Source: Telmatactis stephensoni (lineage: Eukaryota; Cnidaria; Anthozoa; Actiniaria; Isophelliidae). Taken from it: DNA of 64,000 nucleotides. The stretch is from contig JALIZF010001546.1 in NCBI GenBank assembly GCA_029948255.1, positions 124,001 to 188,000 of the forward strand. Reading direction: 5' to 3'. Shown here in pieces: positions 1 through 64,000 of the stretch (positions are counted from its first letter, which is position 1; the number at the start of each line of letters is the position of its first letter). Position numbers and translations under genes: made by a program. Under the pieces are notes generated by a model, which made no database searches, was not told the DNA's origin, and saw nothing but the letters and a program-made list of their open reading frames with translations.

Positions 1-57
1 AAACTGTGTGTGGTTCCCGATAGATTCTAGAATGCTTTGGTTAGGTTTTGAGAAGAC

Positions 58-411
58 CGAATGAGCTTTTATCATGTAATTCCAAAAGTCACAGTATAGA
101 AATATAATTACCATAGCTGGAAAGAGCGCGTCAAAATTAGTAAAACTGTGAAGTTTGAATGAACTCACGAAGATATGAATTTTCCGAAATCGAAATTTTG
201 CCATGAAAACATTCACTGGTAGGCAAGAGATGCCTACCAGCAAAGGTTTCCTTACAAATTCACACTTTTCAAAAATTCGTATTCTCGCGAGTTTGGGATT
301 TAATTCCTTCAAACTTCACTGTCTTGCTAATTTTAACATACTCTTTCCAGCTATGGTAATTCTTTTTCTCTTTTACGAATTTAAAAATACCCGATAAAAG
401 CTCATTGAACT
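58..411. repeat. Foldback (long palindrome) element
   Basis: The two halves are diverged reverse complements. The left arm has the segment AATTACCATAGCTGGAAAGAG and the right arm carries its complement near 340-360. The centre at about 225-245 is a perfect hairpin (CTGGTAGGCA / TGCCTACCAG). No coding capacity is seen. This is the structure of a non-autonomous foldback element or MITE. Confidence 0.6.
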
Positions 412-1604
412 GTGATTTCCGTCGGTCTCGGGTCCGTTATTTCAAGTACGATCGATGAAGCTTTAAAATCTTCTATGAATCAGCAAAATATTCAACAACA
501 AATCTCCTCTAGATTTGTAAACGCTAATTATATCTAACATATGGAAAGAACAACAATAATGCCGAAGAAAAAGGCTAAAAATTTACTTCGAAATGTCATC
601 TGTAAATGGCGGCCATTTTGTATCTAGTCACTCCTTGAACCTCGCGCGCGCAAAGCATTACTATACGGGGAGGTGTATTGCGCAATTTTGGCATTTTGTC
701 TTGACGCGAATCAGAAAAAAAAACAAAGGTAATTTAAGACTGGGCGACCACAGGTAGCCCAGTAATAAACAGTTCTCAGAATCCATGTTTACAACTTGCT
801 CTGTAAATATAATCAAGAACCACTTTTTTGGAATGTTAAAAGAGATTCAGCACTGAGTCCTAGAACTCTGTTAGTGAAAGGTCTAGAAAATTATCGCTGG
901 AGTTTTGGATATAGGTTCAAACTGGCGACTTACGGTTGAAACGCCGCTAAACTCTTGTACAAGAAGTAGTTGTCGTCTGTCGACGAGCCGAAGGCTGAGG
1001 TACTCGTTTGGCGTTTTCTTCGATTCCTGATAAAATTTCTTTACCCCATCTGAGAGAACTTGTGGCGACAGACTTTCTAAACTTTCTATTAGATAGGTTT
1101 TGGATAACCAGTCTAAAAACAGTAAATATCATTGTAATTTTGTTTGTATTTTATTCCGAGCTTTCGTATAAATTAAAAGGGCTCAGTTGGACTTAATCTC
1201 CATTTGGTGACTCCGAATCTGCCGGCCGTCAATCCCCCTCGATCCTTCGCTTTTTGCAGCACAGCATGGTTTTGAAAATCTCTTTCCCTATAGAGCTCTT
1301 CTTCTGCATGACATCGATGACTTTTGTGGTAAATAAGCTAATATACTTGAATCTTTACTGAATAAAGATTAAAAATTGAACTGCCAAGACTGAAAATCCT
1401 TCGATAAAAAGTGCTGAAAGGAGCCAGTTTGAAGAAAAATTTTCATCAGAAATGAAGTCGCTTCTGATTGGACGTATCATTTTTCTCACACGTGAAAAAA
1501 ACATACGCGCATTTTGATTGGCTGAGAGCAGGAGTCCATTGGACTGAGAGCAATGAACGAACGAAACTTTAGTAAATGGAATTTTAGTGAGTAAATCTCG
1601 ATAT
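412..1604. other. No gene recognised
   Basis: Only short, unconvincing reading frames occur here, without recognisable domains or splice-site-bounded exons. The stretch is AT-rich with a few CG-rich patches such as the GCGCGCGC run near 643. I see nothing I can name. Confidence 0.4.
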
Positions 1605-1690
1605 GAATAGAATAGAATAGAATAGAATAGAATAGAATAGAATAGAATAGAATAGAATAGAATAGAATAGAATAGAATAGAATAGAATAG
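1605..1690. repeat. (GAATA)n microsatellite
   Basis: About 17 uninterrupted copies of a 5-bp unit (GAATA on the plus strand). The translated Phe-Tyr-Ser-Ile-Leu repeat on the minus strand is an artefact of this microsatellite and not a protein. Confidence 0.95.
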
Positions 1691-2059
1691 GTCATTTTTT
1701 CTCACAAAATCAAGTCAAAAGTTTTCCCCAGTGAGTTTTGTTAATTTTTTTAATGTTAAAACTTTTTACACCACCTTTCATCCACAAGGACTAACAATAA
1801 CAATGACAATTCTTTTATTTGCACCTTTGTTAATTAACCTATATAGAAATATGAACCTTTTAGCTAAGTTGCAAGCTCGATGGAAATAACCATGGGGGCT
1901 AAATAAGCCATTTAGCTCTCTAAAGCAATCAAAAAGTGCTTCGATATGGGTCATTATAAGTGTAGACACTGATGAATATATAATAAATGTTACAAATATA
2001 AGGGCACACATATACATAGAATATTTAAATAAATATAGAAAAAGGAATTAACAAATAGA

Positions 2060-2225
2060 TCAGGCGTAGCTATGTTCTGTACTCTGATGGAACACGAATG
2101 GAGCTGTAAAACACGAAAAAAGTTATAGAAAGCACGAGCCGTAGGCGAGTGATTTCTATAGCTTTTTTAGTGTTTTACAGCTTCAGGAGTGTTTCATCAG
2201 AGTACAGAACATAGCTACGCCTGAT
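2060..2225. repeat. Foldback MITE, hairpin
   Basis: A near-perfect palindrome. The left end begins GATCAGGCGTAGCTATG and the right end is its reverse complement. The arms are about 75 bp and meet at a short GC-rich centre (GAGCCGTAGGCGAG). No coding capacity. Confidence 0.8.
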
Positions 2226-2367
2226 CCATTTGCTTTATATAATAGAATTTTACGAGCAAAGAAAGCAAAACTGAGAATAAAAATTTAGGTAAACAGAGCG
2301 CGCGTCTTTCGACATTGAATCGACAAAATTTCACAGGATACTATCATATCGTCAAAATTAGTATAGG

Positions 2368-2527
2368 AAATCGCACGATCTTGAGTACAATTCGGAATTA
2401 ATAGGTACGAGCAATGTTTTGAAAGTTCTCAAAATAGGACGAGCCTTTAGGCGAGTCCTATTTGAGAGTTTTCAAAACATTACGAGTAACTATTAATTCT
2501 GAATTGTACGAGAAGATCGTGCGATTT
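2368..2527. repeat. Foldback hairpin
   Basis: Left arm AAATCGCACGATCTTGAG pairs with the right arm ending near 2527. The centre GACGAGCCTTTAGGCGAGTC resembles the centre of the neighbouring 2060-2225 palindrome. A flanking motif TATAATAGAATTTTACGAGC at about 2238 recurs inverted near 8427-8446, so related elements lie on both sides of the Maverick-like insertion. Confidence 0.75.
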
Positions 2528-2858
2528 TTATTTATAATACACTATCGTTGCCATAGCGACTTAATAGGTACTCTACAGAGTACAATTAACGATTTAATTG
2601 TACTCCTCTCGTCCAATCAGAATCGAGTAATTTTGTATAGTGTATTATAATGCAAAAAATAGTTTTTCTATAGTGTTTTATTCTACGTAATTCATTAAGT
2701 TACCTCATTTATTTTGAACCGGTGATTAGATTTCCCCAAAATCTATCTTGCCTGACATGACCCAAACTGAGGTTTACATCCAGAATCTTGAAAGTTGGCG
2801 AGGCGTACTTATCGGTACAAAAATGGATTCTGATAAGTAAAGAAACTTCTTGTCGTCG

Positions 2859-2864
2859 TCTTCA
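2859..2864. repeat. Target-site duplication, left copy (TCTTCA)
   Basis: Six bases directly outside the left TIR, identical to 7832-7837 outside the right TIR. Moving the boundary by one base destroys the match, which fixes the element ends. Confidence 0.85.
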
Positions 2865-3567
2865 AGTAGATATGGAGTACCACTCCTACGCCACCCAGAG
2901 CTCCGGAGCTCTGGAGCAACAAATTAGTTATTCCGGAGCAGTGGACAAACAAAAGAAATTCTTTCCGGAGCAGCTAAGTAAATTATTTCGGAGCAACCAA
3001 CAAAAGAACTTCTTTCCGGTGCGTCCGAGGAACGAATGAAATACTGGGAAAACTCCGTTGCGAAGCAACCGAACAACTTTTTCGGAGTTTCAAACAAAAG
3101 AACGAGTTGGTAGTGGCACGCGCCACGCTTAAGCGTCTATTGTTTTTCGATTCTGCCACCTGCAAAAGGTATTGTTTTCAATTCCTGGCTCTTTTAAGAA
3201 TGAACAAAAGTTTAGTTAAGCGAGCGAATAGACCATTCTATTGAGAGCGTGACGGCTTTTGTCCGTGAAACGGTCACCTGTAGAACTATTGTGTTTATAA
3301 CTTTCAATACCCAAAATGAACTTCAATTCGACTTATATGTATTTGATTCAATGATTTCAGTCTCAAAATATAGCAGCTGTCAAACAAAACATGACGCAAC
3401 CATTCATATGCTATTGAATATTTATTCTATTGCATTCATGGAAAGTAACAATCTACAGGTTTCTTCTAGTAACCATGGAAACCATCTTTCGAGCTGGTCC
3501 ACAGGGATCCCAAACAAGATCAAATGTTATTTTATTAAGTACAACAAATATTGTCTTCAGTTCCCTC
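2865..3567 (+). repeat. Left terminal inverted repeat of the Maverick-like element
   Basis: About 703 bp, matching the right arm 7207-7831 in reverse complement with few substitutions. It is about 78 bp longer, mostly because a block with the motif TTCCGGAGCA and ACAAAAGAA.TTCTTTCCGG is repeated in the outer 160 bp. A smaller 6-bp difference lies near 3109. It contains an inward-facing open frame from 3249 that is also open in the right arm. A TTTATT at 3531-3536 gives an AATAAA on the minus strand downstream of the ATPase gene. Confidence 0.88.
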
Positions 3568-3581
3568 GTTACATTCAGTTC

Positions 3582-5045
3582 TTAATGTTTTTCCCAGCCA
3601 GGAATAAATTTAATCACGGCTCTCAATCGTTCTGAACGTCTTGGGGGTTGGAATACCTGTCCTCTGTACTTGTGCTCATCTTGATAACGTATCCACCTGA
3701 GAGGTTTTTCTTGGCTCGATGGGGGAGTAGGTGGAAACTCTCCTGGGACTGCACTCGACAGGGGGGTAAAAGGAGTGGGTTGATCCGAGGGAGCTTTTAA
3801 TGGGGTCGACGGTATTTCCTGTAAACTAGCAGTTTTAAAAGGCGTTCTAACTTTGGATGTCAGACGTTGAAGAAAGGAGGGTTCTTTCGGTGTTGCTGTG
3901 GCAATACCACTGTCACTGGGCAGAGTTGCTGTAGGGACGTTTTCTGAGGTCGTCACGTTAGAAGGTTGACTCTGAACAGACATGGTTGGTACGGTTGGTT
4001 TCTGTCTCGGTATCGTGAAACCGTTATTGGAGAGTTGCTGTTGATGGACGAGGTAACGAGTCAACAGTGGCTCATATTGTTTGGTTTTCACCTCCGGAGG
4101 TAGGGAAGGGTCATTCAAAATAGTGTCCATCTGTTCTGCCAATTCCTGCATGACTTTAAGAACGGGTGACTGTAAGTACCCCTGACGCTCAAAATAGTTA
4201 GCCATGGTCTTCATCGAATCTGTTTGGCCTCCAGTCTGCGATAGGTGGGCGTCGTTCGGGAGAACATTCGTACGCAATCGACACTCCTCCCTGGTGTTGG
4301 GTTTGAGATCGAGGAACAGGTAGCCGTACGACCGCTGAACGGCGGCCTCGTACTTTTGAACAAACTGTTCCGTCTTTCCTGGGTACATTTGTTTTCCTAA
4401 CGTCATCATCTGCAATTTGTCTCTGGGGTTTTTAAACAAGACGAGGTACGATGCATTCAGACTCAAGGTGCGCATGATCTTGCCTTGAAAATAAACATTT
4501 TGCAAGAGGAACACGACACTGAGATTTCGGTGATGGGAACCCTTTGTAAACAAATTCAGGATTCGTTTGTCGTTGGAGGTCTCGGTCATTTGGTCATCGA
4601 TAACCATCACATTGTTGATCTTGGGGTCAAAGTACCAATCCTCGTCGAGGTCATGAGGTATCCCTTTGACAAACTCGATCCCAGGTACCGTTTTGAGCAT
4701 CTGGTCGTAGGCCGGTTGCCACTGGGAATAACTCCATACAATACGTTGGGGCGGGGGATGAATGACTTGAGCTCCGTGCTCAAGAAGGTTCTGAACCCAG
4801 ACCGTCTTTCCAGAGCCGGTCATTCCAGCCACTAAGGCCGTGAAGGGATGAAGTAACCGAAAGCGGTCACATTTGGTTTCCACAGGCTTCGTCTGGGGAT
4901 AGGGAGTAAACCGCTGACCCCATTTTGTGCATTTTTCCTGACCAAGCCAATACGTCCGCTGTGAATTGTCCAACTTATGAGTTCTACTTAAATGAGTGTA
5001 TATGTTTTGTTGCGGCTTGCCGCATATAGGACACATCCGCACCAT
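3582..5045 (-). CDS. Zinc-finger plus FtsK/HerA-type packaging ATPase (A32-like)
   Basis: A 487-residue single-exon frame. Residues 5-23 form a C2H2-like finger (Cys5, Cys8, His18, His23). The P-loop GMTGSGKT lies at 74-81. The Walker B segment NNVMVIDDQM is near 144-153 with Asp150 and Asp151. It is followed by SHHRNLSVVFLLQN, the family's third conserved segment. This is the DNA-packaging ATPase fold of poxvirus A32 and Maverick/adintovirus elements, which pumps DNA into a capsid. The C-terminal third is Pro/Thr/Ser-rich and ends in a basic patch. The finger fused ahead of the ATPase may recognise the element's DNA (inference). It is divergent from the 5778 gene across the minisatellite. 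The start is the first Met, 43 bp below an ATAAATAG box. It is intact, with no frameshift seen. Confidence 0.88.
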   Translation of the reverse strand: MVRMCPICGKPQQNIYTHLSRTHKLDNSQRTYWLGQEKCTKWGQRFTPYPQTKPVETKCDRFRLLHPFTALVAGMTGSGKTVWVQNLLEHGAQVIHPPPQRIVWSYSQWQPAYDQMLKTVPGIEFVKGIPHDLDEDWYFDPKINNVMVIDDQMTETSNDKRILNLFTKGSHHRNLSVVFLLQNVYFQGKIMRTLSLNASYLVLFKNPRDKLQMMTLGKQMYPGKTEQFVQKYEAAVQRSYGYLFLDLKPNTREECRLRTNVLPNDAHLSQTGGQTDSMKTMANYFERQGYLQSPVLKVMQELAEQMDTILNDPSLPPEVKTKQYEPLLTRYLVHQQQLSNNGFTIPRQKPTVPTMSVQSQPSNVTTSENVPTATLPSDSGIATATPKEPSFLQRLTSKVRTPFKTASLQEIPSTPLKAPSDQPTPFTPLSSAVPGEFPPTPPSSQEKPLRWIRYQDEHKYRGQVFQPPRRSERLRAVIKFIPGWEKH

Positions 5046-5087
5046 CTCACGTCTTTTGAAGAATGAGACCCATTCTTGAAGGAAACG

Positions 5088-5095
5088 CTATTTAT
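5088..5095 (-). promoter_or_regulatory. ATAAATAG TATA-like box for the ATPase gene
   Basis: On the minus strand this reads ATAAATAG, 43 bp upstream of the ATPase start codon. The same octamer precedes the divergent gene at 5778. Position and identity of the pair suggest core promoter elements; function is inferred. Confidence 0.5.
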
Positions 5096-5134
5096 GGGCT
5101 ATGACCTAAATCTGAATAGAATAGATTTAACATT

Positions 5135-5668
5135 CTATCTAGTGTAGATTCTACTAGATACTAGATTCTACTAGATTCTACTAGATACTAGATTCTACTA
5201 GATTCTACTAGATACTAGATTCTACTAGATACTAGATTCTACTAGATTCAAGCTAGATTCTACTAGATTATAGCTAGTTACTAGATTTTAATATAGTCTA
5301 GTGTAGATTCTACTAGATTCTAGCTAGATTCTAGATTCTACTAGATACTAGATTCTACTAGATTCTAGCTAGATTCTAGATTCTACTAGATACTAAATTC
5401 TAGCTAGATACTAGATTCTACTAGATTATAGCTAGATTCTAGATTCTAGCTAGATACTAGATTCTACTAGATACTAGATATATTCTAGCTAGATACTAGA
5501 TTCTACTAGATTATAGCTAGATACTAGATTCTACTAGATTCTAGCTAGATACTAGATTCTAGATTCTAGCTAGATACTAGATTCTACTAGATTCTAGCTA
5601 GATACTAGATTTTATTATAGTCTAGTTTAGATTCTAGCTAGGGAACTAGATTCTAGTGTAGATTATAT
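5135..5668. repeat. CTAG-rich minisatellite between divergent genes
   Basis: About 530 bp built from interspersed 10-11 bp words such as ATTCTACTAG, ATACTAGATT and ATTCTAGCTAG. CTAG recurs roughly every 5-10 bp and many words are self-complementary. It fills the space between the two divergent promoters of the Maverick-like element. It could be neutral expansion, a replication or packaging signal, or a protein-binding array. Sequence alone does not decide. Confidence 0.9.
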
Positions 5669-5718
5669 CCTTCAAATGATAGAATTCCAACTGCCTTTAG
5701 TTGACAATGGAAAAAGGG

Positions 5719-5726
5719 ATAAATAG
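5719..5726 (+). promoter_or_regulatory. ATAAATAG TATA-like box for the 108-residue gene
   Basis: Identical octamer to the one at 5088-5095 on the other strand, 52 bp upstream of the ATG at 5778. The symmetrical placement around the minisatellite supports a bidirectional promoter region. Confidence 0.5.
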
Positions 5727-5777
5727 GAATGTTTTTCTGCCGTCCTTTCATTTGATGCAATCGGCTGTGCAGACAAC

Positions 5778-6104
5778 ATGAGCCACTTGCTAAGAGAAAA
5801 TTTTGGCTATTTGTGTCATTTAACCAATTGTTTTCCTCACCAAAGAAGGCTTTTGCTGTCTACCGCTAGTCCAGAACAGGTTCATGCCATTTGTGAAGTT
5901 TGCTCGAATTTATCGAGAGGCCTGATCCCCATGAAGGATACACACAAAGAAAGACTAAGAAAGCACGTGGACGACATACGTACATTAGCCAATCCATCCG
6001 TTCCTTTCAAAACCAAAAAACAAATTCTTGCTCAGCGGGGCGATGGTTTTGTATCCGATGTCATGTCACCCCTGATGTCAGCTTTGAGCCTGTTTTTGTT
6101 ATAA
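5778..6104 (+). CDS. Small basic protein with hydrophobic tail, pX-like (108 aa)
   Basis: A 108-residue single-exon frame in the Maverick-like element. Residues about 33-80 are helical and basic, with SPEQVHAICEVCSNLSRG then KKQILAQRGDGF. The last 20 residues are hydrophobic (SPLMSALSLFLL). From memory, small proteins with this plan (AICE..NLL.G..P, a basic block, Q.GG, hydrophobic end) recur next to packaging ATPases in cnidarian and fish Maverick/adintovirus elements, and have been compared with adenovirus core protein pX. In those, a Gly-Gly marks a protease site; here it reads Gly-Asp-Gly, so the site may be lost. A DNA-condensing or membrane role is inference. The next gene begins 57 bp downstream. 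Confidence 0.6.
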   Translation: MSHLLRENFGYLCHLTNCFPHQRRLLLSTASPEQVHAICEVCSNLSRGLIPMKDTHKERLRKHVDDIRTLANPSVPFKTKKQILAQRGDGFVSDVMSPLMSALSLFLL

Positions 6105-6161
6105 GTATTTGTGTCTAGAAAGAAGAAGCTCATTTTGACGTTGATCCTTCGAGGGAGCAAC

Positions 6162-6983
6162 ATGAAAAGAGCACGTAGCGATTCCACTGACACTGAACGC
6201 GGTTCTGAATATTCTCATGACGGATGTGTTGACGCAGAACAGGACTTGTGGGACAAGGAAGATATTGAAGAAATTCTACAGGAACTCTCCCAGAGTATCC
6301 CAGAAGATAAGGCTCTAGCGTTTCTTCATATTCTGGCGGCTTCAAAAAGTATTTTATACTGGAATTCCCATGGGGAGATGCTGTATCACGAACGAAGAAT
6401 TCCCGTGACCAGCATGGCAGAGCTTATCGAGTATGCCATGTTGCCTTTCAATCTTGAAGTCAAAGTACCTCGTGGGTTGAAAACGTTCACTCAAGGATTA
6501 TCGGAGATCGGTATTGACAAGAAACTGATCCGTAATAAGAAGTTGCTGGCGGATCTGGTTGCTAGGCAACCGGAAGAGGACGAGGCAGACAGTGAAACTA
6601 GTGACGAATCCTCTGAAAGAGAAAGTTTCGAGTCGGACGCTGAAAGTGTTGGTGAAAGCTTAGAGCCAGAGGAGAGTTCCGAACCGGAGCTTTCCGAATC
6701 GGATGAGGAACCCAGAGAGTGTCACGTTTGCCGTGACTTTGTGAAGTTTTACTCCATTCCGGTGGTTGAATGCCCTTGCTGTTTGTGGCGTGAAGCATAT
6801 TACTGTCGCGAAAACGAATACATCGAGTGTGATGTTTGTACGCATGTCTTTCCAGCCAATGCTCAGACCACTAAAGTTAAATTTTGTCGCTGTACAGACT
6901 GTAACGCTGTACACCAACAGTCCCTAAAAACCAAGAAATTAAAACTCGTGGATGATCATCAAGAAGAATCAAGTGAATTGTAA
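6162..6983 (+). CDS. Acidic, cysteine-rich protein of the Maverick-like element (273 aa)
   Basis: Single-exon frame; the ATG at 6162 is chosen because the frame upstream has no ATG. Residues 30-136 form a folded region including YWNSHGEMLYHERRIP and PRGLKTFTQGLSEIGI. From memory, a similar block (W....G......RIPG, P.GW..F...L..I..P..LI.N) is frequent in cnidarian Maverick-like elements and has no assigned function. Residues 137-186 are a long Ser/Glu/Asp tract. Residues 187-251 hold ten cysteines (187, 190, 204, 206, 207, 215, 223, 226, 242, 244, plus 247) in CxxC and CxC pairs, resembling two or three zinc sites. The C terminus is Lys-rich then acidic. An AATAAA lies at 6997-7002. No function assigned. 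Confidence 0.6.
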   Translation: MKRARSDSTDTERGSEYSHDGCVDAEQDLWDKEDIEEILQELSQSIPEDKALAFLHILAASKSILYWNSHGEMLYHERRIPVTSMAELIEYAMLPFNLEVKVPRGLKTFTQGLSEIGIDKKLIRNKKLLADLVARQPEEDEADSETSDESSERESFESDAESVGESLEPEESSEPELSESDEEPRECHVCRDFVKFYSIPVVECPCCLWREAYYCRENEYIECDVCTHVFPANAQTTKVKFCRCTDCNAVHQQSLKTKKLKLVDDHQEESSEL

Positions 6984-6996
6984 AATCGATCACTTG

Positions 6997-7002
6997 AATA
7001 AA
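6997..7002 (+). terminator. AATAAA polyadenylation signal
   Basis: The hexamer lies 14 bp after the stop codon of the 273-residue gene. A second AATAAA is at about 7063-7068. Typical of eukaryotic mRNA 3' ends. Confidence 0.5.
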
Positions 7003-7102
7003 TGGAATGACTTTGAGACTGATTTGTTCCTTACTGAGTGGTTCTGAATTTCGTTAAGGCTGAGAATAAATGGTCAAAAATATACTATCCTCTACGTGTA
7101 CT

Positions 7103-7176
7103 CTCTTCATAGCTCAGTCGGTTAGAGCGCGGGACTGTAGTTCCTGAGGCCGTCGGTTCAAATCCGGCTGGAGAGA
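7103..7176 (+). tRNA. tRNA-Tyr (anticodon GTA), intronless, inside the Maverick-like element
   Basis: A full cloverleaf can be drawn. The acceptor CTCTTCA (7103-7109) pairs with TGGAGAG (7169-7175), with discriminator A7176. The D stem is GCTC/GAGC. The anticodon stem CGGGA/TCCTG has loop CTGTAGT, giving anticodon GTA at 7137-7139. The variable loop has 5 nt and the T stem GTCGG/CCGGC has loop TTCAAAT. Internal A box (TAGCTCAGTCGG) and B box (GGTTCAAATCC) are intact, and TTTTT at 7182-7186 is a Pol III stop. The first pair is C1-G72, the eukaryote/archaeal tRNA-Tyr identity pair. No intron follows the anticodon, although nuclear tRNA-Tyr genes of animals almost always have one. It lies 31 bp inside the right TIR. 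Confidence 0.92.
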
Positions 7177-7181
7177 CTCTC

Positions 7182-7186
7182 TTTTT
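7182..7186 (+). terminator. RNA polymerase III terminator (T5)
   Basis: TTTTT begins 6 nt after the tRNA-Tyr discriminator base, the usual place for Pol III termination. Confidence 0.7.
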
Positions 7187-7206
7187 CGAAAAACAAATTA
7201 AAGCTA

Positions 7207-7831
7207 GAGGGAACTGAAGACAGTACTTGTTGTACTTAACAAATTAACATTTGATCTTGTTTGGGATCCCTGTGGACCAGCTCGAAAGATGGTTTCCATG
7301 GTTACTAGAAGAAACCTGTAGATTGTTACTTTCCATGAATGCAATAGAATAAATATTCAATAGCATATAAATGGTTGCGTCATGTTTTGTTTGACAGCTG
7401 CTATATTTTGAGACTGAAATCATTGAATCAAATACATATAAGTCGAATTGAAGTTCATTTTGGGTATTGAAAGTTATAAACACAATAGTTCTACAGGTGA
7501 CCGTTTCACGGACAAAAGCCGTCACGCTCTCAATAGAATGGTCTATTCGCTCGCTTAACTAAACTTTTGTTCATTCTTAAAAGAGCCAGGAATTGAAAAC
7601 AATACCTTTTGCAGGTGGCAGAATCGAAAAACAATAGACGCTTAAGCGTGGCGCGTGCCAACTCGTTCTTTTGTTTGAAACTCCGAAAAAGTTGTTCGGT
7701 TGCTTCGCAACGGAGTTTTCCCAGTATTTCATTCGTTCCTCAGACGCACCGGAAAGAATTTCTTTTGTTTGTCAACTGCTCCGGATGCTCCGGAGCTCTG
7801 GGTGGCGCAGGATTGGTACTCCATATCTACT
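7207..7831 (-). repeat. Right terminal inverted repeat of the Maverick-like element
   Basis: About 625 bp, the reverse complement of 2865-3567. The inner boundary is where the shared TTCCCTC / GAGGGAA ends. It carries fewer copies of the CCGGAGC subterminal motif than the left arm. The close match suggests recent insertion or gene conversion between the arms. Confidence 0.88.
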
Positions 7832-7837
7832 TCTTCA
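7832..7837. repeat. Target-site duplication, right copy (TCTTCA)
   Basis: Identical to 2859-2864. See the left copy. Confidence 0.85.
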
Positions 7838-8504
7838 ACAAGCATGTTGACTTCAAATTGTTGTTTTCAGAAATCGTAGAAATATTGAATGAGTCTCAGA
7901 CTCAGATTTAAGTACATTCTTGCTTTTACAACGTTGAGTGAAGACTGTAGCTCCTCGACAAACATCCAAAATACTCGATCGAAAAAGCTTACAAATTATA
8001 TTTTACAGCTCCAAAAGTTTTGGTTCCAGTTTATAGAAGACGTCAGCTTTGCCTTGAAACCCACAACCTGAAGGTCATTTACATTTGCTGTCTTTTTTTC
8101 CGTGTTATTTGCGTAAAAATCAACTTAAAAGCAAAGAGGTTTGCTTTTCTTTCATCGCATTACCTTTTCGCGCCGTTCGGGTGTACAAACGCGCGCGTTC
8201 GCTAACAGAAAATGGCGGGAATTTTCACTTGGTCTTGGTCGCCAGGGATTGTGCAATAAAGGAATAAATTTTCTTGTGTTTACTGAAGAAATTTTTGTTT
8301 ATTTTGCGAATGAAATAGGCTTGAAGGACTCACAACAAAGATTGTGAGTAAAAGATTTTGATTTTGTGACGTCACTTCTATTATCTGTACTCTGATAAAG
8401 TATGGCTAATTGACCAATCAGATCGCGCGCTCGTAAAATTCTATTATATAAATAGAAATAAACGATTATAAAGCGAAAGAAAAAATAAGAATGGAGAAAC
8501 ATTA
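7838..8504. other. Flank of the Maverick-like element; foldback remnants only
   Basis: No gene recognised. The part 8370-8446 (TCTGTACTCTGATAAAG, then CTCGTAAAATTCTATTATA) is related, in inverted orientation, to the foldback sequences at 2060-2260. Confidence 0.45.
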
Positions 8505-8905
8505 GTTCTCATACGAATCTACAATTGCATTTTTCAATAGAACTTTGAATTTTGATACGCTGGACGCATTTTTTCATCAACTGCATTCCAAGCTTTAGCA
8601 CTAGTGAACATCACTTTTGGAAGTGAGAATGAAATTCTCAAAGCAAGCCTGGTATTATAATTTTGCCTTTCATTCACAAGTTCAAAAAAGTTATCAAAAG
8701 ATTTTGGTACATTACCTGCCTTAAAATTATAAACAAAAATTGAATTGTAATAATTTACAAGATCATTAAACTTTACTGTTTGTTTGAGAAAGAGGCCTAG
8801 GGGTGTGGTCCTTATACCCAGGATATTAAACGATTTGCTTTCTTTTGGAGAATAATTAAGGGATCTATAGAGGAATATTATATATTACCCCATGTAACAA
8901 TCCCA
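8505..8905 (-). pseudogene. LINE reverse-transcriptase C-terminal fragment
   Basis: Minus-strand translation gives the tail of a CR1/L2/jockey-type ORF2. It includes FVYNFKAGNVPKSFDNFF and a NYNTRLALRIS segment, which matches the YNTR motif near the end of these proteins (compare [10 protein letters not shown] in the 17.8 kb copy). It is truncated at both ends and broken near 8530. An old 5'-truncated LINE copy. Confidence 0.6.
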
Positions 8906-9686
8906 TAGGTCAGAACAATTCTGTACTACAGAATCCATTGTCTGTGAACAGACTCTGATAAAGGGGAAGGGGAGGGGGGAGAGGAAAGGGAAGAGAGGTT
9001 TCTCAGAGCCTGTTCACAGGTTACAGAATCCAAAGTATTGCAAAACATTAATTTTATTCATATTACGTCAATTGCTGTAGTTCTGTGTTAAAAAATAAAT
9101 AAAATTATGAAAAGATTTTATCGTGTACTTTTGGAGTTTCTTTGTGAGGAAGATCAGCCGTTCCAGTGTTTTGCCTTCTCATGGTTTGCGCGCGCGTGCT
9201 TGAAATTATATGAAGCCACCTTAGGACTTGTTTTAATAGCCATTAGTAATTGCTAAGCTTTTAGTTGTGGTTTGGCTGTAAAGAATAACACTACTAGACT
9301 GATTTTGCATAACACGATGCGTCTTGAGAGAGGACGGCGCGCGCGCGGACGAATATTGTTTGAAATGATCCTTAGCTGACGTTGCCGACGTCAAGAAGAG
9401 GGCATACTTGTGTAATTGAGCTATCCAGTAGTCTATAATATCAAACTATCACCTACTGGAAATAAAGTTTGAACTTGCAACGTTTCGACTAGAGCCACTA
9501 GTCTTCAATCTTCTTCAAGAAGAGGGTGTGAAAGCAAGCGAAATGGCGTCCTACGTTATTTTAGTCATCTCACGTCCTGTTCTCACTTTCTGTTTGCTAA
9601 AATCAGCCTGCTGGCTAATTAGAGCCGTTACAAGACCAATTCAAATAAACCATTGGATGATTTGTCAAGCGCGTGCTTTATTCATT

Positions 9687-9984
9687 CTAACACTGATTAC
9701 AACTTTTCTTGCAGTTCGTCTTCATCCAGGAGGGGTTCTTTTGACACTCGCCGATCCCTGCCCAGTAACTGCAGTTTTTGTCCCCATCAACGCAACCTTT
9801 GAGCAAATTCAAATCATATTTTATTGCATGGATAATAACGGTTAATAACGGTTTAAAGAGAAGAGGTTTTTGCACTTACATTGATTACAGCTTTTCTTGC
9901 AATTGACAAGCATGTACTTAGGGTTTTTCTGACATTCTCCAATCCCTGCCCAGTAGGCACATTTGCTGTCGTTATCAACACAAT
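9687..9984 (-). other. Two tandem ShKT-domain exons of the astacin gene
   Basis: 9984-9880 and 9796-9687 each encode one ShKT domain with the same plan ([16 protein letters not shown], then NCKKSCNQ). They are similar enough to be a recent exon duplication. Both introns are phase 1. The second domain ends CNQC directly before the TAG stop, and the two domains abut so that two cysteines are adjacent at the join. Confidence 0.85.
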
Positions 9985-12900
9985 CTGAAATCAAAAGTGA
10001 AGGTTTCTCTCAAGCCCTAGTCAAACGGCATTTAGATGTCCTAGAAGCGTTGAGTGTGGCGAGGGTCACACAGGCCAGAATTAGTGGACATTTTGTGGTT
10101 TGAAATCTTCCATGCACTTGTATATTCTTATTAGAAAGGGCTGGTGTAACGTTTCCAATCCTTAATCCATTCCGTTAACAGTTACTTAAAAGTTTTCCAA
10201 AGCATAGACAATATAAGTAGAGAGATTTAGAGAAGTGTCTGGTTACCAATAGCAACCTCCCACACAAGGAAATTCAATTTACAGTGATGGACAATGCCAA
10301 CAATATATGACAAAGATATGTATTTTACCAACTCCTAACGAGGAAGGTCTTGGCAAGAGACCATAATGTTAAGAGAGCGAGACTGGTATTGATGTCTGTC
10401 CGTTGTTGGGGGCGCGTAAGGTTATTTTTAGTAACAGGAAGTTGACGCCATCGCGTGTCGCAGTAAGGTTTTATTTATAAAAAAAGTACTCTGGTGAAAC
10501 TCGGTTCGCTAACATCTTTTTTCGAGCGAAAATCAAATTTCACACATCAATGCAAGCCTCGCTCTCTTAGTACTATGGTCTCTTGGTCTTGGTCGTTTCT
10601 CGCTCATTGTACATCAAATGATATGAACATGATGCTACTATATTCTAGCAAATCACTGCGATCCATGCTGAGCAGAAGAAAGTGAATTTGACTTACCAGC
10701 TCCTCCTCCACCACCACCACCACCACCACCGCCGCCGCCGCTACACTTGTACAGGAGGTTCATCTGTTGGATGTCAATCTTACTAAGTCCGTTACGCTGA
10801 CCAATAGTCACCTAGGTCATCAAATAAAACAATCATTTCCACTTCACCTTGATAAATACATGCTTTGCATTTCTATGAGCATTACACTAGGCTGACAAGC
10901 ATATGACTAAGAACCCATCCAAACACGGGTTGTAGGAGAATCATGGTTTCGTGACGGGTGAAATGTTTGTTGTTGAACGAGATAATTCATTAATTACACA
11001 TTTTGGTGTCTCTTTCTTTACTCTGTGAATCGGAAATTAAGATCTCTTACAGATAAAGCATGAATAACTTCCTTTATTTTCTTTCGATACACTGGCCTCT
11101 GTTTACCCCCATCTTTGATCAACGGAAAACAGGCAGTCAGGCAGTCAGCATACTGTCCTTGATGTCAGATAGTGACGCGTCATCTCCATATTAGGAAACC
11201 ACCCTGTCTTCTTAATCTAAAATCTGAAACCATGCTGAAACGAGGCTCTTAAAATGACGTGTAACAACTGGCATCGAACTGAAAACAATTCAAAGTGTCA
11301 CGTCCATGCAATACGAAAAGGCCAATGGCTGAAAAAGGTGAACTGCCCACTTAGTTCCTACCTGTATTTTAGCGTGATGAATTCAATTTATTGCTAGGTG
11401 ACCAGGCCTCTTTATAGTGCGAGTCGCCAGAGGGAGATGAATGACGAGTTTTCCTAGATCAAAGATGGCGGGTTGACAGAGGCTAATTTATCGAAACAAA
11501 AGATGTGAATTATGCTTTATCTGTAAGATATTTAGATTTTCGATTCATATAGTAAAGAAAGAAGCATCATGAAAATGTATAAGTAGTGAATCATTTCGTT
11601 CAACAACACTGAAACATTTCACCCGTCATCCTACAGCCCGTTGTTCAAATGCCAATATGTTGTTTTAAACACGTCGCAAAGAAGATTATGGGCTACAAAA
11701 CACGTTATGAAAACAGTACGATAGGTAAAGGCGTTGCGCATGTGCAAACGAAACAAACACCGCCCATCAAACATGTCCAAACGTGGAAAGGTTTGCCACC
11801 AATCGGAGTTATAAATCCTTATATATAGGGATGTCTTGTTCCTAACAGGAAGAAAAGCAAGCGAATCATTTTTGTAGCAATACTGTTGTAATTATAATAA
11901 TTGAGTGATTGAATACCCCTTGTTGTTTAGGTGCGATTGTAATTCGTCCATTAATACCGAATGCAGTCGCGCCATAGTGCATAACACTTCCATAATCGTA
12001 GGGAGTGTTGAGTGAGTCAATCGTTGATCGAGGATACTTGTTGAAATTGTAGTCCATTCCTAAAACAAAGAAAAAGAACCCAAAACTCCCATTTATGCTG
12101 CGAGGAAGCCGCTAAATAAATAAGGAATTCATATCATTACAAGTCACAACACGAGAAACAAAATCTGGCTGGTGGATTTTGATTTCATGTCGATTACATC
12201 ATGAGCGATAGGGGGCGTGAAGCTAATGTCCGAGATAATTATTTCTTACCTCAGTGTTAACATTGAACAAATCATAATACACATAAATTGAAAGCATTTT
12301 TATTGTCCTCTACTTTTATCCTTCCCCTGTCTCCTCATTTAATTTTAGCTAAAAAATTCTATGAAAACATTGACTCCGGGTTCGTTTTAGCCACAGCTTG
12401 ACAAATACTTATCCACTCATTTGAATGGGCTTGACCGATCTTATGCAAGGATCAATTTGGCTTTAGAAAAGGTTATTCAACTTCATTTGTCCTCATTGAA
12501 TTACATGATAAAATTTCAGCCGCACTCGATAAAAAAGAATTTGCTGTAGGAATATTTATGGATCTATCGAAAGCTTTCGACACAGTAAACTATGAAATCC
12601 TTTTCTAAAAATTAAGGCATTATGGAATTGGAGAAAAATCTTAAGACTGGATAAAGAGTTATCTATCTAACAGATATCAATTTGTAAATTTTAACAACAC
12701 CTTTTCATCCTTTGCGCCGATCCACTGTGCATGGGTGCCACAGGGGTCTATTTTAGGACCATTGTGGTTCTTAATTTATATTAATGACATTGGTAATGTT
12801 TTGTCTTTACGTGGCCAAACGTATCTTATTTGCTGATGATACTAACTTCTTTTTCTCACACAATATCACATAAGGATCCGGTTTATCTTAATAAATTACT

Positions 12901-15900
12901 AAACCAAAGAAATAAAGAAATTCTCACAATGTCTCGGTAACAAACAAATTATCACTGATATAACAAAATTTATACTTTTCAAACCTCGACAAAAACAAGT
13001 TCCTGTGGAGTTTAAAATAGTCATAAACAACAAAGAAATTGATCAATTCAGTGGAAGAAACGATTTTTCTAGGAATCATTCTAGATGAACACCTGTCTTG
13101 GAAGTCTCACGTAGCTCATGTTGCAAATAAAATTTCAATTGAAATCGATTAAAATAATTCACAAATCAAGTTTTTTTCTACAAAAATCCTCACTATGTAC
13201 TCTATACTTTTCCATGGTTTACCCTTACTTACAATACTGTAATCTTGTAAAGACTGGGAAAGTACGTATCCAGCTAATCTTTCACGACTAGTGACTTTAC
13301 AAAAACGAATTGTCAGGATCATTCATAAGATTGATTTTGTGCCCATACTGATCCAATATTCAATTATACATTTGTATCTAATGAAAGTTCCATGATATCC
13401 GAAAGCTACAAATAGGTCAATTTATGTTTTCCTATACAAACAATTGTCTTCCAAAAAAAATCCAAGACATGTTTACTTTGAACAACCAAATCCACAACTA
13501 CAATACTAGAACAAGACGGCTAATCGGTTTTGAACAGCGAGTTGACTGACATGACGAATATTCGTTTTCTGTTGCTTAGGTGGAATAGGAATTCGACGCC
13601 ACCAGAAACTACAGCACTGGCCACCAAATGCGTAAGCATGACGGACGTTGAACTCAAACCACTACAAGCGAGAGCTTTGCCTTAACAAAATATAATAGCG
13701 GCCCTCGTGTCAGTCAAACTGAAACGTCATGTTTGTTTGAAGTTATTGTTTATGGAAGACGTGAAAAAAGAACGTCTAAAAAGTAGAGTAACATAAAGTT
13801 CACACGGAAGAGTACTTCTGCTAGATAGCTTTTTCTATCGAGCATATTTATGACTGATTAGAAGAAATAAGTTAATATTTTTACCCCGGGACGGGAGAGC
13901 AATATTTGTTTCTTACCAGGTTGATTCGAAAGCTTTTGAAATGCTTATTGTCTTTATGCGATTGACTGTATCACAGCAAGCAATATTGAAAACTTGCTCA
14001 TGTACACGGCAAAAAATACAATTTTTTTCCTTTTTGTGAAAAGATTGAATAATATAAGAGTGAACAAGTTGGGCTACCTGTGATCACAACGTCTTATAAT
14101 TGATTAGGCAATAAATGTGAATATTTTCATCGAATATCGAACAAATTTATACAGCTAGAAGATGGAGGACAATGACAGATATTCAATTTATGTGTTTAAG
14201 GATAAATCTAACGCGAATGCTTATAAGTGAGGGTTATCGGCCTGAAGCGAGGGGTTATGTGATTTATTCACCGAGGGCGAAGCCCGCAGGTGAATAAATC
14301 ACATAACCACGAGCTGAAGGCCGATAACTGACTTATTTTTACATTGGTGAGGTTTTCGAAAATACAAATTTTATTAACGTCTAAAACAGAGAAATTTGTG
14401 TTGCTGAATTATGCCAGTTCATGTCAGAAACATGCGCATTAAACCATACCAAATGCATCCCACACGTGTAAAAGTGTGTTTAGGTCATATGCATTGGGTA
14501 TCAACTTTGTGTTCTGTTTCCAACCGGGTCTTGCAGGAGTCTTTAATAAAGCCGTGTAAAGACTATCGGTTCCATGACTTGCAATACCAATGCGAGGGGA
14601 ATATACATTAGTATGCAAGGGGAATATACCATATTCCCCTTGCATACTGATATATATTCCCCTTGCATTAAAATTAGCTCTTTGTTCTACTGCGAAGAAC
14701 AAACAAAACCGAACCAATGTGAAAATAAGATCGGATTCACGTCTGCTATCGCCACTCATGATTACATGTCGGACCACTGACAAAAGCTGCTTGACTAGTG
14801 AGATTGCTATTAACCTGCATAGCTGGCTTCAAAGGCGGAGTGGATTGAAGGGTAGTACGTAACGCAGGCTGTGATATTTAATCAGTCATTTTTATCCTTA
14901 CCACTAGGACCCTTTAAAAGAATATGAGCCAAAAGATTAAAACAAGATTGTAATTAATAAATACCTTTTTGAATGTTGTCCCAATAAATTGTGACATAAT
15001 TGTCACGGTCAGGGCGTGACTGCTCGTGATAAAAGCCAAGAGCGTGACCTGCAAAAAAATAAAAAAACTTAAAAGAAATTACAGACGATATAACAGATAG
15101 AGCTATTCACACACACTCCTCCACCTGCATATACATTTAAAATATAGCTATTTCAATTAACGTTGTCGCTGAAAAAAAGCCTAAAGGCTAAAGCTTTTCA
15201 AATATCTTTTGTGTACTAACAAACTTCTCCGTAGGCTATCTGAGAAATTAAGGAATATGTGTCCAAGTTGTAGAATTTGCAAGCATACAGTGAGTTTTTT
15301 ATTGTAATGATGTCACGGTTTTGAAAAATTTTTCATGATTCCGCTCTCAAAGCTTTAGGCTTTAGGCTTTTTTCAGCGACAACGTTAATTGAATCAGCTA
15401 TATATTCTAAATACCTAACTCCCGAGACACCGCTTTTTTGTTCGTTTGTGTATTGTTTGTTTGTTTGTTTGTTTTTGGTTTTGCGGTTTTGCGGTTTTGC
15501 TTTTTGTTTTCTTTTTTAACAGAGGGAGGGAAACCGGAGAACCCAGAGAAATACACTTGAATCCAGAAAGAGGACGAACGAACGAACTCACATGAAAGGA
15601 GATCGTCAATATTTTCTTCGTGAATATCACTAGAGAGATCCAGAGAAAAGGACTAATTATTCGGATTTAATTTCGTATAGGAAGTTATATGGTTTCGAGT
15701 GCAATTTGGAATAATTAAATAAACGAGTGCCTTTTCAAAGAGTTAAAATTAAATAGATAAATTTGGGGTTGCTCATCACCCTTCCTTGCAGCCAAGTGCT
15801 GAATTACAAAGGGATCGAGTCGAAGGTATACAAGGGCGAAAAAATTTAAAAGTGTCGTTCTTTCTTTAGATTCATTATACATGGCGCTTTTGATTCATTA

Positions 15901-18900
15901 CCGTAAGACACGTAGTTACCGTAGTTACACGTTTACACATTTACATACAAATTTACATACAGACACATGGGACAAGAACAAAGTCAAGCCACATGTGATG
16001 CCCCTAGCGGGAATCGAACTCGGTGACAGACTGGCGTTCTCACCGCTCGGCCACCCTTGCTTCACTGAGTTAAAAATTGCCGTTAGGCGATTGTAATTTG
16101 AGGTTTTGCTTTTCACAATCTCACTAGTTCAAGTTTATTTCAAATTGCACCATATGATTTCCTGTTAAAAATACACATGAAATATTCATAGCAACAAATC
16201 TTGGGCTCAGGTTTTCTGTGCAAAAGAGCAAGGATCAAAGAGAAACTCTGAGCGCGCGCTCGATGACGTGTGATGCGTGGGTTAGCAGCAAATTTCATTC
16301 AAAAACACACTCACACTCAAAACAAAATCCTCAACTTTTTCGCATTTACATTGCACTCGTTGCTTTGGGACCCAAATGCATAGCTTTTGTGCTTCGTAGT
16401 GTGAACAACACCAGAACTGAGAGCACTTTGATTTCCACGCTGTTTTTCAAATTTGCACTAAATCAGTTCCTATTTTCTACACTCAATTTCCTTCCTTGAA
16501 ACAACACTGCTTTCAGCCAATCAGCATCGATTAATTTTTCATGTGTACTATTAACAAGGAAACCAAACAGCACTCGCCCAACAGTTTTCTCTGCCAACCC
16601 ATGATGCCCAAGGAATAAAGTTCTATCCGTACCAAGCTCATGCGCGACAATTGCTGGTGACCAGCAGCCAGAAGCTAAACTGAGATACTGTAGCCTGCCT
16701 TGTGTACCGACCTCAGAGGAACATCTGTAAAGAAATGTAGAAGTTACTGTAGATCTAGTGTGGAATATTTATTGGTAAGACCGTTGGCTTTAGCCAAAAT
16801 AAGGCTAGAGATAGAAAGGCATCACTACATAGTGCAATAGTACAATTGGCATTTGCCTATATACATCTTTTGGAAAGTGCAAAATCTAGAATTTTGATAT
16901 ACAATAACATCAAGCTACCTGAGAAACTTGATTATTCGAACAAAATGAAATATTTTATGACAGTTTAACTAAAAATATTCAAGCTTTCAATTGTAAGAGT
17001 CCTTACCCTTGCCCTTGGTGAAAGTACACATAGGCTGACTCTGTTGTTCGCTTTTTAAATCTGATGCAAGTGTTGTCTGTCCACATTTTCATTCCACTTT
17101 CGATGGCATTCCTTGCTCGACTTTCCCTTGCTGTTGAGGAATTAATAACATAGCCTAATAAATTTCTGCAATTTGATTGGCTGAGAGGAGTGGTACAGTT
17201 ATATTTCAGCTTAAGAGTGTACCGACATAAAAAAATTGCCCGTTGCTAGGGAAATTTGCAAATGCTCCAAAATGCCTCCATATTGTCAAACCACTTTCAT
17301 ATTTGATAGCTTGTCTTCCATGATAGAACTTTCACGTAGTGTCATTGCTAGAGAAAAGTGCAATAATTTTGTACAGCAATGCATATCGGAGAATTTGAAA
17401 TAGATTAAATAGATCTTGAGACCAAGGTGCATAAAACCAAGCATGACGTTTTTTAATAAAAGCCCTCTAAGAGGACATGTGGTTACTGGTCAAATGATTT
17501 AGATTTCAGATTTATTTATTCATTTCTCTTTACAGAATATATTTACAAAAACATTCCAATGGCCTGCAAATAGTGAGAACTAATCGAGGCAGGCCAGTGG
17601 ATTACAATTCATGAAATATGAAAGAGACAATACATAGAAAACATTAGTTCAAAATATAAAATTGTATTAATATAATTATAAAATTAAATATATCTTAGAG
17701 AAATGTACTTTTTGGGGAGGGAGGGGAGAAGGAAGAAAAAACTACGGTTGCAATTTTTCATCATGACATGAAGGGTTCTGAGAAAAGAAGAGAACTTAAG
17801 ACAAATAATCAGGGAAAATCTGTATAGCTCTCTCGATTTCAAAATAGCTCTCCTCGTTTTGCAATATGGAAAAGAGTGAGTTTCTTATCTTTTTCTTAAA
17901 TATGAATTTGGAACTATTCCTGATGGAACATGGAAGTGAGTTCCACAATCTTACACCAACCCTAGAAAAAGAATTGAATTGAGCATTCAGTCGCGCTGAC
18001 TGAGTATATAATTTATTAGCAGCCGAAGAACGAGTATTATATGAGTGAATATCTCTTACTGGTACAAATAATTTGCATAAGTTTTTGGGGCAATTCTCGT
18101 TGACAACATCATGTATAAGATTTGCAACTGATTGGCAATACATAATATTTAATGGAGGAATATTTGATTTAATAAAGAGAGGAATGGCACTTTCTCTTCG
18201 GTTAGCAAAAAAGATAAGTCTGAGGACACGTTTTTGCAAAATCAGAAGTTTGTTAAGTAGCGATTTTGACGCTTGACCCCAAGCACAGATACCATAATTC
18301 AAGTAAGGATAGATCAGTGACCAGTACAAAGTGATTAGAGTGTCTTGAGGAACAAAATGTCTTAATTTAGCAAAAAGTCCAACTGTTTTACTGATTTTTG
18401 CACTAATATAATCAATTTGATGTTTCCAGGAGAGATGGCTATCGATCAATATGCCTAGATATTTGACGTATTCTTTATTTTCTAAATAAATATATTGACC
18501 TGTTGCATTATCAAAAACTTTGATTTTTATTAGCGAAGCAATTTTTTTCTGATATGGTCGGAAAATGACAAAATTTGATTTTTTAATATTCAAAGTTAAT
18601 TTGTTTGCAGTCAACCAGTCACACAAATTTGTCAGTTCATTATTAACTGTCGATTCCAGAGTTTTTAAATCTTTGTTTGCATAAAGTAGATTAGTGTCAT
18701 CAGCAAAAAGGAAAAATTTCATTTTAGTAGAAGCTTTTACAATATCATTTATGTACAAAAGGAAATGATAAATAAACAAGCAAAGCAATTAAACTAAACA
18801 AAGAAACCAACAAAAATAAATAGAAAAGAAAGAAAGAATGCTTTCGAGAAAAAAATAATTATAATTTTTCTGTCGATATGGAGTCTACGAGAATGATGAA

Positions 18901-21900
18901 AGTGCTCCAAAAAGTCCTCCAAATTGTATATTACAAAGAAGAAAATGACAAACTAGGCAAACCACAACTTTCTATTCCTCAACGTTTTGAGGTTACTGAA
19001 GAAACAGAACAGTCTTTGTAGTCACATCTGGACTCATTGGCTCTTTGTTAAATGACTAATTAAATTCGAAAATAATTTTCACATGTATTTCACATCTTTT
19101 TTACATATTTCTCCCAGTAGTCTAGTGACAGGTAAAATAAAACATTGTCTACTTTAAGTAGACAATGTTTTATACCAATACTGATCCAAACAAACACAAG
19201 CCACATGGAAAAACGAGTCTGCTTGACCTTTTGGTTAGCGGTATCGATGGCCAATGCCGAGTGTGTTCGTAGACTCCATATTTATTGAAAACTTCTAAGA
19301 TTTTTTCATCGACAGGAAATATCTGATGAAATTATAACAACCGCTGTTTAAAAAAGGTAGATATTTCTTAGAATATTTCATATTTTCGTCGTGAAAAATG
19401 ATTAAAATGAGTCAAGTAATCTTCGAGCCAATTCCGTATGTATTTCGTTCTCTCTTCGTGAACAACTTCGGCAAATCCGAATTACTTACACACTTACACA
19501 CTTACACACTTACACACTTACTTACACACACGATGACATAATGGTACTGGCTTGTATACAAGCCAGTAACCACAAAAATCGTTTCCAAATAACTAGTTTT
19601 ATGATTTTTTGAACATTACAAATGAACGAGTAATGCAAATAGCTTCCTTATTTCTTAATTTTACGCCAATCTCATGTTTGGCTTTGAAGAGAAGACTGTA
19701 AAGGATATCAATATCAAAGAAACAGTTTGTTTTGATGATATCCGTCACAGATTATAGCTTTTTAAAGAAACCTACAGTGAAATTTCCCGCGCATGTGCAA
19801 CAATAACAATAACCAGTGGTTTTTGTCGGGCGCGCGTCGTCCTACCGGAAGTCAATTGTTTTCCCGCCAAAAACGCGCGCCCGCTAAAAAAACTATCATG
19901 CATAGCAACAACGTTGCATAGCAACGGAATATGTCAGTACACCCTTAATAGACCTTAAAAGCTTTTACATAATATACGCAATGCATTGTGGGACAAAGTT
20001 GGGGTCAAAACAAAATGGTGCCAATGTTGGAGAGCAGAAAAGGTTGTAAAATGTCTAGTTTTTCAAAGATTTTCTTTCCTAATTCCACTCGGGAATAGTG
20101 GAAATAGGCCATATGCACTAATTGGTCACGTGACCCTAGCTCCCCTAAATCAAGGGCACTGTCAAAATGAACGTCAGAAATAGGAAGAGTACCTCGATAT
20201 TAGCAAAAATGCAAATTTTCAGCTTATAAGATGTAATACAGGCGAAATGACAGTAAATTTAAGATGGGATAGTTTCTTAAGATTCGTTTGGAAAAACGCA
20301 TTGGATGGCAAGCTCGTGCCATCCAACGCGCTTTTCCAGACGAATCTTGAGAAAATATCTATTCTTAAATTTACTGTCATTTTTTCTCTTATTCATCTTA
20401 TAAACTGAAACTTTGCACTTTTACTGATATCCAAGTGCTCTTTCATTTTTTGGAGTTCATTTTGATGGTGCTGTTTGATTTAGGGGAGATAGGGTCACGT
20501 GACCTGTTAGTGCATATATTAATTAGAGTTTTAGTGTCTGTGTTTTAAAGAACCAAACTAATGAATTTCTTGGGTTTTACAGGCTGTCAAAGGATAGTGC
20601 ATCAACGAAATAGAGTAGGTCTTTATGCATCAAATTATGTAAGGACAAAATACGAAAATGATCGACTTTTAAGTTGGGTATAGAAAAGACGTCTATGCAG
20701 ATTCAGCGATTATTTCTTGGTAAAAAGAAGAGCCACATATTATTGGAAAAATAAATGGTTTGCCATGTTGAACTTACGTCATGTTACGTGGAATCAAGCT
20801 GACATACGCATTCCAGTTATACGAAACAAGCCAAGCTGATAGAAGCTCCAACAATTCAGCACTTCCAAAATCTGTAAGTTTGACGATTGCAAAATTGAGC
20901 TACACTGTTTGTCAGCCAGCCAAAGACTCTGCCAAGCGTAACGCTGAATCACAAGCTTGAAGATCCCGAAGCGCTAGGCCCATAACTGACTTTGAAACTT
21001 TAAAACACAGCTATAAAAACTGTAGTTAACTTTAACCATTTTCAAATGAAATTAGGAAATAAAATCTTTGAAAAACTAGCCATTTTTCAACATTTCTGCT
21101 TGAAAACTTTGGTGCCATTTCGTTTTGACCTCAACTTTATCCCACAATGCATTGCGTATGACGTAAAAGTAATACATGAAAGTGAAAGGTTGTCACTTAT
21201 CACCTCAACTTCGCGGCTGGTTTTGATCGAAATTTTTAAAAAAATGAAGTTATATCATTATTAACAAATAATTACGCTTTACTAAAGAGATCATGACGCC
21301 AACATATTTTTACTGGAAAAATCCTCTGTCAAACATTTTCGTGCGTTTGGTTTTTTTACCCAACCCATCTGAGCGAAGCTGTTTTCTCTTTGCTTGACTG
21401 AGCACTTCTCGATGAGCTTTGGGTAGTTTTTCCCCCTCAAATATCGATCAATGGAGTTTCTGTAAGACGTTAGAGTATCTGGTTCGTATTCAGATCCATC
21501 GGTGATTTGCGAATTTCCAGTAGAAAATGTTTGACAAGAATGTTCAAGCGTTCTGGTTGTAGTGCTTCAATAATTGAACTCCCTTTACAGTACGGAGCTT
21601 GTGAAATAAAGTCCAAAAACGTCTTAATGTCCAACTCAGTCTTCTCTTGTGTTCTTGGGTTCTTTTGTGCCTCTATAAAATGCGTCAATATTTTCTTCTC
21701 AGAGAGAAGAAATCGTATTTGAAGTAGTTGAACTCGACGATGCAAACGCGCTAGCGGTTTCCCGCTCATTTCTCAGCTAATTATATATTCAAAACATATT
21801 GAATTTCATTGGCTGAATTCAAATTTTGAGCAATCTGATTGGTTGTTACATTTTATGAAATAGCGCTCTGTATTCATAGCAAATCCATGAAATACCGCTC

Positions 21901-23229
21901 TGTATTCATAGGAAATGCTTAGCTCTGATTGGCTAATGTGTAATAGTTATAGGATAATAACATGTTTTGTACGTGATGTTTGTCATAAATACAACTCGTG
22001 ATATTTCAAAATTGTCCAAAATTTCACGAGTGGTATTTACCCCAAAAATCACTCCAAACCATGTTATTGACTATACCCGAATTATTTCTACATTATAAGC
22101 ACATTTCTATTGGTTATTAACTACTGCACTCCTGGTAGGTTCATGGCTACAATAGATCCCCTGTTTCTAACATTTTAGAAAAATAACCTTGACCGAGAAG
22201 TAGTACTCTGAAAGATGTTTCAGTTAATACCATTATTTCATGACTAAAGCTTAAATATCATCGTCGTGCCGTTATGACGTCATCAATAACACTAGTTAAC
22301 ATAATGAAGCATTTGATATAGACCCCAAGAAATCCCAGTATCCCTGGGGATAGGTTTGATTGTTTTCTTACTGAGTACTGGTGCAATGTCGTAAACCAAG
22401 ACTCCTCCTGGCCAATGCTTGGTGGTTATCGAACCACGTGATATGGGTGCGTCAACATCCATTCCTAGTTTGGCAGCAAGTTTTTGTCCAGTATTTAGAA
22501 TCATGTCACCTTCTACCAAATTAGAGTCCTTGATTCCTTGATTTTCTAATAAACGATATAAACAAGTAATTGGTGATATCCATAAAGTAGTTGTGTGTGT
22601 GTGTGACACCATTGGTCACACATTTCAGGCACAGGAATCATATCGGGTACTGCATTCAATTAGCGTGACATGAATATATTACAAGTGCATTATGATGTGA
22701 CGTCATCTGTGCCATTAGTTATGTGACGTGTCACGTAAATGACATCACGTGGTGTCACGCCCTTACATTAACCTTTGATGTTTTGTTTCCTAGTTAAAAG
22801 CGTACATTGTTGCCTTGTGATCGATGCGGCATTTTCACTGTAATGGTTCATTTATGTAACCAACAGAGAGAATGGAAGCTCGCTAAAAACATTTGTAACG
22901 GTTTAGTTGTTCCTTTTGTTTGTCTAACCGTCTCTTTTTATCTTTTCGTACATCTCAAGAATAAATGTAACATTTTAGTAATTATACTGAGTTCCAGAGG
23001 AATTTTATAAAAGGCGAGCCATTGCATGTTTATTGACTGAAACGTACTCTACTGTCTGGTAATTTTTGTCTCTTGTTCCATGTTTGCTAGACTAGAAATG
23101 CTACAATGCAAACAACAGTTAACAGTTGACGAGTCAGTCAATAGGTTTTTACTCGACTAACAACTCACCATCTGGATTCCACTGTGCCGTGGCACAAGCA
23201 ACAAATAAGAGTAGCCAAAAGACGTCCAT
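9687..23229 (-). CDS. Astacin (M12A) zinc metalloprotease with two C-terminal ShKT domains, nine exons
   Basis: Exons: 23229-23169, 22545-22372, 17130-17007, 16724-16633, 15048-14965, 12059-11917, 10811-10697, 9984-9880, 9796-9687. All have GT-AG introns and matching phases; the sum is 1,008 nt (335 codons plus stop). Residues 1-16 are a signal peptide. The propeptide has VEGD at 31-34, matching the family's FxGD zinc-blocking motif. The catalytic motif [12 protein letters not shown] is split across exons 4 and 5 (zinc ligands His148, His152, His158; catalytic Glu149). The Met-turn SVMHY has Met205 and Tyr207. A 13-Gly run (251-263) links to two ShKT domains (about 265-300 and 300-335), each with six cysteines. 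The product is a secreted protease; in cnidarians such enzymes act in development, digestion or venom, and I cannot tell which. Intact. Introns hold LINE, SINE and foldback copies. Confidence 0.9.
12440..13535 (+). pseudogene. Degenerate LINE reverse transcriptase (CR1/L2/jockey-like)
   Basis: Plus-strand pieces in shifting frames read [10 protein letters not shown], then [12 protein letters not shown] (palm motif A), [18 protein letters not shown] (motif B) and LFADDTNFF (catalytic FADD), ending at NYNTRTRRL near 13500. Several stops and frameshifts make it a dead copy. It lies in the astacin intron between 12060 and 14964, antisense to the gene. It is closely related in type to the copy at 17.5-18.8 kb. 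Confidence 0.82.
14222..14340. repeat. Foldback hairpin in an astacin intron
   Basis: The arms TATAAGTGAGGGTTATCGG and its diverged complement meet at CACCGAGGGCGAAGCCCGCAGGTG. Non-coding palindromic element. Confidence 0.7.
14605..14670. repeat. Short hairpin/tandem repeat GCAAGGGGAATATA
   Basis: TATGCAAGGGGAATATAC is followed directly by its reverse complement and then by another inverted copy (ATATTCCCCTTGCAT). Direct and inverted copies of a 17-bp word lie within the same astacin intron. Confidence 0.7.
15144..15403. mobile_element. MITE with about 50-bp TIRs
   Basis: The left end ATAGCTATTTCAATTAACG and the following CGTTGTCGCTGAAAAAAAGC are repeated inverted at 15356-15403. The interior is about 150 bp without coding capacity. 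It lies in the astacin intron between exons 4 and 5. Confidence 0.7.
15905..16070 (-). mobile_element. tRNA-derived SINE
   Basis: On the minus strand, an A box (GGTGGCCGAGCGG, 16055-16043) and a B box (GAGTTCGATTCC, 16021-16010) are correctly spaced. They resemble a Ser/Leu-type tRNA head but lack a closed acceptor stem. A unique body and a tail of TGTAAATTTG-type repeats follow to about 15905. This is the structure of a SINE. Confidence 0.65.
17515..18790 (-). mobile_element. 5'-truncated LINE copy with partly open reverse transcriptase
   Basis: 17796-18788 is a 330-residue open frame starting inside the palm domain: LYINDI, then the catalytic FADD at residues 28-31, then [16 protein letters not shown] and [10 protein letters not shown]. 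This is the second half of ORF2 of a CR1/L2/jockey-type LINE, so the copy is truncated upstream of motif B and cannot be active. The 3' part to about 17515 is untranslated and ends on the minus strand in AATAAATAAATC. The open frame over 330 codons marks it as fairly young. It sits in the 4.5-5.2 kb intron of the astacin gene, in the same orientation as the gene. Confidence 0.85.
19484..19530. repeat. (CTTACACA)n minisatellite
   Basis: About five copies of an 8-bp unit TTACACAC. Confidence 0.8.
20107..20516. repeat. Long palindromic element (410 bp)
   Basis: The outer ends ATATGCACTAATTGGTCACG and its near complement, and the inner arms GACAGTAAATTTAAGA / TCTTAAATTTACTGTC, fold back on each other around GGCAAGCTCGTGCC near 20312. 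No coding capacity. Lies in an astacin intron. Confidence 0.75.
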
Positions 23230-23271
23230 CGTAGCAACATTCAATGTAGCAAGTGTCTTTGGCTTCTTGGG

Positions 23272-23277
23272 TTTATA
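23272..23277 (-). promoter_or_regulatory. TATA box of the astacin gene
   Basis: TATAAA on the minus strand, 43 bp upstream of the start codon at 23229. That would put transcription start about 15 bp before the ATG. Inferred from position only. Confidence 0.45.
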
Positions 23278-23699
23278 TTTTGCTGCGTGTTCAGGGAAAA
23301 AACACCTGACGGAGCTGAACAACCATCACGTGATATCATCATTAACATTGACTCAGCTAGTTAAAAATATACAAACCTGAACAAACCAAATCTGCTGCAG
23401 ATGAAATTCGACTGAAACAGTAGCAACAATGTTGCTTTGCCCACACTTTAATAACCAAACTCAAAATAGCTAAGATTAAAACGAAATCTATTCCACTATT
23501 AAACAACAAATCTTTACCAATACGTAAACTCCAAAACGCGCTTCAGGCTAAATTCACACTAGGGTAAATTCTAAAATGCAATTTTTTTTCTCTGTTCTCT
23601 GGACCAGAGACAAGTAACATAAAACTTATTAACGTTGGACGTAACATAACTGTTAATGTAGCTACGTCCGATGATACTTTCAGTTTATGTAACTGGATT

Positions 23700-26095
23700 C
23701 ATGACATCTAAAAAAGTTGTAAACACTCAATGATCCATGGATGAGGAAGCATGTCGTAAGCTTTCTGAAAATCTATCCAACACATTGCTAAGTCTTTCAT
23801 TCGGTTTTTACTTTCTCGAAGAGTCATTTTTTCAATGAATAATTAGTCTTTTGTTCCTTGACAACCTCTTTTACACCGCTTTTGTTCTTCAGGTAACAGT
23901 CCTTCGGTTTTTAAAAAGACATAGATGTCATGTGAAATTATACCTGTCAATATTTTCCACATCAGTGGAAGGCAAGTTATTGGCCTATAATTGTCAGGTA
24001 TAGTTCCTTTCTCTGGATCCTTCATGATCAAACTGGTTTTTCCTTTTGTCATCCAATGCGGGACAAATCCTTCATTTACACACTGGCCGAGCTGAATTGC
24101 AATCCGTTGGTGTAATTGTATAACGTTTTTCACCCAGAACCCCTGAATTAAGTCATGCCCAACAACATGGAAGACTGAACTAACAGCAAAAGGAACGTTC
24201 TTAGGAGAAGTGAACACTGTGAACACTGTGGGGTACATGTACACAAACAAGACGAAAATAAACCATCTTTTATACATGGATGACATATAAGGCTGTATGC
24301 CGAAAACAAAGACCAACTTGATTCTCTTGTCCAGTCGGTAAGGATTCTAAGCAGTGACATCGGAATGAAGTTTGGCATAGAAAAGTGTGCAATGATAGTG
24401 CTGAAAAGAGGAAAATTTATCTATTCTGAGGGAATTAGTCTTCCTGATGACCAAAAGATAAGAGCTATTAAGGATGGTGAAGGATACAAATACCTCGGTG
24501 TATTGGAAGCAGATAATGTAATGCATGATGAAATAAAAAGAAAGATCACTAAAGAGTACATGAGACGAGTAAGAAAAATAGCAAAATCGAAATTGAATGG
24601 CGGTAACATGATACGAGCTGGGCGGTTGCTTTACTGAGATATGCAGGTGGCATTGTCGAATGGAGGAAGCAAGATCTAAGAGAAATAGATGCAAAGACAA
24701 GGAAATCACTGACAATGCATGGAGGATTTCATCCCTGAGACAGTGTTGTACGCCTCTATGTGAAGAGAAATGAAGGGGGGTAGAGGCCTCATATCGGTGG
24801 AGGATTGCATTACCCAAGCCAATTTAACCCTGCAAAACTATGTTCACTCAAGTCAAGAGAAGCTGATCCTTGCAGTTAGGGAAGATAAGCCTGATGATCT
24901 AGAAACTCCCAAGAATTTTAAGACAAGGAAAAAGAATGACAATCTTAAATAGCCTGCGTGGCGGCTCTAGGGGATTGGGGAGGAGAGGGGATTGGGGAGG
25001 AGGGAAAATTCAAGGGGAGAGGGGGAGGGGGAGGGGAGGAGGAAGAGGAGAAAGGGAGAGCCTGCACTCAACCCCCAGGTTTTCGTGTCAGTGCGGCCTC
25101 CAGAGGCCGCGCGTTCCAATTGGTCGAAATGAGAAATTGATTGACAACGCAAAATCAAGCTTAAAGTTTTGTCGCCTCTTTGTCGCCATTTATAGTTGAT
25201 TGTAACAAGAACAAGCAGTTGAAGATTTGCTTGCAGGAGGGTTTGTAGAGATTCTTCGACGAACATTTGGGACCAACAGTTCCTTGAAGATAAACATATT
25301 CTGCGAAGATTGTTGTCGACACAATCCAACGTTTAATAATTTGATTTTCTGTTTTGACCTTCGTCAGTTGACAACATAAATAGATCTTATTACCAACGGT
25401 CCGATTTCAGATTGTGGTGGCAAGGAAATGACAAGTTTTTGCAAACTTAAATAAGACATAATGTCTACTGTGGCATTTAATTCAAAAAGAAAAAAGACTA
25501 TGTAAAATATCAAAATTTACTTTTAAAAGTATGATTCTCTTTTCTACGAAGACAAGCATTTATAAATAATCTGACAGATATCTGTCAACTAGCGTGCCTG
25601 GATTAGTTGTGTGATTTCCTGTGCTTGAAAGCATGTATTTTTGGCCTTTTAATTTTTGTCGTGTAAACAGTAGAATATTTAAACCAGCTTAAGTTTTCCT
25701 TCTTGTGGTGATTCCACTGTATTTCCGTAGTTTCTAAGCTAAACTTTTGTTAGTTGAATATCACATGAAATAGTTTCCGGTAAGGGCCGGTAAGATTTGA
25801 TTGGCTGAGTTATTTGATATGTTGAAGTGGGAGGTACACGAAAACCTGGGGGTTGAGTGCAGGCTCTCCCTTTCTCCTCTTCCTCCTCCCCTCCCCCTCC
25901 CCTCTCCCCTTCCCTTTTCCCTCCTCCCCAATCCCCTCTCCTCCCCAATCCCCTAGAGCCGCCACGCAGGCTAAATCTTAAACAGTGGAAAGACAAGCCC
26001 CTGCATTCATTCTCTGTAAAATTTAGAGATTTTAAAACTGCATCACGCAAAAACTATTGCTTGTGGCACGCTCAAATTTCCAAAGAAAGCTAGTT
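23700..26095 (+). pseudogene. LINE reverse transcriptase remnant with inverted 5' half, split by a Mutator-like element
   Basis: The 3' part reads on the plus strand. It has KINHLLYMDD (YMDD at 24273-24284), then KFGIEKCAMIVLKRG, YKYLGVLEAD and RAGRLLY. It continues across the 24950-25973 insertion into QWKDKPLHSF and ends near 26095. The 5' part of the same protein is on the minus strand, reading leftwards from about 24160: HDLIQGFWVKN, MTKGKTSLIMKD, NYRPITCLPLMWKILTG, EEQKRCKRG, and finally DFQKAYDMLPHPWIIECL near 23720. So the order is inverted 5' segment followed by sense 3' segment, with a small gap between them (motif B missing). There are several stops and frameshifts. A dead copy of a different LINE family from the FADD copies. 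Confidence 0.82.
24950..25973. mobile_element. Non-autonomous Mutator-like element (MULE) with 9-bp target duplication
   Basis: TIRs of about 138 bp (24950-25088 and 25836-25973) begin TAGCCTGCGTGGCGGCTCTA and are purine-rich on the left strand. The flanks are AATCTTAAA at 24941-24949 and again at 25974-25982, a perfect 9-bp duplication typical of Mutator elements. The interior of about 750 bp has no transposase. Removing the element and one duplication restores the LINE frame around it (..KKNDNLK then QWKDKPL..). Confidence 0.9.
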
Positions 26096-26420
26096 TTGCC
26101 ATGCCCTTTCAATATTCAGAGGTGAATTGGTGTATATTTGGTTGAAAAGAGAAATGCCTATGCTAATGAGCAAAAATTGTAAACAAAGATCCACCTATAT
26201 TATTATGATTAGGTTTTCTTTCTATTATTAATATTATTTTTATACCCATTTCCCCCTCTTCGCAACACAGGCAACCCGAGAAACAATATTTTTTCAAAGC
26301 CGCGATGATATCCATATTTGTAGGTACAGCTTTCAGTCTGTTTACCGTCTGGTGTGACTTGTGATTCCATATTGTCTCAGCGGAAAACCTCTAACACTAC
26401 AGGTCATACAACAACAAGAC

Positions 26421-29400
26421 ATGATGAACAAACTATCTGTGTTTGTGTTTGTCGTTATCTTTAACACAATTTCAGGTAAGCTCGCTTGAAAAGACACGAT
26501 GAGGCTTGTCAAAGCATCGTTTACTTAATGACAACTAGTCTTGACTAGCTAGTCTCGTTCTTCAGTGGGTGAAAGGACAAGCAGCTTTGAACAATGTAAT
26601 TCTCGAATATGGTTCTATTTGTAGGAATATCCAACTGAAACATCATTGTTTAATAAAGGCTACGATAACTCACGAAACTCAGTGCGCATTTAAAAGCTGT
26701 CTCACATTTCACTAGATCGAAATTTTGACTCCATTATCTAGAATCACTCGCTCTTCGATTGATGTTTTTCAAGCTGTCTTTCTAAACAGATACTGTAGCC
26801 AAAAGAAAATTTTCATTGACAAAACTTAGTAATGTACACGGGTGATTCTTGCTTTATAAAAACCAACCCAAAAGGATCGAAACTGCATGGGTACATATTT
26901 TGCTGATAACTCAGTAGCACCAGTGTCAAACAAAGGAATGTACGTGCTGCTTAACACAAAAGACTGTTGGCGCTGAACGTTGATTGTTTGCGATGCTCAA
27001 TATTACTCAACATCTGGCTGAAATTCAAGTCTAGCTAGACAGTGAAAGTTTTTGCTGCATGATCTAAGAATTACACTACCAAAATATAGATTTTATTAAC
27101 TAGCCGTTTCTAATAGAAAGTGAAGTGCTGCGAGCTGTTTTTGCAAATTAATACGGCTAGTATATGTGATTATGTCTGGAGTTTGGTAATTTTTGATTTG
27201 AAGATGTGAGGAACGTACACTGTTAGATATAATCGCTATATATATTCCTTCATAGCATTACTTAGGCCTAGGTCAAACATCTAATCTCACATGTGCAAAA
27301 TTCAATGCAAATGAGATGCTAATGAGCAGAAACAGAAGATTGTAGTTGTACTTGATATATATTTGCAACCGCGCCCCTCCCCCCCCCCCCCTACCACACA
27401 CAAACACACACACACACACACAAAAACAACAAAACACAACAACAAGAAATACATTTCTTTAACGAGTAAATTTATTTAATAGAGGAAGTACAAAGATCTA
27501 AACCATAAATGCAATAAAATATAACGACAACAGGAAATAATATGCTTGTACATTTTAAGCTTAAACGAAAAAGCCTAAATAATAAGAAACAGTAGTAACT
27601 AAAATCATACATGCGTAGCACTATTTGTCAATTATAATAAAAGGTAATAGTAATAGTAAACATTCGGTTTATTTGCCTCAATGGGCGATTGCTTTGGTTG
27701 GTTTGCCTCCATGGATACTCTCTGACAATGAACCGGATTGTTTTGATTTGTTTTGTTTGCCTCGATGGACAATTGATTCGGTTTGTTTGCCACAATGGGC
27801 AGTGGTTTTGGTCGGTTTGGCTGAATGGCATGGACGATAAGTCGATTGGTTTAGATCAGTTCTCATCGTGCTCCAATGGACTCGATCTGGCAATTAGTTA
27901 AGGGACAGCGTCTCTGTAGATGGTATACCGGTTTGCTCTTGAGAGATTGTTTGATCTTACCTCAAAAGCCAGCTAGAACTGAGTTCTGGAGCTTCTTTCT
28001 TGCAATGAGTACGAGAATGTAAGCCCATGTGCTCGGTAAGTCACTGAAACATACATCATTTGCACTGCACCTACTACCGCCATTTTGAATTGGAGCCGGC
28101 CGAGATGGCTCATGGGAACGAAATCATCCATCGCTAGTTAGTTGACTGAATCTTGACTGAAGGAGTCCCATTATAAAATGCCCAGACCTCCAACGGCCAT
28201 TGAGTAAACGGGAATCCCGTCGAGATTAGTGTTGCTGCTTCGCTCGCTCGCAGCAACAAAGTCTGTCGTTAGATCTTTAAAATTGTTTATTCACTAGTAT
28301 CTTTTCAGTACAATATCGAAGATTAAATTAAACCATGTAAAAAACCCTTTTGCGAATTGCTGCATATTACTAACCGCCATTTTTCCTACCGAGGTTGTTT
28401 CTTTGCGATCAGGAAGTTCAGTGTATTTTCAATTTCAATGAAAGACTTCGATCGTGTGAGTTAGCTTGACGTGATTTTTACCTCGTACTATGACAAACAC
28501 AGATAGCAGTGAAGTGGCGATAAAATCACTAAATAACCAACCATTTGCCTCTTTAGTGGGGTGGGGTGAGGGTCAAATGGTTAAAAGAGCCTACGTAGCA
28601 CGGAGTGTCACGTGACGTCTGATCAGGATTCATGACGTTATTGGGTGTTACATTATCATCAGATCTTCATTAATTCGTATCAATAATTGACGATCATTAA
28701 TTTTGTGTTCTGTAGGATCTCCCAAGATCATCGCACCATATCCAGATAACATCTTTGCTATAGAGTACGAGACAGCACAAACAACCTGTGTGGCTACTGA
28801 CACTGATAAGAATAAAAAACCCGACAAGATTGTGTTTGTAACAAAAGGTAGATTTGGTGAAGTTACAGTCATAGCTGATGAAGGACCAAGTGGACGAATC
28901 TACTATGAAAACAAAACACAAGGTGAGACAAAACATCCAATACGTCCCCCTTCCCCTAAGGTTTAGACGGCCTTATAGGTGTAGCAGAAGACGAGAAATA
29001 CAGGCAGGAAATACTTACTTTTGAATCTCATTAAAACAGCTAAGTCACTAAACTGTGACCTCATTGGCGAACGTTCTAGTGGTAGCTCAAATATAAAGAA
29101 AATGGCCTAAAATGGCACACCCATGGTACACCCACTCAAACTGTTCTCGGAGCATCATTTTGAACTGAAAACAGAATGTACACCGTGTTAACCATGTTAT
29201 CCATGTAATGGGAAACCCTCATGGATTGTAGATGTACATAGATGTAGACGAATGATGAACAAATGAGTTACTGTTTGTTGCTAGATCTTTCAAAAAAACT
29301 CTACCTTGGCAAATACGGGCTAATACCGAAACATCGTGAGTTTCTGAGAATAAATTTCCTTATACTATGTATTTTATTTTAATTATTTTTATTTAAACAA

Positions 29401-32400
29401 TTTGCCAAGGAAGGTAAAATACAAAATAGGACATGAAGTCACCTACTATCAGCCAATCCCATATACTAACCAACTCTCGAAATACAAACCCTAAGAAAAA
29501 ATAGAAATAAATTTAAGTAAACAAGATAACAGGTGTGCTACACAATTCAAATAACAACTTATGTATGAATTGGTATTTTTATGATGCAGATGATGGCCGA
29601 AAACTGTTTGTTACTCTACATTTCAACAACATAACGACAAAAGATGACTCAGTAAATGGTTATTACGAATGTCTCGGGTATACAGGAGATGAGAGTGCCG
29701 CTTATGGCTTTACAGTCTCTGTCATTTCAAGTAAGTACTTTTATCATATGACCCATACTGCCCTGCTCGCGTGCTCTTAAGAAAACCTTCGAAAATGATA
29801 TGATGACGTGATAGGCCGAGCCTTTAGTTAAAAATCAGGTCATATGATAAAACGCTTATTGACTGAGTTAGGTCGAGCCGGACGGGAAAATATTTGGTTC
29901 GAGGTCATGCCGTACGAACCGGAGCGCATCTCGCCCGGCTCTCCCACTCAGTCAATAAGTACATAACAGCAATGCTATGAGATTTCTAAATTCATTTCCA
30001 TTCATTCATTCATTCGTTCGTTCGTTCGTTCGTTCGTTCGTTCGTTCGTTCGTTCGTTCGTTCGTTCGTTCGTTCGTTCGATTGCTCATTTATTCATATA
30101 TTAAGTATATCCATTTTGAAATCACTAACAAATCCTGCAATCTGATTGGTTAAAAAGTGTGCGATTTATTCACGAATCGCATCGTTTTTGCTCTAAATCG
30201 CATCAATTTGAGCCATTAATCGCACCAATTTGAACAACCAATGAGATAGCAGGAAACATACATTCTTACCAATCAGAACACAGAAAAAAATAAAGCCAAT
30301 TAAAAGTATGACTAAAAAATTGAGGAGATTTTCTGGGGAAAGAATGGCAAAACGTTTACAAGAAAATGGACAAAATTGAAAACTTACAGTTTCTAGTTGA
30401 CGACAAAATTCTCCTCAGAGCTGTACAAATAACTGTTAAGAATCATTGTCCTTCCAATCATTTGACATTGGAAGTGTTAAACACAACAAACATATCATCA
30501 ACAATCCAAGTACGGAGTCCATTGAAGTTCCTGCTTTTCAAGAACAAATGGTTCGCTTTCCAGTGACACAAGCCAGGATATCTCACAACTTAAATTTGTA
30601 GCCACCAACAAAAATACAAGCTCTTCAACTAAACAGTGCCTTGCTATTTACAACAACAAGGCAAGAATCCTGTCATCGTCTTGAAATGGACATCAACAAC
30701 ATCGTTGACTGACACATGGCGCCCACAAATCTCGACAAAAGACTAAAATTTCATTTTTATCCATTTTCTTGTAAATCACTTCAGATAATTCGTTCTCCAA
30801 AACAGAATGAGGAAAACATCGTGTAGTAAAATTAATTAAGACCATATTTCAGCATGCTTGAGGACGGCCAAAGAGCTGACATCGAAGATATGCAAAAAGC
30901 GTTTTTTGTCAAAATTACATTTCTCAAAGACAAGTTTTATGCTAGTTCACGACTAAGACGAATTCGATATATTCCAGCAATGAGAAATATTATCCAAGTA
31001 GGTATCATCCAAACTTCAATGCTGGTTTAGTATAATCCTTTCCAATTCAACAAAATTTTGTGTTTGTGATCAAGGAATGGCGCCAAAGTCAGCCGCCGGC
31101 CAACCTGTTGCACAATAAACTTCTTCGCCAACAAACAGCAGAAAGAACCAATGAAGAAGACGAGATGAGCATTTATCATCGACTCTGAAGGTCTACTCAA
31201 CTGCAAAATAAGTTTTAGACTGATATTATAACTATGGACTAGCTGTCGTGAGCAGCATGTATTCAGTAAAGACAGTAATTTTTACGTGACGTAGTTTATG
31301 TGATGGTCACGTGAGCAAGGTTATAAATATTTGTGTAGTTTCACTTCCGGTTATACCAACGACTTGAAAACCATCTAATAAATATACCTGTCATTTCATT
31401 ATCAAGTTATCACTATGTATTGCAAGTATTATTACTGTAGATTTCAAAATGAATATAATTAAGTGGTAATTGAACTTCGTGTCGTGCAGTTTTGGTCTGT
31501 AATCATACTTGTGATTAACAAATTGTACTCCCGCTATGCCGTCGTGCAATTTTGTAATCACTCGTATGATTTCAGACCAAATTGCACTCCACTCAGTTCA
31601 ATTACCATTATTTATTCGTTCGTTCGTTCGTTCGTTTGTTCAGTTAATCGTTCATTCGTTCAATTTACACACAAAGATGTCGAGTAACAAACTTCAAATG
31701 TGAAAACTATATTTTATACTATACTTATATTTTATACTATATTGTCTATTCCATTTCAGGAAACGCACTCCCAGCCATGCAAGTTTCAGAAACCAAAAGG
31801 GTCAAGTTTGGTGATGCCACTATCTTGAGATGTAATGTAACAAATCTAAATATGTTTGCTAAAATCACCAAGTTGATCTGGACCAAAGATGGCAAGGTCA
31901 CTGAAGTCGTCCTGTATCCCTATAAGATACAATCACTAAAGTTATGCAAAGTTTATCACCCAGGGGATGGTGGTTTGTTTACGTGTCATTGGATAGTGAA
32001 ACTGAGAGGCGCCAAGGACTATAGCATCACTGGAAACGTTAGAGTCACAGGTATTGTTAGTTATCTAGTGGTTTATTAATTGAACTACGCGTCCATACTA
32101 ATCACAATAAATCTGCATCTTTCTTTTGTTATGATTGGTCTTGCGTCTAAGGGACTGTTCATGAAGGCGAGTTGTCCCTGGTAGCCGTGATAAGCCTTTT
32201 GCTTTTAGTGTACTCAGGGAAAAGAAAGTAAATGAATTATCCGTCACACTGCGCATGACTATTGGTTTTCTCATCCTATGGTTTTGCCTTGCAGCGGTAC
32301 TGACACTGGTTTTGCTTGTTTTCACCGTTTTATTGCCTATCTTGGCTGGCTTGTATTTTATTTAAATGCAAGACGAGAATCAATATCAAACATATCTCTA

Positions 32401-33010
32401 TAAAATGTGTCGTTCGCACGGCCAAGAAGTCTATTCCATATTTGGGCATGCATTACCTTATTTGGAAGTCACGTAGGTTTGTTTTTGTTGATTTGTGCTG
32501 CAATTTGGAGCCCAAACTGTCAAAATTCCATCAAAACTTGCAGATATTGTAGCGATGAAACACATCACATTGTCGATCCACTATCTCGAAATTCAATTGT
32601 AGAAACACAAGAAGCCCACAAGGACGACACAATATGTTGGATATGGATAGGCTACTGACTGATAAATTGTTCTTATTTCAGTGGAATCTAAGTTTTTTAC
32701 TAGAAGTTTGACAGACAATGTGATTGAGGTATTGAAAGGTCATAATGCAACAATGAATTGTTCTGCTAAAGGAAATCCTCTGAAAACAGAATGGAAAATG
32801 AAATCGGACAAAGCTAAAGAAGTGAAATCCCTTGGCATATCAGGTTGGTACTCAGTATAGTAAAACATTCCAACTATTACACCCACTTCTTGTAGAACTA
32901 TAATTTGTGCATCGTGTACTGTCCATGCCTTTTGTTATTTACAATCACTATTATAACTTGATTGATTGATTGACTGACTGGCTGATTGATTGATTGATTG
33001 ATTGACTGAC

Positions 33011-33042
<32 letters not shown>

Positions 33043-33092
33043 CGATTGATTGATTGATTGATTGATTAATTGATTGATGGATTGATTGATTA

Positions 33093-33191
<99 letters not shown>

Positions 33192-36100
33192 ATCTTTTAG
33201 AAAATACTGCAAAATACAGGTTTTCTAACCTTGACAAACTGGAGGACCATTCTCTGACCATTGTCCAGGCAGACCTCCAAGACGGTGGTAACTACTATTG
33301 TTGTATTGGATCATCAAATCAAAGTGATGTACAGGGCTGTCAGGTGTTTACGTTAAAAGTGAAAGGTAATAATGTGATTGCCAGTCAAAAATTACACGTC
33401 TTTTCATCATCAGTTCTCTTCATCAGAATAACACTGAAGCATCACAACACTTGCGTCGTTGTCAAAGAGGAATTTTTTCTTGCCTTTTTATGTATTTTAG
33501 AGTGCACGCCATAAGTATCCGTGAAACAACTACTAACTATTTACGTACCACGTAATAGTATTTAGCTATCAGCTATTTAGTAGAGTGGTTTTCATTAGAG
33601 TGATCGCACTTAACCCATGAAAAAGTACAAATTCTATTTTGTACTAAAAAGTATAAAATCCTTTGTTTTCCATTGTTTAATAATGCTATTTTGCATTATT
33701 TAGCTAGTACAATTTATTTAGCTAGAGTGATGGCACTTAATCCGTGAAACGGATTAAAAAATCTAATAGTCAGTGTCTAATAGTCTAATCAAAACAAAAG
33801 AAAACAATAGAAAAAGTGTCTACTAATGTCTGTTAGACTAATACCTATTTCACGGATTAGAGTGATGGCACTTAATCCGTGAAATAGATATTTGTCTAAC
33901 AGACATTAGTAGACACCATTTCCATTGTTTTCTTTTGTTTTGATTAGACTATTAGACACTGACTATTAGATTTTGTTTCACGGATTAAGTGCCATCACTC
34001 TAAGGCCAAGTTCAGACGTCGAACTTTTGCCGTGTCGAATCTAATAGTTGCATTTTGTAAATGAGAAGTGCGGCGTCTGAACCTATTGTATTTCACAGAT
34101 TTGATTAAGTATTAAGTTGAAAAATTCAGTTTGAATCAATTTTGTCAAATTCATTTGGCTCAGAAGCCGCACTTCTCATCTACAAAATGCAACTATTAGA
34201 TTCGACGCGGCAAAAGTTCGACGTCTGAACTGGGCCTAAGTGCCATCACTCTAACACACTTTAGTGTATTACACCCTATTAGAGATTTCTCATAATAGCG
34301 AGATTTTTGACGCATTTGACGCAGCTTTTACGCACCAAGTATTTACATTTGCATAACAACAATTTCATTGTACCAAGCAAACAATAACGCCTCTTTTATC
34401 TAAAGAAACTTTATTTTAATTGTTCTTCCAATAAACCTGAAAAGGATTTATATGCCTAAGGCCTAGTTCAAACGTTGCATCTCACATGTACCGAATTCAA
34501 TGCAAATTAGTCAAATCTTTTGTTTCTACTCATTATCATCTCATTTGCATTGAATTCAGCACATGTGAGATGCTACGTTTGAACTAGGCCTAAAATGCAA
34601 ACAATAGATGAATGAATTTGTAATTCTGAAAAGATATACTAAATAGTACAAAAATACAACACCTTTGCTTTCCATGATTTGAAATATAATACTGTTCGTA
34701 GAGTACAAACACTAAAAGTGTGCAATACTTTGCACTATTTAGTACTAAATAGCACTAATTAAACAACAGAAAACAAAAGAATTTGCATAATTTAGCACTA
34801 TTTAGTACTATTCATGTTGCACACTTTTAGAGTTTGTACTCTACTTTAAGTGACCAAGGAATCCAGATTGAATAAATCGTATCTGGCCTTGACAATTGCA
34901 AACTATTTGAGTGCTCATGACATGACGATGCCTGTGCCCACTGTAATAACGTTCTTGAATATTTGGGCTGGGTCGATTGATGGGTGTGTACGTTCCATCA
35001 ATTGCTCCAACGGCATCTGGAAAATACCTCCATGTGTTGCGAATTCCTCTCCACTCTCTTCGAGTCGGCTAAGACACAAGGGAATGAAAGTGATGCCAAA
35101 GAACTGGGACGATTTGATGGATTGATCCTACACAGTTGACATGCTGACATCAAAGATTGAAGCTAAAAGGTCAATACTTGGGTATTTTCGTAACCATATA
35201 AGAACGAGTAAGACTCTGTTGCGTATATCCAACAGGTAAGGTCTGCCATTACGGTACCTTCTTTCACCATCCCTCCGTATTGCAAGAAGATCATTGTGTA
35301 CGTCATCAATCAGTTTCTCAAATGACTCAGGTGTTTCACCAGCTGTTCCAAGCCAAAAACTGTACTCGTGTAAAGATAACATTTCAAATACATCTCTGCC
35401 ATTGAATGTATGGGAGTTACGACTTACTGGTAAAAGCATTTGCGGGAATGGCTGACTAAGATATTGGAATATGGTAGGATTAGGTACAGAAACCAAAAAC
35501 TGGAGAATGACAAGGCAACACAGAAGTAATTCGTTTCCATTTTCTGGGTCATTGAGGGCTTCTTCAGGAAGTGGACCAAGTAGAATAGTAAGGATGGAGC
35601 AGAATATGTAGCAAAAATGAAGAAAACTTTCCATATATGTATTAGTACTGATCCAGAATAATATTCTAGATTTAGTCATACGTCCAATAAACACTGAACA
35701 ACTTTTGAGCAATAATGATATCAGTGTAACAATTGATCTTAATCAGATGGTATGGATTAAAAAAAAACATACTGCTGCGATTACGCACTTTAACCATTTA
35801 GGCGTTTGTCGCGTTATTGCTGCATTCAAATTGACGGGGACGCTTTTTACCGCCCGCCTGATTGCAGTATTTTTTTCCAAACCATGTCTTCGTCATGCAA
35901 CGTTGTTATTCGTTAAAACGTCGATTTTTTACAAATGTTATTTATAAATAGATTTGAATATTGCCTTTCTTTTTCTCACGTTTATTCAAAAGTACAGTGT
36001 TTGAACTGGGCCTAAAGAGTGCTGATATACGATAAGAGAAAGAATTATTTTATATTATAAAATATTTGAGATATAACGCGCGCGCTGATTGGCTGGCTAT

Positions 36101-39100
36101 TATGTTTATATCAGAGGACAGAGACATGGCTCGCTCAAAAAACGTCGAAAATATTTTATAAAAGCAATATAAAACGATCGCTTATGTCTTTGTACTGTGA
36201 TATAAACACTCTGGAAGATGTAGAGCACTTGAAAAGCAAGAGAAACACTCGGCTACGCCTCGTGTTCCTAAGCTTGCTTTTCTCTTGCTCTATATCTTCC
36301 ATCGTGTTTATATCACAGTACAGAGACATGCGCGCGCGTTTTATATTCCTTAAAAGGAGAATAGTCCAATGATATGAATTAATGAGACTCTTTGATCGCT
36401 CGGTTACGGAATTCATGGAGGAGGGTAAGGTTACATTATCGCTTTTGTTGCTTTTGGTCATCAAAATAAAAATGTAATGGAATTATTGATTAGAACGCAG
36501 TTTTTTTCAAAATTGCAATCCCTTGTTTCAACCTGTTTGCCGTAGGTGGAATAAGTATGCAAAATATTTGATACTCCTTATATATCTCACTAAGACAACG
36601 TGAAAACTGCACATCCATCAAGCGACTTCTTCATATTGGTATTGAGAGAAAATGTCAGGGATTTGGAGACCATATGAAGCGGACACTTCATCCAATAAGC
36701 CGCTGTTCACTCCCCGAAAGACTGAAAGACGTATTTTTTTACGTATCAGTTTACGTATTTTTATATTTTACTTGATTTGGAATAATTTGTCGTCGTTAAG
36801 CCAAAATAATTTCGTTCTTCCTTTCCGGCAGTAAAGAAATTAGTATCAATAGTAGTCAACAGTATAATCATGGAAAGCAAAAGTGTTGGTATTTTTGTAC
36901 TATTTATATCTTTTCAGAATTACAAATTCATTTATCTATTGTTTGCACTTTAGGCATATAAATCCTTTTCAGGTTTATTGGAAGAATAGTTAAAATAAAG
37001 TTTCTTTGGATAAAAGAGGCTTTATTGTTTGCTTGGTACAATGAAATTGTTGTTATGCAAATATAATTACTGTTCTTACCAAAACTCATTATTTTCACTC
37101 TGCATTATACCAACGAATGCAGAGAGAAAAAGCATAGAGCAGCTGCATTATTGCAAATAATGCCGTCTGTCTAATCTAGCAGACGGCATTATTTTTAATA
37201 ATGCTGTGTGATTCTGTGATCCCACAGCATTATTAATAATAATGCAGCGTGTTTTGCTTACAGGGGAACCAGATTTGCAGGATGATAAAGTAATGTAACT
37301 ACTAAGCTAGCAGTCACAGTACTTTTCAGAGCCTTCTCAAAATCCAGCTCCCCATTCAGAATTTAAGTACCGTAGCCTTTCTTTGTTATGACAAACACGG
37401 GTATCAAAACGTGTGGGATACAAAATCAGCAGAACTACGCATGCTCAAACAATACTTCAACTTTTAAAAATAAATAAATACCTCAATTTAAACAATTTTG
37501 GTGATTTAGGTGGTTATGAAGTTGACCAGTGCGCCCTCAGCTGCCTGCATTATACCCACGAATGCTGCGTGCCTCAGTGATTATCTATTAAGTAAATACT
37601 TGGTGCGTAAAAGCTGCGTCAAATGCGTCAAAAATCTCGCTATTATGAGAAATCTCTAATACGCCCTAATTCCATTGTGTTCTTTTGTTGTCATTCGACT
37701 ATTACAATTTAACTAATGCGCCTTGTTTCACGGGTTAATGAAAACCACTACTGGACAAACTAAGAATTTACCTAGACATGCACTACACAAAGAAACCCAA
37801 AGACCACTAGATACGTTGCTAGTGTTATTTGCACTGTTCTGCTTCATTACTATCCACTAGTTTGTACAAAATAGTGCAATTAGACAATACATGTTAAGTT
37901 TTATTTCACGGATATATGGCGTGCACTCTACAGAGTACATTTAGACTTATTGCTGGGTTGTATGTGACGTCCTGGCAGCCATCTTGGATGAACTTCAACA
38001 AAAGATTTCTCATTAGCGTCTCTTGTTTGTTCATCCAACATGGCTACCGCTTCATTGTCTTTTGATTCCCGAAGGAATGGATGCAACCCAGCAATTATAT
38101 AATGATGACACCTATGTGGCCTAGTCTTCACGAAGCTTGTTACCAGTTCTGTAAAATACACCTATTTCAAAAACGTTGTCGGGCGAGAGGCTTCAAGCCT
38201 ACGCGACTAGACCGAAAAGGAGTATGGATAGGTACTAAACTTTACTCGCTTTTCAGCTTGGTTCTTTATTTTCAACTGCAACGAATGTAGTCATTTCGTG
38301 CATAAGCTCAAGACAAGCTAGTTAAGAATAGTCGTGTCGATATTCTTGTAGTTTATGGCTTTTATGAATTTCTACCCACACTCCGCGTAGAAATCAATAA
38401 GTGAGTCGAGTAGACTTGAGGCCTTTTACCCAAAAACGTTTTATGAAAAAAGGTGTACATAAAAAGGTATTTCAAAAGGGCAAGAAATCTTTGACAGTTA
38501 CGCAAGAAATCATGAGCTATGGTAGCAAATTTTGGTGAAAAAATCTGTTCATAAATAGCTGTAGGATTCGAACCCGAGACCTTCTGCATACCTATACCCC
38601 TCTTTAACCTCTATGCTACTGAGCTAACTGATGGAAACTTATAAAACAATCATTTTGTCTGTTATGATGACGTTCGTTTAAGAGGGCATACAACATATCC
38701 AAAGGGAAAGGGCGTTTGTCTGGGAAAAGCATTTGGGGGGAAGCTTAGCTTTGTCGTTATTTTAGCTTATAGCTACGTTTGACTCTTTACTGAGACGGAA
38801 AGTTTTCGTAAAATAACATTGTTTAGTAGAATGTTTTCCCGCGTGTATTCTACTATTTTGGTTAAGGTACGTAAGATTGCTGATTACAGTTTAGCAAACT
38901 CGCTACAGTTGACTAAACTTACTAATTAGTGCAAATTCGTGCAATTTATTACAAAGCGGATATATACATTGTAAGCATTCTACCGCGAATATAATTTTTT
39001 AAGATCTTAAGAAGTATGGGACGAGGGCTGAATATCTGTATACAGCCTTCGTACGAGGGCAATATCTGTATAAAGCCCTAAGGGTGCTGGGACATATTTC

Positions 39101-40749
39101 GTTGCTAAGCAACATGGTTGCTATGTTGGCTGTAAAAAGCGAGTGCCAGAGTTCAATGACGTCTTCAATTTTACGATTTTTTGAGAAAATGTCACTTTTG
39201 GAATGACTCCGTTTCTTGGGGTTCGCATTTCTATCGAGAGAGCGGGAAATACAATTTTTCGATGAAATTAATTTAACAAAATATGCTACAAATTTCTCAA
39301 ATTATCACGGTCAGCCGAAGCTAAGCAAAATAATGGGGCAAAACATTGTAAGTGAAAGTCTTTAAACCAAATATAAGCATATTGAAGCTGTTCATTATAA
39401 TCTGAAATCTCCAGTGTGCGCATGCGCAAACAGCTGGTTTTCATTTTAAATTCTATAATCTTTGAGGAGTTTGCAGCTAAAATAATTATTTTTATCTTGA
39501 AATGTTTTATGTATTATGCTCTCAAAGTAACGGAGGGGTTTTCTAGAAAGTGTAAAATAGCGAAGCTATCAGCAAAAATGTCTTTATGAAATGAAAAACG
39601 AAATGAAAAACCATACGTCACTTTGTGCACCTTGAAGAATAAAGCCATACTATGTAAGAATTGAATAAAAATGTTTTGAAAAATTATAGAAATTTTCTGT
39701 TCCGATGACGTCATTTGATGGCGTCACGTGATGACGTCATCAAGCTCAAGAAATTTGTGATTGTTGATTATTATAAGTAATACCATGACCCTGAGGGATA
39801 TTAGTGATTAAATGTCCCCGAAGCCGAGGGAGGTTTAGTCCCGAGGCTGAGGGGACATTTAATCACTAATATCCCGAAGAAGTCGTGGTATTACTTTGTA
39901 ATACCATGATCACCGAGGAAATAAACGAAAATATACTTCGCTGTTTGTTCATCCAAAACTTGAAAATATTATACAATTCTTTAACCAATTGTGCGTAACC
40001 CTGTTCTCTGGGGACTTTCGAAAATAGATTTCTTTGTTATATACCGTTACAATGAACAAGTATTTATAAGTTGTTAATCAATTCGAAAGCTAAATGCTTT
40101 CTTTGTGTCGTTATGCTCATGCGCAAAATAGAATGCATAGATCCCACACGCGTAAGAGTGTGCAGTGGTAAGAGGTATCGGTGCGTTAGAAAGTTGTAGA
40201 GTTTCGGGACGGCGTGCAAAGTTGTCCCGATCGTCCCGATGATTGCGTTAAACTATGAGGGACAACCACTCATGAATAACATGAGGGACGATTAGTTCTA
40301 ATCATCCCTCATTCATAATTAATGAGGGAATATTAGAACTAATTTTCCCTCTTTCTATTCACGAGGGAGGGATGTTAGCGATTAAACGTCCCTCCAAAAA
40401 CAATAGATCCCGAGGTGATCATGGTATTACCTCATAAGTATCACTGCTTGAATCCAAATATTAGCCGACTTACAAAAATATGAAGTTTCCCTAGCAATGG
40501 GCTCCAGAAATAGGTCCCAGCACCCTTAAATTCAAAATGACTAGGGAAATACGGATATAAAGCCCTACAAATAACAAAGAAAACCGACTCAGTCATATAA
40601 TAGGACACAAATATTGCTGCAAATAGTAAACACTCTTGTCATAAATATCTTTCTCCTCAGAAATCAGTACTGAATCCCATGCAAGTATGTTTGGTACCCA
40701 GTACTCCTTCATACTTCTTATTGGCCTGGTGGTATGGCTTGCTGCTTAG
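26421..40749 (+). CDS. Three-Ig-domain surface protein with C-terminal hydrophobic tail, seven exons
   Basis: Exons: 26421-26475, 28716-28922, 29590-29730, 31760-32050, 32682-32843, 33201-33365, 40661-40749. They sum to 1,110 nt (369 codons plus stop). Every intron is GT-AG and phase 1, the rule for Ig-superfamily exons. Residues 1-18 are a signal peptide. Ig1 (19-134, Cys43-Cys115) lacks the core Trp. Ig2 (135-231, single exon) has Cys159-Trp175-Cys210. Ig3 (232-340) has Cys258-Trp269-Cys319 and DGGNYYC. Sites for N-glycosylation include NKT, NIT, NVT and NAT. The last exon gives a short spacer and a 15-residue hydrophobic stretch ending at the stop, as in a GPI-anchor signal; a tailless membrane span is the alternative. 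Likely adhesion or recognition at the cell surface; ligand unknown. Ig1 and Ig3 are each split by an intron. Confidence 0.85.
27371..27432. repeat. Poly-C tract and (CA)n microsatellite
   Basis: A run of 13-14 C followed by alternating CA in intron 1 of the Ig gene. Confidence 0.9.
30001..30080. repeat. (CATT)n/(CGTT)n microsatellite
   Basis: About 16 copies of TTCG preceded by three of TTCA, in intron 3 of the Ig gene. A shorter TTCG run lies at 31616-31640 in the same intron. Confidence 0.92.
32958..33190. repeat. (ATTG)n microsatellite abutting a 3' splice site
   Basis: About 230 bp of ATTG units with a few ACTG, ATTA and GATC variants. It ends about 10 bp before the acceptor (TTATCTTTTAG) of the exon at 33201, so it fills the branch-point region of intron 5 of the Ig gene. 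Confidence 0.93.
33720..34258. repeat. Nested MITE copies with GAGTGATGGCACTTAATCCG ends
   Basis: The word GAGTGATGGCACTTAATCCG occurs at about 33725 and 33861 and inverted at about 33977. A further truncated complement is at 34238-34254. Between 34004 and 34238 a second palindrome starts and ends with AGTTCAGACGTCGAACTTTTGCCG-type sequence. This is an insertion within an insertion. Confidence 0.65.
34459..34593. mobile_element. Foldback MITE, AGGCCTAGTTCAAACGT ends
   Basis: A 135-bp near-perfect palindrome beginning AGGCCTAGTTCAAACGTTGC and ending in its complement. A one-sided relative lies at about 27263-27330, and the same end motif (GTTTGAACTGGGCCT) closes the Harbinger remnant near 36014, so it is probably a Harbinger-mobilised MITE. 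Confidence 0.7.
34698..34846. mobile_element. Foldback MITE, GTAGAGTACAAAC ends
   Basis: The ends GTAGAGTACAAACACTAAAA and TTTTAGAGTTTGTACTCTAC are inverted copies. The interior is AT-rich. It abuts the truncated end of the Harbinger transposase remnant. Confidence 0.7.
34850..35712 (-). pseudogene. Harbinger (HARBI1-like, DDE_Tnp_4) transposase, truncated and frameshifted
   Basis: 35712-35128 is open for 194 residues and matches the N-terminal half of Harbinger transposases: YSFWLGTAGETPESFEKL, RRYRNGRPYLLDIRNRVL, then ASIFDVSMSTV. After a frameshift near 35128 the match continues (IHQIVPVLWHHFHSLVS, a stop in place of Trp at 35071-35069, EWRGIRNTWRYFPDAV). Next come GAIDGTYTPINRPS with the first catalytic Asp, YYSGHRHRHVMSTQIVC, and a break after QSGFLGH at the edge of a MITE at 34846. 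The C-terminal catalytic residues are missing. One frameshift, one nonsense change and a truncation make it inactive. The element's surviving end is GTTTGAACTGGGCCT near 36014. Confidence 0.85.
36180..36330. repeat. Foldback hairpin
   Basis: Arms TACTGTGATATAAACAC and its complement, with inner arms GAAAAGCAAGAGAAACAC / the complement GCTTGCTTTTCTCTTGC, around CGGCTACGCCTCG. Inside the composite element. Confidence 0.7.
38556..38635 (-). ncRNA. tRNA-like sequence (SINE head or tRNA pseudogene)
   Basis: On the minus strand, an A box (TTAGCTCAGTAGC, 38627-38615) and a B box (GGGTTCGAATCC, 38575-38564) are at tRNA-like spacing. The acceptor ends do not pair and the anticodon arm is irregular, so this is not a working tRNA. 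A SINE head or decayed tRNA is likelier. Confidence 0.5.
39765..39902. repeat. Foldback hairpin
   Basis: TAAGTAATACCATGA and GGGATATTAGTGATTAAATG are followed, after a short GC-rich centre, by their complements. Related short foldbacks with TGAGGGA arms lie at 40255-40400. Confidence 0.7.
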
Positions 40750-41151
40750 TCAGAATTCCATGTCTTCAGAAACTTGAAAGTTTGATTTTTGAAATGTTTT
40801 CCAGCCGTGTAACGATACAGGGCATGCGTCCTTACAGCTAATTGGACACAGGAATCACACTATGAATTAATGTTAACCGTAAAGCGTAACGAGATTTTCC
40901 GCTGTGACGCAGTTATTTCTATCAATGTGTTATTTTTGGTAACAAAGAACAAGAGACTGAGCAAGTGTTGACAGGGAAGTTTGTTTCTTCTAAAAAGAAA
41001 GGAGTCGCCTTTGGCAGCTAATTGAAGCTTGGTTATCTCAAGGGCTCTTGGCTAATAACGTACCTATTTGAAGAATAGGCGACTTGCATATTACGCCATT
41101 ACAACTACTTCACTTCACTTCGCTTTAATATGATGTGTGCTACCTTACAAT

Positions 41152-41430
41152 AAGGGACGGACCATTAGAAAAGTGATGGGGGGGGGGGGGGGGGGGGGGA
41201 GTTTGGGATTGGCATAAATTTTTTTTTGGCCACCAAAAGTGGAAATGAATTTTTTTTCGCTTTGGCAGGAATATTTTTTTTAAGAAAATGTCCCGGCAGA
41301 TTTTTTTTTTCGAAATTTTTATTGGAAATAAATTTTTTTTTTTTGCTTTTTCCCCACCCCCCACCCCCCCCCCCCCCCCCCCCCCCCCCCACCCCCACCC
41401 CCCCATCACTTTTCTAATGGTCCGTCCCTA
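41152..41430. mobile_element. MITE with poly-G/poly-C subterminal tracts
   Basis: TIRs of about 25 bp (AGGGACGGACCATTAGAAAA) lead into GTGATG followed by a run of about 22 G on the left. The mirror run of C, broken by single A, is on the right. The interior has runs of T and no real gene; the Gly-rich and Pro-rich frames are artefacts of the homopolymers. In the last intergenic stretch after the Ig gene. Confidence 0.75.
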
Positions 41431-41452
41431 AGTAATATAATTGCACAGCGGT

Positions 41453-41640
41453 TTACATGCTAGATTTTATGTGAGATAGAAAAACAGATTCTTCTTTATA
41501 TGTCAAATCAATAACAGGTTGTGAAACATTATTCCAATCAATTATTGTATGGGGAATAAAACTATATTTAAACATTTTTGTCCTAGCAAAAATTGGAATA
41601 TAGTGTTCACTGTTCACAAGAGGAAATAAAAATATATGAA
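41453..41640 (-). pseudogene. LINE reverse-transcriptase C-terminal tail
   Basis: Minus-strand residues RTKMFKYSFIPHTIIDWN match the extreme C-terminal motif of jockey/CR1-type ORF2 proteins (R....Y..SF.P.TI..WN). Only about 55 residues remain. The tandem array starts exactly where the match ends. Confidence 0.55.
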
Positions 41641-44600
41641 TTGATATAAGGCAATGCAATTTACAACCAAAACCTGTGCATAAGGAATATTTTCAATTCA
41701 ACATACAGGGACTGGAAAAATTGTTCAAATGCATGCAATTCTTTGTACCACACAGAGTTGGAATAAATTTGTGTAACAGATGTATGCATAGGGAAGTCTA
41801 CTATGAGCTCATGTAGAAAAAATGTGGACATTTCTTGTTATGGAACCGCTTGTAAAAGTGTCAATAGTCGCTGGTACTGCTCTATACTATTCATCAGGAG
41901 CAAGATATGGAGCAGCGGATGAAAACCCACGCGTTTCGTAACTTTTAGCGCCAAAAGTCTTGCCCTACGCGTGACCAGACGACTGACAAGAAATGCCACA
42001 GGGAATGGTGAGTGGGTCAACCAGGATAATAATAGGCATGAAAAGGGCATCGTAATGTAATGGTCAATGGAGCTGAACAATTTTGGACTTACTTGGAAGG
42101 TCTGTAGGTCTAGTAAGGGTAGAACGGATGGCCAATTCCTTTGGTAATTGAACTTGACGTGGCATGTAGTTTAGCTTGGCTGAGACGAGGGAGAAAATTT
42201 GAAGGCGTGGTCACATGGGAAGTAGTGTGATTGGGTTTCCTGTGTAGCACAATGTGTGTGGTATGATTTGGGTTTCCTGTGTGAAGTATGGGAAGTGGGG
42301 GGGGGGGGGGGGGGGTGGAGAAGACTGCCAAACATAGCAGTAGTAAAGTATATGTATATGTATCAGTTGAGTGCATATGTAGGGGGTATGGGCTAAGAGA
42401 ACTATACATATACAATGGGTGAAAACATCCATGTATTATGCACACATGTCAGAAGTAAATATGCAAAACCTGGCAGGTATTCGTACCTATGCTGAGGGGA
42501 AGGAGAGGGAGGGGTCTAGTGGAGTAAGGTTGTAGGGGAAGGGTAATGGTCATGAGAGGAAGGAGATGTAAAAGGGCAGCATAGGGATCAATTAAGATTC
42601 AAAACTTTCCCTGCAAATATAGCAACATTTTGATGTAAGGCAATGCAATTTACAACCAAAGCATGTGCATAAGGAACATTTTCAATTGGGTTTCCTGTGT
42701 GAGGTATGTGAAGTGGGGGAGGGGGGGGGGGGGGGGGGAAGGCAAAGACTGCCAAACATAGCAGTAGTAAAGTATATGTATATGTATCAGTTGAGTGCAT
42801 ATGTAGGGGGTATGGGCTAAGAGAACCATACATATACAATGGGTGAAAACATCCATGTATTATGCACACATGTCAGAAGTAAATATGCACAACCTGGCAG
42901 GTATTCGTACCTATGCTGAGGGGAAGGAGAGGGAGGGGTCTAGTGGAGTAGGGCTGTAGGGGAAGGGGAATGGTCATGAGAGGAAGGAGATGTAAAAGGG
43001 CAGCATAGGGATCAATTAAGATTCAAAACTTTCCCTGCAAATATAGCAACATTTTGATATAAGGCAATGCAATTTACAACCAAAACCTGTGCATAAGGAA
43101 TATTTTCAATTCAACATACAGGGACTGGAAAAATTGTTCAAATGCATGCAATTCTTTGTACCACACAGAGTTGGAATAAATTTGTGTAACAGATGTATGC
43201 ATAGGGAAGTCTACTATGAGCTCATGTAGAAAAAATGTGGACATTTCTTGTTATGGAACCGCTTGTAAAAGTGTCAATAGTCGCTGGTACTGCTCTATAC
43301 TATTCATCAGGAGCAAGATATGGAGCAGCGGATGAAAACCCACGCGTTTCGTAACTTTTAGCGCCAAAAGTCTTGCCCTACGCGTGACCAGACGACTGAC
43401 AAGAAATGCCACAGGGAATGGTGAGTGGGTCAACCAGGATAATAATAGGCATGAAAAGGGCATCGTAATGTAATGGTCAATGGAGCTGAACAATTTTGGA
43501 CTTACTTGGAAGGTCTGTAGGTCTAGTAAGGGTAGAACGGATGGCCAATTCCTTTGGTAATTGAACTTGACGTGGCATGTAGTTTAGCTTGGCTGAGACG
43601 AGGGAGAAAATTTGAAGGCGTGGTCACATGGGAAGTAGTGTGATTGGGTTTCCTGTGTAGCACAATGTGTGTGGTATGATTTGGGTTTCCTGTGTGAAGT
43701 ATGGGAAGTGGGGGGGGGGGGGGGGGGGGGGGTGGAGAAGACTGCCAAACATAGCAGTAGTAAAGTATATGTATATGTATCAGTTGAGTGCATATGTAGG
43801 GGGTATGGGCTAAGAGAACTATACATATACAATGGGTGAAAACATCCATGTATTATGCACACATGTCAGAAGTAAATATGCAAAACCTGGCAGGTATTCG
43901 TACCTATGCTGAGGGGAAGGAGAGGGAGGGGTCTAGTGGAGTAAGGTTGTAGGGGAAGGGTAATGGTCATGAGAGGAAGGAGATGTAAAAGGGCAGCATA
44001 GGGATCAATTAAGATTCAAAACTTTCCCTGCAAATATAGCAACATTTTGATGTAAGGCAATGCAATTTACAACCAAAGCATGTGCATAAGGAACATTTTC
44101 AATTGGGTTTCCTGTGTGAGGTATGTGAAGTGGGGGAGGGGGGGGGGGGGAAGGCAAAGACTGCCAAACATAGCAGTAGTAAAGTATATGTATATGTATC
44201 AGTTGAGTGCATATGTAGGGGGTATGGGCTAAGAGAACCATACATATACAATGGGTGAAAACATCCATGTATTATGCACACATGTCAGAAGTAAATATGC
44301 ACAACCTGGCAGGTATTCGTACCTATGCTGAGGGGAAGGAGAGGGAGGGGTCTAGTGGAGTAGGGCTGTAGGGGAAGGGTAATGGTCATGAGAGGAAGGA
44401 GATGTAAAAGGGCAGCATAGGGATCAATTAAGATTCAAAACTTTCCCTGCAAATATAGCAACATTTTGATATAAGGCAATGCAATTTACAACCAAAACCT
44501 GTGCATAAGGAATATTTTCAATTCAACATACAGGGACTGGAAAAATTGTTCAAATGCATGCAATTCTTTGTACCACACAGAGTTGGAATAAATTTGTGTA

Positions 44601-45672
44601 ACAGATGTATGCATAGGGAAGTCTACTATGAGCTCATGTAGAAAAAATGTGGACATTTCTTGTTATGGAACCGCTTGTAAAAGTGTCAATAGTCGCTGGT
44701 ACTGCTCTATACTATTCATCAGGAGCAAGATATGGAGCAGCGGATGAAAACCCACGCGTTTCGTAACTTTTAGCGCCAAAAGTCTTGCCCTACGCGTGAC
44801 CAGACGACTGACAAGAAATGCCACAGGGAATGGTGAGTGGGTCAACCAGGATAATAATAGGCATGAAAAGGGCATCGTAATGTAATGGTCAATGGAGCTG
44901 AACAATTTTGGACTTACTTGGAAGGTCTGTAGGTCTAGTAAGGGTAGAACGGATGGCCAATTCCTTTGGTAATTGAACTTGACGTGGCATGTAGTTTAGC
45001 TTGGCTGAGACGAGGGAGAAAATTTGAAGGCGTGGTCACATGGGAAGTAGTGTGATTGGGTTTCCTGTGTAGCACAATGTGTGTGGTATGATTTGGGTTT
45101 CCTGTGTGAAGTATGGGAAGTGGGGGGGGGGGGGGGGGGGGGGTGGAGAAGACTGCCAAACATAGCAGTAGTAAAGTATATGTATATGTATCAGTTGAGT
45201 GCATATGTAGGGGGTATGGGCTAAGAGAACTATACATATACAATGGGTGAAAACATCCATGTATTATGCACACATGTCAGAAGTAAATATGCAAAACCTG
45301 GCAGGTATTCGTACCTATGCTGAGGGGAAGGAGAGGGAGGGGTCTAGTGGAGTAAGGTTGTAGGGGAAGGGTAATGGTCATGAGAGGAAGGAGATGTAAA
45401 AGGGCAGCATAGGGATCAATTAAGATTCAAAACTTTCCCTGCAAATATAGCAACATTTTGATGTAAGGCAATGCAATTTACAACCAAAGCATGTGCATAA
45501 GGAACATTTTCAATTGGGTTTCCTGTGTGAGGTATGTGAAGTGGGGGAGGGGGGGGGGGGGAAGGCAAAGACTGCCAAACATAGCAGTAGTAAAGTATAT
45601 GTATATGTATCAGTTGAGTGCATATGTAGGGGGTATGGGCTAAGAGAACCATACATATACAATGGGTGAAAA
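41641..45672. repeat. Tandem array of 1.41-kb units, left block (copies 1-3)
   Basis: Units begin with TTGATATAAGGCAATGC at about 41641, 43054 and 44466, giving a period of 1,412-1,413 bp. Copies are nearly identical apart from the length of poly-G tracts. Each unit carries an internal duplication of about 425 bp, from the region after the G tract to CAACATTTTGAT. Each copy has two G tracts, one in AAGTGGGGG..TGGAG and one in AAGTGGGGGAGG..AAGGC. Short minus-strand frames repeat in each copy, but they change with G-tract length and I do not regard them as genes. The block stops mid-unit at 45672, where the Penelope-like body begins. Confidence 0.93.
41891..41973 (-). ncRNA. Structured RNA motif in every array unit, ribozyme-like
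   Basis: On the minus strand: CACGCGT, A, GGGCAAGA, hairpin ACTTTT-GGCGCT-AAAAGT, TAC, GAA, ACGCGTG, about 25 nt, TCTTGCTC, CTGATGA. Three helices can form: CACGCGT with ACGCGTG, the hairpin, and GGGCAAGA with TCTTGCTC (a pseudoknot with the first). A diverged copy at 46308-46397 changes both sides of all three: GCACGT/ACGTGC, ACTCTT/AAGAGT and GGGTTAAG/CTTAACCC. CTGATGA and GAAA are hammerhead core words, and hammerheads are known in Penelope-like pseudo-LTRs, but the strand order here is not a standard hammerhead. The same motif recurs in each unit at the 1.41-kb period. Confidence 0.5.
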
Positions 45673-48600
45673 GTCTTTGTAATGAGGATAATGCAATTTA
45701 AGACTGAAGCATGTACACATGTGTTGGAGGTTGAAATGTAGGTTAAAACCAAATTGAGTGTGTGGAAATTGTCTTCTGTGTGATTTAGGACATATATGAG
45801 GGGGATTTGTAATAAGAGAATTGTAGTATCCGTATAGTGATAGACAAGTCTGCTGATAAAGTGTTAAAAATGCTATGTACGTGCAAAAAAAGGGGTAGCG
45901 GGTAAAGCAGCCGGAAGGTCCGTGAATGATTGTATAAAAAGTACGATAGGTAGCGTGTAGTGTGTTAGGGAAAAGGGTAATAGAAGCACCAAGAACATTC
46001 ATATACAAGTCGTGTGTGGAAGACTTAGGGGGGAGGGGTGGGTGGGGATTAGGAAAATCCTTGAAAAATAACCAAAAGGACGAAACCCAAGGAAGTGATG
46101 AATGAAAACGTGGATCGGTAAAGATAAAATGGGTAATAAATGCGGTGGAGAGAAAATTAGGCAGCTAGGGGAGGTGGAGAGATAAGCGGATCGGTAACGG
46201 CGGCGTGGCATGAGCTCATGTGACGCGCGGTGCCATGGAGGAGCGGGAGATTCGAAAAAAATACATAGGGAAAAGGACTGTAGATCGCTCGTTCTGCCAG
46301 GTAGTGATCATCAGGGGTTAAGCTACAAGGCAGAGGTCGGAAAAGGGGACCAGCACGTTTCATAACTCTTAGCGCCAAGAGTCTTAACCCTACGTGCCAC
46401 GAGTCGATCAGGGGCACCCCGTTGACCGATGTGAAAAGGTTAAAAAAGGAAAAAAAAAGGAAAAAAAAAAAAAGAAGGGATGAGTGTAAAATGGTTAGTG
46501 AACGGGATGGGTGGGGAATGAAATGTTGTGGCGATCGTTGTAGTGTAAACTGGTAAAAATACTTACTTGGCTTCTATAGTCGCTTGCTATTATCCAGTGC
46601 AGGCACATGGAAAGGGAAGGGAGCATGCGTGCACTCCGTTAACAGGAAGGGGGGAGGGGGGGGATATTCTTTCGTCACCGAAGTGTTGTATGTTTGGGTG
46701 ACCTGTGGTAAAGTTGTGGCTAGGGACCCCGGTGTGGATGGGCTGGAGTTCCTGTGTTATAGTGAATCTATCTGGTGTGTCGGGTGGGGGGAAGGGGAGG
46801 GGGGTGGGCAGGTGAGCTTGCGTGTATGGCTTATGGAGAGTTGAGTGCGTGGAGTCCCTGTGTAGTAGAAAAGAGATAAAAGAAAGTCTTTGTGTAGTAA
46901 ATGAAAGGGAAATTACAATGGGGTGCGTGGAGTCCCAGTGTAGTGAAGAAAAGGGGGGGTGCGGGGTTCCTGTGCCCTGAAGTTAGAAAGAAATACTGGG
47001 GAGACTAGCCGATGGAAAAGATTCGAAAAGTGCATGGGTTGAAAACGAATAGGGAGAATCTACTGTGTAGTGTAGTGCAAGATAGGTCCGTTGGATGGGG
47101 GGGGGGGGGGGGGAAGTAGGTTTTTGGATGAAGTGTATGCACGGTTATAGTGAGTCAGGTTAGTGGAATCCCTGTGTAGTAAACGAAGAGGGGGAGCTGG
47201 GCCGGGACGTATGATAAACAAGCGAGTGCAAAATGTTAATGGCGTTGCAAACTTTCGTAGAAAATTGACAAGGAGGATGTGAAAAAGACTTTAATTATAC
47301 AAAACAGCCTGTTGAAATATGCCTGAGTGGTTTTATTGCCCGTTGGGTATGTAAAACGGATCTTGAGGGCCGAAAGTGTTCAAGATTGGCGTAGCTTGTT
47401 GTCCATGTCCTCTATGTGTTTACAATGTTCACGTGGTTGTAGTGGTATCTGTTAGGAGTATACTTCCTATGGACAGAACACGGTTGGCCGGACATGCATT
47501 GTCGAAGGATTCATCAGTCTCTACTTAACTCTTGTTGGTTGGGCACAGGTAGGACGTTCGTGGCATAAATGTACAAGTTTAGAATGTAGGATATATTCTG
47601 TATATGGCATTGTATTAATTCTGTTCAATCCAAGGAAATGTGGGATTCCAATCAATGAATTTATGTCTATGTGTCCCCACACTGGTATAAATTCTATGTA
47701 AGTGTTTGTAGACTACTGGACTTGTGGAAGTTCATGTTGGGTAGTGCTCTCCGTGGATAACACATGGAGGAGAGACCAAAAGTGTGGATCTCTGGGTATA
47801 TGTTTTTCAGATGTATATTTGTTCATGGTGGCTTGGCTGCTTTGTCAGGGTTTTTTGGCTGCTTTGGATGGCTTGCATGTAGAAGGGTCCATTTTTGTGT
47901 TGTGTGGTGCATGTGTATGAGGTGATATGTTTCTCTGTTGCATGAAATGATGTGCTATTCATGGATGATTGTGTGGGGGAGGGGGTGATGAGGAGAATCG
48001 TGTGTGTACAAGTGTGTCTTTAATGTTACGGTGTCTCATGAAGGATACAATGGGTGGCTTGGGAAAAAAGGGGGACAAGGATTTGTCATGTGAGATGAGG
48101 AACCACAGGGAGCGTATGATTCGTGACAGGGGTAGAAACTGAGGGTGGAATGGGACAGTCAAGGGAATGATGGGTTGGGAGTTGTGATTGGTAGTGTCTG
48201 GGTCTGCCTGTGGGAAGAGTAGTTCATTTTGTGTGTGTTCTAATATGGTTTTAAAGGCGGATGTAATGAGGTGATTGGGGTAACCGCGAGCAAGGAGCAC
48301 CACTCGCAGCCTCTCTAACTGGTGGCATAGGTCTTCATCACGGGTCGTGAGCCGTCTGTATCTTAGTACTTGGCTGCGAATGGTGCCCTTCTTGCAGGCA
48401 TTGGGATGGTGGGATGAGTGGTGTAGGAGGAGTGTGCTGTCTGTTGGTTTGGTGTATAGGGTTGTGTAAAGTGTTAGTTCAGGTGTGAGGTGTACATTAG
48501 TGTCTAGGAAGTTAATGTTGGTTGTTGAAAAGGTGTATTGGAATTTGATGCTGTGGTGAAAATTGTTCATGTACTGGAGGAAGTGTTCTAGTGTTGTTTG

Positions 48601-49612
48601 CCCGTGTGGCCATATCATGAAAATGTCGTCAATGTATCTTTTCCACAGGAGGGGTAAGAGGGAGTTGGGGGGGTTTGTGAGTAGCTGGGTTTCCAGTTGG
48701 GCCATGAAAATGTTAGCGTAGGAGGGGGCCATACGTGTACCCATGGCTGTGCCGTGTTGTTGAAGGTAAAATTGGTGGTTAAATGAGAAAAAATTGTGTT
48801 TGAGAATGAAAGTTAGGAACTGATTGAAGACATGTAGGGGAGGGGTGGAATGTTTTGGTAGGGTTGAAAGGGCTTTAAGGGAGGCAGCGATTCCCTCTTC
48901 ATGTGGTATGTTGGTGTATAGGGAGGTAACATCTATGGTGACAAGGATGGTGTTGTCAGGAAGTGGGGTGGGTAAAGTAAAAATTGTTTGCAGGAAATGG
49001 TTAGTATCTCTTATGTAGGAGGGTATTAAGGGGACTAGGGTTTTGAGGTAGTAGTCAACAAATATGGATAGTTTCTCTGTGGGGGAATCGCAGCCGGAGA
49101 TGATGGGGCGACCAGGGATGTTAGGCTTGTGAATTTTGGGCAACATATAGAAAAGAGGGATTCGGCTAGGTGAGTGTGGTATTAGGAAATTGTAGGTGTT
49201 AGTGTCAATAATGTGGGTTGAATGTAGGAAGTGAAGGTAGGCAGTAATGTCTCCAATCAGTTTCGGAATCGGGTTGTGGGGAACTGGTGTGTAGTATTTG
49301 GGATCTAATAATTGTCTGTGTGCTTCTTTCAGGTATTGGTGTTCAGGCCAGAGTACTATGGAACCACCCTTGTCAGCAGGTTTAATGATAATGTGTTGAA
49401 GTTGTTGAAGTTGGTGTAGTGCTTGTTGGTGATTTGGGGAAAGGTTGGATCTGTGTGGGTGTTTGGGATAGGTGAGAAGGGGATTTAGGTGATCCCATAG
49501 TGTATTAATGAATATACGGAGGTTTGTGTTGTCAGGTATGGGTGGGTCCCAGGTGCTGGGGTTGCGGAAAGGGGATGGGGAATTGGATGAGTGACGGAAA
49601 TGGTAACGAAGG
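45673..49612 (-). mobile_element. Penelope-like retroelement body inside the tandem array
   Basis: A 3.94-kb unique segment flanked by direct copies of about 218 bp of the array unit (45455-45672 and 49613-49829). It carries a reverse transcriptase frame on the minus strand (47959 to about 49612) and about 2.2 kb downstream of it without a clear frame. That downstream part includes an A-rich tract at 46440-46475, a G tract at 47097-47113 and a diverged copy of the structured motif found in every array unit (46308-46397). Direct terminal repeats in partial tandem are typical of Penelope-like pseudo-LTRs. Confidence 0.75.
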
Positions 49613-49836
49613 TTTTGATGTAAGGCAATGCAATTTACAACCAAAGCATGTGCATAAGGAACATTTTCAATTGGGTTTCCTGTGTGAGGTATGTGAAGTG
49701 GGGGAGGGGGGGGGGGGGAAGGCAAAGACTGCCAAACATAGCAGTAGTAAAGTATATGTATATGTATCAGTTGAGTGCATATGTAGGGGGTATGGGCTAA
49801 GAGAACCATACATATACAATGGGTGAAAACATCCAT
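47959..49836 (-). CDS. Penelope-like reverse transcriptase, open, N terminus replaced by repeat sequence
   Basis: A 625-codon open frame. Residues 1-75 are translated array repeat. From about residue 76 (LRYHFRHSSN) it is Penelope-type RT: IKPADKGGSIVL (151-162), LPKIHKPNIPGRPIISG (232-248), VTIDVTSLYTNIPHEEG (299-315, catalytic Asp302), GTAMGTRMAPSYANIFM (362-378), and WKRYIDDIFMIW with catalytic YIDD at 401-404. The thumb region with RRLTTRDEDL and FLPLSRIIRSLW follows. Related proteins normally have about 100 more residues before PADKGG and a GIY-YIG endonuclease after the thumb. Here the frame stops after SPPPPHNHP and I find no clear GIY-YIG. It is probably a truncated copy that kept an intact catalytic core; whether it is expressed is unknown. 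Confidence 0.82.
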   Translation of the reverse strand: MDVFTHCICMVLLAHTPYICTQLIHIHILYYCYVWQSLPSPPPPPPLHIPHTGNPIENVPYAHALVVNCIALHQNLRYHFRHSSNSPSPFRNPSTWDPPIPDNTNLRIFINTLWDHLNPLLTYPKHPHRSNLSPNHQQALHQLQQLQHIIIKPADKGGSIVLWPEHQYLKEAHRQLLDPKYYTPVPHNPIPKLIGDITAYLHFLHSTHIIDTNTYNFLIPHSPSRIPLFYMLPKIHKPNIPGRPIISGCDSPTEKLSIFVDYYLKTLVPLIPSYIRDTNHFLQTIFTLPTPLPDNTILVTIDVTSLYTNIPHEEGIAASLKALSTLPKHSTPPLHVFNQFLTFILKHNFFSFNHQFYLQQHGTAMGTRMAPSYANIFMAQLETQLLTNPPNSLLPLLWKRYIDDIFMIWPHGQTTLEHFLQYMNNFHHSIKFQYTFSTTNINFLDTNVHLTPELTLYTTLYTKPTDSTLLLHHSSHHPNACKKGTIRSQVLRYRRLTTRDEDLCHQLERLRVVLLARGYPNHLITSAFKTILEHTQNELLFPQADPDTTNHNSQPIIPLTVPFHPQFLPLSRIIRSLWFLISHDKSLSPFFPKPPIVSFMRHRNIKDTLVHTRFSSSPPPPHNHP

Positions 49837-52800
49837 GTATTATGCACACATGTCAGAAGTAAATATGCACAACCTGGCAGGTATTCGTACCTATGCTGAG
49901 GGGAAGGAGAGGGAGGGGTCTAGTGGAGTAGGGCTGTAGGGGAAGGGTAATGGTCATGAGAGGAAGGAGATGTAAAAGGGCAGCATAGGGATCAATTAAG
50001 ATTCAAAACTTTCCCTGCAAATATAGCAACATTTTGATATAAGGCAATGCAATTTACAACCAAAACCTGTGCATAAGGAATATTTTCAATTCAACATACA
50101 GGGACTGGAAAAATTGTTCAAATGCATGCAATTCTTTGTACCACACAGAGTTGGAATAAATTTGTGTAACAGATGTATGCATAGGGAAGTCTACTATGAG
50201 CTCATGTAGAAAAAATGTGGACATTTCTTGTTATGGAACCGCTTGTAAAAGTGTCAATAGTCGCTGGTACTGCTCTATACTATTCATCAGGAGCAAGATA
50301 TGGAGCAGCGGATGAAAACCCACGCGTTTCGTAACTTTTAGCGCCAAAAGTCTTGCCCTACGCGTGACCAGACGACTGACAAGAAATGCCACAGGGAATG
50401 GTGAGTGGGTCAACCAGGATAATAATAGGCATGAAAAGGGCATCGTAATGTAATGGTCAATGGAGCTGAACAATTTTGGACTTACTTGGAAGGTCTGTAG
50501 GTCTAGTAAGGGTAGAACGGATGGCCAATTCCTTTGGTAATTGAACTTGACGTGGCATGTAGTTTAGCTTGGCTGAGACGAGGGAGAAAATTTGAAGGCG
50601 TGGTCACATGGGAAGTAGTGTGATTGGGTTTCCTGTGTAGCACAATGTGTGTGGTATGATTTGGGTTTCCTGTGTGAAGTATGGGAAGTGGGGGGGGGGG
50701 GGGGGGGGGGTGGAGAAGACTGCCAAACATAGCAGTAGTAAAGTATATGTATATGTATCAGTTGAGTGCATATGTAGGGGGTATGGGCTAAGAGAACTAT
50801 ACATATACAATGGGTGAAAACATCCATGTATTATGCACACATGTCAGAAGTAAATATGCAAAACCTGGCAGGTATTCGTACCTATGCTGAGGGGAAGGAG
50901 AGGGAGGGGTCTAGTGGAGTAAGGTTGTAGGGGAAGGGTAATGGTCATGAGAGGAAGGAGATGTAAAAGGGCAGCATAGGGATCAATTAAGATTCAAAAC
51001 TTTCCCTGCAAATATAGCAACATTTTGATATAAGGCAATGCAATTTACAACCAAAGCATGTGCATAAGGAACATTTTCAATTGGGTTTCCTGTGTGAGGT
51101 ATGTGAAGTGGGGGAGGGGGGGGGGGGGGAAGGCAAAGACTGCCAAACATAGCAGTAGTAAAGTATATGTATATGTATCAGTTGAGTGCATATGTAGGGG
51201 GTATGGACTAAGAGAACCATACATATACAATGGGTGAAAACATCCATGTATTATGCACACATGTCAGAAGTAAATATGCACAACCTGGCAGGTATTCGTA
51301 CCTATGCTGAGGGGAAGGAGAGGGAGGGGTCTAGTGGAGTAGGGCTGTAGGGGAAGGGTAATGGTCATGAGAGGAAGGAGATGTAAAAGGGCAGCATAGG
51401 GATCAATTAAGATTCAAAACTTTCCCTGCAAATATAGCAACATTTTGATATAAGGCAATGCAATTTACAACCAAAACCTGTGCATAAGGAATATTTTCAA
51501 TTCAACATACAGGGACTGGAAAAATTGTTCAAATGCATGCAATTCTTTGTACCACACAGAGTTGGAATAAATTTGTGTAACAGATGTATGCATAGGGAAG
51601 TCTACTATGAGCTCATGTAGAAAAAATGTGGACATTTCTTGTTATGGAACCGCTTGTAAAAGTGTCAATAGTCGCTGGTACTGCTCTATACTATTCATCA
51701 GGAGCAAGATATGGAGCAGCGGATGAAAACCCACGCGTTTCGTAACTTTTAGCGCCAAAAGTCTTGCCCTACGCGTGACCAGACGACTGACAAGAAATGC
51801 CACAGGGAATGGTGAGTGGGTCAACCAGGATAATAATAGGCATGAAAAGGGCATCGTAATGTAATGGTCAATGGAGCTGAACAAGTTTGGACTTACTTGG
51901 AAGGTCTGTAGGTCTAGTAAGGGTAGAACGGATGGCCAATTCCTTTGGTAATTGAACTTGACGTGGCATGTAGTGTAGCTTGGCTGAGACGAGGGAGAAA
52001 ATTTGAAGGCGTGGTCACATGGGAAGTAGTGTGATTGGGTTTCCTGTGTAGCACAATGTGTGTGGTATGATTTGGGTTTCCTGTGTGAAGTATACGGAAG
52101 TGGGGATGGGGGGGGGGGGAGTGGGGGGGGGGGTGGAGAAGACTGCCAAACATAGCAGTAGTAAAGTATATGTATATGTATCAGTTGAGTGCATATGTAG
52201 GGGGTATGGGCTAAGAGAACTATACATATACAATGGGTGAAAACATCCATGTATTATGCACACATGTCAGAAGTAAATATGCAAAACCTGGCAGGTATTC
52301 GTACCTATGCTGAGGGGAAGGAGAGGGAGGGGTCTAGTGGAGTAAGGTTGTAGGGGAAGGGTAATGGTCATGAGAGGAAGGAGATGTAAAAGGGCAGCAT
52401 AGGGATCAATTAAGATTCAAAACTTTCCCTGCAAATATAGCAACATTTTGATATAAGGCAATGCAATTTACAACCAAAGCATGTGCATAAGGAACATTTT
52501 CAATTGGGTTTCCTGTGTGAGGTATGTGAAGTGGGGGAGGGGGGGGGGGGAAGGCAAAGACTGCCAAACATAGCAGTAGTAAAGTATATGTATATGTATC
52601 AGTTGAGTGCATATGTAGGGGGTATGGACTAAGAGAACCATACATATACAATGGGTGAAAACATCCATGTATTATGCACACATGTCAGAAGTAAATATGC
52701 ACAACCTGGCAGGTATTCGTACCTATGCTGAGGGGAAGGAGAGGGAGGGGTCTAGTGGAGTAGGGCTGTAGGGGACGGGTAATGGTCATGAGAGGAAGGA

Positions 52801-55800
52801 GATGTAAAAGGGCAGCATAGGGATCAATTAAGATTCAAAACTTTCCCTGCAAATATAGCAACATTTTGATATAAGGCAATGCAATTTACAACCAAAACCT
52901 GTGCATAAGGAATATTTTCAATTCAACATACAGGGACTGGAAAAATTGTTCAAATGCATGCAATTCTTTGTACCACACAGAGTTGGAATAAATTTGTGTA
53001 ACAGATGTATGCATAGGGAAGTCTACTATGAGCTCATGTAGAAAAAATGTGGACATTTCTTGTTATGGAACCGCTTGTAAAAGTGTCAATAGTCGCTGGT
53101 ACTGCTCTATACTATTCATCAGGAGCAAGATATGGAGCAGCGGATGAAAACCCACGCGTTTCGTAACTTTTAGCGCCAAAAGTCTTGCCCTACGCGTGAC
53201 CAGACGACTGACAAGAAATGCCACAGGGAATGGTGAGTGGGTCAACCAGGATAATAATAGGCATGAAAAGGGCATCGTAATGTAATGGTCAATGGAGCTG
53301 AACAAGTTTGGACTTACTTGGAAGGTCTGTAGGTCTAGTAAGGGTAGAACGGATGGCCAATTCCTTTGGTAATTGAACTTGACGTGGCATGTAGTGTAGC
53401 TTGGCTGAGACGAGGGAGAAAATTTGAAGGCGTGGTCACATGGGAAGTAGTGTGATTGGGTTTCCTGTGTAGCACAATGTGTGTGGTATGATTTGGGTTT
53501 CCTGTGTGAAGTATACGAAGTGGGGGATGGGGGGGGGGGGGGGGGGGGGGGGTGGAGAAGACTGCCAAACATAGCAGTAGTAAAGTATATGTATATGTAT
53601 CAGTTGAGTGCATATGTAGGGGGTATGGGCTAAGAGAACTATACATATACAATGGGTGAAAACATCCATGTATTATGCACACATGTCAGAAGTAAATATG
53701 CAAAACCTGGCAGGTATTCGTACCTATGCTGAGGGGAAGGAGAGGGAGGGGTCTAGTGGAGTAAGGTTGTAGGGGAAGGGTAATGGTCATGAGAGGAAGG
53801 AGATGTAAAAGGGCAGCATAGGGATCAATTAAGATTCAAAACTTTCCCTGCAAATATAGCAACATTTTGATATAAGGCAATGCAATTTACAACCAAAGCA
53901 TGTGCATAAGGAACATTTTCAATTGGGTTTCCTGTGTGAGGTATGTGAAGTGGGGGAGGGGGGGGGGGGGGGAAGGCAAAGACTGCCAAACATAGCAGTA
54001 GTAAAGTATATGTATATGTATCAGTTGAGTGCATATGTAGGGGGTATGGGACTAAGAGAACCATACATATACAATGGGTGAAAACATCCATGTATTATGC
54101 ACACATGTCAGAAGTAAATATGCACAACCTGGCAGGTATTCGTACCTATGCTGAGGGGAAGGAGAGGGAGGGGTCTAGTGGAGTAGGGCTGTAGGGGAAG
54201 GGTAATGGTCATGAGAGGAAGGAGATGTAAAAGGGCAGCATAGGGATCAATTAAGATTCAAAACTTTCCCTGCAAATATAGCAACATTTTGATATAAGGC
54301 AATGCAATTTACAACCAAAACCTGTGCATAAGGAATATTTTCAATTCAACATACAGGGACTGGAAAAATTGTTCAAATGCATGCAATTCTTTGTACCACA
54401 CAGAGTTGGAATAAATTTGTGTAACAGATGTATGCATAGGGAAGTCTACTATGAGCTCATGTAGAAAAAATGTGGACATTTCTTGTTATGGAACCGCTTG
54501 TAAAAGTGTCAATAGTCGCTGGTACTGCTCTATACTATTCATCAGGAGCAAGATATGGAGCAGCGGATGAAAACCCACGCGTTTCGTAACTTTTAGCGCC
54601 AAAAGTCTTGCCCTACGCGTGACCAGACGACTGACAAGAAATGCCACAGGGAATGGTGAGTGGGTCAACCAGGATAATAATAGGCATGAAAAGGGCATCG
54701 TAATGTAATGGTCAATGGAGCTGAACAAGTTTGGACTTACTTGGAAGGTCTGTAGGTCTAGTAAGGGTAGAACGGATGGCCAATTCCTTTGGTAATTGAA
54801 CTTGACGTGGCATGTAGTGTAGCTTGGCTGAGACGAGGGAGAAAATTTGAAGGCGTGGTCACATGGGAAGTAGTGTGATTGGGTTTCCTGTGTAGCACAA
54901 TGTGTGTGGTATGATTTGGGTTTCCTGTGTGAAGTATACGAAGTGGGGGATGGGGGGGGGGGGGGGGGGGGGGGGGGTGGAGAAGACTGCCAAACATAGC
55001 AGTAGTAAAGTATATGTATATGTATCAGTTGAGTGCATATGTAGGGGGTATGGGCTAAGAGAACTATACATATACAATGGGTGAAAACATCCATGTATTA
55101 TGCACACATGTCAGAAGTAAATATGCAAAACCTGGCAGGTATTCGTACCTATGCTGAGGGGAAGGAGAGGGAGGGGTCTAGTGGAGTAAGGTTGTAGGGG
55201 AAGGGTAATGGTCATGAGAGGAAGGAGATGTAAAAGGGCAGCATAGGGATCAATTAAGATTCAAAACTTTCCCTGCAAATATAGCAACATTTTGATATAA
55301 GGCAATGCAATTTACAACCAAAGCATGTGCATAAGGAACATTTTCAATTGGGTTTCCTGTGTGAGGTATGTGAAGTGGGGGAGGGGGGGGGGGGGAAGGC
55401 AAAGACTGCCAAACATAGCAGTAGTAAAGTATATGTATATGTATCAGTTGAGTGCATATGTAGGGGGTATGGACTAAGAGAACCATACATATACAATGGG
55501 TGAAAACATCCATGTATTATGCACACATGTCAGAAGTAAATATGCAAAACCTGGCAGGTATTCGTACCTATGCTGAGGGGAAGGAGAGGGAGGGGTCTAG
55601 TGGAGTAGGGCTGTAGGGGACGGGTAATGGTCATGAGAGGAAGGAGATGTAAAAGGGCAGCATAGGGATCAATTAAGATTCAAAACTTTCCCTGCAAATA
55701 TAGCAACATTTTGATATAAGGCAATGCAATTTACAACCAAAACCTGTGCATAAGGAATATTTTCAATTCAACATACAGGGACTGGAAAAATTGTTCAAAT

Positions 55801-56989
55801 GCATGCAATTCTTTGTACCACACAGAGTTGGAATAAATTTGTGTAACAGATGTATGCATAGGGAAGTCTACTATGAGCTCATGTAGAAAAAATGTGGACA
55901 TTTCTTGTTATGGAACCGCTTGTAAAAGTGTCAATAGTCGCTGGTACTGCTCTATACTATTCATCAGGAGCAAGATATGGAGCAGCGGATGAAAACCCAC
56001 GCGTTTCGTAACTTTTAGCGCCAAAAGTCTTGCCCTACGCGTGACCAGACGACTGACAAGAAATGCCACAGGGAATGGTGAGTGGGTCAACCAGGATAAT
56101 AATAGGCATGAAAAGGGCATCGTAATGTAATGGTCAATGGAGCTGAACAAGTTTGGACTTACTTGGAAGGTCTGTAGGTCTAGTAAGGGTAGAACGGATG
56201 GCCAATTCCTTTGGTAATTGAACTTGACGTGGCATGTAGTGTAGCTTGGCTGAGACGAGGGAGAAAATTTGAAGGCGTGGTCACATGGGAAGTAGTGTGA
56301 TTGGGTTTCCTGTGTAGCACAATGTGTGTGGTATGATTTGGGTTTCCTGTGTGAAGTATAGGAAGTGGGGGATGGGGGGGGGTGGGGGGGGGGGGTGGAG
56401 AAGACTGCCAAACATAGCAGTAGTAAAGTATATGTATATGTATCAGTTGAGTGCATATGTAGGGGGTATGGGCTAAGAGAACTATACATATACAATGGGT
56501 GAAAACATCCATGTATTATGCACACATGTCAGAAGTAAATATGCAAAACCTGGCAGGTATTCGTACCTATGCTGAGGGGAAGGAGAGGGAGGGGTCTAGT
56601 GGAGTAAGGTTGTAGGGGAAGGGTAATGGTCATGAGAGGAAGGAGATGTAAAAGGGCAGCATAGGGATCAATTAAGATTCAAAACTTTCCCTGCAAATAT
56701 AGCAACATTTTGATATAAGGCAATGCAATTTACAACCAAAGCATGTGCATAAGGAACATTTTCAATTGGGTTTCCTGTGTGAGGTATGTGAAGTGGGGGA
56801 GGGGGGGGGGGGGAAGGCAAAGACTGCCAAACATAGCAGTAGTAAAGTATATGTATATGTATCAGTTGAGTGCATATGTAGGGGGTATGGGCTAAGAGAA
56901 CTATACATATACAATGGGTGAAAACATCCATGTATTATGCACACGTCAGGAGTAAATATGCACAACCTGGCAGGTATTCGTACCTATGC
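49613..56989. repeat. Tandem array of 1.41-1.42 kb units, right block (copies 4-8)
   Basis: It resumes inside a unit: 49613-49829 repeats 45455-45672. Further unit starts lie at about 50034, 51445, 52866, 54289 and 55711 (period 1,411-1,423 bp). Copies 5-8 share variants absent from copies 1-4 (AACAAGTTTGGACTTACTTGG and GTAGTGTAGCTTGG instead of AACAATTTTGG and GTAGTTTAGC), so the array grew locally. The last copy ends at about 56989. Confidence 0.93.
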
Positions 56990-57166
56990 TTATTACGCAT
57001 TCCATTCCATAAACCAATCAAATTTAAGCTTGATTTTCATATTACCAGGGCCTTCGATTTTTCCGTTGGAAAGCTGAGAAGGACCTGGGAACGAGGATGT
57101 ACGGGCGGTAGGTCCTTCAAACGTACTTTATGGGACAATATATTAAACGATATATGAAGGACTTAC

Positions 57167-57320
57167 CTTTAGTACCGCAGGGGCTGCTGGGAGTTGAGAT
57201 ATTTCTGTTGAGCATGCATTCCAGGTTGGAGAGCATGAGTAGTCCAAAGAAAAGAATATTTGAGTTTCGGATTGAGTTCTGTTGGAGTACCTTTTTTCGA
57301 TTTTGGTGCCTTGCACTCAT
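57167..57320 (-). CDS. Possible signal-peptide exon
   Basis: From the ATG at 57320 the minus strand reads 51 codons with a hydrophobic core NILFFGLLMLSNLECML after a basic N terminus. It ends at a strong donor (AAAG then GTAAGT) in phase 1. This fits a first exon of a secreted or membrane protein, but no partner exon was recognised to the left because the tandem array begins at 56989. It could be chance. Confidence 0.3.
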
Positions 57321-59670
57321 ATGAACAGGTCAGTAAATGATTTTAAGTATATTTGCTTATTTATTCTTGTACAGCAATCATATAATTTTCGGTCACAAAA
57401 CATACAATGCGATTTCTGATTTCTGATCATTAAATTAACTTAATATTCGGCCGTTGCGCCCTTAGCAAACAAAAGTGAGTCTGCCAGTGTGTCCTAAATT
57501 TTTTTATTTTTGATCTCATTTGTATTGCTATGTGTTTTGGGCGATTTTAAATCGAAAACAGTTGTTTGCCAGCGGTTTTGTTTTTGGAATTTTCGAATAT
57601 CCGTGGCCGGAATGTGAAGCGAATCTTGTTGGGGGATTTAAGCTTATAATAATAACTTTATTAAAGTCTCTGTCTTCTAGCCGGCCGGGGACAGGTGCCC
57701 TACTAAAAATATTATTAAATATAGTTGATTTGAGAAGCTTATCATTTACATTGCTGTCTTACAGCTGATGATACGGCTCATCTGTTCGGGTCGAAGACAT
57801 GTAATTTACATTTTAGGCGCCAAGTGCTGCCTCAATACAACTCCTGATCACTGGGGCTAGTTGAAGACCGAAACAGTAAATGTTTTATGACCTGTCGCTT
57901 ATGTTTTTCACTTAATTGCTCATTTTCTTATTTTCTCGGCAATTCGAAAGTGTAAAAGGTTGTTTTCAAGCTGCATTTCACCTTTTGTTATAATACCGTG
58001 ATCTCCAAGTTTGACTTGGTCGGCGTCGTCGATAGTTTAAATATGGTTGTACTTATTTGAAGCCAAAAGCGAGGCTTAATGTGCTGTTTTATGAGATTAT
58101 TCAGTTTACGGTGAACTCATTTGGTGTCATTCTATGTTTTTTTCAAAATTTATTTAAGATTTAATATCGAGAGAACGTCCATTTCTCCCCGTGGATCAAT
58201 ACAAAAACATTGGACTTGGACTAGAGGACTCGGACTTGGGACTCGGACTTGCTGACTCGGGCTTGGGGACTCGGACTTTGAGACGTGGAAATAGGGACGT
58301 GGCAGTAAGGCATAAGCAAAACATGGACTTGATTTCTTTTTGTATATAAACCATTTTCATTCTTATCAGAATTTTCATTTTTGGAAAGAATACTGTAAAA
58401 ACCCACAACTATGAACCCACAATTTTGGGAAGAAGCCTAAAGAGGTTCTTATATAAATGGTAGTTTACACAATTTTAGGCTACATAGGTTCTTAAAATAA
58501 GTTCTTAATTCTGGAGAAAGGCAAATAAAACTTAGCTGCAAAACAAGATGGTTGGCCTATTTTCTATTTTCTACCCCTGCCCCCACCCCTCCCCCAAAAG
58601 CAAATTTGAATGCATACATTCACATTGCAGCTGCAATGTACTAATATAATAATTTTAGAAAATGAGAATTTGTTTTCAATTTCTCCACAAGTTATATTGA
58701 GGGGTCAAAATATGCAAATGAGTCAGCTTACTACTTCGTATATGACAACATGAAATGGCACCATTCAATCTATCTATTGTCTAACTAGAATGATGCCATA
58801 CATAAAGTAGTAACCTGTTGTGTCACTCACTCATTTGCAAATGTGTTAACTATGCCACTGTGCATGCTTGATGTAATATGGTACGTAATATAGGCTATGG
58901 GTACAAGATTGAAGGAAATATGATTTATTATTCCGGGACTCCTGAAGTACTCCTGAACTATTCACAGATCCACCATTGTACAGAATTCAGGGACATATCC
59001 GGGAACTTTCCTATTGTTTTGGCGTGAAATTCAAATATGTTAAATATAGTTTGCCTGATTAAGAGGGGAAATTACAAAGGATTGCCACTAAAACGGCTCA
59101 TGCTGCTCCTGAAAATAAAACTGAAAGTTAGTTTCTAAATTCAATTTTCCATTCCCAAAGGTTGTAAATTAAGGATGAGATATCACTTTAACATACAAAT
59201 CAAATAGTTTGTAAAAAAGCGGCATATTTATAATACCTTTTTCATTGTGAATAAACCATACTTTTGGAGGAAATATGTATGAAGCGCTAACATTCTAGCT
59301 CTATAGTTTGTTTTCTAATATCTTTCATCAATGCCCAAGAGCTGATAAAAATCAAGACGTATAAAGAGTCATTTCTATCCTGTAGATAGATAATCCATGA
59401 AATTTTTTCCACACCTTTTTGATGATGAAAATTTTTAGTGCATATGCTGTTGGTTGCCTGGCAAATTCAAAATTCCTTGGGAAGCCCACAGCTTATCGGT
59501 AAATCTAAGCAGAAACACCTTTTTTGTTTGGGGAGATTAATTAATTTATAAGTCAATTTCCACGGCACCTTTTGAGCTCGCACCAGCGTAACATCTCTTT
59601 TCAAAATTGAAAGGTAAAAGAAAATCAATCTACACAGTATGTAGAGATTGAGTTCATTCCGACTTGTCTG
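57321..59670. other. No gene recognised; minor repeats
   Basis: No supported exons. An AATAATAACTTTATT block at about 57644-57660 resembles the 3' end of a LINE. A small minisatellite of GACTCGGACTTG-type units lies at 58208-58282. The rest shows nothing I can name. Confidence 0.4.
58208..58282. repeat. GACTCGGACTTGG minisatellite
   Basis: About six imperfect 12-13 bp copies. The Ser/Pro-rich translation on the minus strand derives from this repeat. Confidence 0.75.
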
Positions 59671-59676
59671 TCATTA

Positions 59677-60484
59677 GGGACCAGTCATGATTTATCTAGA
59701 GGGAGGGGCGCTGGGTAATTTGCAAGTGAAAGGTGAAACTTTTGTCAAAGCTCTTTGAAGAAAATTGCAGATAACCCCCCTTCTGTATTATAATTTTAAA
59801 AAATGACCCCCTCAAAAAGGGGCACCTAAGAATTACCTAATGAAGCACGAAATCAGCATAGCTTGAATGTTGTCTAGTTATTCGACCACTTCTAGACCTT
59901 TCAACAGTGAGTAGCTCTGCAGAGTCACCTTCCTCATTGCCATTGGTATCACCATCACTGCTACTGTCACACAAAACTAAGTCTTCATCACTGTCACTTT
60001 CATTTTCACTATCTCCAGAACCAATTTGTTGATCAAAAACAGCTACAGGTTGGTCATCAGGCATAGTTCTTCTGTCCTGATTGTAGTAGTGTACGGTAAT
60101 GCGCTGATTTTGTCCATTTTCTTCCCTGTCTTTGAAAGGTTATAATGGATCAAATACTGATCAAGCTCTGAAATGACAAGTGGTGGCAGCTTGCCATTCT
60201 CAATAAGTTCCTGCCTGTTGTAATCAGAAACCTTTTTTCGTTCTTGCCTTGCATCTTTGCGTTGCTTTTCTCGGACTTTGGCGATGGTTTCCAAAGACGA
60301 TAGATGTTCTAAATAGGATCTGACATGTTTTTCGTCAACAATAAATGCCTGGGAAAATTAACAAGACCCGCCCTTTCTTGTACCTAAAATACAATACTCC
60401 CCCCCGCCCTCTTTGCTAATTTAAAATTGGCTTGACCCCCTATTTTTCTTCCAGCCCCCCTCTAGATAAATAATGACTGGTCCC
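59677..60484. mobile_element. 808-bp TIR element carrying a gene fragment
   Basis: TIRs GGGACCAGTCATGATTTATC (left) and the complement of GGGACCAGTCATTATTTATC (right), about 35 bp with mismatches. Flanks are ATTA on the left and TTAA on the right, so TTA is duplicated; a TTAA duplication with one change is also possible. It contains the minus-strand gene piece at 59840-60350. No transposase is recognised. Confidence 0.65.
59837..60350 (-). pseudogene. Broken 3' end of a SAP-like-tailed protein gene
   Basis: Minus-strand residues AKVREKQRKDARQERKK, then LIENGKLPPLVISELDQYL, HYNLSKTGKKMDKI, then (after a -1/+1 shift near 60075) a Ser/Asp/Glu-rich tail ending RSGRITRQHSSYADFVLH and a stop at 59837. 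The L..L...EL..YL...L...GKK.DKI pattern resembles a SAP-type DNA-binding helix pair. From memory, similar tails end large repeated cnidarian proteins of unknown function. It is a fragment: no upstream exons lie within the element. Confidence 0.5.
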
Positions 60485-60488
60485 TTAA

Positions 60489-62018
60489 ATGGCAGTCTCT
60501 GTAAAAGTGGACCGATGACTTCGCTCCAGAAAATAGATTTCCTACATACTTCCCCCACAAAATACCTTGGGTTAGTAAGTAAAAGTAAGCACATTAATTT
60601 GGAGAAAAGTTACAAATTCAATTTTTAGGGGGAGGATCTTCGGTTCAGTCCAAGCTAGTTCGGTTTGGTCAAGCGAAAAGATCTAAAATAGAGCTTTTTG
60701 GTGAGCACGTTGCTCTTCCAATAAGCTATTTTCAGATCAATGACTATACTGCCATTTTTTAACAATCTTTCAGTTTTTCAATGCTTGCTTTTATTTGAAA
60801 AATATATTTTACAAAAAGGAGAAAAGATTGATTTAGTAAGGCCATGTTTCCTACTTTGTCAAGAGACCCAAAAGTACCCTAAGAAACGTCGCCTATTTCT
60901 TGCAAGTCCAGCACTCATTTAGAAAACTTTCTATTTCATCGTGCTAACGAAAGACCAATTAAGACAAAAATGTAAAAAAAACTTTGAGGGTTTGCGAATT
61001 TTTGCTGTTAACGATGCTTTGGTTTGCATGCGATTACGAAAAAATGTAGCGTTTTTATGCAAATTAGGTTTCAAATCTAGCTTGATTTATTCCATTGAAA
61101 TAAACTTATTTTTAACAACAATTTATTATTTTAATTGAAAATAGATGCTTAATGGTTTTTTTCTGTCAAAAAAAATTACAAAAAGTTTGTGGAGACTCGC
61201 AATGCCACACCATTTCTGTAGGTTTTACGTGTCACGCAATAAGCCATGTCATGCGGGGACGATATGATTTTGAAAATACACTCAAATCTCAAACGACTTT
61301 AAATATTGTCAGAGAATTTGTGACTATTTATTCAAAAATGGCAGTAGAGAACATTATTGTATCAACAAATCTGTATTTGTACATCCTATATAGCATACAG
61401 TATACCCGGGAGTATATTAGTACACAGTATAATTATTTTGTTATTAGCAAAAGTGTGAGATTTACCAGTATATATTCTGGTCTTTTGTTGATTACTCTAA
61501 AACAAGAACTGCATGTAAAATGTGCACAGACTGCACCATTAACTGACTTAAACAACTGATAGTCAATTTTTAATTGAAAGTATAATGAACATTTCATTCA
61601 ACGAGAAATTTAATCATTTATTTGTAAAGTTTGGAAGCAAAAGGTAGCGTTCGAACGAAAATCACAAAAACCTGTGCACCAATATCGTGCGCGAGGCCAT
61701 AACAATTAATAAAACATTCGCGGGAACTCGAAAAGTCATACCATTTCGTTTGGAAAATGTTATTGTGCACATTTCATACACTGATAATACTAATTTCTCA
61801 TAAAAGTTTTTAAAAATATACGCTGCCATTTTTGTCCGTTTCGAAACCCTAACATATATACAAATTAATTCTTAAACAATAACAATTTCTATTTTTGTCA
61901 GAACATTATCAAAACAATTATATTTTTGCTCGATTTCATTTAGTTTGCTTGGAATGCCTGTCAATCAATTGGTGCCAGCTAATTAGTGATTTTGAGGCGC
62001 AAGTACTACAAAACCAAA
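60489..62018. other. No gene recognised
   Basis: AT-rich. The open stretch at 61152-61559 has no recognisable domain and low-complexity composition, so I do not call it. Confidence 0.4.
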
Positions 62019-63908
62019 ATGTCGTGTTTCGTAGCGACGTACAATGAATACGGTGTGTGTGGAAATTCAAGGGGAATCTCTGGATTGGTTCCACTATCAG
62101 ATTGTAATGATTCAATCGATTCTCATCTAGTTTCTCTCCATTTATCTACGGAAAAAATAACTGAGTCTGAAGTCATTCTTGCAAGAGTAGGTATATCTGA
62201 TGTCGTGCAACGAAGTAGTGAAATGATGATATGTGCAAAGCACCGACACTCTCTAGGAAAGTACTGGAGATCAAGGGTATCTTGTCAATATCCAAGCCAC
62301 TTGGGAGGTTCAACAGCCATTCGGAGCAGATATTCTGTCAATCTAGCGATGTCCAAGTCAATACAGTGAGTTTACGGCGTGTTTGTCCCTTTTGGTTCAG
62401 GTCAGTACCGCAAGTCCGTATCAGCGTCGATCGATTTACATATTTATTCATGCCGGGATGATATAATCATGGTCGATGCATTATTTGATGTTTAAACAGT
62501 TATGCCTATTATGATATAAAATGCACACATCATCTTAGAAAATGTTTATCACCAGAGAAATCAACTGTAGGCATGATATGCCTTTTAGCGAAACGGAGCA
62601 AATGTTGAAAGAATCTTTTGTTAAAATCTTTTATCATTAAAAATATATACCTGTTGGCGTGCAGCTAACAATTATACATTCTTTCTTGGGACTTGGTGGG
62701 TTTGGGGCGTTTATTCAATACTTTTAGCCTTGGGAGCGCTATTTCAGGAAATCTACGGTACTGTATTTCCTTAACAGTAATTTGTCATAACTGCCGTAAA
62801 TATCATAACAAGTGCATCAAAGAATTAACGTGGGCTACATCCCCAACGTGTAAAACCTCCGATGACAAGCAAGTAACTGTTAATCAAACCAGGTACGTAA
62901 ATCATTATTACCAGAGTTAGTAGTACTAGTACATATATAACGGTTTCCTTTACATAGTCTACGTATAGCCACATGTAATTATAAGACATTCCGACATTTA
63001 CAAGCTCAGCCATTAGGATGTCTGTAAGTATATGTATTTCCAAGCATTCTATCTGCATTTAACAAAATTGTGCGACAATTTTAAAGAAAGCCACTCAGAA
63101 GAATTGCATACACTTTTTGATTTACTATCGATTATATTAACAATTTGGATAAATTAATTTGATTTACTTTTTTTTTTCTGTGAATAAAATTGTGAAACTA
63201 GACTTTTTTCTCAACTAAAGGCTGTGTAAGGAATCTACGTTATCCAAGCTTGCAGCTACTAGTTTTACACCCGTTCAGAATGATGTACCATTTTGTCAAA
63301 GAAACCTTACTGCAGATGAAGCATGGACGAAGACACAATGGAAGAGAAAGAGTTCGAGTTAGCAGGTAATTCAAGTTTTTAATGCCAGTATGTCTAATAT
63401 CGCAGACGCTGTTGGAAAACCAAGGCTTGAGCCTCTACAAGCCAACGTTAAGCAATGGGAAACTTGCTCGTCACCACAAAAAGCAGAGGCTGTCAGTAAA
63501 GCTGAAAAAGCGTGGCAATTAGTTTGTGATGTTATTGCGCCAAATAACGGGGAAGCTCTCTTTCAAGCTGTTAAGAAATATGGTAAAGAGGATAACGACG
63601 AGCGTGGATTAAGGTCCTTGCTTATTGCTTATCAGAATGCACTTTCAAAGCCTCTAAAAACACAGATCCTTAGTATCTATGCCAACAAATTCACTTTCTC
63701 TGAACTAAAGCAGTTACATCGTCTATTTGAAGAACTTAGTGACAGACAGATAAAAAAAGCACGAAAGCAAGCAATGTCTCAAGGTGTGGGAATTCCAGTA
63801 GCTAAGACAGTACATCACAGAGTTCGAGTGGATCAGCGCCAACTGGACCATTTTCTAGACTTCACTATGCGGCCGTATTTCTACCAAGATGTGGCATATG
63901 GGACATGA
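62019..63908 (+). CDS. Multi-exon Cys/His-rich gene of unknown function, partial or broken
   Basis: Exon A 62019-62365 starts MSCFVATYNE and has ICAKHRHSLGKYW and SCQYPSH, a zinc-type Cys/His cluster; donor GTGAGT. Exon B 62728-62892 joins in phase and has CHNCRKYHNKC; donor GTACGT. Exon C starts at 63221 in phase (RLCKESTLSKL). Its frame meets a stop at 63360, but a second frame (ATG at 63323, MDEDTMEEKEFELA) reads through the donor at 63366 into exon D (63406-63908, DAVGKPRLEPLQANVKQW). Exon D ends DFTMRPYFYQDVAYGT then TGA. From memory, proteins with both the C..HR..LG..W.....C.YP and LDF...PYFYQDV.YGT blocks are common in cnidarians and continue well past this point. So the TGA may be a nonsense change (CGA to TGA), or the gene continues beyond the window. 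Confidence 0.5.
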
Positions 63909-64000
63909 ACAATCAAGCTTGAGAGTCAACTTCACACTTGAGAGAAACTTCACACTTTGCAGCTGAGTGCAAGCGTGGATATGTTGTAGGAGAGCCAGCA

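Follow-up and report, generated by a model that had tools for sequence, protein, structure and literature searches.

Polinton/Maverick elements carry long TIRs beginning with AG and are flanked by a 6-bp TSD. Phage satellites of the cfPICI-like type possess their own packaging genes, and cfPICIs also make capsids; some phage satellites and virophages curb their helpers. The element considered here lies in a 64-kb stretch of DNA (the window, part of contig C437) and resembles the Polinton/Maverick group (Polintoviricetes, adintovirus-like) in its long TIRs, which also begin with AG, its 6-bp TSD and a predicted FtsK/A32-type packaging ATPase; it differs in lacking PolB, rve integrase, protease and capsid genes, and in having a tRNA gene and a gene termed p273 as fixed parts. 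It measures 5 kb, compared with the 15-20 kb given for Polintons in the available text of PMC4028283. Virophages such as mavirus and Sputnik are also Maverick-related DNA elements dependent on a helper, and some of them integrate; they encode capsid and replication proteins according to the available portion of PMC11071308, whereas the element has neither, capsid genes of its own being the mark of a virophage that it lacks. Non-autonomous Mavericks formed by internal deletion likewise retain TIRs and have lost the autonomous genes; the element, however, keeps three genes and a tRNA across several independent insertions, with two of the genes under constraint, and in a survey of 72 Polintons nine capsid-less elements also lacked protease and ATPase (PMC4028283). 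Like the cfPICI-like satellites, the element would borrow helper functions and bring packaging functions of its own, although those satellites are bacterial, their genes are unrelated, and the element makes no capsid. The open-licence literature searched (including PMC11071296, PMC4028283, PMC11071308, PMC6431247 and PMC9341512) contains, in its available text, no description of a Maverick satellite with these genes.

Anatomy and gene content

The element occupies 2865-7831 (4.97 kb) between perfect copies of the 6-bp TSD TCTTCA (Table 1), and its terminal sequences, AGTAGATATGG (starting at 2865) and CCATATCTACT (ending at 7831), each occur once in the 64-kb window. Alignment of the left and right TIRs gives 615 matches, 10 mismatches and 78 gap columns, with the inner 454 bp being 99% complementary; the sequence-only reading of this locus as a single complete insertion is thereby confirmed in its ends, its TSD and both repeats. 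Two features had been overlooked in that reading, the tRNA-Tyr gene and a CTAGAT-rich spacer; the spacer is similar in three other copies (C62, C506 and C1063), and C38 has a different sequence at this place.

Table 1. Features of the element and their positions in the window
Feature	Position	Strand	Evidence or remark
Left TSD copy, TCTTCA	2859..2864	.	abuts left end AGTAGATATGG
Left TIR	2865..3567	+	703 bp
Packaging ATPase (predicted), 487 aa	5045-3582	-	ORF, Pfam, relatives' alignment
Spacer, CTAGAT-rich	~5120..5660	.	separates two divergent gene blocks
108-aa gene	5778-6104	+	ORF; copies in other insertions
p273, 273 aa	6162-6983	+	ORF; relatives in sea anemones and corals
tRNA-Tyr(GTA) gene, intronless	7103-7177	+	immediately inside right TIR, T-run 3'
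Right TIR	7207..7831	-	625 bp
Right TSD copy, TCTTCA	7832..7837	.	abuts right end CCATATCTACT

An inventory of ATG-started ORFs of at least 80 aa returns the ATPase, the 108-aa gene, the 273-aa gene and two further + strand frames of 94 and 100 aa, located in the left TIR or antisense to the ATPase. The three genes are open, as had been stated, and because the remaining ORFs reach only 94 and 100 aa, none is left in the element that could match PolB, integrase, protease or either capsid gene in size, in agreement with their reported absence. Pfam searches with the three proteins gave no match to rve integrase, Ulp1-like protease, or major or minor capsid protein; contig C437 is not among the genome's matches to protein-primed PolB.

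The ATPase is predicted from its sequence to be a packaging ATPase of the Polinton/Maverick kind. It features an N-terminal C2H2-like zinc finger (by eye), an FtsK/A32-type ATPase domain and a proline-rich tail; the Walker A motif reads GMTGSGKT, and the P-loop residues and a DD pair are invariant in 24 aligned sequences. Its match to Pox_A32 scores 22.6 bits, slightly below the 22.8 cut-off (E 8.3e-5), and PF04665 is present in many of its relatives. These relatives number 415 at E <= 0.001, the best named ones being from the sea anemone Actinostola; phage records gave no match, and a sequence search of solved structures found nothing firm (top, a GPN-loop GTPase at E 0.011).

The 108-aa protein has a basic middle and a hydrophobic C-terminus (by eye); it had been labelled pX-like, but searches gave no family match for it. 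The p273 protein consists of a conserved N-terminal domain, an acidic linker and a predicted C-terminal zinc ribbon. It has 33 relatives at E <= 0.001, the best named again from Actinostola, and a profile search extends these to 246 matches at E <= 0.01, corals among them; solved structures searched by sequence gave nothing firm (top, S27e at E 0.063), and a fold search gave nothing at E <= 0.001. Many relatives of the ATPase and of p273 lie on short contigs (~0.7-3 kb) that may be transcripts. Viral contigs scanned with all three proteins yielded no confirmed relative, in a collection from which close kin of the window's genome may be absent. Of 20 loci, 11 contain the tRNA-Tyr gene and nine, which are ATPase-side arms, do not; it is present in every p273-side arm examined; its copies are 96.0-98.7% identical to that of the window, as against 82.7-95.3% for the TIR matches.

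A family of insertions and its selection

The genome, likely that of a sea anemone, contains at least six independent insertions of this family, each with long TIRs and a perfect 6-bp TSD as in Polintons/Mavericks: TCTTCA at C437, TAGCGA at C38, TCGATC at C1063 (=C624), AACAGA at C62, TATAGG at C506 and CACAAC at C293 (=C1201). Five of these (C437, C38, C1063, C62 and C506) are compact, at 4.8-6.0 kb, and display the common order ATPase, 108-aa gene, p273, tRNA, which is to say a conserved gene set without replication genes; the middles of the four beyond the window match only parts of the element's genes and a spacer. The additional copies sought by the sequence-only reading, matching in both TIR and gene order, exist, each with a separate TSD, and the element is not a solitary deletion product. 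The sixth insertion, C293/C1201, is a further-deleted palindromic form of 3.1 kb in which the ATPase was not detected. Sites C1063/C624 and C293/C1201 are each found on two contigs with flanks 99% identical and are likely alleles; C248 and C913 are likely one insertion or its duplicate (one flank 92.6% identical over 443 bp). An assembly artefact is ruled out by the several sites with TSDs and the two sites found on two contigs each. Searched with most of the length of the left TIR, the genome returns at least 66 matches; 40 of 357 candidates were scored, with scored matches on 27 contigs, and a sample of 21 stretches (201 kb) contained no copy. Within copies, the TIR arms are similar to each other.

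Purifying selection on the ATPase and p273 is seen in most comparisons: of 11 pairs tested, 9 have a dN/dS significantly lower than 1 (p<0.05). For p273 the values against the window are 0.17-0.38 in all ten loci compared (p=0.077 for C395). For the ATPase they are 0.39-0.49 for C506, C248 and C160, and 0.68-0.86 for C1063 (p=0.56), C624 and C913, three of eight loci; values above 1 occur between C1063 and C913 (1.18), between C913 and C624 (1.39), and between the likely alleles C1063 and C624 (2.59, on few changes). C62 and C38 carry a second ATPase lineage, with a dN of 0.207 and 0.225 from the window and saturated dS; between these two copies dN/dS is 0.32 (p=1e-9), and the right halves of the two lineages are nearly identical. 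The proposed dN/dS check accordingly favours constraint on both genes in most pairs, with some ATPase pairs near or above 1, and the dN/dS near 1 in all genes expected of a neutral derivative is not observed. The expectation of multiple intact copies did not hold, as in all four other compact insertions at least one gene is interrupted by a stop or a frame break. The ATPase has a stop in C506 and frame changes in C1063/C624, C38 and C62; p273 is interrupted in C38 and C1063/C624, and the 108-aa gene in C506. Among further copies, the ATPase is broken in C160 and C248/C913, and p273 in C395 and C293/C1201.

Candidate explanations: satellite, passenger, segment or defence island

The element is judged, by a modest balance of probability, to be a Maverick-derived satellite with its own predicted motor. 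Because it retains a predicted motor along with a tRNA and two small genes while lacking polymerase, integrase and capsid, it likely spreads as a satellite, with replication machinery and shells that would be borrowed from a larger Maverick. The satellite life cycle proposed from the sequence has thus gained same-TIR copies, a shared gene order and purifying selection, and has lost the intact copies; packaging in a helper capsid would be its remaining part. PolB is encoded elsewhere in the genome (88 matches on 38 contigs, with open frames up to 1484 aa); the scored TIR matches (from 40 of 357 candidates) lie on 27 contigs that include none of these 38, so that a helper whose TIRs match is not seen among them. 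PolB of a helper Maverick would start replication at the tips of the element's TIRs, and the helper integrase would insert the compact copies; the element's ATPase would fill helper-made capsids with satellite DNA, possibly favouring it over the DNA of the helper. The zinc ribbon of p273 may act as a packaging specificity factor, the 108-aa protein may be a core or membrane-active protein, and the tRNA-Tyr gene is presumably transcribed.

The element could instead be an ordinary non-autonomous Maverick deletion derivative amplified as a unit, its genes being passengers whose low dN/dS stems from full-length parents. Selection on the ATPase and p273 could indeed operate in full Mavericks, not in the compact form; the broken genes of all four other compact insertions, the ATPase ratios that approach or exceed 1, and the loss of a detectable ATPase from the 3.1-kb palindromic form all fit this account. 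It is nevertheless considered rather unlikely, as the same gene set and order recur in five independent compact insertions, the tRNA-Tyr is held at 96-99% identity, and both ATPase lineages occur in compact copies; since their dS is saturated, the compact form is old, or has arisen several times with an identical gene set, or exchanges genes.

Improbable, too, is a bipartite virus in which the compact element is the second segment and a PolB/capsid Maverick without its own motor is the mutually dependent partner. A motor, a small basic protein and p273, with nothing for replication or shell, would suit such a segment, and compact and PolB loci do occur in the same genome; however, no TIR sharing is visible between them among the scored matches, and an ATPase is identifiable in 83% of surveyed Polintons according to the available text of Krupovic et al. 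2014 (PMC4028283). An interference or host-defence island derived from a Maverick, whose expressed ATPase and p273 would sabotage the packaging of incoming Mavericks, would likewise have genes for packaging and perhaps for regulation but none for replication, and the abundant short-contig relatives could reflect its expression; repeated insertion, marked by 6-bp TSDs, and the similarity of the two TIR arms of a copy show mobility beyond host maintenance, and this explanation is regarded as very unlikely.

Extended beyond this genome, the satellite interpretation becomes a tentative and still doubtful proposal: that sea anemones and corals host ancient Maverick satellites of ~5 kb, in which Maverick TIRs enclose a tRNA-Tyr gene and the genes for a packaging motor, a core-like protein and a specificity protein with a zinc ribbon; these would be the first capsid thieves with their own motor in animals. 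If true, animal Mavericks themselves have parasites, and a packaging motor kept under selection would itself count as evidence for DNA packaging by Mavericks in animals; the element would also provide a compact system for testing whether the ATPase picks the genome to be packaged.

The compact element and its copies

The sequence-only reading had described a complete Maverick-type insertion near the start of the window, and its ends, TCTTCA duplications, terminal inverted repeats (TIRs) and gene layout are all borne out. The ATPase gene points left. Rightward of a CTAGAT-rich spacer follow the genes for a 108-aa protein and a 273-aa protein (p273), both pointing right, and between p273 and the right TIR lies a tRNA-Tyr gene. 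The TIR arms show 10 differences over 625 aligned positions and 78 gap columns, mostly toward the tips.

The assembly searched comprises 483.5 Mb in 1782 contigs (C plus a number; the window is C437:124001-188000), and the TIR search gave at least 66 matches on 27 contigs (40 of 357 candidates scored). From tips and flanks, 20 fetched loci yield six distinct insertion sites with perfect 6-bp duplications (the first six rows of the table); C1063 and C624, with flanks 99.6% identical, are grouped as one site, as are C293 and C1201 (99.2%). C437, C38, C1063, C62 and C506 each carry the ATPase, 108-aa gene, p273 and tRNA in a common order. No ATPase was detected in the 3.1-kb form at C293/C1201. 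The spacer between the ATPase and 108-aa genes of C38 (locus L045) is a different repeat from the CTAGAT type, with open frames of SGYQAIRL-type repeats. At C117, TIR-like stretches occur twice, separated by ~22 kb and oriented alike; the locus has no tRNA, and inspection of 8 kb by eye found no element gene among the longer ORFs.

Family loci in the assembly and other features of the window
Feature	Position	Length	Description	Broken genes
C437 element	window 2865-7831	4967 bp	between TCTTCA duplications; TIRs 703 and 625 bp	
C38 element		5194 bp		ATPase, p273
C1063 (+C624) element		4831 bp		ATPase, p273
C62 element		6031 bp		ATPase
C506 element		4849 bp		ATPase, 108-aa gene
C293 (+C1201)	loci L031, L032, L034, L035	3.1 kb	palindromic derivative; two inverted p273 pieces; own 6-bp duplication	
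C395			right half visible	
C160; C248/C913			seen as left halves	
C676; C888			seen as TIR pairs	
C19			right arm: decayed p273 and tRNA	
C117 (L043)	C117:422800-430800		TIR-like stretch	
Left-flank repeat	window 2356-2650		97-99% identity to stretches on two other contigs	
GC-skew block	window 42000-58000		strong skew; pairs of ~420-bp tandem repeats at ~1.4 kb spacing; presumably a Penelope-like array	
Reverse-transcriptase ORF	window 47959-49839	626 aa	RVT_1; inside the GC-skew block	
HTH_Tnp_4 ORF	window 35128-35742		likely DDE transposon remnant	

Proteins and the tRNA gene

The ATPase matches Pox_A32 slightly below the curated cut-off; 415 sequences are related to it at E <= 0.001, 120 of them listed. 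When the window's ATPase was aligned with 23 picked from those listed (24 sequences in all), residues G74, T76, G77, G79, K80, D150 and D151 proved invariant. p273 matched nothing in Pfam or NCBIfam; its 33 relatives by single-sequence search became 246 by profile search (E <= 0.01; 120 listed). Across 27 aligned members (the window copy and 26 selected), several of them shortened, the N-terminal domain is well conserved and two C-terminal cysteines are near-invariant. The AlphaFold model of p273 (mean 62.8, pTM 0.37) has pLDDT of about 82-93 at residues 181-260 and low confidence in the remainder; the cysteines and weak S27e/RPB9 matches point to a putative zinc ribbon in this segment. The p273 motifs may resemble those of an uncharacterised Polinton ORF. 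The 108-aa protein has no family match except a PHROG at E 0.01. Among the matches listed, the named sequences closest to the element's proteins come from the sea anemones Actinostola and Exaiptasia, with more distant ones from the corals Oculina and Porites; a sea anemone is therefore the probable host.

The tRNA is present in 11 of 20 loci by BLAST, the other nine being ATPase-side arms, and in 9 of 15 by ARAGORN, where C117 and five ATPase-side arms lack it. The gene has no intron and is followed by a T-run; eukaryotic tRNA-Tyr genes usually contain an intron. Non-window copies are 96.0-98.7% identical to the window's, and one difference from it is common to all eight other copies displayed.

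Selection, broken genes and probable exchange of halves

Codon changes were counted from in-frame alignment pieces, and Fisher tests, for which site numbers were recalculated from rounded rates, were applied to 12 chosen pairs, roughly one for each gene at each insertion; p<0.05 was obtained in 10 of these mutually non-independent pairs (9 of 11 without the single 108-aa pair). For p273, the window copy against C506, C38, C62, C1063 and C293 gave dN/dS 0.17-0.34 (p 0.00016 to 0.014), and against C395 0.36 (p=0.077). The ATPase gave 0.39-0.49 against C506, C248 and C160 (p 0.011-0.041) and 0.69 against C1063 (p=0.56). Counts without a Fisher test gave ATPase values of 0.86 (C624) and 0.68 (C913) against the window, 1.18 (C1063-C913), 1.39 (C913-C624) and 2.59 (C1063-C624) between copies, and up to 0.68 for p273 between non-window copies; values for the 108-aa gene against the window (0.09-0.85) rest on too few changes.

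The ATPases of C62 and C38 form a second lineage (dN 0.207 and 0.225 against the window, dS saturated; dN/dS 0.32 between the two, p=1e-9), while their p273 matches that of the window at ~97% identity along most of the gene. Such unlike ATPases alongside near-identical p273 suggest that element halves were swapped between copies.

In each of the four other compact insertions, one or more frame breaks or stops interrupt the genes, so that among the copies examined all three genes are fully open only in the window; some of these breaks may be assembly errors.

Candidate helpers and a proposed satellite life cycle

A satellite would draw on a helper's polymerase B (PolB), integrase and capsids and package with its own ATPase. 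Scoring of 91 of 107 candidates gave at least 88 matches to PF03175 (PolB), spread over 38 contigs and with open frames as long as 1484 aa, and candidate helpers therefore exist in the genome; none of the scored TIR matches (40 of 357 candidates) falls on these contigs, and no matching ends were seen for the PolB-bearing loci. Against the satellite reading stand the gene breaks of the other copies and the failure to see a helper with matching TIRs. That the genes are passengers in an ordinary non-autonomous Maverick deletion derivative is a lesser possibility, which we consider rather unlikely, and a bipartite virus, with the compact element and a PolB/capsid Maverick as partners, appears more improbable still. 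The satellite reading is in turn strengthened by the independent compact insertions, the selection in most pairs, the apparent swapping of element halves and the conservation of the tRNA, which together favour a Maverick-derived element of ~5 kb that would depend on a helper.
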